Part shown: piece after piece, positions 1 through 64,000 of the stretch
How the letters are laid out: every line of letters begins with the position of its first letter
How positions within the stretch are numbered: position 1 is the first letter of the stretch
Origin: Liolophura sinensis
Taxonomy: Eukaryota > Mollusca > Polyplacophora > Chitonida > Chitonidae
Direction of reading: 5' to 3'
DNA length: 64,000 bases
Assembly: GCF_032854445.1 (NCBI RefSeq)
Contig: NC_088302.1
Location: 22,641,788-22,705,787, forward strand
Translations under genes and position numbers: made by a program
Notes under the pieces: generated by a model
What the model saw: the letters and a program-made list of their open reading frames with translations, nothing else
What the model was told of the DNA's origin: nothing
Databases searched by the model: none

Positions 1-3000
1 TGCATATACATGTAAGTTGTACATGGACATATCACATGTTTTGTGAGGAGACTCCATGTTGATAGTACAGAGCAGCCAGGATGCTGCAGTTGCAGTTATA
101 AAGACAAAATTAAGTTATGGAAGGAAGAGACAGGAGACAGCTTTGTATCCTTTAGTTACCTGATTCCATCCGCTAGCATTGCTTGATTAGTTTGTCTTCA
201 AGTTTTGAGTAGGTGAGAAAAGCATTTAATTGGCTGATCACCTTTCCTGTAAGGGATAGGGTGTGTTTTACAGTACATGGCCAGCTGTGTGATGGCTCCG
301 TATTTGCCGGCGATGACATGCATGCTGGATTTATCGACCAGACTGCCGGCTATCACTGCCTGACTGCCTCCAATTATTTACCCTTGCAAGCTGACAATAT
401 TTTATTCATGGCATGTGTCAGGTTCAGAACTAAAGCCCGCCGTCCTCGGGATAACATGTGCGGATGAATTAGAAAGTTTCCCTGCTGGAAAAAAAAGTAG
501 GTACAGTATAGGATAGAAAACTATATTGTTGGAAAAGCTGATCTGGATAGATCCTGTGTAGTACTGTCATTATCATGGCAGAGCTTAGCTTGTGTTCAGT
601 ACGCCATGGGTCTACCACAGGAGAAGGTCTAGTAAAGCTAAGGTGTGGCTAATAGTTACTTTGTGATTAGCAGCCCCACAATTAGAATAAGGAGAAGTTC
701 CTTGGCAAGATCTTTTGTGAAAAGTATAAAGACATTTCTTACACTTTTAGGTTTTCTGCAGAATAGATTAGTGGCTGACTTTCATTCTTTGATAGTTCGG
801 TGGTACAGGTACGAAAAATGCAGGTTTCTCTGACCGGAGCAAGTCATGACGTATTCCCATTGTTTGAGTTTGTTGAGGAGTTAAGGAGAGATTGTGACTT
901 TCAACACTACCCTTGGTTACATTGACTCTACTGTAGCTCAGTGATTGGCAAATACAGACATGTATATTGTAAGTACCAAATTTAAGCAAAATGGAGGATA
1001 GTAAAATGTCTGAGAAATGTCCAAGGAAAAACAATTGCAAAACGTACCCAGATCAGAGCTTGGTTCTGCAAAACAACCACAAAAGTCTCCCAGATATTTG
1101 AACATTGTTTGAACTTAAACCCTTGAGTTATTTTCATACCTGTCCCTCAGGTTTCTCACCTGTGGCTTATCAATGTTTTGGTGACAACAGGAGGCAGTGT
1201 ACATCAGTTGTACTAACTGGAATTATGGACCATTCCTTGAATGCCACTTACCATGACCAACTGAATGTAAATGTTTATAGGACAGCTTTCTCATCAATAC
1301 AGGTCAATGTAATGGCTATTGTTTCTTCATTTGGAACAGAGAGCCTCCCGAATCTCTTCCATTTGTGGTCATGTGCCATTTTCCACTTGTTTTGGTTATA
1401 GCCTGTAAGAATGCCTTTAGTATGGGACGTGAGGGAAAGAATGGTGTATTGGGAAGGCCTTGTGTTTTGCACAGTACGAGAGGGTAAAACAGTTGTGTGC
1501 TGAGAACAGAGCCGTGTTCATACTGCACTGATGCTGTTGTCTTTGTGAAGGCAAATAAAAAGTATTGATATTTTTACACTTTTTGTTTTTTTTGGTTTTT
1601 TTTGCTCTCTTTTTCTCATGTTTTCAGTATTGACGCAACTCCATCAGTGAAGCTCTCAGCAGAGGTAGTCATGTTATAGATGGACGTGAGTCCTTCCTCA
1701 CTCTGTCCATTTTCTGCGAGCACTGCTGGAAAGCATTGTTTGGTGCGACATAACAAATGGCATGCCAAATAAACGAATGGTTTGTTTGCCAGAGAATCAC
1801 AATATCTTTTCAGAGCTCCCATGTTGACCGATAAGCCTGTTAAAAAGAGTGATAATGACAAATATAACCGAATCTTCCACGTGTATGTTTACCTGTAGCA
1901 CACTTTGTGATTATAGTGTTCGTTTCCGTGTTTTGGGTGAGGCTGTTCTTAGTATTGCATTGGTTTATTCTTGATACATGTATTTGCTGATATCCTGTAT
2001 ACACACATATATCTATGTTCAACAATTCTGATCATAGTCTTGATGGTGAGAGTAATTGTTCTATAGAGAGAATATATTATTTGCTATGGAATCAGAAAAC
2101 ATCCTTAACACAGAATACAGAGACAAACAGATATTACAATTCAATTCACCTTCTCAAATTAACAGAGTAATTAATGATCACATAGAATTGTTAAACCGAA
2201 CATGAATCAAGACAAAGAAATTAAGTGGGAACATTAAATGAATGCTACATGTAGATTTGTCAAAACAAGGCTTTCTATCAGCCTAAGCATAAATCAGAAC
2301 CTAATCTCCGTCATCAAGTCCCCAAGAGCAGTTCATTGTTCAGACCAATTTGTCTGCCAAGTAGGGCTTGTGATGGTTTTCCGGGTTGATACCTGCCAGA
2401 ACCTTGATCTTACACTAATTATCTGTGACCTCAAGCCAGATCAGAGCTTGACACAAATTGTAACTCTCCCCACTAACCACTTCTCTGCACCCAAAAGCTT
2501 TGTCCTGCTCTGTTGTGCTTATTTGGGGGCATATGCCACTTTGCCTGACCCATTGTTCCCATGGCATGACTAGGGGGTGAAAATTAAAGGGGAGTATAGT
2601 TTGGAGAGCTTAATGAAGCCTAGCCTTTGTGCTACCTGCACATGGCGGTCATCTTTACCTGGGGGATTCACATGTGACCAGATGGCAGGTTGACTACCAG
2701 GCCTTAGATGGTCATTGAAGACAAGAGAGTATTAAATTTGGAAAGTGGGAAAACAATTCACCAGTGGTACAGTATAAATTGGCAGCTGTACATGTACAAA
2801 GCTGCATGAAGGCATGTACCATTTCATGAGGGATTTCTGCTCCAAACTAGGGAAAACATGTCTCTAAAATATCTTCCAAAAAGTGCCTTTTAAACACAGA
2901 TGGAAATAAGTCATAAAATATTACTTTTGGTGGTGAAGCTGACATATGTGAGAACATCTGACCAGGAAAAATATACATGCAGCATTACTGTTGAAATCGA

Positions 3001-5090
3001 GTTGTACTCTATTAAACAGTATTCAAGTTTGCCTATCACTGGACAGGTGGAAGTACTGTAGGATGAACCCTTTTTAACAGTGCTTTGATACACTGGTACG
3101 TACAAGCACACCTAAACCATCTGGCAGACTTAACTTTTTGTTGGTCAGCAGAACAAGGGAGCCAACTCCAAACAATCCTTGACCAGCTTGTTGACAGGAC
3201 AATAGGTGATGCAGTACTGCCAAAGGTGCCTCTAGCACCCTGTCAATTCTGCCCCCTTTAATGGCAGTGCGAGGGGTGTGAACAATAGAGGTTGTAGCAT
3301 TTTGGAGTGTGGAGCCTAAGCCCAGGTAATGGAGCTGTTGTGTGAGCTGAATGGCCAGAACATGTGGCTTCATCTGAAGCTCTGGGTTCCCTAATGGTCT
3401 TGCTTTTGTTGCCTGATGAAAGGCTAGGAACCAGTGTCCATTCAGGTCCTCTTAGTGCAGGGCAGTGAAGCTTGCTGTAGGTCAATAACACAGGCTTTTG
3501 ATGCTGTATCCCAGTGACATATGGTTTCTCATGCAGAACCAATTTCTTTCGTTAACTTCACCCTCTCCCCCTACACTTCCAACCTTGTGACACCCCAGGG
3601 GAACTTATAATACATAAATTGTCCCCCTAGCACACCTGTAAGCTTTATGGAAATATTGATAATTTCCCTGAAATGCTGATCTGTTACCTGTAAATGGAAG
3701 GCTTGGACAGGACCACAGGCTCTCGACTACATGTGCAGTGGCATGGTTATTGCGTGCATCCCTAGTAGCTTTCTTTCTTCAAGCTCCAACAAGAGGTTTA
3801 ACCGCACATAGCCATTAATCACCTTATTTAAGCTGCACTAATTAAATGTCAGGAATCAGATAAATATATTGGGTCGGGCAAATTTAATCACCTAGCTGCC
3901 TCTAATTGTCCAGTCAATTTCTGAAAACCTCCGGATGAAGGCCTAATGCACACAAAGACATTGACAACAGAGACTGTGTAATTTGGTTAAACTAAGAACA
4001 AATGTGGCTCACAGAAAATGTGCTTTGTTGCTGTATTTGGAAGAACTGCTATGAAAATTATAATTTGCTTTGGGGAGTTAAAATACTAATTTTTTGATTC
4101 TCATAGGTTTTGTAGAATTATTTGTACTTATTACCTTCACTTTTTTTATATTCTGCCTATTCACATGGCTTGATCTAATTGGGGTTTTTTTTGTATTTTT
4201 TTTTTTTTTTGTATTTTTGATTTACATGGTCTGTGGTTACTGAAAACATACATAAAGTAAACTTGTGAAAGGCTACTCACTCGATAGTCTTTGTGCATGT
4301 GTACTTGGATCATAAGTTGTGTACATCATAACTTCATAATTCACGTTTTGCTTCATAGGTAAAAATAAATATAATTTCTGCTGGTGGATATGCTGTATAA
4401 ATATAGATCAAAGAGATCAGGATATGTTGCTGTGGTCTGTGCCTTGGAGGGAGGCAAAAATCAGTTTGACCCGTTAACATCAAAAGCTCTTGTTCAAGTT
4501 GACTAATAAGTGCGAAGTAGGAAAGAAGTTAAATGGAACCCACTGTGACAGAACATATATGTGTTTTGTTCAACGTATCTGATAAACTGCTGAACTCAGC
4601 AAATGGTTTCATCAGTGGCAGATGAGGGTTTTGTTTTTGTTCTTTTTTTTTTTTTTGTCATTTTCACTTAATCCTTTGTGAACAGAGTGTATGAAGGACC
4701 TGATGTGGTGTGTGAAGTAGATGAACAACATCCATGCAACTACATTTGTTTTTTTCCAAGCTGCATCTACAGTCTTAACTTGCCAACGAATATGTGTATA
4801 GATTACATGTACTGTATATCTAATCCCAAACAAAGCTGTTTGGGAAATATGTCTTGAGCAAAATTAAATCAGAACTAACACAAAAGTAGGGAAAAATATT
4901 AAATACTACAACAGAATGTCCATTCTCAGGTCTGCTGGTGTTCAAACCCAGTTTCAGTAAGTTTGTCAAATGTCAAACACCAATCGACTAAATTTATAAT
5001 TCAGGTCATCTACACCACTAGTTGGTCAGCTGGTCATGCAGAGGCCTGGTTTCCCCAGTGTACATATGTTGTATTTTCTACTCTTTCCAG
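1..5090. other. Non-coding stretch upstream of the HNRNPK start exon
   Basis: No open frame here is long or recognisable enough to call. The HNRNPK start-codon exon is preceded by a good splice acceptor at 5089-5090, so at least one 5' UTR exon lies upstream, in this stretch or before the window. Most of it is therefore probably a first intron. The antisense frame at 3074-3373 (99 codons) has no recognisable domain and I do not call it. Confidence 0.5.
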
Positions 5091-5095
5091 GAAGT

Positions 5096-8000
5096 ATGAA
5101 AAGGCCCCATGATGAGGAAAGTGGTCGCCGTGACGACGGGGGTCATAAGCGAAGACGGGGTGGAGATGGCCCTCGATCTGAAGTACGCGTTTTACTCCAG
5201 AGCAAGGTGAGTGAGAGTTCCGCTGAATCTAGGGCACTTGTTCGTGATGTTAAAGTTTGCTTTACATCATTTGAGATGTCAAAATCCAACCTCGTCATTA
5301 GCATCAACAACCCCAATCACTTAGCCATTTTGACTATTCAGGGCTCCTGTTTGACTTGGTACCAATTTGTATGTTCTAGGTTGTTTGCCAGTTCTTTGAC
5401 CATGAAAATCGTAACTGCCATTGTCTTCAGTTTCAGGGCAACATTTAGACTTTTTTTTTGTGTGTGTGTACATAGGTTTTTGGTCATTTGGCATTCCAGT
5501 GGAGATCTAGAGAGAGCCTGACCTTACTTGTCATTTCAGAGGCTCCACATTGAGAAGTAGCCATAATGACGCAGTGGTAGTAGGCAATACCTAATAAAGG
5601 CTCTTCATGGAAAAAAACACAAGTGCTTCCTTTGTGGTAAAGGATTCGTTTGTCTTTATTTCTGGCATAGAAAAGAAGGATTTAATGATGCTTTTGATGG
5701 CTTGCACTCCGTGGTCTTTGCAGTAGAGAGAGTTGCCTAGCGAAACGGAGCAGTGTTCTGTGACTGACTGAGGGGTAATGGAGAGGCTGTATTAGGGAGG
5801 GTAATTTCTAGCCTTACCTTGTGTCCACTATTGATTTACACCTGCAATTGTAGAGGGCTCTAAGGAGAAGGTGAGCCTGTAATGGTCTAAAAACCCAACA
5901 TCGATAAGACCATTGATTGAGTGCCCCAGCCATTGTGTATGCAAAATCGAATTACTTAAAATGAATTATTCAAAGAGCGATCAAACTTTGCCCAGCCACT
6001 AGCCTTATTGGTACCTTTAGACAGGCTGAGGCAGCACCCGCTCTTCCTTCTACCCACCCACCTCCTTTAGGGCACTACCTGTATGTTTACTGAGTCATGT
6101 TACCCTCAAATCTACCATCATGAAGCGGCAGCCTTAACCAGCCTTTATCGATTCTTCACAGAAATTTCCCCTCCCCAGAAAATATTTGCATTCTCTCAAA
6201 ATTATACGACAAATAAAGCCTGCCACATTGAGTAATTACATATTGGAATTTGAACTCTGTTAGCCATAGCATGTCGACCAGAAACAGGGCTATTTAGGAC
6301 CATTATCTTGCCAAGCGTTGTCATAGCTACAGCAAAGCAGAACAATCGTGCACATGTAACAAATAAAAAATGAAAGTGTGCTGTTGTCTCTTATGTCGGA
6401 TCCATTAGAACGTAACTCTTTTGTAAATCGTACCACGGATGTGTATGTACACACAAAACAAAAGTGTCTCACTTTATTCCTGGCTCTGTTGGACATTAAC
6501 ATTGCACACACGGTTTTGCTTAAAGCAGAGCTTTGTGATATGTCAGAATGCTATTGTTTTGCTAAGAATTCTCACTAGAAGGCACATTAACTTCCACATG
6601 CTGCCCTGTGCCAAATGTATCCTTCATTCATTGCATGTTTCCCTGACAACATTTGTTGTATGAGCGCAAATATGGACGGTTTTATAGATGGACAAGCACT
6701 TCAGCTCATCGATTTCCTCTCAATTCTTATGATTTTACACAGAAATGGAAATAACTATGAAGTGTTCAGTTAGAACCCTATTAAGATTTTAAACATTTGC
6801 AGACAGGAACCCTGAAAGTACAGATACTACATGCATCTTCTTACTGCTGGAAGACGTGCACATTACATGCGAAAATGTTGGGCAGTTGGAGTCAGTATCA
6901 GTGTCATAGATCTGACTTCTGACCTTATGGCAAGCTGTACATAAAATAAGGATAAACAGCGTTTGAAAGCCCCAAAATAGCCTACTGTGTAGACATGTGA
7001 ACAGATGAACCCTGTGTTCAAAGCTTAACATGTCACCAGGTGTTCACACACAGGAGTTCGAGCCAGGTGTGCGGGTTTGATGTAGATGCAGATTAAATAA
7101 AAATGATGTTATCTCTCTCTCTCTCCCTCCGTAAAAGAGACCAGTGGAGGAATTAACAAGAATTCCATGTTTGCCCTGGGATTTGCACAGATAGAACAGT
7201 TTACAGAGCACGTCAATACCTGTCCAGGTGATGGCCTACCGGTACAGGTATAGAAAGGGCCAAATGTTCCCTGTTACTCTGTCCTCAATTATTCACCAAT
7301 TCTCTTCAGCAATGGTCTTGGAGCATGGAACTGCCATGAATATTAGAGCGTGTTTGTCTTGGTAACTGGCAGTAGGTTTTGTTTGGAGGCTTGCTTGTTC
7401 CACCTCTCAATCAACCCACTCAGCTTTCAATTAGAAGCATGTACAACTCAAGTGCTGTTGATGGATCTGCTGGCCAGGTAGATGAGGGATTGTTTCATAT
7501 AATATTAATAGCTGGAATAAAGGAATAGAAGAGCAGCAGTGAAGTACACAACAGAACCTGAAATGCTTCACCCTCTGTACCAGATGTGGTTTATTGATGC
7601 TGACAGCCCCTCATAATGGGCTTTGTTAGTAACCACGGACTCAAACTTAAAACATGCCTCAACCTGACAAATGTGTGCAGTTTTGTTCTGTAGATTTGTA
7701 GATGTACAGAATTTTATATCTGCCTGCACAGGATTGTCAATACCTACATTGCACATATATTTTTAGTTTTATCATTCATATATTTTTGTATCAGTTCAGT
7801 TTTCTTCCACCATGATGCTGGCCCTTGTCGTATTAGTGAAATTTTCAGGAGTAAGGTGTAAAACACCAATCAGATGTATAAAAAATAAAACATGCGGTCA
7901 AAGTATTTTTATATACATATACAATACAATTTTTTATATATGTATATAAAAAATTGGGAAATATTCAAGTTGCTCTGTTTCTTGGCGATTTTTAGTTAAT

Positions 8001-11000
8001 CGTACGTGCATTTCTTTTGTAGAATGCAGGAGCTATAATAGGCAAGCAGGGAAGCAACATAAAACGTCTGCGCTCTGAGGTATGTATCGACGTCCTGTTT
8101 GTAGGTTCCTGTTCAATTTCATCATTCAAACCAGGACTTGAACATAGAATCTCTCTACCTGTAAATACAGTTGTCCTTAAAAGAAAAAGAAAATATCAGA
8201 GGACATACCTGTTGACTGTATGTCTTTAAGTTTGTAAACTTTGAGCAGTCAAACTCAAGCTGCAGAAAATCACTCCCAGTTCTTCTTATGTCTTCCAAGT
8301 CCAGCTGTGTCAAGTTTTTCCCAGTTCTTCTCGGTCCGCATGTCTCCGTGGACAGGTTATAATAACACGGCCAGCTCCCACTTTGGTCTGACCCAAGACA
8401 AGTCCAGTCTCCATCTCCAGTTATTTTAGCTAATTCATGTCTCTTTATTAAGTTTGTTCTCAACAGCAGCCATGCACAGCCTAAACCCAAATGGAGCCAC
8501 AAATACTGGCTCTCGGGGAAGATGTTTGTTCTGATTCTCTGTCAGTATAAGTATTATATAATTTTGTCAACTGCCATTGCCCTTTTGTCTGATAATTGAC
8601 GTGGTTTTGTTATCTCGCCATCTCCCACAATTCCATCCTCCTGCCCTACATCCATCTTTGTATTGACCAATGGCCCGTACTCTACACCCACGTTGCCCCT
8701 GACTATGGAACTTGTGCCCGCCCACTCCATCCGACCCATGATGCAGTACAATGCAAATGTTACAGTGCCCGATAGCAACGGCCCGGAACGGTAGGCACCC
8801 TCCTTCTCTCTCTAACTTCCAGTATTTAGCGCATTTGCCATGCCCGCAAATGCAATATCCTCGGGGGGTAAATGCTTGAGTTCTGATTTACTCTTCAATA
8901 TGCGGCTCTCTTGCATTATTTGGTTGCCGTCTGTGTGTGCACTCTGCCACCCTAGCTTTGGGGTTCGTCTTTAGAGTAATCTCACCATGAAATATACATG
9001 TATCCATCACAAGTCTTCTGTCCACTTTTTGTTTCCCATGGATTAAAATTAAAAAAAAAAAAATTAATTTTAACTTGATTAAAAAAAAAGAAAAGAAATG
9101 ACTAAGCCTTTTGCCCAATGACACCTATGTAGTTTGTAATAACTTCAGGAAAAAAAAGGCGATGTACAGTACTCTTCTGCTTTAAAAGTTTGAAAGTTTC
9201 CTTATTATGGGATGTATACTTGTACTAACCTATGTGTTAATGCCATTATAATAACCTTGCTTTGTTGGTGTTTTATTTTTGATTCTGAATTTTTTTTTTT
9301 TTTTTTTTTGATTTGGGTAAGGTTTTGATGTGGTGGGTTGGGATGGATATTGGGGTTAGGGGGTTGGGATAGGGGTCCAGGGTACCCATAAGATATTAAC
9401 AGACCTTTTTAAGTACGGTCTGCCCTGTGACGCTTTTTTGACAAGATATTCAGTATTTCCACAGACATGTACATTGTAAGTCACAGGCACTGATAAACAT
9501 AATGCATACATGTATATGGCCAGCCTCTAATCTTAGGTTTCTTTACTGACCACAGTAATGCAACTTACTAATAGTTCTTGTAGGATTCCAGGGATTCAAA
9601 TTGTCCAAACTGGCACTAGTGCTACTTTGTTCATCTTTACAGTAATCCTGGGAGTTTACATGTAAAACAGCTTGTATTCGCACTGCAATCCTGCACATCC
9701 ACTTGGTTCTTGCTACTGACGTACATAAAACATTTCTAACTGTTTACTTCACACCTAGTTATAATAAGTGTTTGTCTGTTCATCTTTGAAAACAGATTTT
9801 AACAGGATAAAAAGTGTTTTTGAAACTCCCTCAGTCATTTGCTCTACGTGTAACTTGTTCATGGCCTATATGCCACAGTGACAGACTGTCATCTTTTGAC
9901 TGACAGAAAGTTTTCATCATAACCCAGAATCATCGTAACTAGTTCTCAAACTATGTATTTTTTATGTGACTAATAACAACACTCAACAATGTTGCCGAGT
10001 AAACGTGTACTTACATTTTGTTCGTTGTTTTTCTTGCAGGATCTTGACCATTTCTTCAGAGTTGGATTCTGCTCTCGACTGCTTGTTAGATGTTATCCCT
10101 AACTTAGAAGACGTAAGTTAAACTTCATTTTAATAGAAATTTCCATTTGCTTATTTATTTCATTCTGTTTAATATTGTACTCAAGAATTTTTCATTCATA
10201 CAGAACAGTGGCAGTTAGGTTTATCGTTGGAGAAAACTGGGCTTTTTGCCTCCAAGAACCTGATACGCCTGATTATTGTGAAACGAAATGAAAATACTCA
10301 GTTTTAATCTTAAACATTTGAATTTTTGCACATTGCACTAGCAATTTCTGTGAACAGCAGTGAAATATTGTCAGTCTTTGAGATTACATGTATGCTGTAA
10401 AAATTAAACTAAAGCTTACTTCTTGTCTCCATCAGTATCAACAGTATAAAGACTTAGACTTTGACTGTGAACTGCGACTGCTGATCCACCAAAGCCAGGC
10501 TGGCTGTATTATCGGCAGAGCTGGGTTCAAAATCAAGGAACTCCGCGAGGTATGTGTTACATTATTATCCTGAGACCTTTAACTTCAGCATTGTGCCTTG
10601 CAGTGAATTTCGTAACAAATCCCTTTCAGAATAAGAGAATTGTAGGTTTTGTTGAAACACAGGACGATCGATCAAGTCTGGTGTTTAGGGAGAATTTTTC
10701 TAGTTAGAAAATGAAAAATGAATCCTACAATTACATATAAGTGTGTATGTTTTCATCAGAAGACTTACACTTTTACTTTAACCAAGGGGCATAACTCTTT
10801 GTGAACAAAATAAATCAGCTACATATAGTCCAAATCACAAATCGCATGATGCAGAGAGCTGCTCAAACAGTAAAATATCTCAATAAAACTGTGAGAATTA
10901 TTAATGTACACAAAACTTACATATGTAAGTGTGTATGTTATTTACAGTGTCAAAATTAGGTAATTAGGGGAAATAATTAAAAAATAAATGGATTCTGTTA

Positions 11001-14000
11001 TTCAGAATTCTGTTACTAAAATTACACATGCACTAATATAAAGCAGGACATATTGAGGTAAGGAGAAACTTTGAACAGAGAATGATTTTTGAAGTTTTTT
11101 TTGTTTTTTTTTTGTTTTTAGAAAACAGGAGCCAACATCAAGGTGTACTCTAAAACATGTCCTGAATCAACAGACCGAATAGTTCAGCTGTCCGGGAAGC
11201 CAGAGACAGTGGTCAACTGTATCAGAATCATCTATGAGCTCCTAGAAACAGTGAGTTTTCTACTGCATTTCTAATGTAATGTTTACAAAATATTTTCTTG
11301 TGTAATACCTACATAGCTTTATTCATAACAGTTAAAAATCAGAAAGAATAAAGAAAAGAAACCGGTTGCTCTTTCTTGCAACAATCTTACAATGAGTAAA
11401 ATATGACCAGAGGTAGATTTAAGATTTCAGAAGTGTTCAAATATTTAATTTAGGTGGGAACTAAATTTATACATTAGTAAATTATTATTTCTCAGGCTCC
11501 CCCTAAAGGCCCTGTGCAGCCTTATGACCCCCACAACTATGACGAGTATTTCTCTCAGGAGTATGGGGGCTACACCCTGATAGAGGGAGGCAAGGGTAAA
11601 GGTGGGCGTGGCATGATCCCCAGAGGCATGGCCCCTCCCCCGAGAGGTGGGCTGTCTGCCAGGTAGGTCCTTGGCCCTTGTTGGAGTACTAATTGTGGAA
11701 TACAGTATAAATGTAGAATTTACAGACTCATCCACTTTTATTAGTCTGGATGACGGATGACGGTTTGGTGACAGATTTTAGTGGATTCTGATATTTACTC
11801 CCACAATATTTTTGTGGAGTTTGATTAATTTCTTGTAAGAGAAATTTAAGTATCAGCATGTAAAGTATCATATTAAATTCTTTATGTGTTTCTGGAAGTT
11901 CTTTTTTATGTACTGAGTTTGAAGTGAAATACAATAATTTGTGTCCTGAAGATAAACTATGTAAATAATCAGACAAAATGTACGAAATGTTAATAAGTTT
12001 CAGCATGTAAACTGTTCTCTTATCTTTTTCCAGGTCAGGTTTTGGCGGCGGCGGAATGGGTATGGGGGACATGGATGACTACAGTTATGGTAGGGTGCAG
12101 AATCGCGGAGGTAACATGGGGCGCTCATCAGGCCCACCCTCCCTCATGGGCTCGCGAGGAGGGCGTAACATGAGAGATGATAACAGTATGGGTGGAGGAA
12201 TGGGTGGACGATCAGGAGGCATGAGGCAAGTGGAAAGTGAAGGAAAATTAAGCTTTTAACTCAATTTTTTTATTCTTTGGACAAAAAATGATTTCATTAA
12301 ATTTGTTGTAAAATGATGTATTAAAATAATAAAATATTATAGTATTAAAATGTTAATGTTAAGAGTGCTGAACTTCTATCAAAGTTAACCATCCTATATC
12401 CAGGTAGGATAGAAAATCATTATTCTAGGCTAATAGATCATGTCAGTGATATAACATTCTATAAAAGCTACCTGAAAATATGCTTAGACCATGTAGTAGT
12501 CTGTAGCCTGAATGCCCGATTTATTGATTTATTCTTTTGCATTTTTCAGAGGAGGAATGAATTCTAATATGGGACGTGGAATGGGCAGCAGAGGGTTTGG
12601 AAATGGAAGCAGTAAGTAAAACATGCAAAGTTTATTCTACTGTTTATCAAAAAATATAGTGTTCTGTGAAAATTTTGTATGCCAAATATTTGGTTTGGCA
12701 TGTGAAAATGCTCTTTCCGAATCACATAATGGCCATTAAATGATACTTTGATTTGAGTTTTTTTAATAAGAAATTCATTTTACATGTAACCTCATTAAGA
12801 AAAAAACTCCTTAAGTATCTCTGTTAGGTGGTTCGGTCAGAATCTAGGAAAATGTGTCACTTGAAAAATGCTGATTTTATCTTAAGGCGACTAGGGTCTT
12901 AGACTTTCAATGTAGCCATTTCTGTACTTTTTTAAATATGTCAATTCATTTCAGTTTGAAACATATCAGTTCTGATATTAGTTGCTACACAAAACTAAAG
13001 CTTCTTGATATAATAGAAAGTTCGTGAAAGAAATGCCTAGTAATGAAGAAACAAATTGTTGATGTTGAGGGGAGCATTGTGACTGTGTTTCAGATTTTGG
13101 TGGTGAGATGGGAGGCAGTGGAGGTGGGGGAGGGTTTAGCCGGGGTAGTAGTGAGATGAACTTTACCCAGGACAGCATGGTGAGTGAGCCAGAGTCTCAG
13201 CGCACACATTCACGGGTGAATACAAACTTCTCAGACCATTTCCTTTGCTTTTTTTGTTTTCCTTGACAGCCTATTAACCACGTGTTCTTGTTAACATATT
13301 ACCCTCATTGTTGCCAACTTAACATGCATGGTTTACTGGAATGGCTTTGAACTGAAGTTTCAGTTTTGAAAAAAAGCTGCCAGCGTGTTGTTGAGATTGT
13401 AGTTTAAGTGTTGATAAAGATCTAAGTTGAACCTTAAATATAAAATTAAGAGTTAAGAATTTGAAATGCCATCTGATGTCTTGTAAAAATTATCTGTACT
13501 GGTTGGCATGTGCTTTAGAAAATGTGGCTGTTTAAATGATAAAGCCAGTGTAAAAGTTGTCTGACTTATCCTCAAAAGTGGCCCTTCCTGGAGATTTAAT
13601 TTGCCTGTTTAACTGTTTTAAATAATAATAATTAAAAGTTCTATTTGCTTGCTTTTGGATAAAATCTGATGAGTGAAAATAACTGCATTTGCTGAATTTG
13701 AAATTTATTTTAAATATGGTTATCGTAACATACGCTTGTTTTAAATAATTCTGCATTTGTTTGAGGTGTTCAGTTTTGCAAGAATTTTAGAGCTATTGAA
13801 AGATTTGAAAGATATACGTATTTAAAAATTTTAAACAAATTTTTATAAATTAAAATCTAATCAGTGTACATATACATTACAAGTTGAATGTTACTGTAGT
13901 ATTACTTGTGGCACACTCGTATACACCAAAATCTGTACATCTAAATGAATGAAGAGGTAATGTGTTAATATCAAACTTTTTTTATCTGGTGTTTGATTAC

Positions 14001-17000
14001 AACAGCATTTACGCACATTTGTTTTATGCGGTGATGACAAAGAGATGCTAATGTAGATTAGTTATAGTGTGTTACTTGTGTTATTTTTCAGGGTGGTATG
14101 GGCCAACAGGGGATGATGTTCGGAGGAAATGAACCCACTAACAGCACACAGGTCACCATTCCTAAAGACGTAAGTTAATTGTATTACAAGAAAGGGTCAT
14201 GAGAATCAGTTTTGTGTAATTAGATCTAAAATGTTTTTGTTTCAAAGTACACAAAATGAAAACTGAATTTCCCCCAAAATTATATAAATGCGTGTTAATT
14301 TCATTTAAAAGTTGGCAAAATAAACCAGAAGTCGTAATCCACTATGACCTAGTTGAAATCTCAGACCTGGATCTCAGTTAAATTTCAGACCTGGAGGAAA
14401 CTTGTGTTGTGTTTGTTCAAACATACAATTTTTCATTTGTCCTTTATTTTACATTCTTACCACTTGTGTTTTATCTGTTTACAGTGTGCAGGTGCCATCA
14501 TTGGGAAAAAAGGCTCCAGGATAACAGAAATCCGTCGTCAATCTCGAGCAAGTATTGTCATAGACGAGCCCATGCCCGGTTCAAATGATCGCATCATCAC
14601 CATCAGCGGCACACAGGAACAGATTCAGAATGCTCAGTACCTACTACAAATGAGGTTAGTATTGCTGTGGTGAACAACTTACAACAGCGTGCAAGTCCTC
14701 GCTGTAGTCCTACAACCTCCCCTTAGTTACAACGTTTAGTGTAACGTTCAAGGTATCTGTGCACATTTAGGGGATAAGAGTGTAAACTGTAAATGACATT
14801 TCATGCTAGTTTTTATCAGTGAAAGTATTTGAGCGGTGAAAGTACAAAGATTATTAGATTGTGGTTCTGGTTATTTTGGTGGATAACTTTGGAGTAGAAT
14901 AAATTTTGGTTGTGGGAAAATGAAGGGTCATCGTCCATCTTCAGGGTTTCGTAATAAACAGTGGTCCAAGGTATGCTATATTAACCTCAGGCACGGGGCA
15001 GAAGGTAGAAATAATTGTTGGGTTTTGTTTCCCCATATCGCGGTTATGGATTCAAACAATGCAGCCATAAATTTGGAGTCTAATATTCTCATAGTTGCTC
15101 AAGTGTCATGTCTGTTAACAAATGTTGTTTGGAGTTCGCTCTTTGGTCTAAAAGCCAATTACATCAATTTCTTCTTTCTGCATTATTGCGGTTACCATAT
15201 TCTCCAATCTTGTTTTCTGCTCTGGTGTGGACTTGGTTCAGTTTGGTCCAGATCTAGTTGCACTCTTTTAAACCCTTTCCAAATTCCTTGGCCTCTGATT
15301 GTACAACTCCAAATCCCACCTGTTTACTTACATAGTTTTTGGTGCAGTGGTACATGACGTTTCTATGGATGTTGAGCATCCCATTTCTGCTTTCAGTGTG
15401 CGTCAGTCAGAGGGCAAGTCCTTTTGAGAGGAAATCAAGACACAATTCTGTCAAAAAAGTAAATCCCTAGTTTGAGTAGATCATATAGGTCAAAGTCTAG
15501 GATGTAGCAGCATGATTCTTGGCCTCTGTAGACTTAATACTGCTTCTGACTTCACTGATACATGAATAACAAAGACCCCAAGCTTCCCCGAGCTAAAATT
15601 AGTCTTTTTGAAGGAACATTTATCAAAATCCATGTATTGAACGCATTGATGAACACAACGTATGAACATAGTCTAATCATACTGTGAAAATCTAGGTGGC
15701 TTCCATTTATGTGAATTGATATAACACAGTTTTCTGTATTATTTGTGTTAAGATATCCGCTGATAAAAAGCAATCAATTAAAAACGGGTTTCGGGGAAAA
15801 AAATAAGAGAATTACAATGCGAGGCTTTTGAGTTGAGCCTGAAGAAATCTGAAATAAAGCCATCTACAGGCAGATTAGCGCTGCAAGCGCCACATTAAAT
15901 ACAGTTTGTAGAGATGAAATTAAAGTGCATCCTGCAAACTTCTTCCAAATATACCAGACTTTTTTGTACCCAATTTTACACCGAAATGTTGCATTTTTGC
16001 CATACAAATTCATCACATCCTAACCAACTGCATGTGAAAGTGCTTTTTTTTTTTAATCATATCTTGACAATATTCCTTGGTGTTTAATACTAACAGCATA
16101 CTTCCTTCCTTCCTATACACACTTCATTCCTAGCATGATTCCTCATCTGAATTTGAATGTACCATACTTTGGATTTATTTGTTTTATTATCATAAAGGAA
16201 GTGGTAAATGTGGTAAATTACAAAAGCTTTCACAACTTCAGTACTGAATAAAATAGATCAGTGCCCATAGGTTTTTCAATCTTAGGGTGAAAAAAAAATA
16301 AATAAATAATAGGTAAAATCAAAATCAAGCCTCTAGTCTGAAAAGGACACTTCATCTTATTTGTGATTAGTAACTTGTTTGTCTTTACTCGGAAGTAAGA
16401 TTTTCCTGGTGGCTCTGTTTCATCTGTGCAGAGGCTCTAGTTTAGCATATTGGGTGATGGATTTGATATGCTTTTTTTAGACTGCTTGTCATCCCTGGGC
16501 TGGCTATATACATATATATATCCAGGTAGAGAATGCATTTCTGTATTTCTGATATTAACTCCATATAACCCAGATTGGATCTTTGGTATAAGGCCTACTT
16601 ACCCTCTTACTATAGCAGTCATGATGTGGAAGACTAGTGATTTTGTTGTTGTGAAGTGAATCAAACAATAAATCACTATCTTCTCCTATCAAGTCTGTGC
16701 ATGCGGCATGTGGAATGGGTTTGGCTGATTACCTCCCTTTGTCCTTTTCTCCCGTCTCTCTCTCTAGGCATAACCAAAGAAGTAATTTTGAGATAGCCCT
16801 TATGCTTTACTTACTAAATCAAGTGAATTATAAATGCCTGAAAGGTTAAATATAGTTGTGGCAAAGCTATGATACCTTTTTCAGCGCACTGCAAACCTTC
16901 AACTTTTTCAGACTCTAAAGCACTTTTTTCAGTGGAATTTATGACACCAAAAATGAATTGTTTGTTACTAACGATGCACGCTTCCAAAAAAAAACTCTGA

Positions 17001-17583
17001 AGATTGTTTCTCTACACCCCCACAGTTCTCAGAATGTATCAAAATTTTGGTCACGGTGGTGGTTGAAGAATAAAGGTTATAACAGGTGGTAGAATGTGCT
17101 GTTTATCATAACCCTGAGTACAAAGATTCGTATATGTAGGTTATAGTGGTTCATATGTGACGGCATATTCAATGCTTTGATTATCTCTGCTTGTCACAGG
17201 AAAAGGCAGAAATACTTGTAATACTTTGTATAAAATGATGTTACTTGCATAGAGGCTAATCATCAGCAGCGGCCGTCTTCACACGCTTCTTCAAAATAGT
17301 TTGACAAAGTTTTCTTGGGGAAATAATCAGTAAGGTTTAGTCACAGGTGGGCTAAGATATTTTCAGTGTAGGGTTGTCATCGGTAACCTTGACCTCACCA
17401 TGACAACTGCCTTGGCAGATAATCGATATGGTGTAATCAGAAGTTTAAGACTTTGATTTAAATCTTCCATCTTTCATTGGTGACCGGTACCTGGTAAATG
17501 CATTTATAATAGCCATGAACTTACTACATGTTGCCCTTTTGTTCTGTTTCAGTGTGAAGAAATATGCAGCTGAAGAATTCTGA
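5096..17583 (+). CDS. HNRNPK: Heterogeneous nuclear ribonucleoprotein K, three KH domains, complete spliced CDS
   Basis: Poly(C)-binding RNA/ssDNA-binding protein, nuclear and shuttling, acting in splicing, translation and transcription. Coding exons, all joined in frame: 5096-5206, 8023-8079, 8747-8790, 10040-10112, 10436-10549, 11122-11250, 11496-11662, 12034-12225, 12550-12611, 13094-13179, 14092-14169, 14485-14654, 17553-17583. They give 437 residues. The N-terminus has a bipartite nuclear signal (KR at 2-3, KRRR at 18-21). KH1 is about 29-95 with loop GKQG at 44-47, KH2 about 105-176 with GRAG at 122-125, and KH3 about 364-430 with GKKG at 378-381. Residues 177-345 are Gly/Met/Arg-rich with RGG-like pieces. 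The ending VKKYAAEEF resembles that of vertebrate HNRNPK. The ATG lies 5 nt inside its exon. The intron after 12225 uses a GC donor. The family call is very secure; minor alternative exons cannot be excluded. Confidence 0.96.
7795..7890 (+). repeat. SINE 3'-tail fragment in HNRNPK intron 1
   Basis: The stretch carries the tail motifs shared with the full SINE copy at 59405-59675: a CCACCATGATGCTGGC-like segment, 'gtgaaat', and 'gtaaaacaccaatcag' followed by an A-rich end. It is diverged and 5' truncated, and lies about 130 bases before the acceptor of the KH1 exon. Confidence 0.7.
8209..8429 (-). other. Antisense exon-like open frame inside an HNRNPK intron (unidentified)
   Basis: On the minus strand a frame of about 115 codons (8155-8502) spans this piece. 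It ends at a strong donor (CAG then gtatgt, exon end 8209) and has a weak acceptor (gaattag) before 8429, so it could be a 221-nt exon. The translation includes W-x9-G-x4-YYN-x2-TET-x2-P, loosely like a WW domain but with non-standard spacing. No partner exon was found on this strand nearby. It may be a nested gene's exon, a fossil, or chance. Confidence 0.25.
12226..12549 (+). other. GC-AG intron of HNRNPK
   Basis: The exon ends ATGAG and the intron starts gcaagt, which matches the extended GC-donor consensus AG|GCAAGT; it ends tttttcag. Only this junction keeps the frame (MR then GGMNSNMG). The GT alternatives a few bases downstream (gtggaa, gtgaag) would put a stop codon into the next exon. 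Confidence 0.9.
16615..16700 (+). ncRNA. mir-7: microRNA mir-7 precursor in the last HNRNPK intron
   Basis: The mature 5p arm is at 16627-16649, begins tggaagactagtgatt, and has the seed GGAAGAC. It matches the bilaterian miR-7 sequence over all 23 bases as I recall it. The 3p arm is about 16664-16686 and pairs with it: tagtgattt with aaatcacta, a bulged C, then gaaga with tcttc. The loop is about 14 nt, and the lower stem continues with tgat/atca and gca/tgc. Location in an HNRNPK intron matches human MIR7-1 in HNRNPK and fly mir-7 in the homologue bancal. It is probably co-transcribed with the host. Confidence 0.95.
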
Positions 17584-18860
17584 ACTTCACACTTGTCCTG
17601 CCTCATCCACAGTGCTGATAATTGTTGTCAAAAAGCGGAAAACAACAACGAAAGACTGGGTTGCCAAGGATGATATTAATGGCGATAGTTTGTCAGGAGC
17701 TATAAAAACTTGGACTGTTTCATGCAGCTAACAGTGCTCACAGATGTGAAATAGAGGCAAATTATTAACCGGGCAGCTATCACAAATTTGTGGGGAGGCA
17801 TTGAAGTATTTTGTTTTGTATACAGAAAATAATATGAATTCATGTAAAGATTCCTCAGAAATCCTAAATTTCTGGAAATATTAGGCGGGCAGGTGGGTGG
17901 GGGGTAATTAAGTTTTTGTCAAGGTACATCTTTCATTTACAGTTATCACATGCAGTGAGAAAAGATGTGAACACCATAAAATACTTCGTAACATAGACAA
18001 TTCATGTTACTGTTTCATGATTTGATTGTGCATGTTAACTTGGTGTTCATGTGTTACACATCAGACACGTGTACATGTATCAAAGTTCATAATGCTCATA
18101 CCTAAGTAGTGTTCATTTGTGAAGAAAATTTTAAGTGCTACTCGACATGTCTTGTAGCGAAACGTACAGGCCTTTTGCATTTAAAATCATTTGTATATTT
18201 TAACACATAACATTTATAAATCACTGAAATCCTTTGTCATGAATAAGAAAGAAAACCTAAATAGTATACCCTGTGTATTAAGTATAAAAGAATTATGCCT
18301 ACTGAGAAAAAGCAAGCCCCTGCATCTCCCTAATCTAGAACTAATCATAAAGTTTGATGTTCCATATGCATGTATGTTACATTACCTATATATGAATTAC
18401 GTATATATAAATTACCTATATATATCTTAAAGAGAAGCAGTTTACTTCTGGTGGAGTTGCCATAGGAAATATAGAAACAGGCTTGGATTTTTATGATTTA
18501 CTACTTGTTAGAAATAGCAAATTTTACAAATCCTGGAAAATTCCTTGTGATTAAGTTAAATTTCACTGACGTTTTGAAGTGTCCAGAAATTAGATGTCTG
18601 TCCTCGTCTCAGTTTCAAAGGCTGTTATTTTGAGCTATTGCTGTGTAGCAGCAGGGTTTGTACAGTTAGACAGTAAAACCTGGGTTAGGGAACATCACCC
18701 TATTGTGTTCTTCCATGTATATCCGTAAAACAGTGAACCCGTTTTCATTGTAAGAGTTATCCCTATGTTTTCATGAGAGATCTTATGAATTCTGTTTGGG
18801 TTGAATCTTGTTTTTAAGATTGTGAAATTTGTTGAATAAATATGAAATTTTGTTCATAAT
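17584..18860 (+). other. HNRNPK: HNRNPK 3' UTR (probable)
   Basis: AT-rich non-coding sequence follows the stop codon with no further splice-compatible frame. A canonical AATAAA lies at 18835-18840, followed by T-rich sequence, so polyadenylation near 18855-18865 is plausible. Short frames inside, such as 18191-18430, have no recognisable content. The exact end is an inference. Confidence 0.5.
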
Positions 18861-18869
18861 AACTTTGCG

Positions 18870-20660
18870 CTAAGTGATTGTGTCCAAATTTTGAACAAAC
18901 TTGTTTGTAGTTCCTTGTGAGGATGGCGTGGATCAACGGTTCAGATTGGTTAACTGATACCAGATTCGCGTTATGTGAGGGCAGCGAAGTTAATAACATG
19001 AAGGAATCGCAGCTGAGGCAATTGAGACATAGGTCCAACATCATCAAATTTCTGACAGACTTCCTGACGTGAAGAACAGATACATCTTATCCTGTTTTTT
19101 AATGAGAAATGTGAATATGCATTATCTCGCGCGTCTTTATTTGCTGAATTGGGCCTGAACGTATGGCTCAGGCAGTTTAAGCTGCTGGTTATCTGTCGTT
19201 GTCAGGGCGTTTGACCAATGGGGTGGTCACACGTGTGATCACATCAAGCTCTCATTGGTTTAACTTACGTTGAGGTTTGCCAGACTCCTGGTAAATTGCA
19301 TTGAACTCCGGACATTTTTGGTTTCCTCAACCCATAAAGCTCACCGCCATCATTGTAAAAATGATTGAGAACAGAATATTGAGAACACCAATCAAATATA
19401 TAAACTATTGACTTAAGCCTCACCATTTTTGTCAAAATATTAACAAAACGTCACAATACGAGAAAATGACCTGTAAATCGCAATGGTAAATCCACATGCC
19501 AAATATGTGTTTGCCTTCTATTCCTTGGAAGCACGAGGTGTGACTTCAAACTAAGTCAATATACTTTCCAAACTCTTATCAGCACTGTTCGTGGGGCCTT
19601 CGTAACAATGAGCAGTCATCAACGCTTATGGTGCCATTATTGTCAAGTCATGCGATTTGTCAAGCACTTGACAAGTATCGGTGCATCGTTTTCTCCTTGC
19701 TTTTTTGCTTTCCTTCCCTATAGACATACCGTGGTCATATAAGTGAATTATTCTTGAGGATGAAATAAATTTTTTTGTCAGCGCAAATACCCAACAATTA
19801 ACAAATGCATTCGAAATTACCCTTATTAAAATTACATTATACATATAGAGGCATACGAAGGGAAAATGGCGTCAGCCTATTTGAGCGTTTCTGTATTTCC
19901 TGTATATTTATAATACTGAAGTAATATTAAACACATGCCAGTCTATACTTCATTCGGAAATCCTGTGACAATCCTAAAACCGTAACATTTTTTTTTTTAC
20001 ATGAAAGGGCTTTTAATTAAGACAAGTATCATGGCGCCGGTGCAAGTGTAGCGGATGTAAACACGTTTTCTTTTCTTCCACAGAATAATAGCCTCTAACC
20101 CTGTTCAGGATGTTCATTCTTAAAGGCAATGTTTAAATTTGATGAAATATGTTCTGGGACCTAACTATATCTTTCAGCTAAAACTAAACCTCTTCCTAAT
20201 CCTCCCGAATACTAACCCCGTACCAACCTAAAGTGAAGAACAATCAATGAAAGTACTAAACGCAAAAAACATTGTATATTAAGGTATATGGAATTAGTAT
20301 ATCATGTGCATATGACCTATGTTCTGTTCTAACTATTCTATAATTTTTTGTCATCACTTTGCAGGTCTAATGCAGTTTCTGATTATAAAACTGAAATAAA
20401 ATAAAAAGGCACCAATATAGGATTGGATTAGAAAACATTCAGTCGAATTTCAAAGTTAATTTCCTGGTAAATTTAATATATGCCTAGTATACAGATATAT
20501 GTTTAACGATAACATTTAAGCAGACCATTAAGATGAGTTTTACCACAAATTACCTGCTCAGGAAGGTATCGGTATAGTCAATGAAACTAAATTACTTTTA
20601 GGAAGCAATAAGCACGTAACACCAGCGCAAAAATATATACTGACATTTGTTTGTGTTGAT
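18870..20660. other. Intergenic region between HNRNPK and gene A
   Basis: HNRNPK ends on the plus strand and gene A ends on the minus strand, so the two are convergent here. I see no coding exon. A SINE tail fragment lies at 19318-19405. The rest is AT-rich single-copy-looking sequence. Confidence 0.5.
19318..19405 (+). repeat. SINE 3'-tail fragment
   Basis: Contains the diverged tail sequence seen in the other copies: tttcctcaacccataaagct, caccgccatcattgt, and 'aacaccaatcaaatatata'. It is 5' truncated. Confidence 0.6.
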
Positions 20661-20663
20661 GTG

Positions 20664-23600
20664 TCACAATTTGACATAAATGACTATAATGTAAATCATG
20701 ATACACCCAACACTTGAAGTTAGAGTGAATGTTCTGGATCCACAGCCGTTATTTCGCGTGTTTACAACATTTTTATCTTTGGGGCTAGATTTTGAATTTT
20801 TGACGTCACTTGTTTTATACTCAGGTGTTGAATGCGGTAGGCCTGCCGATGCCCAGTTGACACCGTCTTCTTTTGCCGATGACACAGTCATCCCGTCGGG
20901 GTTTAACGCCCAATTCGTGATATCAGTGCTTCTTTCACTTGACTGGGTGATATCGTCCGTGTAACTGGTAGGTGGTGACACCGTGTCGACTCCATGAGCT
21001 GACAATGAAGTAACGTCATCCAATCCCAGAGACGACTTCGTTACGTCACTGTCCGTAGTCGATGACGTAGATACCGAACTGGTCTGTGGTAAACTCGATT
21101 CTGAGGAAAACTCGGTAAACTGAGTTTGTGGAATGGTTTGGGTGATTGGTTCCGAAGTGGACACTTCAGATGTTGAAAAGGATGTGACTTTGCTTGTAGC
21201 CGGATAGAGGCTCTCTGAGGAAGTTGCGCTTGTATCTTTGTGTGGAAACTCTTTGGTTATTTCCGGCAGAGTTGCATAACTCATAGAGCCTGATCTGGGA
21301 ATGTCCGAAGTAGAGGTTATCGCCGAGGCTTTACTTGTACCTAATGTAGAAACGGTCTGCCCTTCTTCTGTTGATGATCTTTCCGTGACTAATAGTCTTT
21401 CCGTAGTTAATTGTGTTGAACCAACAGAAGGCGTTTGTGTTGGCTGGGTTTTCCCCCCTTGTGTAATTCTTTCGTTAGACACAGAAGGAGCTGAACTCGT
21501 GCTAGTCTGCACTGATTGCAAATACTCATTCGGAATTTTGGTGTTAGTCAGTTTAAAGCGGATCGGATTGGTTGGAGAATTCGGAACAAATTCTGGAATT
21601 GTCATAAACGCTGCTTTCCCTGGAATGAAATGGAAGGTAACAGTAACTTTAAATAACCAAAAGTCTCCTTCGCCCTGAGCATGAAAAACAGGTTTTGAAG
21701 ACATTGGCCGTAGAGCACTTCTGATTGGCCCGTACTGCATTTGAAGTCCACCAATGGTAGTGTTCTGGAACACAATGATTCTACCGTATATTTCATTATA
21801 GTAAACCCCGTGGAAAGACTTATACAGGTTGGACTGCCTGGGTTGATCGTTAGGTTGGGGTCTCTTGATTTCCTTTGGAACCAAAACCCAAGGGGCTGGA
21901 AACGAACAAATGGTGGAAGTGTTTAGCCATGTATTTTGGTCCAGTATGATGTCAGCAATGGCGGCATGAAGAGCCGACTGAGCCGAATAACTCAACTGTT
22001 TTCCGGTAAAAGCCGTGAAGATACCAAGCTGTTGAGACGGGTACAAAGTCATTCGAGCTTCATAGCCCCTCGCCAATGACAGATGGGCCTTGGTACTCGA
22101 CAGTACGTTGAACTCTGCAATGAGAAGTGAACACATCTTTTTTGAATGCCCTAGGCTATTGTACGTGACGCAATAAAAAAAAAACATTGAACCGTGAAAC
22201 TGTACATCAGTTAGCCATTCATGCACTGAGAAATCACACATCAAGGAAAGTGTACGTAATAAAATGTGACGCCAATAAGAGATGACGGATAGGCCCTATA
22301 TACATCATAGAATGAGAAATCAATCAGATACCACGGTGTACATCATGAAATTAGAAACGACTGAGATACCACGCTGTACATCATTAAATAATAAACGAAT
22401 GAGATACTACGCTTTCACACTATTAACCATACATTGAAAAATCAATGAACTGCAAAACTGTACACATTGCATTTAGAAATCACTGAACCTCCAAACTGTA
22501 TGTCAACCGTGAACCTACACACGCGCACGCATATAGGTTTCCTTTGACCATCTTTGCGATTATATAGCCTAAATCTTGAAAGAATTGTGCAAATATTTAA
22601 GTCCTGCATAAAATTTTATCTGATGTGTAAGTTGGTCTAAAGTTTGTGTGGTACTTATGTGAGTGCATTGCCTCCTTGAATATCTCCACTTGTCGCTGGG
22701 TCACATTTCATCTGTAGACATAAATCTCTGTAACAGGCTTCCATGCACTATTACCGCGCAGTATACAGAATGACTGTTGCCCACTGGCAGTGAATGGGAC
22801 AATAGCTTTGCCATTGTCTGTCAGTTTTCCGGACTTTTATCGGTTTATCATGTTGAATTGAATTTCGGCACAAGCTTCATCATGACGAATTACACATCAA
22901 GTTCAATGTTCGTCCATTAATTGTTGATAAACTTATGGCCGTTCTTATCCTCTTAAAACTATCTTGTGGGATTTTTTTCCAAAAACTTTCATCGTCCTGA
23001 ATTCAAAAGTGATGCATATAGTTTCAGCATAACGGGCTACAGGTCAAGTTCGTGTTTCGTACAGTCTCGTGCATTTTCGGCAAAATTATAACCGTTCTGA
23101 TATGGGCTATGACAATTATTATTCTGGGGCCAGGGCCCAGTATCGCAAAGCAGCTTATGACATATTTTATCTTACATTTGTCGTGCGATATTTTATACGT
23201 CAATGTTAACAAACCATTGTCCTATATGTGCGATATCGTACAAGTACGACATCTTTGTGCAAATAGCCCCTATTTTACAAAACTGTCGGAGCACGTCGCC
23301 AAGCGCATTTACCATGGTAACGTATCTCTTCAGTATATGTTGCTATGCAAAATGCGCCAGGTGCAATTTGCGACTGCTTCGTAAAATATGCTTCTGATGG
23401 CTCAAATCGTTCGGGGACATGTACTGGAAAAATATTTTCAGAATGGTTGTTTAGTTGATTGTTATTTTACGACATAATTATTAATATTTTATTTATGCAG
23501 AAGCAGTCAGCTTGCAAAAGAAACAACGCCTTTATTACTGCAATTTTTCAGAAGCCATCTGCACGGTGTAGGTTAAGAGCCTTTAATTACAGACTTCCGC

Positions 23601-26600
23601 GTGTATGGTGTAATTTGAAGGAAATGTGACCCGTATGTTTGCTTAAACCCTTCACTTACATACTTTAGTTTTCAAGTGTTTTGTAGTATCTTATAGTATC
23701 ACTTGTCTCAGATTTTATCATATTCAAAGATATGGAAAACAGACGAACTTCAAATGTCTGGACATACAGGTTCGCTAACTGAGTCATCAAGGACATAGAC
23801 ATAGAAAAATCATAACTCTTAATTTAAAGGCGGTGACTATCATCGTCGTAACCTATTATTTTAATAACATTTACATCCAGCGAGACTACAAGTGGGTACA
23901 CATGCAGGAAGGTATTCAATTAAGAGCACTCGAAAAATGTAAAGCAAATGGATCACATTATACGTAGCCTCGGTTGACGTATATATAAACTGTATATTCG
24001 TGAACTCAATACATGCTGATTGGCTTGCATGTGTGTAAAACCATACAGCTCATGAAATGTGACCAATAGTTTATTCATTATTTATTTGATTGGTATATTC
24101 AAGTTAAAATTTGGACACATTGTTTGTTTTAACATTGACATAACATTGGTGAGGTGGACGACATTTAATTATTTCTGCAGCAAAAAAAGAAAGATTTAAG
24201 CTATAGTATTTCAGTTTTTCCGCATATACATATAAGCTAACATAATTTTGGTCGTGGACTCCTGATGAGGGCAGACGCGAGCATTACATGTCAAACATAC
24301 CCGAATCACCGTGAACATAGCCATGTACAGATTGAACCAATCGCCAGTGCTATGACAACCATTCGCTTATATACAGAGCTGACTCTTTTAGTCTTGTATT
24401 ATTTACACAGCTTGCTGTAATGGACAGTGTCGAGTCTGAGTCTACGCTAGTTAAACTTTGGGTGTGGCTTACTGAATCAGTTTTTTCTCTAAACTGAGTC
24501 TGGGTCTACCCCAGTTAAACTTTGGGTGTGGCCTACTGGATCAGTTTTTTCTCTAAATTGAGTCTGGGTCTACCCCAGTTAAACTTTGGGTGTGGCTTAC
24601 TGGATCAGTTTTAGTATTTTTTTTTTAGTATTTTATTATTTTTTTCTGAATTCTGGTTTTGGCCTTGTGCCACCTGGTCTATACACGTGAATCGAAGTTG
24701 ACTTTGGTCTTTTTTGTCCATTTCTTCTCTATCGTATATCTCTTACAGAGGACGATATTCTTTTCCTATCTAAAGGACTCAACTTTGTCCCAACCCCATA
24801 TATTGTTCCTCTAGATCTTATGTTGGTTTTTAGGACTTTGGAAAAACACATGAAAACTAAGTTCCACTTACACAATGCTAATAGAGATATTAAGCAAAGG
24901 GAGACTCTTATTAAACGCAAATATCAAATTGCCCAGCCTCTAGCTAATGACTGTGGAAAACTATCTGTACGTAACGAAACGACTCATATCCAATGTGGGC
25001 CCTACACTCACTGGCATGAACAACCTTTCGAAGGGAGAACAGAAGTCTCTTAATAAATTACGCAGGCTCGATCGTGTAATTATCAATACGAAAGTTGATA
25101 TGGACAATACCACTGTAACACAGAATGCCTCTGATGACATTAAATAGGCCACTCTATGATGGTATTCACTACCAGGAAATCTGAATGAATGACCTCAATA
25201 TCACAGTATACCAGGTTGTATGTGAATTATTCAATACAAACCAATTGACAAACGGTGTCAGGAATATCTCTCTGATATTTCCTGCTGCATGCCAACAACT
25301 ATATTTTCTACACAAAATCCACAAAATCAAAGAGGTGCTTGATGAACCAGACCCTACTAGCCCGGTGCTCCATGCGGACCTTAACATCCCTGGACGACCT
25401 ATCATTTCCCAGTGTGGCGCACTGGATAACGCGGGATATCACGTCGCTTTACACCAATTTCAGTGTCTCAGAGATATTGAGTGCACTTGAAGCCGACCCG
25501 TCCCTTTACCATGACATCAAATACGATATCAATTACCCCTCTGATTAGTCACTCCTGAAAATTGCTGGCCTCATTCTAAACTCTAATGAACGGTCCAGCA
25601 AGCGCAGTTGGTAGAGCGTCCGCTTCGGGAGTGGTAGATCCAAGGTCAATCCTAGGTCGAGTCACACCTAAGACTTTAAAAGAGGAAGTTGCAGCTTCCT
25701 CGCTTGATGTTCAACATGAAGGGGATAGTGCAACGGCTGGCTGACCGGTATCAGTATAATGGCTCGGGCGGGGCGCCTTACTTGCCTTCGGTAAGGCGTC
25801 TCAATGAAGCAGCATTAGATAAAAGAGAGGTGGAATTCCGTCCTGCGACAAGGAGGCAGATTACATGCATTCTAAGGATTCCTTTTTCGTCATATGGCTG
25901 AAAAATTGTTCAGTACGACATTAAACCCCGAGCACTCACTCACTCACTCACTCACTCTAAACTCTTAGGAGTTTAACTTTAATGACAGACGTTACAAGCA
26001 GATAGTGGCTGCACCCCAGGGTGCAGTCTCCTCCCCTGAACTTTGCGACATTGCCATTTTCAGGCACATAAATCAGATCCTGAACAAATCTCCGTATCGC
26101 AATAGCATAATCTTTCACAAACGATTCAGAGATGATGGATTTAGTTTCATGAAGTCTAACAGACTTGTGGCTGAACATCTCTTTGAACTTGCGAACCAAG
26201 AACACTCACTCCTTAAATTTACTTATGAGATTTCAAATTCAGAAATGAACTTTCTGGACATCTCTATCTTTAAGAGAGAAAGATTCACGCGGGATTTGAT
26301 CCTTGTGAAATGCTACTCAAAGCCCACCGAAACGTACCAATATCTACACATTAAATCTTTTTTCGGCAGCAAAATCACTAGGTACTGTCGTAACTGCAAC
26401 AATGCGCTGGATTTCTTTAAGAAATCGGCACTCTTCAAATCTAAATTGCTCGTCAGAGGATACTCGGAAACCGGAGTTGATTCCGGTGTCAACAAAGTGA
26501 AATTTGAGGACCGTCCTATGAGACTCCTCCGGAAAAACGAGACTACCAAAGTCGTGTCCAACAAACAAATACATTTTATAATCACTTTTCACAATCGTCA

Positions 26601-29600
26601 AAGGAATATTAGAAACATCCTTAACAAATACTGGCATCTAATCAAAGGAAATAAAGACTCAAAATCCTGAAATTCACGTGAAATCCTACGTAAATCCAAA
26701 TTATAGCATATGCTAACATAATCTTTGTCGTGGACTCCTGATGAGGGTAGACGCGAGCATTACATGTCAAACATACCCGAATCACCGTGAACATAGCCAT
26801 GTACAGATTGAACCAATCCCCAATGCTATGAAAACCATTCGCTTACATACAGAGCTGTCTCTTTTAGTCTTGTAGGCCTACTATTTACACAGCTTGCTGT
26901 AATGGACAATGTCGAGTCTGAGTCTACGCTAGTTAAACTTTGGGTGTGGCGTACTGGATCAGTTTTTTCTCTGAAAACTGAAGTCAAAATGGCTTTGTGA
27001 ATTGGTCTTGTACGGTTTGAGTCTGTATGCGAAAAACAACCCTTTAGCTGAATTATTTAGAACAATAAAGGGTTTGGGTGATCAAGTTAGATAAGTTAGA
27101 TTTAACCAGCGATCTCATATCACGTTTTAACCAATCAGTTATCTTTCTTCAACAATGCATTTTTCACTGGATATACTGGAAATAGGTGCATAGTATGGTT
27201 ATTTGTTCAGGTCAAATCGTATTACCTCGGTAAGAACCATTTGTCCAGCCTAGGGAAATGCCGTCATCTCTCCACTCTTCGGGGGTGTGCGGTTGCCGGA
27301 ATTCCCGCGACGAAGGAGAGTTTTTCTGGACAGGCATGTACGTCCTCTCCAGCACATCACTGGGCACCACCACCCTGCCCTTCTTGTTCCGACCACTCGA
27401 TAGGTGGAAGAGCATCCACTTGGCCATGTCAACGGCGTTACTGACTATAGACTGAGCCCCACCTAGTTTAGTTGCCTCTCTTGAAAGGGAAGGTTTGTAT
27501 TTTAAATCGACTCCTCGTCATATTGATAAGGTATACATTTCTTAGTCCGAGATTTCTCTGACGTTAGGTATAGCAAACTTTTATTCAGTAATGTATGGCT
27601 AATGTACGTGAGAGCGCTCTACAGTTGAACAAAAACTGATAAAGTTGCCGTGACTGTTTGTCAGAGCATTTGAGACAAATAAATATCCGTCAAACACATC
27701 TCCACGGCCTTATACGTTTGCAGTCACACATGCGCCTTAGCTTTTTGTCTGTATGTCGATTTAACGCAAGCACAACATCGATCAGTTATTTCCAAGGTGA
27801 TGTGGTCGTGAGATTTATTGGTAGTGCACAAGGAGACACACTCTACTGCCAGCTTCGACAATATTTGACAAGGGCAGGTAACTGCATCATGTTTTTAAAC
27901 GAAGCGCGCTCTGACGTTGGTTTGGGTCATCCTTGGCTGAATAAAATATTGTCAGATCTAACGTCAGAAAAATCTCGGACTAAGCTTCTCTGCGCAAAGG
28001 CAACCCTGTTCCAAGCTGAATAGAATACCGAGCAATTCATGAGTAATAGTCTAATTTAAACGTTAGCCGCCAAAACGTCTTCGCAAAGGTGGCAAAGAAC
28101 AATAGGCTGTCCAGCTTTTAGGTTCGAATTCCTTTAAGCAGGAAAGGTTCTCCATGGATTCAAATAACTAAACTATATCTAAAATAACAAATATTAAAGG
28201 CATATGTTCACGAAGTCCAGATGTGCTAATTAAATCATAAAGCTGGTTTTATATATCTATATAGAGAAATTTTAGTACATACCAAGGAAAAATGTCTATA
28301 TCAGCTTTGATCGCATGGGTCAAATGGCTTTCATATATGATACGTTGATGTATCTATTTATGTTTTACTTCTACTGAAGTTCAACGCCATGCTCAAAAGT
28401 ATTTCACGAGCATGACGGAAATCAATGTGGAGGGAACCTAATGGAAACCACCGACATTGCAGTAGTGTTTGGGCACTTTTTTCTCAATACTATCTGTTGG
28501 TGTAGAGCGCAGTGTGTGGCATAAAAAAAACTAACTCACTGGAAGTACCGCAGACTCAGTTCCCTCTGTCCATTACTGCTGTCCGGGTAATACGCCGTTG
28601 CTAAGTTACGGTTGTCAGGGCGAAGAGAACTGAAGAAAGTAGATTTGGACATTTTAAGTGGGCGAAAGAGTTCCCTGGCAACAAGCTCCTCCCACGAGGC
28701 ATTCGATAGTTTCTCAGTGACGTAGGCGGCCAAACTGTACATGATGTCGCTGGTGATGTAACTCTCCCGAAATTTGCCGGCCCCTCTGATGTAGCGCATC
28801 TTACTGCAAACAGACACAAAATTGATTGTTTGTTTGTTTGTTTTTTTTGTTATTTTGGGGGGGGGGGGGGGTCGTTTGTTTTTTGTCACTTTTCTTTTGT
28901 TGTTTAACTCTATACTCAAGAATGTTTTTTTACTTATACGGTGGCGGCAAGTATATTATCAGGATGCAGGATATCAGGATGTCAAGAGTAAAAAGTAACA
29001 AGTAACCGACCTTTCGCATTTCTATCACAGTTGTAATGACTTAGGAGGAAGGGAGGGGGGGGCATGACTTAGATCTATGAAGTCGTTATTTCCAAAAATA
29101 CATCCAGCATGTCATGCCATGCCGTGCTGGAGGAAAGTTTCATATACAGTAGGGTCCCCGAACGTCTAAATAGTGTATACATGCCCATATGATGTCTCTA
29201 CAGTGTGAATGTATACATGTACACCGATAAACGTTTATCCCTTCTCCATTAATTTTCATTTAAACCGGGGGTAGCATTCAGTTCAGAGTGCGGCGACTGC
29301 GATAAGGTCATTTCGGATGGGTTGCGGTGAAAGTGAGGTGGGGGGGGGGGGGGGCGAGGGTGTACAGGGTATTGAATATCTGACCCCCTCCTGCTGTCTC
29401 TGTGTTTTTTTTCCCTCACTGTGTAAAGTGTCTATATAGTGTTTGTGGGTGAGAAACGAGGTACTGTTAATTCCGAATTGGGTGGTTTGTGGGGGCTTGA
29501 AATTTTAAAGCCAGCTTTATTTAGCGACTGAAAACCTTCTGTGATTAAGAAATCTAGTGTAGTGTAATTCATATATCGTTGGTTTAAGATAGCTATCACT

Positions 29601-32600
29601 GAAATATTAATCGCAGACTTCTGTAACGTGAAAATATCCACGGTTAAAACAACTACATCGAGAGAGGGTCTATATATATATACACGTTCAGCCAAGTTCA
29701 AACATGACGCTATGATGTTATCACGACAACGTTGTGAACTCGGCTAATACGTCATCTAAAGACTGAACGTAAAAAACTCTCTCCAAATGTGCATGGTATC
29801 AAGTAGACTTGGACTTAAAATACATCATTACAATCATTTCCTTCACGTGAAATGTAATGGGCTGGCTCATGCAGTCAGACGAATAGATGTCCATAGATGT
29901 AGCTGAGGATTTTGTTTGATTTGTTTATTCACTTGATTGATGTGCAATGCATACTCCTAGCTTAAAATCCCTTTGTGCAAGAGGGTGTAGACTGTATGCT
30001 AAGTCTATATGATCGATCGAGATCTTGGTGATTTACAAACAGCTTAGGCTTACGATTCCTTCGGTCCCATTATTGGCGGAAGGCAATCGGTCTTCAGCAA
30101 ACGTTAGTCGCGCCAACGGCCACACGCACGGGCGTGTTCCACCGCTTATTGCTACGAAACAACCCGCAGGCAGTTAGAGTGAAAAGATAAACAAATTCCT
30201 GACCAAACCCAGGTTTGAACTTCCACTTTGTGTGCCTGAGATTGAAAGGAAAGCGCTCCTGACCACCAGACCACGACATGTTTCCAAGTTGCTGAAGATG
30301 GCCGTGTTTATGAGGATATATCAATAGGACGGTCTGGGGTTGATCCCCCAAAGCCATTTTTGATTAAGTCAAACTTGAAAAACTCCCCACAATGCTTAGT
30401 TTTTGGCGGATTTTGACGGCCAACCTCTGTCAAGAATTATATGACTGCTTACTCTCAGAATGGGCAAGGTAGGCTCCGATGTTTATTGGCCATGGAACGT
30501 TTGGGGCTGTTACAGCACTAAACTTGAACATTATCGTTTGAAAATCGTCTAGTCTCTCAACTGTGTTGTTGATGAAATGGCTACAAGTCACTGCTTTCAG
30601 AGAAAATAAAAAACATGGTTGATTTTGAGCGACTAGCATGCAGCTCATTACCGTGCATGTGTAGATAGCTTAGTGTGTGGCCAAATAACGATGTTTATAC
30701 TCAATGTTAAATATATTTAATTTTGGGCGGGGTAAGTTTATTCTTTGATGGTACAGGCCATTCTGTGTACTTTTAAACCAGTAAGAGCAAAATGCATGCG
30801 TTCTCTTCTGAGATGCTCACCGTCTTGACTCAGCTTACACTGAAAGATGGGAAATTCTGTGTATACGTTCCTGTTTATTTGGGTTTTCTTTCTTGGCTTA
30901 CACTTACAATTTCAACCGCTTTCTGGAGATAAAATCCTGGAACACCATGTAATTATGACGCACTAGCCCCATCCTCTGGCCCAAAAGGTCCTCCGAGCTG
31001 GCCTGAGACGTTCGCACTTTGTCACGGAAACGAAATTTGCCTGGGATAACTTTGCTTAAAGGCGTTGTTAAGGTAAATCTGAAAAGAGTCAACAAAGAAA
31101 TAAAAGTGTGATACATGATGTTACTAAATGTTATCCCACGTACAATATTTTATTATCGACAACTTATATCGGGTGGGCATAAAAATGTGTCGTACGTTGA
31201 CACTCAATATCTCCGAAACCCTCTTACATCAGCTTCTAAAAATTTACACATTCAATAGCCACTATGTCCTAAATATACAGACCAAATTTCAATTTCATCC
31301 TTTAAGATATCTGTTCATGGAACCACAATCAAAATAGAGTCAAAAACGCATGTTCCGGACATTTCAAAGTGATATTCTACCTTGTTTTGCTTGAAAAGGT
31401 GATTAAATGGTCTTCCATCTTCTCGGTAGACGGCGCGCAAACGTTTCTTCCATAAACTGATTGAGTCCCGAATCTCCTTAAGCGTATTTTTTTCCCAGCA
31501 GTCCTTGATGCGTGCTTTTAGTTCATCCTCAGTGAATTTTTCCGTACGACCGTCATAGGTCCCTGACAGATGATGCAATGTGGGTCACCGGAACGTGCAT
31601 TTTCATTTTGACCCTGTGTACAGACTACTCAAGCTATGACCTTGAAACTTGGTCAGTATATTAACAAAATCATGCCATTTGAATGTCTAAAGTTTGAAAG
31701 GGTTTGAACAAAGGACAGTGGGGCAATGCATCATCAAAGTACGGTCCATTTTTCATGTCCACCCAATATACTAGCATGACACACGATCTGAATACTGATT
31801 TCACTCATTCGCCCAGAACATACATTGCGCCTTTCCAATATCATTGACAACTGTTTCTCTTTGCACATGGTTGACAGCTGGTATACGAATGTCTATTTCG
31901 ACGCATACATTAACAAGTTTTCAGCCATATGACGACGAGGGGTCATTAAGTGTGTCTTCTTGTGGCACGACGAGTCCATGCCGCCAAGTATCATGCCGAA
32001 GTATCATGCCGAAGACACCAGACATGACACCCCGACTAGTCACATTATACTGACACACGGCCAGCCAGTCCTGATTCCCTGCTCTAATATCGCAATACTG
32101 AGCGCCAAGCAAGGCAGCAACATATTCCTTTTTTAAAATCTTTGGTATGAGATTAGTGTCGTAGAACCTCTTCTCACAGTACAAGGTTTTACGGGACTAT
32201 TATTGTACGGTATTTAGGTTACGCGTAGCCCCAAGCCGGTGTCCCAGCTAACTTTGGTTACGTGCTACCGTTCCAACAGAATTCCTGCAGTATACGCCTT
32301 CTTAACATAAGTGTACGTGCACGAGTTGATGTCGTGTACAATTGCTAGCTAGTAAGTGTAGATAATCAATATATGTATCTCAGTTGCGTTTTGACAGCAG
32401 CTGTTCATATATCCAACGTGGCGACGAATTTAAAGTCCCTAGCCCCGGAATTGATGCTGGACCATATTTGCTGACAAGAGAACTATACCCAGTGTAAAAC
32501 TTAGGGTGAAGGCGTGTGATGCAGTAGCCCTGGCCCACTAGGTTTTACAGTAGTAATTTGTGACGTTGGTTAAAATCGTCGCACAACATACAGGATCTAA

Positions 32601-34533
32601 CAAATGCTGCATGGTGGGCGATATAGAAGAAAAACGAACTAGTATGTCCGAACGGGTACATGATTCCGAACAGGACATTTTCCAAATATCCATCGTTCTC
32701 ATTCTACCATGCTTTCACGGTTGTTATTGTGCACAGGTTTAAATGCGATGAAAGCGCCCTTTTACACAGATATACAATCAGAGCTACTTTATGCTCATAA
32801 GAACATTTTGGTAACCTTTTGTAACTTTTTTTGTTTTTCATACGAATCATACTTGTTTGTTATTAGAGCAATCGCTGTCTGCACATGTTCCATAACCATA
32901 ATGTGAGCGCCTGTGTCAAGAGATCATGCATTTCTTGAGTCCCAACACATTCAAATGTACCAGAGAACATTGATTTAGATGCACGAAACTTTAGCTGGGT
33001 ATCACACTGTGAACCCAACCGATTACAGCTTACCCCTGCTGAAATAAGCCACCTGGTGTTAGCAAGATAGAGGTCCCTTTGTTACAACCACAGAGGAGCT
33101 AGTGGTGGGAGGTTATCTGGCGTTCACCCGCTGGTGTATCACCGTCTCCACACAAGCGTCCCAAGCGATTCCTAAGAACCTTCACCATTCCGTTACCATT
33201 CACTGGACGAATACTTGGAAACGTATATATAACACTTTGTATGTATGCAACTGTCCGTTGGGTATTTAATCTATGGTTGACTTAGGTATATACCGAATAT
33301 ACCTAATATAACCAGTATACACTAGCTCAACTGACATTATAGCACGCGCTGCTCATGTTTATTGCAGATTTTTATAGACAAGGCATTGGATGAGATAAAC
33401 AAGTCTTCTTGAACAGAACAAATGTCGATGAGTGCATGATATTCGTTTTTCAAGTTTAAATAATTGCAAGCAAAACCTGATGATAAAGAAAGATAGATGT
33501 CTACGCCTGACGATTATTCGCCAATGAGCATCGTCAGTTAGCCTATATCCGACACTCCAACTTACTTGTATTTTCACCTTTCAGCAAGAAGAAACCATGC
33601 AATAAGAAAAAGATTTTGAGTTTCAGTACATAAACTTATGTATCGTGAGAAAGAATTTAAAACGGCAACGTATTGTGTCAACGCCCGTATCGAATTATTG
33701 CCAGTGTTAGTATTGTTAAGTCCACGTGAGCTATATAGATTTATATATATATATCAGAAGACGTATTGACTGACACTTCCACATGGAACAAACTTTGACT
33801 TGCTTAATTTACGGAGGCTAAACAATTATCACAGGAACTTTGGAACTAGATTTCAGTCCATGAACAATATAGGTAGTCGTAGTGAGCATAACGGTCCAGA
33901 ACTTACAGTGGTTAGCGGGATGATAATGGTTTTTCTACCGTAGCCAACAAAAAATGATTTAAGAAGTAATGCTATCTTCACTGGTGCCTATTTACTTATT
34001 TATGTAATGGTGATGTGTTATCTTGAACAGCCAGCCTTGCCCTAGGCATGGCAGCTGTCGGTGATCGCTGACACAGACCGACATAGATACCCGGACACTC
34101 TGTGTACGTCGTACGGTACACAAAAACACCCCACAGGAGGAAGTCGAAGTGTACATGACATACATGCCTATACATATTGAACAAGTATATGTACAAGTCA
34201 CAAAACTGATGCATGTAAAGGTCTATGGCTATCTTAGTTCATTAAAGGATGATTTCAAATGAAACCAAGACAATTTTATTTTATGTGGTATGATGGCAAG
34301 AATTTTTTTTTGTTTTTGTTTTTTGTGCTGTTTCAATCCCCTCGATGTCGTTCAGAGCAAGATGGCGCTGTTTCTAGGTAACTGCCACTAACAAGCGTAT
34401 ATCGTCGCCATTTTCCTGGCTTGTATGAAGCCATCAGCTGAAGATTCATTCAAACTCAAGAATCGGGTTCCTGCTATGTCCAAAACACTCTTACGCTTTT
34501 TCATGTTTTGCCTTTTGCCTATTTCCATTTTTG

Positions 34534-34590
<57 letters not shown>

Positions 34591-35932
34591 CATTCTTTAA
34601 ATCATGCTCTGCAACAATGTCAGTATCGTGAATTTCATAAACTTTATGCAAAACATAAGAAGAGTATTTTTATTGCATTTTATTGACATTCTAACTCATC
34701 CTTATAACAGACAGTAGACCCTTGTTTTCATCCGTGTATCATTATATATCCTATAGGCCCTGAGTCGTACTAGTAAATACCAGACTACAAAAATAGCCTT
34801 GGGAGGTTACGCCTCAAACACCAACCAACTGTAGATCTATATAATTGAACTTGATTTATATAAGCTTTCCTGGATACAGTAGCAAATATATACTATCACG
34901 TGTAGTTATTTACACCACACCTTGTGTCTGTATTTTGCATATGATGATCCAGATATATGTTTGACTTTTCTAGCCGAGTAGAAGCAGAAAATTGCCATCA
35001 TTGGGTGGACTCGTCCTGTTTTATGTTGGCATATCAAGCCGTGCTAAACTAATTTATTACGTACATCTGCGTAGTAAAAGCCCTGTATATGACTGGGCTA
35101 GATTTATGTTAAAGCAATTTCCATGCCTGTAACAAAGATGTTTGATAAATCCGTAGAAACAAGATTATTTGATCATTTTGCATGGGAAGGTTTTCCAGCA
35201 ACAAGCGGAGGGTCATCGGTTTCCCCCGGCCAATGCCCGGTTTCCTCCAACCATAATGCTGACCGCCGTCGTATAGGTGAAAAATTCTTGAGTACGGCGT
35301 AAAACACCAATCAAATAAAATAAATAAATAAATCGATCATTTTGAACTATCTACATAAAGAACGGTCAATGTATTGAGATGCTCAAAATTAAGTGCCGCA
35401 AAATCGTCTGGTAATTGTTTTATACGATATATGAGTATTACATGAGATATGAATGAACAATTAAGGCTTGGTGTTCTTCAATGATAATAACATGAACATC
35501 ATTAACATAACAGAAAAAATATTTGCAATATATTACAAATTACTTTTTATAAACCGTTGCATGAAAATTTCAAAAGATGTTACACAAAACTCACCGAGGA
35601 TGCTCATGTAAAAGTTTCGCCAGCAAAGTTGAAGTGAAAGTTTGGGTAACTGGTCCGATGCCAAACAGGGTTTTCTCCGTAACGGGTCTTGGATGCTTCA
35701 TGTCGGTGATTCCGTACCCCCGGGATAACAAGACACGCCCTTTGTGGACTACAGACAGGGCCATGCCTGGGATGGCACCCTGTTCTCCACAATCCAACAA
35801 TCCCGTCATCATGGAATCAATCGTACGGCTTTTGTCGATCGACAAAGTCTTCTTCTCTTTGGCGTTGGCATTGTTACCCAACGTACAAAATATTAGGGTG
35901 CAAACGAACCACAGCAACTTTGGCCAAAACAT
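20664..35932 (-). CDS. Gene A: secreted beta-lactamase-like pseudoenzyme with Ser/Thr-rich stalk and hydrophobic tail
   Basis: Five exons on the minus strand: 35932-35595, 31078-30908, 28803-28540, 27479-27226, 22114-20664. They join in frame to 825 residues, with the same phases (2,2,2,1) as gene B. A signal peptide covers residues 1-24 (hydrophobic LLWFVCTLIFCTL). Residues about 40-540 match the serine beta-lactamase/penicillin-binding-like fold of gene B, but all three active-site motifs differ: PVTQ at 94-97 replaces SLSK, TSD at 187-189 replaces YNN, and the HTG box is gone (region 344-360, with about 4 extra residues). Residues about 544-795 are a Ser/Thr-rich, probably O-glycosylated stalk. 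The last 20 or so residues are hydrophobic after NNGCGS, which fits a GPI signal or a tail anchor. Function is unknown. The family includes LACTB and the oyster shell protein gigasin-6. The long frame and clean splice sites argue against a pseudogene. Confidence 0.85.
22290..22510. repeat. Degenerate tandem repeat of about 55-60 bp in gene A intron 4
   Basis: Three to four diverged units share the pattern 'tacatcat..aaat.agaaa..a.tgagatac.acgctg'. The array is old and lies just upstream of the last exon's acceptor on the minus strand. Confidence 0.45.
22511..24235. other. Gene A intron 4, part without recognised content
   Basis: AT-rich intronic sequence. Overlapping short frames at 23024-23397 on both strands fall in a GGGCCCAGTATCGCAAAGCA-containing stretch that looks like a decayed non-autonomous repeat, but I could not find its ends. 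Confidence 0.35.
24262..24292 (+). ncRNA. Hammerhead-ribozyme-like motif, left pseudo-LTR
   Basis: The run CTGATGAG, a short stem II region, GAG, a 3-bp stem CAT/ATG with loop TAC, then GTC, has the order of a hammerhead core (CUGAUGA, GAA, UH). PLE pseudo-LTRs are known to carry hammerheads. The usual GAAA box reads GAGC here and stem II is weak, so it is probably degenerate. Confidence 0.4.
24432..24612 (+). repeat. Three tandem 64-bp units extending the left pseudo-LTR
   Basis: Units start at 24432, 24496 and 24560, each beginning gagtctg.gtctac and containing gttaaactttgggtgtggc and ggatcagttt. The right pseudo-LTR has only one unit. Confidence 0.8.
24739..26670 (+). pseudogene. Penelope-like reverse transcriptase, frameshifted and interrupted
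   Basis: The N-terminal part (24739-24935) gives SLTEDDILFLSKGLNFVPTP-like sequence. The frame then shifts near 24935 and meets a stop at about 25145. RT fingers and motif A follow in other frames (25262-25545, LYFLHKIHK to DITSLYTN). The SINE at 25585-25955 separates motif A from motif B. The rest is open for 221 codons (26005-26670) and includes AAPQGAVSSPEL (motif B), FRDDGF (catalytic motif C; PLEs use RDD) and NFLDISIFK. No GIY-YIG endonuclease was seen. It cannot make a full protein. Confidence 0.85.
25585..25955 (+). mobile_element. tRNA-derived SINE nested in the Penelope-like RT
   Basis: The head resembles a tRNA: A-box-like ggtagagcgtccg and B-box-like ggtcgagtcac. The body includes gtgcaacggctggctgaccg and ggctcgggcggggc. 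The 3' end is a (CACT)n run. It is flanked by a 10-bp target duplication, tctaaactct, at 25575-25584 and 25956-25965. Confidence 0.8.
27541..27984. mobile_element. MITE-like element with inverted terminal repeats, gene A intron 3
   Basis: The ends are inverted copies of about 27 bp, starting cttagtccgagattt at 27541 and ending aaatctcggactaag at 27984, with one mismatch. Weaker similarity continues to about 55 bp and includes ttttattcag on both sides. There is no transposase frame; the 121-codon frame at 27658-28023 crosses the right terminus and is spurious. CTT next to each end may be the target duplication, but palindromic overlap makes this uncertain. Confidence 0.7.
28855..28965 (-). repeat. 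G-run and SINE tail fragment in gene A intron 2
   Basis: A run of about 15 G on the plus strand (28858-28872) is followed by a minus-strand SINE fragment (28895-28965) containing actcaagaatgtttttttac and ttatacggtggcgg, the usual tail sequence. Confidence 0.55.
30105..30360 (-). mobile_element. tRNA-derived SINE, minus strand, gene A intron 2
   Basis: On the minus strand the sequence has an A-box-like tctggtggtcaggagcgc followed 40 bases later by a B-box-like agttcaaacctgg, so it has a tRNA-like head. The B box and the body match neither of the other two SINE types in the window closely. No target duplication was found. Confidence 0.5.
31165..31770 (-). mobile_element. Deleted Tc1/mariner-type DNA transposon in gene A intron 1
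   Basis: Inverted ends of about 30 bp: left tatatcgggtgggcat at 31165, and right, read inward on the minus strand, tatattgggtggacat from 31770. Both continue with a run of A, then tg and gtac. TA-rich bases at each end fit a TA target duplication. Inside, on the minus strand, is a transposase C-terminal piece (31315-31578). The N-terminal and catalytic parts are missing. Confidence 0.75.
31315..31578 (-). pseudogene. Transposase C-terminal fragment (Tc1/mariner, DDE superfamily)
   Basis: The 87-codon frame contains EDELKARIKDCWEKNTLKEI and SLWKKRLRAVYREDG, a pattern I recognise from the end of DDE transposases of the Tc1/IS630 type. It lies between inverted repeats and has no room for the upstream catalytic domain (the right end is 190 bases away), so it is a deletion derivative. 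Confidence 0.6.
32200..34535. other. Gene A intron 1, no recognised content
   Basis: AT-rich intron sequence. The minus-strand frame at 31921-32184 and others up to 34214 show no recognisable domain or splice logic. Confidence 0.4.
34536..34584. repeat. (TA)n microsatellite
   Basis: About 24 uninterrupted TA units in gene A intron 1. Confidence 0.95.
35190..35335 (+). repeat. SINE copy, 5' truncated
   Basis: Contains ccggccaatgcccggtttcc, accataatgctgaccgccgt, cgtataggtgaaaaattctt and gtaaaacaccaatcaaat followed by (AAAT)n. It is one of the better-preserved tails and lies upstream of gene A exon 1's donor. Confidence 0.85.
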
Positions 35933-37600
35933 TGTACGGCGTAGGTGTCTTTACCTTATTTACACTTAACGCATGTGAACTGATATATGGTTTCCCAATA
36001 TAAGGTTTTACTGTTGCCCATAAACAATCCTGGAGCTGAACTCACCCAGAGCGGTTCCAAGAATTCCCTATAACCGGCTAAGTTTTTCTCTGATGATGGG
36101 CGTGTGATAGATCGTTTTACCGCTGAGTACTGAGATGTAAACACTTGTTGGGGACTGCCTCCAAAGCTTTCGCGCTGTTGGAAGTTTAACTTTGAAACAT
36201 TCTCTGTCCGCGAGACATGTCAACAACAAAAACCGACTCTGATGTCAATAACGGCCATCTTGCTAAAACATTTGTCATCGTTGTAGCAAGTGGATAGTAT
36301 AGAACTAAGGCTATGTCCCTTGGATTTAAATGGTGTAGACTTAACTCTAAGGCGCTGTTATGTCTTCAGTAAGGCCGCAGAAGTGATCCATGAGTTGAGA
36401 ACGGCTGTAGGAATGAGAGTAACGTAAAACTGACTCCAGGAGGAAGTCACGATAAATCGGTGTAGCGGAGACACACTGGCGCCTTTATCCCGTCACCGAA
36501 CATCCCCGTCTTTTCGGGGCACCTTAAAACACGAACGGGTGAACATTCACTGTCGTCACCAGCGATATAATTTAATTTGACAAGTATAACGGAGAGGGCA
36601 TTTCATTTATATGAGGTGACTGCCGCTTTATCTGAACTTCCTGGGCATGATGCACATCGTGCACTTACTCTCCTACTGCATGTATCCGCACTTGACCAAG
36701 GTCCCGGCTGGATGCACTGAATGCCTCCTCGCAAGGAAACCAGTTATTTATTTACTTCATTGATGTTTACGTCGTACTCAAGAATATTTTACTCATGCGA
36801 CGCGCGGTCAACAATATTGTGGGAGGAAGCCGCGAAGACTCCTGAGTGGAAGCATGACCACCCATTGGTTGCTATAGAAGATCTTCCAAGGTACTACCAT
36901 TGATGGCCACTGTGCTACACTATAGTCTATTTTTTAGAGAGTCGCCTTTATTCAGCTGTCTCTAAAATCAGCCATACTCGCTACCAAACTTGCCTTTCGT
37001 TGGTGACACGTAACAACACAAACTCTACACATTGATATGCTTTAAGTTCAAATTATTGCAAGGAAAATGAAGTTAGAACACTTTTTTCTAATTCATAATG
37101 TCCATCAGCTCGGTTTCGAGGCAAGAACCCATTACCTCGGGTGACGTCATAATTATTAAAAAAGACAATGACATGCTGGATACAGGGCGGAGTTCAACAC
37201 GTTTGACGGAGAGCAACGCCAGTTACCTAAACTGCTATCGACTTAATTGTAAACCCTGTTACTGACACTGCCATATTTGTTTACACGTTTTAGTATGATA
37301 TAATCTTATAATCTATGATATAATAAATGAATTTTATTTTATCTCTTGTAGTATATGATCTCACGGTAGTATGGCTTTAAAATGAGTTTAAAAAGGGTTC
37401 TAATTTACTTTCCTTTGCAAGAATATGGACTTCCAACATACCCATGTGTAGGGTTACTGTTATTACGTGTCAATGATTAAAGGCAATTTTGGTAGCGAGT
37501 ATGACTGATTTTACAGCTGTATATAGGCGACTCTCTAGAAGAAATATAGCACTTGGCCACGGAGGTCCCTGGCACGGGAAAAAGGGCGATAGGTTACCTT
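35933..37600. other. Upstream region of gene A
   Basis: The gene A promoter and 5' UTR should lie here, reading leftward. I cannot place a TATA box or transcription start with confidence. A minus-strand SINE copy lies at 36742-36900. No coding exon was recognised. Confidence 0.4.
36742..36900 (-). repeat. SINE copy, minus strand
   Basis: Reverse-orientation tail: gatgtttacgtcgtactcaa, gaatattttactcatgcgac, then gtgggaggaagccg. Diverged. Confidence 0.7.
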
Positions 37601-37602
37601 TC

Positions 37603-37712
<110 letters not shown>

Positions 37713-37789
37713 CACTCTATTGTTAAACAAATCATCAAATCATTGTATCGTTCAATAAGTCATACAATTATTTAATACCTCTCTGGGCA

Positions 37790-37930
37790 TACGTGAGAAA
37801 GTCTGCCAGCAACTTGTGGGCGTCATGGGCTCCCCCCTCCCCCGGCTTCTGCCCGGTCATCTAAGTGAAATATTCTTGACCACGGCGTAAAACACCAATC
37901 AAACAGGTAAATAAATAAATAAATAAATTG
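37790..37930 (+). repeat. SINE copy, 5' truncated
   Basis: Contains ccccggcttctgcccggtca, agtgaaatattcttgaccac, and ggcgtaaaacaccaatcaaa with an (AAAT)n end. The 32-bp minisatellite begins immediately after it. Confidence 0.8.
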
Positions 37931-37954
37931 TTTAATCAACTATTCATTTGTCCA

Positions 37955-38976
37955 GTCATCCATTGCATTGCCATCTCATTGTTTCAGTCATCCCTTGCAG
38001 TGCCATCCCATTGTTTCAGTCATCCCTTGCATTGCCATCCCATTGTTTCAGTCATCCCTTGCAGTGCCATGTCATTGTTTCAGTCATCCCTTGCATTGCC
38101 ATCCCATTGTTTCAGTCATCCCTTGCAGTGCCATCCCATTGTTTCAGTCATCCCTTGCATTGCCATCCCATTGTTTCAGTCATCCCTTGCAGTGCCATCT
38201 CATTGTTTCAGTCATCCCTTGCATTGCCATCCCATTGTTTCAGTCATCCCTTGCAGTGCCATCCCATTGTTTCAGTCACCCTTGCATTGCCATCCCATTG
38301 TTTCAGTCATCCCTTGCATTGCCATCCCATTGTTTCAGTCATCCCTTGCATTGCCATCCCATTGTTTCAGTCATCCCTTGCATTGCCATCCCATTGTTTC
38401 AGTCATCCCTTGCATTGCCATGTCATTGTTTCAGTCATCCCTTGCATTGCCATCCCATTGTTTCAGTCATCCCTTGCAGTGCCATCCCATTGTTTCAGTC
38501 ATCCCTTGCATTGCCATCCCATTGTTTCAGTCATCCCTTGCAGTACCATCCCATTGTTTCAGTCATCCCTTGCAGTGCCATCCCATTGTTTCAGTCATCC
38601 CTTGCATTGCCATCCCATTGTTTCAGTCATCCCTTGCAGTGCCATCCCATTGTTTCAGTCATCCCTTGCAGTGCCATCCCATTGTTTCAGTCATCCCTTG
38701 CATTGCCACCCCATTGTTTCAGTCATCCCTTGCAGTGCCATCCCATTGTTTCAGTCATCCCTTGCATTACCATCCCATTGTTTCAGTCATCCCTTGCATT
38801 GACATCCCATTGTTTCAGTCATCCATTGCATTGCCATCCCATTGTTTCAGTCATCCCTTGCAGTGCCATCCCATTGTTTCAGTCATCCATTGCAGTGCCA
38901 TCCCATTGTTTCAGTCATCCCTTGCATTGCCATCCCATTGTTTCAGTCATCCCTTGCATTGCCATACCATTGTTTA
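37955..38976 (+). repeat. 32-bp minisatellite, about 32 copies
   Basis: The unit runs cattgccatcccattgtttc then agtcatcccttg (32 bp). Units are nearly identical and differ mainly at one base (cattg or cagtg), often alternating to give a 64-bp dimer. One unit near 38275 is shorter. Because 32 is not a multiple of 3 and the unit lacks a stop, all three plus frames stay open for about 280-350 codons and encode the same rotating peptide. These are not genes. Confidence 0.97.
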
Positions 38977-38999
38977 ATCTGTCATTCAATTATTTATTT

Positions 39000-41900
39000 T
39001 AATTAATCAGTCAAGCAAGTCATGCATAAAGTTCGCCGATGAGTTACCTGTCATCCGGGTTTCAGCCCACTTGCCATATTATAATTCAACAATTTTCTTG
39101 TAGCTATTTTGTCTGTACCATGTAGTACTGTGCGTAATCTGTCAAGATTCGATGTAGCTTATTAATTAGGTGTCATTAGTCAAGTGAATCGCATGAATCA
39201 CTGTACAACGACAGATTATGTTGGTAAGTTAATCCACGTTCTAGTATAACAACATGTGAATTAAAAAGACGCCTGCATGAAAAAGTCAAAGTAAACATGA
39301 ACCGGTTAATGGAACTTTACCGTTATGGAAAATCAGTACCGGGATGTTGGAATATGAGGGATGCAGACATGCATTTAATCTAAATGCATCGCCGGTGAGG
39401 CCATTTTCAATGGCTGTAATACATAGGCTATTACTGAAACATGAACTTAAACCGTATGTCTCACCCATTTCATTTAATTATCTGTTGTGAATAAAATGAT
39501 ATATTCAACCGCGCGTAAACCAATGTTGAGAATGTGGTATCCACACACGCTATTTGAAGGAAGCGAACAAAATTATATTACAGGTGTAAACCTTGACAGT
39601 GTCATCATAAACGGGGAATTCTTAAAAGTCAGATATGTACATAAGAAGGCGTAAACACATATGTACCAGACAGGGTAGTCACGAAATAATATGGCACCAA
39701 CCAACAAGTAAACCCAGTCTTACACCACTGCACCCCATTTGTCATATTGTTACTTTTAGTGTTATTATTAATGATAGGCCTCATGAATAACGGTCAGTGA
39801 CAGAGGCCTATATATGAAATTTGCATGTCCACAGCCTCCCCCGCGTCCTCCGTCATGCCTGATGCAATTGAAATGAAATTCCAGACTATAGGGCAGTATG
39901 GGTTTTCTTCCATTATCGGGTCAGGTACTCAACACACATCATTCCTGGTGACTCTATTTTGATAAGTTTTGTTCATTCTACAAGACGCGTTTTGAATACT
40001 TGCTTGAACTAACCACTATACACGGTATTGCAAGGCCAATACGGTGCATTTGGTATTCCAAATAGCATTCGAAAATATTGACTAAAGTACATTTGCTATG
40101 TTTAAAATATTAAATTCGCTTTTATTATTATAGACGTGTCATGCTCATGTATGCGACTTTTTTTTTTTTTTTTTTTTGAAGGAAGATGCGAAATCGGAAG
40201 GATCTAAGTGTTCAAGATGTTGGAAGAAAAATTGTTTCTGTTTTGGATGGAGAAAACAATATTGAATATTTTAATAGGCCAGCGTATGTTTTGTTTATAC
40301 TGACGTCACACTCTGTATGCATACGCTGTCTATTGCATTTTGAATGATATGTACACCCGTTGCCGTACACCCATAATATGTAGGCCCCTAATTAAAGGGC
40401 GATAACTTTAAGAGTAACGCATAGAACTCTCTAGCAACAGAGGGGCAAAGGCGGACTTCGCAAGTTTCACTTTCACAGGTCAGAGTGCAGAAGGGTGTGT
40501 TGGAGAAACAAAGGCTTGTTTGAAGTGTTGGTGATTTGAAGATTTAGATAAATGAAGTAAGAATAGCTCTATTGGTAACTGCAATATTTCAAGGGAATTT
40601 ATTGACGTTTCAACGGTGTTTGATAACGCAGGCAAGGTCTCTTATGTGCGATCCAAAACAACAACAACAACAATTACACTGAACAATTTGAGGTGACAGT
40701 GTTACGGTGAAGGGCAGAATTTGAAAATAGCACACTAATTTTCCACATTACGTAAAGTGAAGCGACTAATAATCAGTCAGGTAGCCAAATTAATCAGATT
40801 AATCATTCAGAGATAGGCCATGTCTTCCTGTGGGTAAGATAGTTGGTCAAGATGTGTATATTTCACTTAATTTAGCCAAGGATTTCGGTTGTGATCTTTT
40901 TAATATGGGGTTAGGAATAGATCACAGCTGAGGTGTCTTCCAGGTTAAAATAGTGGTATGTAAGAACAGCCTAGCGCAGAGAAACTACATGGAACAAAAA
41001 TCCGTGCAAAACCAATACACGCATTAATTAACAGGGCCAAACCCCAATCAGTTATGTTCACCGAGTCACCTTCTGTTCCTCTGCCAAGCTTTTCCACATT
41101 CTGTAGCATTTAAGACCAGTACATCCAAGATAATTCACAGTTCTGACTTACGCTCACCTGCCGTGTCGACATTCTGACCTACTAAACCGAGTTATTGCTC
41201 CCCGCACATGCACATCCATGGTTGACTTTGTTTTGATCAGCTGGCTGTCAGTTCAGACAGACAGAAAGCTATGTAATTGCTAAGGTGCGAATTTGACAGA
41301 AGGCTATGGGGCAGAATGAAGGACCCCACAGCTTGTGCGAACTCAGATTAATTACGCAGTGAAAAAAAGGAGGTTGCCTTCGGCATCCGTTCCATACAAA
41401 ATTGGGTACCTCAGGCATTACGTTGCGTGAAGGCCTCAATAGTTTTTTGCCGAAGGATGTGGCATGTACGCCAGAAGTCCAGAAACGACATCATGCAGGA
41501 CAATCCATGTGCCCTGACTGTTGCCATTTGCTGTTGAAAGCAACAGTTGGCAAGTTGTCAGAATTTCAGTTTCTGGAAAGGATGGAATAAGGGGGATACA
41601 TCAAATTAGAAAGAAAGACAACCAGTATGTTGTGGACGCCAGCGAAGAGCCCCTACAAGAGGAAAAGAAGAAAAGTTGATACTACATGTAAAAAGAAAAA
41701 AAAGAAGAAAAAAATTTGTATATTATTTTTTATTACCACTCATCCAAAATAAGTGGTGGGGGGATGAAACAGTAACTTTTCCCAAACCCTGTAGGGAAAA
41801 GACAAAATACACTTGTATTGTAAAGTATCGCCATGATTGCATCCATCTGTGGTCTTTTCAAAACATCTGGTACGTCATACTTCTGATAAACCCTCGAATA

Positions 41901-43220
41901 AGCAGCTCAAATTTAATTTTTATCCATGTTCATGTTCTATAACATGTTACATTGAAGGCATAGGTGACTTTTAGTATCAGTGTGAATTTCAAGATATGAT
42001 GTCACGGAAACATCACCCACTGCTGCGCATGAGTGCCTCGCTGACCCAGATTTCAAAAACATGGCAGCACGTGGCGACCTGCTGAATCTAACTGTATTTT
42101 CGACTTCAGCTAAGATTTACAGGAGAACAGTGATGTAAAGGCAAGTAGCGATTGTGGCAAGACATGCGTAAATATTTTAGCTTTTGGAATTGCTGTGCCT
42201 TAAGTGTACTCAGGCCGAATCTAAAGCGCATGCATCATAATTGAACTAGGGGGTAGCTCTTGGTACACAATATACCGAAATCAGGCACAGACAACTCGCG
42301 GGCTTAAGTAAGTTGACTTACCCCATATTAAACGTTGAGGTCTATTTTCAACAATTTCTCATATTTACTAGCCCCAATAGGTGCCTATTTCAACTCCTCT
42401 CTTTATGCTGGGCTCAACAACATTTTGACTCAGGAATGGATTTATATTTGCAAATTGTGGAATGGACAGACTAGCTTTTTCAATTCAACAACTTATCACT
42501 GAGGCATGTAAATATGTAGCCTCAGGTGGCAATTTCAACTGCTCTCTTTATACTGGGCTGGCAAAGTATTATAGCCACAGGGGCAACCTATGGTAAACCA
42601 TACACCGATTCACGCCATGTCCCATAAGTCCTTTCTAAACAATGTCTGTAGTCCAGAACAGGTGTTGTCCGTGGCTCTTACCTCTCAGCTCGCTCGCAAA
42701 CGCAACATCCCAGGTATTTTCCACTCATGATTGTCAAGACTTCACACTGTGACTTTGAAGAGAGAAAAGTCAATACTTGATCAGATTTTCTGAATATAAT
42801 TAGTTTGAAATGGAATTAAACGTGTATGAGCGATTGAGAGGATCCTTTTTCCCTCATTTCACACAAGAAAAGGTGGATTTAAAGGCCTGCTACATTCCGC
42901 ACTCTGCTCTGTGGAATGGTCTGACTGGATTTTTCTGTTCAATGACTGAATGTTGAGGCAAGTAAATATCAGAAATTATTGCAACTTCAGTTCATCGTTT
43001 AATTTAATTTTTTTTGTAAATTTTTAAATATGGCCACCTCAGTTATTAATTAAGACACACATGTTTAAGTATTGAAATAATGGAGTTAAAGGCAGCTCAT
43101 TGTTTTGCAGAAAGCCCTTGGATACATGTACCATTGCTACATTGGTTCAAGTGTCGTAGGACGCACGAGTCTGGATGGTGTTGAACTTGGCTCACAAGCC
43201 ACCTAGTGCAAGAAGTTTCA
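39000..43220. other. Intergenic region between gene A and the ZMYND15 exons
   Basis: No exon could be confirmed. The missing N-terminal exons of the ZMYND15-like gene should be here if present. One candidate first exon is the ATG at about 42061, giving 25 codons starting MAARGDLLNLTVF, after GC-richer sequence; it ends in a stop and I cannot join it. The frame at 41402-41590 has no recognised domain. Confidence 0.4.
42440..42970 (+). repeat. Diverged dispersed repeat copies
   Basis: A segment 'gtggaatgg.c.gact.g.tttt' ending 'gaggca.gtaaatat' occurs near 42460-42515 and again near 42912-42970. A second motif, 'tttcaact.ctctctttat.ctgggct', occurs near 42390 and 42535. These look like old copies of one repeat family. 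Confidence 0.4.
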
Positions 43221-46200
43221 ATGGAATGCTCTAGGTGTCATAGGAGAAGCCGTGGGCATACTGAGAATTTCATAGAATGGTAAAATTATTTTTTTTATAT
43301 AGTTGCTGTTTTATTCCATTAAACTTATGTCATAGGATATTTTTGTTATATATTCATTTTTGTCTAAATAAATAGTGCAGTATTTGCATTATGTTGTGGA
43401 TTTTATGGACTGTATTGTTTGTGTTCAGCCTGACTATTTCGTTTGATTATGTTATTTTTTAACAGTGTGAAGCATTTAATATATGAGTTGTGTACTCATA
43501 CTCAGGCATGTGATGGTCTCAAAGTTTATGCTGTCAGTGTGGTCCATGCAGCCTTGTTCAGAAATGTCTTCTGTGAAAATGTTTCTGATGCCAAGAGAAA
43601 AAAAAATAGACAGCAATAAAATAAGTGAATCATTTAGATGTTTCCTGATAGTCCTGAAAGAAACAGAAGGCTGTCATTTAAGAATTAGATATCTTTTGCA
43701 TGTGTGTCTGTGGGATAAGTTATAATTTATGTATATGTGTTCTATGGTAGCTCGGGTTGTAAGGCTGTCTGCTACTGCACCGAGGACTGCAGAATAGCTG
43801 ATTGGGATGACTCTACCACAGCCTACTACCACAAGAACTGGTGTCAAAAGTTTCAGGAGTACATGAAGAATGAACCCAAACTATGTGATTTCCCATTTTC
43901 CTTCACTCGTGGTAAGTTCATGATAACTTCATGATTTTTAGAAAAGAACCAGATTTTGACAATTTATGTACATGTATGTTCTTACCTGTAGCTGCCTTCT
44001 CTGAACAATATTTTAAAGGAACACAATATGACTAAATTCAACATGGTTGTGTGGCTTTTATTTTATAATATGAAAGAGATGCTATGAATATGCATGAATC
44101 TTTTATCTTTTGGTCATTACAGGATGAGAAATTTGCATGTCTCAGTCAATGTCTTATTTTTGGCGAGTCATTTTAGAGTTCAGTCTTCTGGAAAACAGGT
44201 CAATCTGATTGTTTCCTGTTTTGAGCCGGTTTGATTTACCATTAGCTACAAAAAAAACTTGATCTGCTCTTCAACAATAAATCAATCACAGACAACCAGC
44301 TTCCAAAACTTGCCAGTTGACTGCATAAAATTTTTTTATAAAATTAATAGGGCGTCACCAAATTACCTCCCTTGAGGTTACTCTCCTATTTAAAAGGTGT
44401 GTTTTAGGTGTAAACTGTGGTTAGGTGGGACCTAAGTATTATGACTAATGACAAGTTTCGGCATGAACTAGGTGAAGACTTGGCATTAAGACTAGTTCAT
44501 GCAGATTTTAATTTTATAAACTTAGTTGGAAAGCTCAGGAAAACGCTGTGTATTTTTTAATCAATTCTGAAGTAATTTTAAAATCCTGGCTGTTATTAAA
44601 TACAGTAGACAGCTTCACAATCTCTTTTAGCTGAAAAACATGGTATTCATTCAAGATGTCTCGACATCTGCATCAGCCAAAGGTTGATAGGCTGTCATTA
44701 TTTTTTGCCTAGAAAATTTTGTCTCTGTTGTGAGATAACCTACATACTGCATACTTTAATACCCTAGGTCTCACTTCTCGTAGTTTCATGCCCAAAAAAC
44801 TAGTCTCACATCACGTCATAGTCGCTGGATAAAGGGAGGTAATTCAGAACAGGCCTATTGATATGTCACAACTTGATGATTCAGCATGATTGTGTTTGGA
44901 TTGCTTGTTTATTGTAGAAACCACATCACGGTCTTTTAGTAAGTTGAAATTGAATGAGTTGTTAAGAAAGTATGATGTAGACAACCAGGGGTTGTGGAGG
45001 AGAGAGTGCGAGGAAAAGAGAGGAAAACCGGTTATACCTTACGGTGAGCATCTGAAGCTATAAGCAGCAGTTCACAGTGTCAGCAGTCATCATCAAGAAT
45101 ATGCATTGTAGTAGTAATTTTGATGAATATTCATGAAGGTGCAGTCATCTATGAATACTCATGAGAGTAATAATTTATGAAAATGGATATTTATGAATGT
45201 TCAGCCATCTGAAAGCATTAATGAAAACTCCTACATTTATGGGATGTGTCACGTGACATAAGGTGAAAGGGAAAAGAGATGAAAGTTTTGTCACCATATA
45301 ATCCATCAAGACTTGCAAGAAATGCATTAAAACCCTTTAAAGTGGTTATAATTTTAGAAATCTATACCTATTGGTATCAGTAATCTGTTTTGCTACAATG
45401 CATTGGTCTGTCTGTCCTAAGCATGAATAAATGTCTATCCAGTGATCAAACATCACACACAGTGACAATGTAGCTGAAGAACAAAAAGAAACATTTAACA
45501 TTTTAAAATCTATATCATGACAACATATAGATTTGCAGGTACCATTCTTTAAGCCACGTTGCAACTTGCTACATGTAGTTTGTCAACTTTCATGTCTGCC
45601 ATGCTGTGAGTCTATAATACATCATTTCTGTATCTTCAGGTGACCTTATGGATGACCAGTCCAGTTATGTTCTGCCTCAAGCTCAGTCCACCCTGACAAG
45701 CCCACCCACTACTCCTGTCCCTCTCACCTCTCCCTTGAGGGACTGGGCAGAGTACTACAGCTGGAGGGGGCTTGATGTTGACTCCCCTGTGGCGCAGCTT
45801 CTCAGTTACCCTTTGTCTGTGTATTACATCCTGACCACATGTTTAAAACAAGACAGTAAGTACATGTACATGTAGTTACAAACTTCATCCTCAACCCAAT
45901 GAAGCAGTATAATGATCACTACATTGAATTGTTTCTTTATATGTTTATTGCATGTTTTTTCTTTAAATGGTTTTGAAATCTGTACTCAAAAAGTTTTAAC
46001 ATATATGACAGCAGTCAGGTTTATGCCTGCCTCAAAAAAGCCAACTTGTTTTTCTTTTTTCCTTCCCTTAGTATTAAAGTGTGCAATTGTTACACATCTT
46101 GAAGAAGACCAAAAAGTGTGATTTGCACACCTACTGTAACTTCAGTTTCCACATACCCTTGATTACATGTCGGACATGTGTTATTAGCAGACTTAATTGT

Positions 46201-49200
46201 GCATGTTGCTTGTTGTGTGGCAATTAAGGTAAACAAATTAGTGACTGTGTGACCCTTGTGAACCTGTCAGAAGGTGAGGTGTTCAGTGTATATGAGGCTA
46301 GATCAAGAAATGGTTAAATGTTCCAGACTTTATAATTAACCATATATATACATAGTGTACATGGTAAGATTCAAAATTAAAAAGATTGAAAGGAATTTAA
46401 AAGGGAGTTTCTGCATTCATTTAAATCAGATTTGTGTAACAAATTTGTTCTGTTTTCAGACTCCAAGTATTTTGAATCTCTATTGAGGAAGGATACACTT
46501 AGAATACTCTTGCTTGGAGTTGAAAAAGAGGTGGAATTGTTACCTGTGTTTAAGGTGGAGTGGAAATATTATTTTAAGTATTGTAGGGTTCAAATATCAA
46601 TGTGAACAAAACGTTTCACTCTCAGCATTGGAGAATATAAAAATCACTGAGTATTAAATATTATTTACTAATTCTAAGACTTTGAAAAAATCCTTAATTT
46701 GTTAGTATTAATATTATGGGAGGCTGGAAATATTGTATTCAGTGCTTCAGTAAATGCATGCAATAGATAAGTGAATTCAGATTGTTGAATTCATTATTAA
46801 AGAGGTTATTTTTTTACTCTTTCAAACTTTAGAATTATTTTAGCATTATAAATAATACATGTGCAAGTCTGATAGTTACTAAAAGGCATAATTTGAGCTA
46901 GTGTCAAATGGTAAAGAAAGAAAATTTGATTTGATTTATCAGCAAATAAGGATTTTTGGCCAGAAATCTCCAGTGTAGTCTCTTTATAAAGACAGTGGTT
47001 TGTTACTTATCAAATAATGCGTAGGATTTATCTTGTGCCATCAGGAACTTGTGAACTTGTTACCGTGGGTGTCTATACACATTGACATGGTTGGGAAGAG
47101 TATATCCAAGAAGTGTCGCAGAAAAATTTTGGAGGATGGACAGTTGAGCATAGCATTATTCAGGGGAGATTACCACAGCTGGGATGGGCAGGAGGCTGGT
47201 ATCATTATAGGTGAGGTGCTCTGGCTGGCTCATATGGCTCAAGCATGGTTCATATGGCTCAAGCAAGGCTCATAGGGCTCAGGCATGGTTCATGTGACTT
47301 AAGCAAAGATCTTATGGCTCAGGCATGGTTCATATGGCTCAAGCTTGGCTTATATGGCTTAAGCATGGTTCATATGGCTTAAGCATGGTTCATATGGCTT
47401 AAGCATGGTTCATATGGCTCAGGCATGGTTCATATGGCTCAAGCATGGTTCATTTGGCTCAAGCATGGTTCATATGGCTCAGACAAGGCTCATGTGGCTC
47501 AAGCAAGGCTCTTATGGCTCAGACAAGGCTCATATGGGTCAGGCATGGCTCATATGGGTCAAGCAAGGCTTTTATGGCTCAAGCAAGGTTCATATGTCTC
47601 AGGCATGGTTTATATGGCTCAGGCATGGTTCATATGGCTCAGGCATGGTTCAAGCATGGTTCATATAGCTCAAGCAAGGTTCATATGGCTCAACCGTGGT
47701 TCATATGGCTCAGGCATGGTTCATATTGCTCAAGCATGATTCTGGCTGCAGTTGTCAATCAACTTTAGGCCATGAGGGTTTTCAGGTATAGCAAGGTGGT
47801 GGTTTAAATCAGTTCACTCTGCCTATAAACCCGACCAGCATTATACCCTAAAAGTACACAGGAGTTAAACACTCATCAAGTAAGTAAGTAAATAAATTAA
47901 CATATAAAGAAATCTTCATTTTCTCTGATTAAGAGTTTCATTCGTGGCTTTAATGAACTGGTGAATATATGGTGAATGTTTCAAGAATTTAATTTACAAG
48001 CATTTACACTGTGCTTGTTTCACTGATATAATGGTGAAAAATTCTTGTACATGGTGGTGAGCAATCTGATAAATAAATAAGTAAATAAAAAAATGCACAT
48101 ATGTAATGACAGTGGGACAAGCTCAAGCTGGCTTCCTTCCCGGCCGTACGTGGGAAGATCTGCAGATGGTTGTAGGTTTTCCCTGGGTTCTGCCCAGTTT
48201 TCCCCAACCATAATGCGGGCTGGCGTCAAAACACGATGTAATACACCAATCAAATAAATAAAAAAATAAATGAATAAAACGGCAATTGGATTTATGGGTG
48301 GTGGAAGCAGGACAAACCCTGAAGGAATCCATCTACCTGTGACCTCAACCATGACCTGACAACCTTCCTGACATCTACCTGAGATCTCAACCATTACCTT
48401 ACAACCTTCCTGACATCTACCCATGACCTCAACCATGACTCAACGACCTTCCTGACAATTACCCTTGACCTGAACCATGACCTGACGATTTTCCTGACAT
48501 CTACCTGTGACCTTAACCATGACCCGACAACCTTCCTGACATCTACGTGTTACCCTCAGCCATGACCCGACGATTTTCCTGACATCTACGTGTGACCTGA
48601 ACCATGACCCGACAACCTTCCTGACATCTGCCTGTGACCTTAACCTGACACCCTTCCTGACATCTACGTGTAACCCTCAACCATGACCCGACGATCTTCC
48701 TGACATCTACATGTGACCTCAACCATGACCCGACAACCTTCCTGACATCTGCCTGTGACCTCAACCATGACCCGACACCCTTCCTGACAAGCCACAACTA
48801 AACTAGTAGTAGGTGTTAGATTCAAACATTTTGCATTGTTCTGTATCATCTCAGTGAACCCATTAAAGACGATTTACCAGAGTTTTTGGCATAAAATCCA
48901 GTGGAATTTTTTTTGTTAGTTTAGAATAGTCCAAATAATTACCTTGCACAAAATATCAGCCTTGCCTGTGTGTGCGTTACTATTCAAAATCAGTACCAGT
49001 GTTCCTCATGTTAAGACTTTGAATAGTCAAGTAAAAGTCTGATGTTTAGTAAAAGGCAATGATTTGAACTGTTCTTGATAAATACAGGAAATTTGATTTG
49101 ATTTTTTAGCAAATGTGGGTTTTCTGGTGTGGGAAAAAATCTCTTGTTCAGCCAACAAGGGCACAAATTTCAAATGCAAAGTGAACTACATATACATGTA

Positions 49201-50329
49201 ATTAACATTTGGTGTATGCTAAAATGGAACTCTTCACGATCAAGATCATGTTAAGAGTGATCTGTGAAGGTTACATAACGCCGTAACTGATTGGGAAGAT
49301 TGTTGCAAAGCCTCCTATAGCTACAGTTTATGGTTTTGGTAATTTGATAGACCTTATATGACGTATTTTTGTCATCTGAGACTTTCTTGTTTATTCCTTC
49401 TAGGTCTAAATGCTGGGATAGCTGCCTACAGATGTTGGCAACCTACCTTAGAGAAAATACTAGTAAGTACAAAATATAAAAAGAGTTTTGTTGGTGCTGT
49501 TTATGGACTGTGAATTAGATACATGTAGTCCAGTGAATCAACTGATTCGTCACTGTATTATTGTCTTGGTGTTTCGTTTCAATTCATTCAAGGGTTTCCG
49601 TAAGAATTTTGTGAAATTTAGTGTACGACATTCAAAAGATACATACACAAATAAAGCGCAAATTGAAAGAATGGTCTGGTTATAACGAAAAAAAGCTTGA
49701 ATTTCATTTTTATAATTCATCTGGTATTTTGAATAGTGTCCCTCTACTGAACCGGTTCATGTGCAAATTTGAATATGTGGGTTTCTATATGTGTGGATAG
49801 ATAGGAAGTAGGAAATAAAGTTTTAAACTTTGGAATGTCTGTCAGAAGACCAGTGTCAAAGATCATTGTAGGCTAAATCTCCAGTAAATGCTAAATAAGA
49901 CTTTTATGTATCCGAAGAGGTTGTTCACCTTGCAGAAAAATCGCCTGCGTTTATTTATTTTACGATGTACAAAAATCATCACAATATCAGTCAACACAAA
50001 ATCAGATGTTTGCATTTCACGTTTCCAAAATTATTTAGTTTGAACCGTTTTTAAAAGTTGTGGCTCTAACAATGGTTGTTGTAGTTCTGGACGAAATATA
50101 ATAAATGTTTCCTCTTCGTTTTTTCCAGAAACAGAATACCCCGTCCTATTTCACTGATTATTGTGAATATTTCGTGGACATAACAGACCAAACTTTGAAA
50201 GGAGCTAATTCAGGGGAGGTAACTCAGAAAAGACTAAATCCTTTTCGTGCCCCTTTCCGTATAACGAGTGAGGACAATTATTTGCCATGGTTCAGCAACG
50301 CTGTTATTTTCAGTGTGACGCCGAGATGA
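43221..50329 (+). CDS. ZMYND15: ZMYND15-like protein: MYND zinc finger plus MSS51-type C-terminal domain (N-terminus not found)
   Basis: Exons 43221-43279, 43751-43911, 44918-45043, 45640-45855, 46460-46554, 47045-47210, 49404-49462 and 50129-50329 join in frame to 360 residues plus stop. All eight MYND ligands are present: C3, C6, C20 (split by an intron), C23, C29, C33, H47, C51, with the usual ADW between. The rest follows vertebrate ZMYND15: RDWAEYYSWRGL, SPVAQLLSYPLSVYYILTT, ELLPVF and, near the end, LNPFRAPFRITSEDN. In mammals ZMYND15 is a spermatid transcriptional corepressor. ATG 43221 is only the first in-frame Met after a stop at about 43182. Vertebrate ZMYND15 has about 300 more N-terminal residues, so upstream exons are likely missing from this model. 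AATAAA at 50351-50356 lies 22 nt past the stop. Confidence 0.88.
44361..44844. mobile_element. Candidate MITE with TTACCTCCCTT inverted ends, ZMYND15 intron
   Basis: AATTACCTCCCTT at 44361-44373 is mirrored by AAGGGAGGTAATT at 44832-44844, a perfect 13-bp inverted pair about 480 bp apart. This terminus type is widespread in mollusc genomes, to my knowledge. No target duplication beyond AATT/AATT overlap was seen, and the body shows no further symmetry. Confidence 0.5.
47218..47745 (+). repeat. 20-bp minisatellite in a ZMYND15 intron
   Basis: The unit is catatggctcaagcatggtt (20 bp), with about 26 copies and variants aggc, aggct and tatgg. It starts within 10 bases of the exon donor at 47211. 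The overlapping plus-strand frames (47405-47768) are products of the repeat. Confidence 0.95.
48110..48275 (+). repeat. SINE copy between two minisatellites
   Basis: Contains gctggcttccttcccggccg, tacgtgggaagatctgcaga, ccccaaccataatgcgggct and caccaatcaaataaataaa. The head is missing except for ctcaagctgg. Confidence 0.85.
48320..48795 (+). repeat. 42-bp minisatellite in the same ZMYND15 intron
   Basis: The unit is about 42 bp: catctacctgtgacctcaac, catgacctgacaaccttcct, ga. There are about 11 copies. The period is a multiple of three, so minus-strand frames carry a 14-residue repeat of the type VMVEVTGRCQEGCR. There is no evidence that it is translated. Confidence 0.93.
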
Positions 50330-50350
50330 GGATGAGGCGATATTTATGAG

Positions 50351-50356
50351 AATAAA
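50351..50356 (+). terminator. ZMYND15: Polyadenylation signal of the ZMYND15-like gene
   Basis: AATAAA begins 22 nt after the stop codon, with a GT-rich stretch (gtgttttgtttttgtctgt) downstream, which is good spacing for cleavage near 50375. Confidence 0.7.
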
Positions 50357-50419
50357 ATCTTTGTTTATTATAAAAACTGAATGTGTTTTGTTTTTGTCTG
50401 TCTATATAATAATGCGGTA

Positions 50420-50545
50420 AGGTCAGCAGTTTATCCTCGGCACTCCGCTTTCCTCCACCCATAAAACCGACCACCATCATAGTGAAAAGTTGAAGTGAAA
50501 AGTTCTTGAGTGTTGCGATAAACAAGAATCAAATAAATAAATTAC
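50420..50545 (+). repeat. SINE tail copy
   Basis: Diverged tail: ctttcctccacccataaaac, cgaccaccatcatagtgaaa, agaatcaaataaataaa. Confidence 0.65.
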
Positions 50546-50859
50546 AGTGTAAACCCACTCAGGGTCTAAGCATGACCTTATTGTTTCAACAAAAATTGTT
50601 GTGAAATTGAAAGTTCTAATTTATAGCTTTGAGCATCAGGGTCCAGTTGTTCAAAAGTGTCCTATTTCATTTTAGCCAAACCTAACAACCAATGCCATTC
50701 TCCAAAGTATAACAGCAGCAGTTTAAGTTCATATTCAATATAATATTACACTTTTTCTTAGGCTAGGTACAAAATTGAAGACTTGGCTTAAAGGTAAACC
50801 TGTTGTTAAGTCTTCAACCAATTTTGAACAAGCGTGCTAAGGGCTCCTTGCCAGGACTT

Positions 50860-50912
50860 GATTTATTTATTTATTTATTTGATTGGTGTTTTACGCCGTA
50901 CTCAACCCTTGC
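50860..50912 (-). repeat. SINE tail fragment, minus strand
   Basis: (ATTT)n followed by gattggtgttttacgccgta and ctcaa: the extreme 3' end of the family in reverse. Confidence 0.8.
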
Positions 50913-51667
50913 AAGGACCAGGACGTGATAAATAACATTAAGCTGAATGGGCGAAATGCTAATTTTAACGATTTTTATGAAGTTTAACGTAAGACATATT
51001 CTGATTAATTTTTCAGGAAAAAAATTCTTCATTATTCACGCTAAAATCTTATTCATGGCCTATGTGACTTGGGTTAAATTTTTACCTCCAGTTCTCTAGT
51101 CGCGTGCCTAAAGTGTGCTGATGATTGGCTCACAGCAGCTATGACATCACTTCAAAACTGTGAATAAGGAGTACATGTTGGTCGTTGCCGTGCGCTTTCG
51201 AGGCTGTGATTAAGGCGCTTCTCGTTAAATCAGATGGGCACAGGTTATTCACTGAAGACCACTTAGCTCACACAAATATGGTACAGTATACCTATCTGTA
51301 GGACACACCTGCGAAACTTATGTTTGAATCCAGCTCTGGGGGCCCTCCGTAACTCGCTGCGACTCTCGGGCTCTTAGCCAATGAGGTTGCGTGCACGAAT
51401 CGGGAGAGGTTACAAGGATACTCAATCGCTGCAGATTGTACTGGGCTGACAGTGGAGATAGGATTTCCGGGGTTAAGTCTTCCACCCTGACTCACGCTTG
51501 AATAAATAAACCATACCCAAAAGTCAGCTTAGACGTATTAAGACAATTTTCAAGATTTCCCTGCTTCCATTGTTATTGGAACTTGATGACATGAAACGGC
51601 GGGCGGTGCTTACTCGTGTGGTGTTACATGAAGTTCCGTACATGGAGACCTTTCACCAATATGGCGT

Positions 51668-51815
51668 GTTAATTTATTTATTTGATTGGTGTTATATGCC
51701 GTTCACAAGAATGTTTTATTTATAACTTGGCTCCCAGCATTATGATGGGAGGAAACCGGGCAAAGCCCACGGGAAACCCACGACCATCCGCAAGACCTTC
51801 CCACGTACCAAATAT
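51668..51815 (-). repeat. SINE copy, minus strand
   Basis: tttatttgattggtgttata, cagcattatgatgggaggaa, accgggcaaagcccacggga, aacccacgaccatccgcaag: a well-preserved reverse copy lacking the head. Confidence 0.85.
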
Positions 51816-52164
51816 GGCGTATGTCACTCGGGAAAGTTTCCCAGTATATCTTGCCAAAGCCCGGTGGTTTTTTTCCAGAGCGACCATATCACCCATAGAC
51901 CCATCACACACTCTACGCTATCGTATAAGCGAAATACGGTCGAGTATAACGTTTATGAACTTAAATAAATTAACGAATCTTGCTCCTGATTGGCCGTGGT
52001 TCCTGTTGCATGGTAAGCAAATCAAAGGCCAGATGTTAAGTTTTATTTACCGAATTTACTTAATCCTTCCATACATGATCTTTCCCTGAAAGACAATTGG
52101 ATAACTGGACAGACTGAGAGAAATTGGGGAAATTGAGTAATATGAGAAAAAATCTCTATTGGAT

Positions 52165-52315
52165 GTGCGGCTTGACGCAATGGAGAGGGTGCCGTAAAAT
52201 GGATAATGTGAGAGGAGAGGGTGCCGTAAAATGGATAATGCAAGAGGAGAGGGTGCCGTAAAATGGATAATGCGAGAGGAGCGGGTGCCGTAAAATGGAT
52301 AATGCGAGAGGTGGA
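52165..52315 (+). repeat. 32-bp minisatellite, about 4 copies
   Basis: The unit is ggagagggtgccgtaaaatg then gataatgcgaga, repeated four times with few changes. It is unrelated in sequence to the 32-bp array at 37955. Confidence 0.9.
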
Positions 52316-52859
52316 TGTATATCTGGTCACCGAATTTCTGCTGGCCGAGGAAAGACTCTCCTTTTTTAAAAACTGGAAGGGAAAATCCATATTAACACTA
52401 TAAGAATCGCCATCCATGACTGACCCGTGGAGGTATAAATATATCTATTAATGTCTGTGTATACCTCCATATTAGAATCATTCCAATTCCATAAGGTATA
52501 TATGTTGATATGGCTGACATGTCAAGCGATCACAACAGATATGACACAGCACAAGTACTCAAGAAACGTTTAAATGTAATCATAAAAAAGTGTAAAAACG
52601 AACCGGAAAATAAACCCTGCTTTTCAATTGTGTTTCAGTCATGTTCAAAGAGTTTGCTGTGGATTTCTTTGTTTATGTATTTGTCCTAAAATATGAATTG
52701 CATGAAGAACAAGGCGGACAGGAACGTGGTCATCCATGGTGTGCAGAAGAGTGGTGATCCGGAATTATCACTGGCTGACTGATGAGCTTTACATCCATCC
52801 TGACACCTGCAACAGAAACCACACACCGCTCTCAGCTGATGGGACGATGAGAACAGTCT

Positions 52860-53415
52860 GAGAGAAATTGAGGAAATTAGGTAGGTCTGAAGGAAATTAG
52901 GGGAATTAGGTAGGTCTGAAGGAAATTGGGGGAATTAAGTAGGTCTGAAGGAAATTGGGGGAATTAGGTAGGTCTGAAGGAAATTGGGGGAATTAGGTAG
53001 GCCTGAAGGAAATTGGGGGAATTAGGTAGGTCTGAAGGAAATGCGGGAGGGGAGATTAGGTAGTCTCAGGGGAGTTGTTAGAGAGGAATTGGGTAGTATG
53101 AGAGAACATAGGAAAATTGGGTTAAAGAGAAAATGGGTATTCTAAGAGGAATGGAGGAAATTAGCTAGTCTGAGGGAAACTGGTGGGTTGACAGATAAAC
53201 TGAAAATTCTGCGAGAAATTTGGGAAATTAGGCAAGAAATTATTAGGTAGTCTGAGCGAAACCGGGTAGACACGAGAAATATGGTTTTATAAGAAAACTT
53301 GGGAAAGTTGGGTAGTCTGAGAGAAATTGGGTAGTCCAAGGAAAACTGGTTATTCTTAGAGTATTTTGGGAAATTCGGTAGTCTGAGAAAAGTGGGTAAT
53401 GTGAGAGAAATTCGC
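52860..53415 (+). repeat. 29-bp minisatellite grading into degenerate copies
   Basis: The unit tctgaaggaaattgggggaa, ttaggtagg (29 bp) is clean from about 52880 to 53045. Diverged units ('tagtctgag.gaaa.tgggta') continue to about 53415. Confidence 0.88.
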
Positions 53416-53567
53416 AATCCCTAAAAATGAAATGATTTTTTTTGCTAAAAGATGACCTGAACAGAAGTATGAAAATGCTTTTATATGGCTATGTATAGAA
53501 CACGGCCAAGGTGCTAAGCCAGCCGATATGACAGCTATTGAAGTGTACCTCTGGTTAAACAGATTAC

Positions 53568-56500
53568 TTACTGTGGTTTTACTCTTGAAAAAGTCGGAGG
53601 GTCTTTGGAATCGAAGGACAACAGCTGCAGCGAGGCGGCCTTTGACTTTCCCGAGGGGACGTTGAACATCACAGAAACGGCGTTCCAGAGTCGAACAGCT
53701 CCTTTCCCTAAAGCTATGAACTGGTTGGGGAGTGCGCCTGGATAAAGGTCCCATATGGAAATACCGTAAGTCATCCTCAAACAGTTCGTACAGTTCACGT
53801 CTTTGTTCTTGGTTATATCCAAAGCACCGTACAACGGGAGTGAGTACTGGCCAACGTAAGTGTCAAGTGGTTTTGTCGGTGTAAGATCCTTTTTTATTGG
53901 CCCATCTCTACCGGAGGGGCGCGTCTCCTTCCACGGTGCCGGGAAGGTGCAGACACTGGTAGTGTTGAGCCAAGGCTCATACCCTAGGACGAGATCGGCG
54001 ATGAAGGACTGTAGTGCGGTCCGACTAAAAACGCTCGGATCTTCTCCATTCAAGCCGATAAAGATACCCAGGTCGACGTCAGGATACAGCATAAGTATGG
54101 CTGTATAACCAAATGTAGAGCCAGTGTGAGACACAGTCTCCAGGCCTACAAGTGAAAACAATGAAGTGTTCCAGTATGTTAAAGGAAGCTTCGTCCCATT
54201 TGTCTCATCTTATATACCAAAAGGCTTGACAAGAGGCCGCATTTCACCGGTTACATGTCACCATATGTCAATTAACACTCAAACTGCCGTCATTGCTCTG
54301 GCTTTACTCTCTAATGTGTACGTCTTTTATACTGAATAGTCACATTTCCTCCTGTTTACACACCTGTTTTGAACGTAGAGGTCTAAATATTGTCCTCAAT
54401 ACTAACTTCCTTAAAAAACACATAGGAAGTATATAGCAAACTCTATTGGTTTCTTTTCCCATAAAAAGCTAAATGTTTGTTAAGTCCCTGCATGGAACAC
54501 ACTGTGTACACATGTTCAGACATTTGCAAATACCTCAATTTTCTAAATGTTGACTTAAGGCTACAGAGTTGTTAACATGTAATGCCGGGTTTATTTAAGG
54601 GATGGAAAGCATGATGGTAATATTATTACCTGATATATAGAAGACCAGCTAAGGTTGTTTTTTATTTTCTCATTTGATCAAAAAATTACTCGGTTAATTG
54701 TTGCTTGGAAACTGTTTGGTATAAACTACATCGCGGCTATTCGCATGGTTATATCTCTTTCATTCTGATATTTCTACGTTTCAGGTTTCCATGTAGCTTT
54801 GCCCTTCAATTTTTTCCACCCATACCTCGATAGTAACCGTTCCTCCAGGCTGCAGCATAGCGGTCCACGACGAAGGTGGTCGGGAATTCCGGCACGGTGA
54901 TGTATTTGTTGATGGATGACGTCATGGTGACCTTGGCCTCGTGGTTTTTGCGAATAGTCCTTGATGACATCACTCGGTGGCCAGTTCCGTTTTTACCTTC
55001 ACTTAAGTGGAATTTGATCCATTTGGTCATGTCTACTGCAGTTGACATGATGGCACCAGAACCGCCAAGCTTCCCCCATTGTCTGCAAGTTATCACCAAT
55101 AAAAAAAAACAACAAACAACAAAACGTTAGCCTTATTATTTGTCTTCATGACAACTTATGATGACGATGTTGTCAACCAGATATCATTTATGTGTATTTG
55201 TCAGCATATATACAATACTGAATATGAAAAAAGCAACTACCTGCTAGTTTCACCTAGGCCCTACCTCATGTGGGCGTTTATAATTGTCACGTGGAAAAGT
55301 AGGTTGTTTACTCAAAGCTATGGGGTTTCCTCGTTGTCTTCGTGTAAGTGAAAAATATTTGAGCATGATGTTAAATAGAGTCAATCAATCGTCACAAGCC
55401 CTAAGCCTGTGACTCTCCCTTGATAATCATCCTCAAATGAAACCACCTCTTAAAGCAAGAATCGGCATTACTGCTTTGGTATGACCGATTTTTGTTGTTG
55501 GTCGTATTCTGGTTTTCTTGCAGGAGTCAAAGATCTTGTGGCAACAAACTACATGTATACAGTGAAAAACATCTACTTACTACTGTAATTTATCACAAAA
55601 GTGTTTATAAACAAACATGAATTAATCATGTAGTTTTTGAAAGTCATAACAATCAATCAACCAGCCAAAGTTTTAATAAAAGCAAACAACCATTCCACTA
55701 ATCATTCAACTAATTATTTGTCAGCATTCCAGGTGCTAGAGGAATTTGTAGCCTCATACCGTCATATAGTGATATTCATTTCCTTTCCATTTGTAAGCCA
55801 CAAAGTAAGAAAAAAAAACACTCGTTTACTTCAACATAAAAATTGTACAGTAGCCTCTGTGGCACGCCAGCGCGGCGCAATGACACAGAAGCCTCTCAGC
55901 ATTGCGGTCTGTGTGAGTTCAAGAACAGCTCGTGCTGGCTTCCTTTCTGGCCATACGTGGGAAGGTCTGCAGCAACCTGGGGGGTGCTTGTGGGTTTCTC
56001 CCACCCTAATGTTAGCAGTCATCGCATAAGTGAAATATTCTTGAGTACGACATAAAACACCAATCAAATAAATAAATACATTGTACATGTATTCCACTGA
56101 CGGGTTGGTGTGTTGATTATGACTGAGTATTTCGATCATAACGGAATACATTCTAGCATCACTCAGACAACAGGATTTTCTGTCAAAATCAACAGACTAC
56201 TTTTTTCACTGTGTAGGGTTTCAGGACGCCAGCCATGCATCATAAATGACCTTCAGTTGACCTTGTCTGCTCTTACCTGGACAGTTCATTAGGAACCTCT
56301 GCTAGCTGACCATCTCTGTCGCTCTGGTAGCCAACGGCCACGCCCGTCTCATTAGGCTCAAGAGCGTGAGCGAAGGTGGTACGTGACATTCCTAGGGGTT
56401 CGTACAACTCTCGGCTCATCAGATTCTCCCAGGTATCTCCCCCTAGAACCTCTGTGATGTACGTAAGCAGACCATACACGATGTTGTTGTAGTAAAAGGT

Positions 56501-59500
56501 GGACCTGAACTCGCCCTTGGGTTTGATGTACTTGAACAAACTGAAACAAGCACAATATTCGGTTAATTTGTGAATAGACGATCTAAATAACGTATGTATG
56601 TTTGTGTTTTTACGAAGGAGGAACGCAAATTTTAAAACCACCAACATCGGTAGCATCAGTTTATCGTTTCTCATTGAAAGTCGATTCAGGTTCTAGCTGG
56701 AAAGGGCATCACGTCTCGGAGCGGAAATATACAATAATCAATAATAATACAGGGTCACCGCTGGTACAAATCACTTTTACGGAACAGTTCTCTTTTCGAA
56801 TCTTTGTAGCTCAATTCAGATAAGTCTTTGGATTTTATGTGTAGAAGAACCCTGGTTCTATGTAGATTAAGACTAAACCATACTCAGATAACTTTTTGGG
56901 CTTACGGCCCAACCCATAGAGAGCTACGTACCCGGCCAGTTCTGCCCTGGTCATGTCCTTTAGGCGGACGTAGTTGTGCGAGGGCAGTCCGAGACGGTGT
57001 GACATCAGGTCCTGTATGGTGGCGTACTGATTCAGCTGAGCATCGTTAAAGCTGAAGTCACCCTTGAGGATTTTAGTCACAGGCGTGTTCACCGTCACAC
57101 TGAAAACGTTACAAGATTTTTTAAAAAAATAATAAAAAGTTCTATATAGTATTTGGAATACTTCGGTTCCCGTCAACCTGTGTCACTTCTCTGTGACTGG
57201 CTGCGTCATGTTTGCATGCTTCACGTTCCCCTTGCAACCTGTGCTACTTTTCCCTTCCAATCTGTGCCATGTTCCCATTGCAACCTGTTCCCCTGATGAC
57301 CTGTGTCATATTCCTCTGATAACCGGTGCCACGCTCCCTGACAGCCTGCGTCACGTTCCCATGACAACCTTGCCACGTTCCGCTTGCAACCTACATCATG
57401 TTTCCCTGACTGCGCCAAGTTCCACTGCCAACCCGTGTCCCTTTCCTCTTATAACCTGAGTGACGTTTCCCTGACCTGTGACAGTATGATGTTTCTCTGA
57501 CAACCTGAGTCACGTTCCACTCATATAACCTGCACATATACAGATATGCATGCTGTAATACTGTTCATAAATACTTTATAATACTCTTTCTCTATGTGGA
57601 AAAGGTGTGCATGTGTCTGGTTTCTCCCCTGCCGCGTAAACAAAGTCCACAGCTCCGAACGATAATACTAAACTTTGATGGCTGCAAGGCAAATAATCTA
57701 TAGCAACAGTACACTCCTGGGAGAAGAAGTAGTAAACAGAAGTAACTTTCACAAAAACTTCGTCAATCCAATTTCTTGCAACTTTTTTTGCAAAAATGAG
57801 ACAGTCTAGTTTATAGCTCCATAAAATAGCTCCATGGGTTTCCCAATCCATGACAATCCTATCCGTTTAAGGTTTATTTTAGATCTTAAACCACAGATTT
57901 CGAGTTAAAATTCTGTTTCATAAATAAAGTACTTTTTTCCAACTATTTATGGCTAATTACAATTTGCGTAATATAGCACTAATGCCTAATACTTATAACG
58001 CCTCGATCAACAGTTAACAGAAGAAAGAATACAGATAAATGTCCAGTTGTATAACACATTAGTTCCTCTTTAACTCACAGACAGGCAAAATTCAAAAAGA
58101 AGAAAAGCTTTTGGCATTTCTCACAGGTATGTGTATATCTTCATGACAATCGTTTGAAGACTCCGAGTTCAAACATTGCTTTGCGCCATATTCAATAATA
58201 TACGAGCGTGAACCTGCATGAAACCCTAGGTCTGCTCTCACAAGGACTGTCATGCCGATATATTGTACACTGCTGGTCATGATAGTTACATGCTAAGAGG
58301 GCTTCATATACGATGGCCCTGACGTTTTATATATGCCTAAGATTTTACGACGTACTGACGTATAATACATATGTTGCGCATACAAATGCCCAAACAGCTT
58401 TATTCCGCATGTCTAGTCGCTGATGACCACATGTACAAACTGCGTTATAGCTAAGTACTTAAATGGCTAGGAATGCTGTAGGTCAGGCTACGAAGCCTTG
58501 GTGGTTTTTCAATGCCCAGTGGAAAGGTCACATTGCCATATCAAGCGTCATAAAGCCTCAATTATTCTATGGATAATAAACCCGTAACACCAAATAATGA
58601 CCAGCATAATGAGCAGGGCGGTACATAAGCACTTATATCAGATTACATTATTTGAGTAGCCTCGTGCGTAATGGTGTCAAACTGAAGTATATGTCGTAAA
58701 CTACACGAACGACGACCTTTGGCCAGTTACTGATGAACTTTCCCACCATGTGACGCAGAAATGCACATCACATAATTGGCCACACGAGGTATGTCGAGAG
58801 TACATTGTCACCAACATCCCATTAACAGTGATAGCGGCAAAGATAATGTAGAACAGTCAAAACAATACAGAGACGTAAGTAAATGATTACCTCAAAAAAA
58901 AAAAAAAACAAAAAAAAAACAAAAAAACAAAAAAAAAACAAACAAAAAACAAAACAAGAAATGACATTAACAAAATTTTAGAGACAGAGAAAGACTTCTT
59001 TCATTTTGTGCTTGCTAATTCACATTAAATACAAGACACTGCAGCCTTTCAAGGTGCATATTTACATGGATGTATTTTGTCGGTGTCGATTGATGTTTGT
59101 TGACAGCTCCCCCCCCCCCGCCTCCAACCACCATCCCCCCCGGGCAAATCTTATAATCAACCGATTTAATTAGAAACATTTCCTTGTTAATTTGTCCTCC
59201 ACTCATTAATTAATCACCTGACAAGTTAACTTAGTTCAACAGCTTATGTCTTTAGTATGCCTTATTTATATTGTTTGTTCATTCGCCTAGTAGGAGTTTA
59301 ACATCGCTTTCGCGGGTTCATTCATTTATATCACTGCGGTGCGTCCTAGACCGACCGACAGGCAGACAGACAGGTTGAAGTTTTAGGCGTTCCATTCATT
59401 AGAACGGGGGCCTCCGTGTCTCAGTTGCTAAGCGCGCTAGAGCAGCGTAATGACCCAGGAGCCTGTCACCAATGCGGTCGCAGCGAGTTCAAGCCCAGCT

Positions 59501-60477
59501 CAGGTTGGCTTCCTCTCCGGTCGTAAGTGGGACGGTCTTGCAGCAACCTGCGAATGGTCGTGGGTTTCCCCCGGGTTATGCCCGGTTTTTCCTACCATAA
59601 TGCTTGCCGCCGTCGTATAAGTGAAATATTCTGGAGTACGGCGTAAAACATCAATCAAATAAATAAATAAATAAATCATTTTATATCATTCGTATAAAAA
59701 AACCTAATGTACTGTTGTCAGCATGTATACGACTAATAATTTTTTATTTTATTTTATTAATTTAATCACGGTATTACGCCACACTTAAAAATATTTTACT
59801 TATATGACTGTGGGAGATCCGGGAGGAAACGCACGACCATACGCAGGTTGCTGACAGGCATGACCACGTTAGAGAGGAGAGGGAGCCAGGATGAGCTGGT
59901 CTTTAACTCAGGGCGACCACATGGGTGAACTCTATCAAACAAATCACCCTAACTGCCGATAGTTATCAGGGAGTTCGGATCAAGATGGAACTTGGATAAT
60001 AAAGTCTGTAACTACAATGGAATCCTGACCAAGCCCATGCCACCATGGAGTTAATTTTCGATAGCATTCAGTCATGCAACAATTAATCTGACAAAGAGAA
60101 CCCGCTAAGAAGACTATTCGCTAATTATTGTCTAATCAGTGGTTCACTTACTTTGGTAATTTGTCCAGAACCTTCATGAGCAGTGTCGTGGTGAAACCTT
60201 TGCTTAGAGAGGCGATCTGGAAGAGCGTATCTCGTGTGGCGGGTATGTTTTTCTCACGGTCCGCCATACCGTACCCTTTCTGTACTATCGGCTGACCGTC
60301 TTTCACCACTGCCAGAGTCACTCCAGAGATCTTTGGTTTACAGGCCAACATGGCTCTCACCATTTCGTCCACTTGCCCCTCCAAGGCACGAAAATCTTGA
60401 GCAGATTCGGTCTTTTCAGGTAACACAACAGCTAGGAAAATGATCACGATTACAGCCGGGTCAAACTTCGACACCAT
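53568..60477 (-). CDS. Gene B: secreted serine beta-lactamase-like protein with intact active site
   Basis: Five exons on the minus strand: 60477-60152, 57099-56932, 56540-56277, 55082-54826, 54145-53568. They join to 530 residues. A signal peptide covers about 1-26 (AVIVIIFLAVVLP). The fold is that of class C beta-lactamases/penicillin-binding proteins, as in LACTB and oyster gigasin-6. The nucleophile motif SLSK is at 90-93, YNN at 182-184 and HTG at 345-347, so it should be a catalytically competent serine hydrolase, substrate unknown, probably extracellular. Intron phases (2,2,2,1) equal those of gene A, so they are paralogues by duplication. It ends about where gene A's Ser/Thr stalk begins. 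The stop (CAG TAA) overlaps a good donor, ACA|gtaagt, so a spliced longer form is possible. Confidence 0.9.
55855..56080 (+). mobile_element. SINE copy with partial tRNA-like head, gene B intron 3
   Basis: Contains cgcaatgacacagaagcctc, a B-box-like gagttcaaga, gctggcttcctttctggcca, tacgtgggaaggtctgcagc and acaccaatcaaataaataaa. It matches the full copy at 59405 from the head onward. Confidence 0.88.
57175..57535 (+). repeat. Degenerate tandem repeat of about 28-29 bp in gene B intron 1
   Basis: Repeated 'acctgtgtcacgttccc.tgac' units, strongly diverged, about 12 copies. They start about 75 bases upstream of exon 2's acceptor on the minus strand. Confidence 0.75.
57540..59404. other. Gene B intron 1, no recognised content
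   Basis: AT-rich. Includes an A-rich (CAAAAAAA)n stretch at 58890-58960 and a C-rich run near 59107-59140. No exon or domain was recognised. Confidence 0.45.
59405..59675 (+). mobile_element. Full-length tRNA-headed SINE (best copy in the window)
   Basis: The head shows an A-box-like cagttgctaagcgcgctaga and a B box, gagttcaagcc, about 50 bases apart. The body runs ggttggcttcctctccggtc, gtgggtttcccccgggttat, gcccggttttt and ccataatgcttgccgccgtc. The tail gcgtaaaacatcaatcaaat is followed by (AAAT)n. All other copies of this family in the window align to its tail, usually 5' truncated. Confidence 0.88.
59738..59920 (-). repeat. SINE copy, minus strand, next to the full copy
   Basis: ttaatcacggtattacgcca, tgactgtgggagatccggga, ggaaacgcacgaccatacgc, gagccaggatgagctggtc: a diverged reverse copy, giving an inverted SINE pair in the intron. 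Confidence 0.78.
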
Positions 60478-61500
60478 TTTGACTGACTTAATTGAAGAAA
60501 AACGTCTTCTGAGTCCTGAGTCCAGTCACCTTAGTGCGAAGTTTGGCTTGAGCCCAATTTGTTGGGCGTCTCTTCAGAGAGCTTAGTCTCCACAAGTATC
60601 AAATTTCGTCTTGATGATGTGACACAGCGCCAGCTTAACGATGTCCGGCTGCATGTGTTGGCCGTAGGGGTCCGCAAATGTTACGTAACTGCACTGATGG
60701 ACAGGTCACTCGACACCTACTTGTGCTCGTCCCAAAGTTCTCATCGCCTTGCAAGGCCCACAGTGTGCTAGAATGCCTGTGGGGTGGGGAGCCTCGGTGT
60801 GTTGACGCAAGGCACAGAGTTTATCTGCGGCCGTATCTCACTGAATGATAAGCTCAGGCGACTCATTTGTAGAGTTGTGGCTGGCCTCATTCTCTGTTTA
60901 CGCGAACTACTCGTTCTTCATACACTGACAGTTAAGACATGTGATGCTAAGAGACCCGTTCTACAGCTACATGCGTTTTCATGTCGTTGTGTAAATGTGG
61001 ACTGGGCAGTGAAGGTCGGGCCTCAAACTGACTGGGTAGTCACCGGTGACAGGTCTCCTTGTACTCAATTTACACTGGGAACCTGCTAGACTCGAACGTC
61101 TAACGAGTTTCGAGTGTTAGCACTAACGCGTAATGCTCAGCTATGAACTTGCTAACGAGTAAATACACAAGTATAAACACACGTGTTTCCCATATAAGGG
61201 ACCTCATCCTACGTTTAATTTCGATCCGACTGAAAACAACAGCTAAAGTGTGCATATGTATTCGGGCAGGACTAGGTGAGCACATCGATGAGGGACATCT
61301 AACCACGAGGCACACTAGGTACTGATTCTATCGCGGCCTTTGGCAGGGAAATTTGTGGATCTCTCCACTCCCCATCTTCGTTGGGCAATGGTGATAACAA
61401 GCGGTTGACAGCGTCTATGTTACTTCATGTTCGTTGGAGATCATTTGTCTTCCACCAACATGGTGTACAAGCTTGTATGTGACATGTGGAAAAGTACATC
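60478..61500. other. Region upstream of gene B
   Basis: Should hold the gene B promoter and 5' UTR reading leftward. GC content is somewhat higher than in the introns. The plus-strand frames at 60559-61325 have no recognised domain. No promoter element is called. Confidence 0.4.
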
Positions 61501-61625
61501 AGTAACTTGCCATTGGCCCACGGTTTACCTCTAGGCACTCCGGTTTCCTCCATCCATATCAGTCAGCTTTAAATATAAGTGAAATGTTATTGAGTATAGC
61601 GTTAAACAACAGTCAACCAATCATT
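61500..61625 (+). repeat. SINE-like tail, diverged
   Basis: ctctaggcactccggtttcc, tccatccatatcagtcagct, agtgaaatgttattgagtat, agcgttaaacaacagtcaac: a related or older subfamily. Confidence 0.5.
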
Positions 61626-61934
61626 CGAGTTTAAGATTGAAGAAGGGCGTCGGTCGCATAATCAACTGCAGCCATTCCCCGCAAAGGTGAGAGTTCAAAT
61701 CCAGCTCTGGTCAGATGCCACCCTGGTGGTGAAGATTACTTAGGTTGCTCTCGTCTATACATGATATCGAGAACTCTGGTGAGTGGGTAGAGCATAAAAG
61801 TGGTGCGAACAAGAAGACCACTATAATTAATTCTCCTTTAAACAAAGTCGGCTCTTGGTCTTCGCATTACTGACTTATGGAAATTAAGGAAGTAGGTTTA
61901 TGTCCTGGAACGGCAGGGGTATGACAACTCCAAA

Positions 61935-61970
61935 TCATTTATTCATTTATTTGATTGGTGTTTTACGTCC
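61935..61970 (-). repeat. SINE tail interrupted by the gypsy element
   Basis: tttatttgattggtgtttta then cgtcc, after which the sequence switches to the LTR at 61971. Elsewhere the tail continues gccgtactcaa. Confidence 0.75.
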
Positions 61971-62149
61971 TGCGGACTTGTTGCGTCCGCAGAAGGAGGA
62001 AAGAAGACAAACAGCGATTTCATCGTCCATCTTTTATTCTCGCCATAACAAACATACGCGCCTGTACAGTCATGTGATCACAAAGGTCAATACAAAAACA
62101 TAACTGGCATAACATAATTATAGCGAACATACGAGAGTAGAACATTACA
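61971..62149 (-). repeat. 3' LTR of the gypsy element
   Basis: Bounded by the polypurine tract on one side and by the SINE sequence on the other; TG...CA ends. The plus-strand start tgcggac and an internal gtccgca form a 7-bp hairpin at the terminus. Confidence 0.65.
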
Positions 62150-62439
62150 TTTCCTCCCTTCAGAACAGAACTCACACATAGAATAAATGTGATTCTCTGG
62201 GTTGTGCTTCTTGATATGAAAGAATACAACGTCTGGCATTCTATGATGACCCATCATCTAGCTGGAAAGATGGTAGGCCTGTTTTCTTTTCTTTTTGTCT
62301 CCAGGCAACATGCTTTACGATTTGCTTTAGGCCAGATGATGAGTTAGATGTGTCCTTATTCGGTGGTTTAAGCATGCCCAATGGGCAATCTAAATTTGCG
62401 GTTGATCATCAGTTCCGCTGGCGATTTCAGATTGAGTTT

Positions 62440-63060
62440 GGGCGGCGTTGCACCGTAGTTTTGCATACAAACTGCGGACTCTTTGCGTGAAGGTTTTCCC
62501 CTCTCGGAGTTTGGATTTCAGTCCTTCCTTCAAGAGTCTGTTGAATCTTCCAACTGCTCCGTTGATTTGAGGATTGTAGAGAGATGTCGGACGGCGTTGG
62601 ATTCCGTGTGTAGACAGAAACGTTTCAAATTCATCGGAAGTAAATTGGGCGTCATTATCAGAAATAACAACATCAGGTAAATTCCCCGACGAACGAAGAG
62701 ATCTTCCAAGATGCGAACGACTGCATCTGAAGTTATTCTGTTGGTCGTAGCAACTTCAGACCACTTGGAATGGAGACCATGTACAACTAACAGAAATCGC
62801 AGTGTGAACTTCGCCGAAGATGTTTATACCCATCTCTTTCCAAGCTTGAGTTGGCCAAGGAATGGGCTGTAGTGGAGGTTGAACAGGTTTTACCGATTTG
62901 CCACTCAGTGCACATGGTTCACAGTTTCTCAAGACATCTGTAATGTTCGTGTTCATGGCAGGCCACTAGACGGTTTCTCGACATCTCTGTTTCATGCGAA
63001 CTATGCCTGGGTGGGCACACTGCGCCATGTTGAGGACACGTTCTTGAAGACTGTCAGGTA
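62440..63060 (-). pseudogene. Ty3/gypsy integrase, frameshifted
   Basis: Minus-strand pieces include the HHCC zinc region (AHPGIVRMKQ, then CEPCALSGK at about 62912-62887), then PWPTQAWKEMGINIFGE, the start of the DDE core. Past there the core is read only in changing frames, down to a GKTFTQRVRSLYAKLRC piece at about 62500-62450. The stops and shifts make it non-functional. Confidence 0.8.
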
Positions 63061-63269
63061 TTACTGCTCTAGAACCACAGGCAATACACGGATCATTCCA
63101 AACAGATATCTCTTGTCGGAGGCAGTGATATGCTCTCAGTTCTGTTGAAACATGATGAGGTCATCCATGTAAAACATAGTTGTAGATCTGTTTGGGAACT
63201 GGATCGCCGGCTGAAGCTTGCCTGAGATCTTCCTGAATGACAAGATGATCTAGATGAATTCTAAGAACG

Positions 63270-63767
63270 TCAGCATCCTCTAACCCCGAAGTTGACACTG
63301 TTTCCTTCGGAAGCGAATCTATTGAGCATGTCTCCTACTTCATTATTGTTTCCACTGGTATGCTCCTCATTGAAGTTGTACTGAAGTAATCTATCAGCCC
63401 ATGTGTAGATTCTCAAAGGTCCTGGTCCAGATGTTGACCGTAATACTTTCAGTGCTTTATAGTCTGTTCGCAAAGTAAATTTGCGCCCGTAGAGATACAT
63501 GTGTCATTGTTCACATGCAAATATGCATGCAAGAGCCTCGCGTTCACTCGTGGAATATTTCCGCTCTGTATGTGAGTGAGCACGGGAAGCAAAAGCCACA
63601 GGACGTTCATTGCCATCCGAGATTTGCGACAGTACTGCTCCTGCAACGCATCCTAAGGCATCTGATGTAACATAGGTTGGAGGACCAGGGTCAGAATGTA
63701 TAAGCGGTGTACATGCTAATGTTTCAGAGTGGTAAACGCACCAACTTTCTCCTGTGTTCAGTTCCAT
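63270..63767 (-). pseudogene. Ty3/gypsy RNase H with an in-frame stop
   Basis: TYVTSDALGCVAGAVLSQ holds the first catalytic Asp, YSTSEREALAC the Glu, and FTLRTDYKALKVL the second Asp. A TGA at 63504-63506 (after CIFACEQ) interrupts the domain; the frame resumes directly, so it is a point nonsense mutation, probably of a Trp codon. RT thumb remnants (LRRLLRKTESWN) lie upstream at about 63770-63810 in another frame. Confidence 0.85.
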
Positions 63768-64000
63768 GATTCAGTTTTCCGGAGTAACCGACGTAATTTT
63801 GGCGTAGTCTGGTACAATTTTGAGGTACTGGCACTCTTCCTTTGGCTTAAATGTTGTACCCGGCAGAATCAATGGAGTTCTGTGAAAACTGGCACTTTTC
63901 GACCTTCAGTGTCAGGTGACTATCGGAAAAACGCTCCATGACTTTTCCCAATGTTTTTGTGATTATCGGCATGAAGTGTGACATGAAATGTGACATCATC

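Follow-up and report, generated by a model that had tools for sequence, protein, structure and literature searches.

A putative secreted pseudoenzyme of the PBP/serine beta-lactamase fold (PF00144) in the chiton Liolophura sinensis

A 64,000-nucleotide stretch of contig C8 of the Liolophura sinensis genome (hereinafter referred to as the window) was found to contain two related five-exon genes on the minus strand, designated gene A and gene B (Table 1). The exons of gene A join to a CDS of 2478 nt including the stop codon, corresponding to 825 amino acids, and the frame is stop-free across all 825 codons. All four introns have GT-AG borders, with phases 2,2,2,1. Gene B lies 18 kb upstream of gene A on the same strand and encodes 530 amino acids, with the same intron phases (2,2,2,1) and the same exon order. 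The PF00144 profile matched gene A with 121.3 bits (E 6.6e-35), which is above the curated cut-off of 27 bits, and gene B with 169 bits (E 2.3e-49). The identity between A and B was 34% over well-filled alignment columns. The original prediction of a five-exon, in-frame gene of 825 residues, sharing its intron phases with gene B and having built up no stop over about 2.5 kb of coding sequence, was borne out by this model. Its claim that A aligns with B throughout held for the domain part, but residues of about 546 to 825 have no counterpart in the 530 residues of B.

Exon profiles made from B and the other paralogues, without A, were run against all six frames of the 64-kb window. The exons of gene A were recovered well beyond chance, with E-values of 4e-10 to 1e-26, and besides the exons of A and B the best match in the window reached only E 0.37. 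Since only these exons matched the profiles, no alternative exon with an intact SxxK or another intact motif was found in the window. A second copy of gene A was likewise absent from the best-scoring candidates in the genome.

Several other features were noted in the window and on the contig. Intron 4 of gene A contains a 233-codon open reading frame on the plus strand (25969-26670), which appeared reverse-transcriptase-like by eye and had no Pfam match. A tandem array of a short repeat (37919-39002) and a second repeat array (47363-47768; AWFIWLKHGSYG-type reading) are each open in all three plus-strand frames. The stop codon of gene B, in its last exon (53568-54145, minus strand), is overlapped by a GT (CAGTAA), so that a further exon is conceivable. 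An integrase-core (rve) match on the minus strand (62393-62755) scored 27.4 bits and falls short of the Pfam cut-off (32.6). A KH-domain match on the plus strand (14353-14670) scored 65 bits and probably marks an exon from a gene for an RNA-binding protein. On contig C8, eight matches to PF14830 (Haemocyan_bet_s, the molluscan haemocyanin domain) were found in one array, compared with none in 14 control genomes, which fits a probable molluscan origin of the genome.

Table 1. Features of genes A and B and motifs 1/2/3 of all family members modelled. Positions refer to the window, except where a contig (C) is named; stalk and tail borders are approximate.
Feature	Position	Strand	Motifs 1/2/3	Remarks
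Gene A			PVTQ/TSD/none	
Gene A exon 1	35595..35932	-		Signal-peptide-like N-terminus; motif-1 region, with PVTQ in place of SxxK
Gene A exon 2	30908..31078	-		
Gene A exon 3	28540..28803	-		Motif 2 (YxN replaced by TSD)
Gene A exon 4	27226..27479	-		
Gene A exon 5	20664..22114	-		Motif-3 region (HTG lost, four residues longer), domain remainder, stalk, tail
Gene A Ser/Thr-rich stalk	20772..21506	-		In exon 5; residues 546-790; judged by composition
Gene A hydrophobic tail	20667..20711	-		In exon 5; final 15 residues; resembles a GPI signal or a membrane helix
Gene A stop codon	20664-20666	-		TGA, in exon 5
Gene B	53568..60477	-	SLSK/YNN/HTG	Exons 60477-60152, 57099-56932, 56540-56277, 55082-54826, 54145-53568
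P1			SLSK/YNN/HSG	
P2			SLSK/YNN/HGG	
P3	C8:39186000-39205999		SLTK/YNN/HAG	Frame broken in exon 2; exon 5 ends early
P4			SVGK/YNN/HSG	
P5			SVTK/YSN/HNG	
P6	C7:39228000-39242999		SLST/FSK/QSG	Open frame
P7			SLTK/YNQ/HWG	
P8			SVTK/YNN/HSG	
P9	C9:27496000-27515999		SLTE/ESK/KRG	Open frame; strongly acidic insert near the C-terminus

At least 11 family members were found in the genome (609 Mb, 632 contigs): A, B and nine paralogues (P1 to P9). The paralogue loci were obtained by genome searches and recovered once more with A as the query; only the best candidates were scored in this search, and eleven is therefore a lower bound. P1 to P9 were modelled from genomic DNA by script-fitting under the assumption of the A/B intron phases, with two junctions reset by eye in the P5 and P6 models; other PF00144 matches, on C5, C11, C2 and C9 (11.68 Mb), were left out of the models. 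An open reading frame was present in eight of the nine paralogue models, the exception being the motif-bearing P3, which looks broken, through either decay or misassembly. Gene A has the domain, the exon order and the N-terminal hydrophobic segment in common with B and P1 to P9, and with most of them the C-terminal tail as well; the phases 2,2,2,1 were found in B, but were imposed on P1 to P9 as a modelling rule. The N-terminal hydrophobic segment was seen in 10 of the 11 models (15-residue mean hydropathy of at least 1.89), the eleventh, P3, having been given its shortest start. The C-terminal segment was seen in all models but B and P3 (9 of 11; 15-residue mean hydropathy of at least 2.06).

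In the family alignment of A, B and the nine paralogues, SLSK and YNN of gene B stand opposite PVTQ and TSD in gene A, and the HTG columns read STK in A within a segment that exceeds that of the ten other members by four residues, which reproduced all three replacements claimed originally. No [KH][ST]G was found anywhere in the motif-3 segment of A (EFNVLSSTKAHLSLARGYEA). Two residues are lost from each motif: Ser and Lys (motif 1), Tyr and Asn (motif 2), His and Gly (motif 3). The motif-1 serine is missing from A only, being kept in all ten other members, and eight of these ten keep both SxxK and an HxG third motif. Of the patterns that mark an active serine PBP/beta-lactamase or LACTB enzyme (SxxK, [SY]x[NT] and [KH][ST]G), gene A contains none; read strictly, the second is also departed from by P7 and the third by P2, P3, P5 and P7. 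An SSTK in the motif-3 segment of A could be taken for a displaced SxxK, but this reading was dropped because the stretch does not lie at the motif-1 position. Among solved structures, the best relative of A by sequence was the PBP-related 2qmi (E 4e-15), presumably an active archaeal enzyme, and in this PDB sequence match its SITK and YLN stand opposite PVTQ and TSD.

The lysine of motif 1 is needed for catalysis in the PBP/beta-lactamase fold. In PMC2266909, the SxxK serine is described as being acylated, the second motif as contributing to catalysis and the third as serving substrate docking. Gene A lacks all three motifs, and to the extent that sequence can show, canonical catalysis by its product is therefore excluded.

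The last 280 or so residues of A (about 546-825) form a Ser/Thr-rich stalk and a hydrophobic tail, with 22% Ser and 18% Thr in residues 546-790. A Ser/Thr-rich stalk of such length (some 250 residues) is absent from the ten other members, and a genome search with the stalk/tail part gave a single match, namely itself. The open frame of the stalk had no stops in 245 codons, whereas each of the five alternative frames contained 5 to 23. A codon-usage test lent no coding support to the stalk (synonymous score of -0.045 in frame 0 and 0.127 in frame 2); the same test separated the domain poorly too (0.049 in frame and 0.038 in one reverse frame). Judged by hydropathy and composition, A may have the layout of a GPI-anchored surface protein (a putative signal peptide, a mucin-like stalk and a C-terminal tail), and the stalk and tail would point rather to a tethered cell-surface protein than to the shell or mucus matrix protein suggested originally. 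Because N- and C-terminal hydrophobic segments are found family-wide, the secreted, tail-anchored state may be the usual one of the family, with the stalk added by A.

Retention of conserved positions was compared over 60 columns that are invariant in six motif-bearing members, the reference excluding B, as the sister of A, and P3, as broken. Gene A keeps none of the five catalytic columns and 45 of the 55 others (Fisher 5e-4), and B keeps all five together with 45 of the 55. The corresponding values were 2/5 and 43/55 for P6 (p 0.09) and 2/5 and 44/55 for P9 (p 0.08). When all eight motif-bearing members served as the reference (45 invariant columns), A kept 0/5 catalytic and 37/40 other columns (Fisher 5e-5), and leave-one-out controls kept 80 to 98%. 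With an 85% cut, A kept 0/6 catalytic columns and 63/84 others (Fisher 5e-4), the latter amounting to 75%, at the lower edge of the range given by leave-one-out controls (75 to 94%); P6 kept 2/6 and 58/84 (p 0.09) and P9 2/6 and 63/84 (p 0.05). The loss in A is thus concentrated on catalysis, whereas the contrast is weak for P6 and P9.

A neutral model with substitutions only, transitions twice as frequent and seven ages tried was applied to A. At 0.05 substitutions per site it already produced 5.0 stops on average across the 825 codons, and the joint value for no stop in 825 codons together with a change in six catalytic residues of a B-like ancestor was at most 8e-9 over the seven ages. In view of this joint value, constraint on the gene was most likely still in force when the catalytic residues of A were replaced. 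Between A and B, pS was 0.80 (saturated) and pN 0.48, which would indicate constraint only for the whole path between the two genes. In the four pairs tried, synonymous sites were saturated (dS infinite for A-B, A-P9 and B-P1) or nearly so (dS 3.3 for P7-P8), and no dN/dS could be derived, either for the pairs or for A alone. The original interpretation of gene A as a maintained pseudoenzyme rather than a dying copy was supported by the retention of 0/5 catalytic against 45/55 other columns, the intact frame and the neutral model.

In the family tree, A and B were sisters with ultrafast bootstrap/SH-aLRT values of 98/97 (98/98 in another run), and five of the eight inner branches were weak. 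The longest end branches were those of P6 (2.28), P9 (2.28) and A (1.97), followed by one of 1.69; that of B was 1.19. The longer branch of A fits relaxed as well as changed constraint. Judging by their motifs and open frames, P6 is likely a second and P9 a third pseudoenzyme. An old pseudoenzyme clade of A and P9 was considered because the identity of exon 4 of A is slightly higher to P9 (41%) than to B (39%), but it was disfavoured (p-AU 0.035, with A placed beside B at 98/97). A group of A, P6 and P9 was rejected (p-AU 0.0014), and a grouping of P6 with P9 was not (p-AU 0.09). The fewest motif-loss changes on the tree shown were three. Since A with P9 is weakly disfavoured and the group of all three rejected, a single event for all three is disfavoured, and the losses in P6 and P9 were apparently separate events from that in A. 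The groups were chosen after the motifs had been seen; subject to caution on this account and on account of the long branches, motif loss occurred at least twice, probably three times.

The metazoan LACTB family was gathered by the patterns SxxK, [SY]x[NT] and [KH][ST]G, and a catalytic serine is described in all of its proteins (PMC2266909). Compared by description, gene A shares with this family an animal PBP/beta-lactamase-like domain, and its paralogues show the three motifs in the same order, but A has none of the three and differs further in its signal-peptide-like N-terminus, stalk and hydrophobic tail. Motif-less animal members of the PBP/beta-lactamase-like family were not reported in the titles and abstract openings of the literature matches listed, many of which are unrelated. 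Pseudoenzymes as a kind and PF00144 as a fold are already known; new here are the family of at least 11 members and the finding that P6 and P9 are also short of motif residues. An oyster shell matrix protein with a beta-lactamase domain is presumably the one named Gigasin-6. The main text of PMC9456362, on Gigasin-6, contains no word beginning with lactamase, so that the link of that name to the fold is presumptive. The oyster protein itself has been described (PMC5824581) as having a beta-lactamase domain and an unknown function; it resembles A in being molluscan and in a domain of the same name, a likeness by description only.

We consider it probable (about 0.78) that the product of gene A is a pseudoenzyme of the PBP/serine beta-lactamase fold, secreted and probably tethered to the membrane, with a binding or scaffold role at the surface. 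The kept fold residues, the secretion-like N-terminus, the stalk and the tail together suggest a surface-displayed binding or scaffold domain. The product would be unable to form an acyl-enzyme. Its N-terminal hydrophobic segment would act as a signal peptide, and the stalk would be O-glycosylated and keep the globular domain off the membrane, with a GPI signal or a single membrane helix serving as the anchor. Binding without cleavage, whether of a peptide, of a glycan or of an active family member, could take place in the reshaped pocket or on the domain surface, and the protein may act as a receptor, a decoy or a scaffold. Candidate ligands would be those typical of the family (D-amino-acid peptides and esters), glycans, or an active sibling.

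That A is instead a dying copy, which lost constraint too recently for a stop or frameshift to have arisen, would be consistent with its long end branch and with the codon usage of the stalk, which was not coding-like in the test made, and the broken sibling P3 suggests that copies in this family may die. Such decay is nevertheless very improbable, given that six catalytic residues have changed and yet 45 of the 55 other invariant columns stand, that the neutral model yields a joint value of at most 8e-9, and that GT-AG is kept at all four introns. We also regard it as improbable that A is active by another mechanism, with a different nucleophile (a nearby Thr or Ser, or the SSTK that reads SxxK by chance) serving a new reaction. 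Most invariant fold columns are kept, and the motif-3 segment does read LSSTKAHLS; from the alignment and from what is known of the fold, however, this SSTK should not sit at the place of the catalytic serine, and the Lys, Tyr and His columns have changed as well. An artefact is hardly credible, whether from a gene model that missed motif-bearing versions of exon 1, 3 or 5 or from copies confounded in the assembly: in 64 kb the exon profiles match the exons of A and B only, exon 5 has a single right-phase acceptor within some 30 bases inspected by eye, and the best-scoring genome candidates include no second A copy.

A special case that overlaps with the surface-binding pseudoenzyme is a regulatory partner, in which A would assemble with B or another active member and control it. 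A and B are sisters 18 kb apart on one strand, and filament formation raises the catalytic activity of human LACTB, a relative, with interface mutants losing part or all of it (PMC9815587). By analogy, this gain of activity in filaments makes self- or cross-assembly of A a reasonable rival, but B lacks the hydrophobic C-terminal tail found in most paralogues, so that A and B may differ in place. Regulation of this kind seems unlikely.

The pseudoenzyme reading can be extended to the family, though only as a doubtful proposal. Surface PBP-like hydrolases of this mollusc may have turned at least twice, probably three times (A, P6 and P9), into non-catalytic binding proteins that could recognise D-amino-acid or peptidoglycan-type ligands, much as peptidoglycan recognition proteins occur in both catalytic and non-catalytic forms; A would be presented on a mucin-like stalk of its own. 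The sister pair of A and B, 18 kb apart, provides a ready comparison for testing a non-catalytic role. If a member lacking the Ser, Lys, Tyr and His has been maintained, and two more in one genome have lost motif residues, this fold would have been kept in animals for a purpose other than catalysis.
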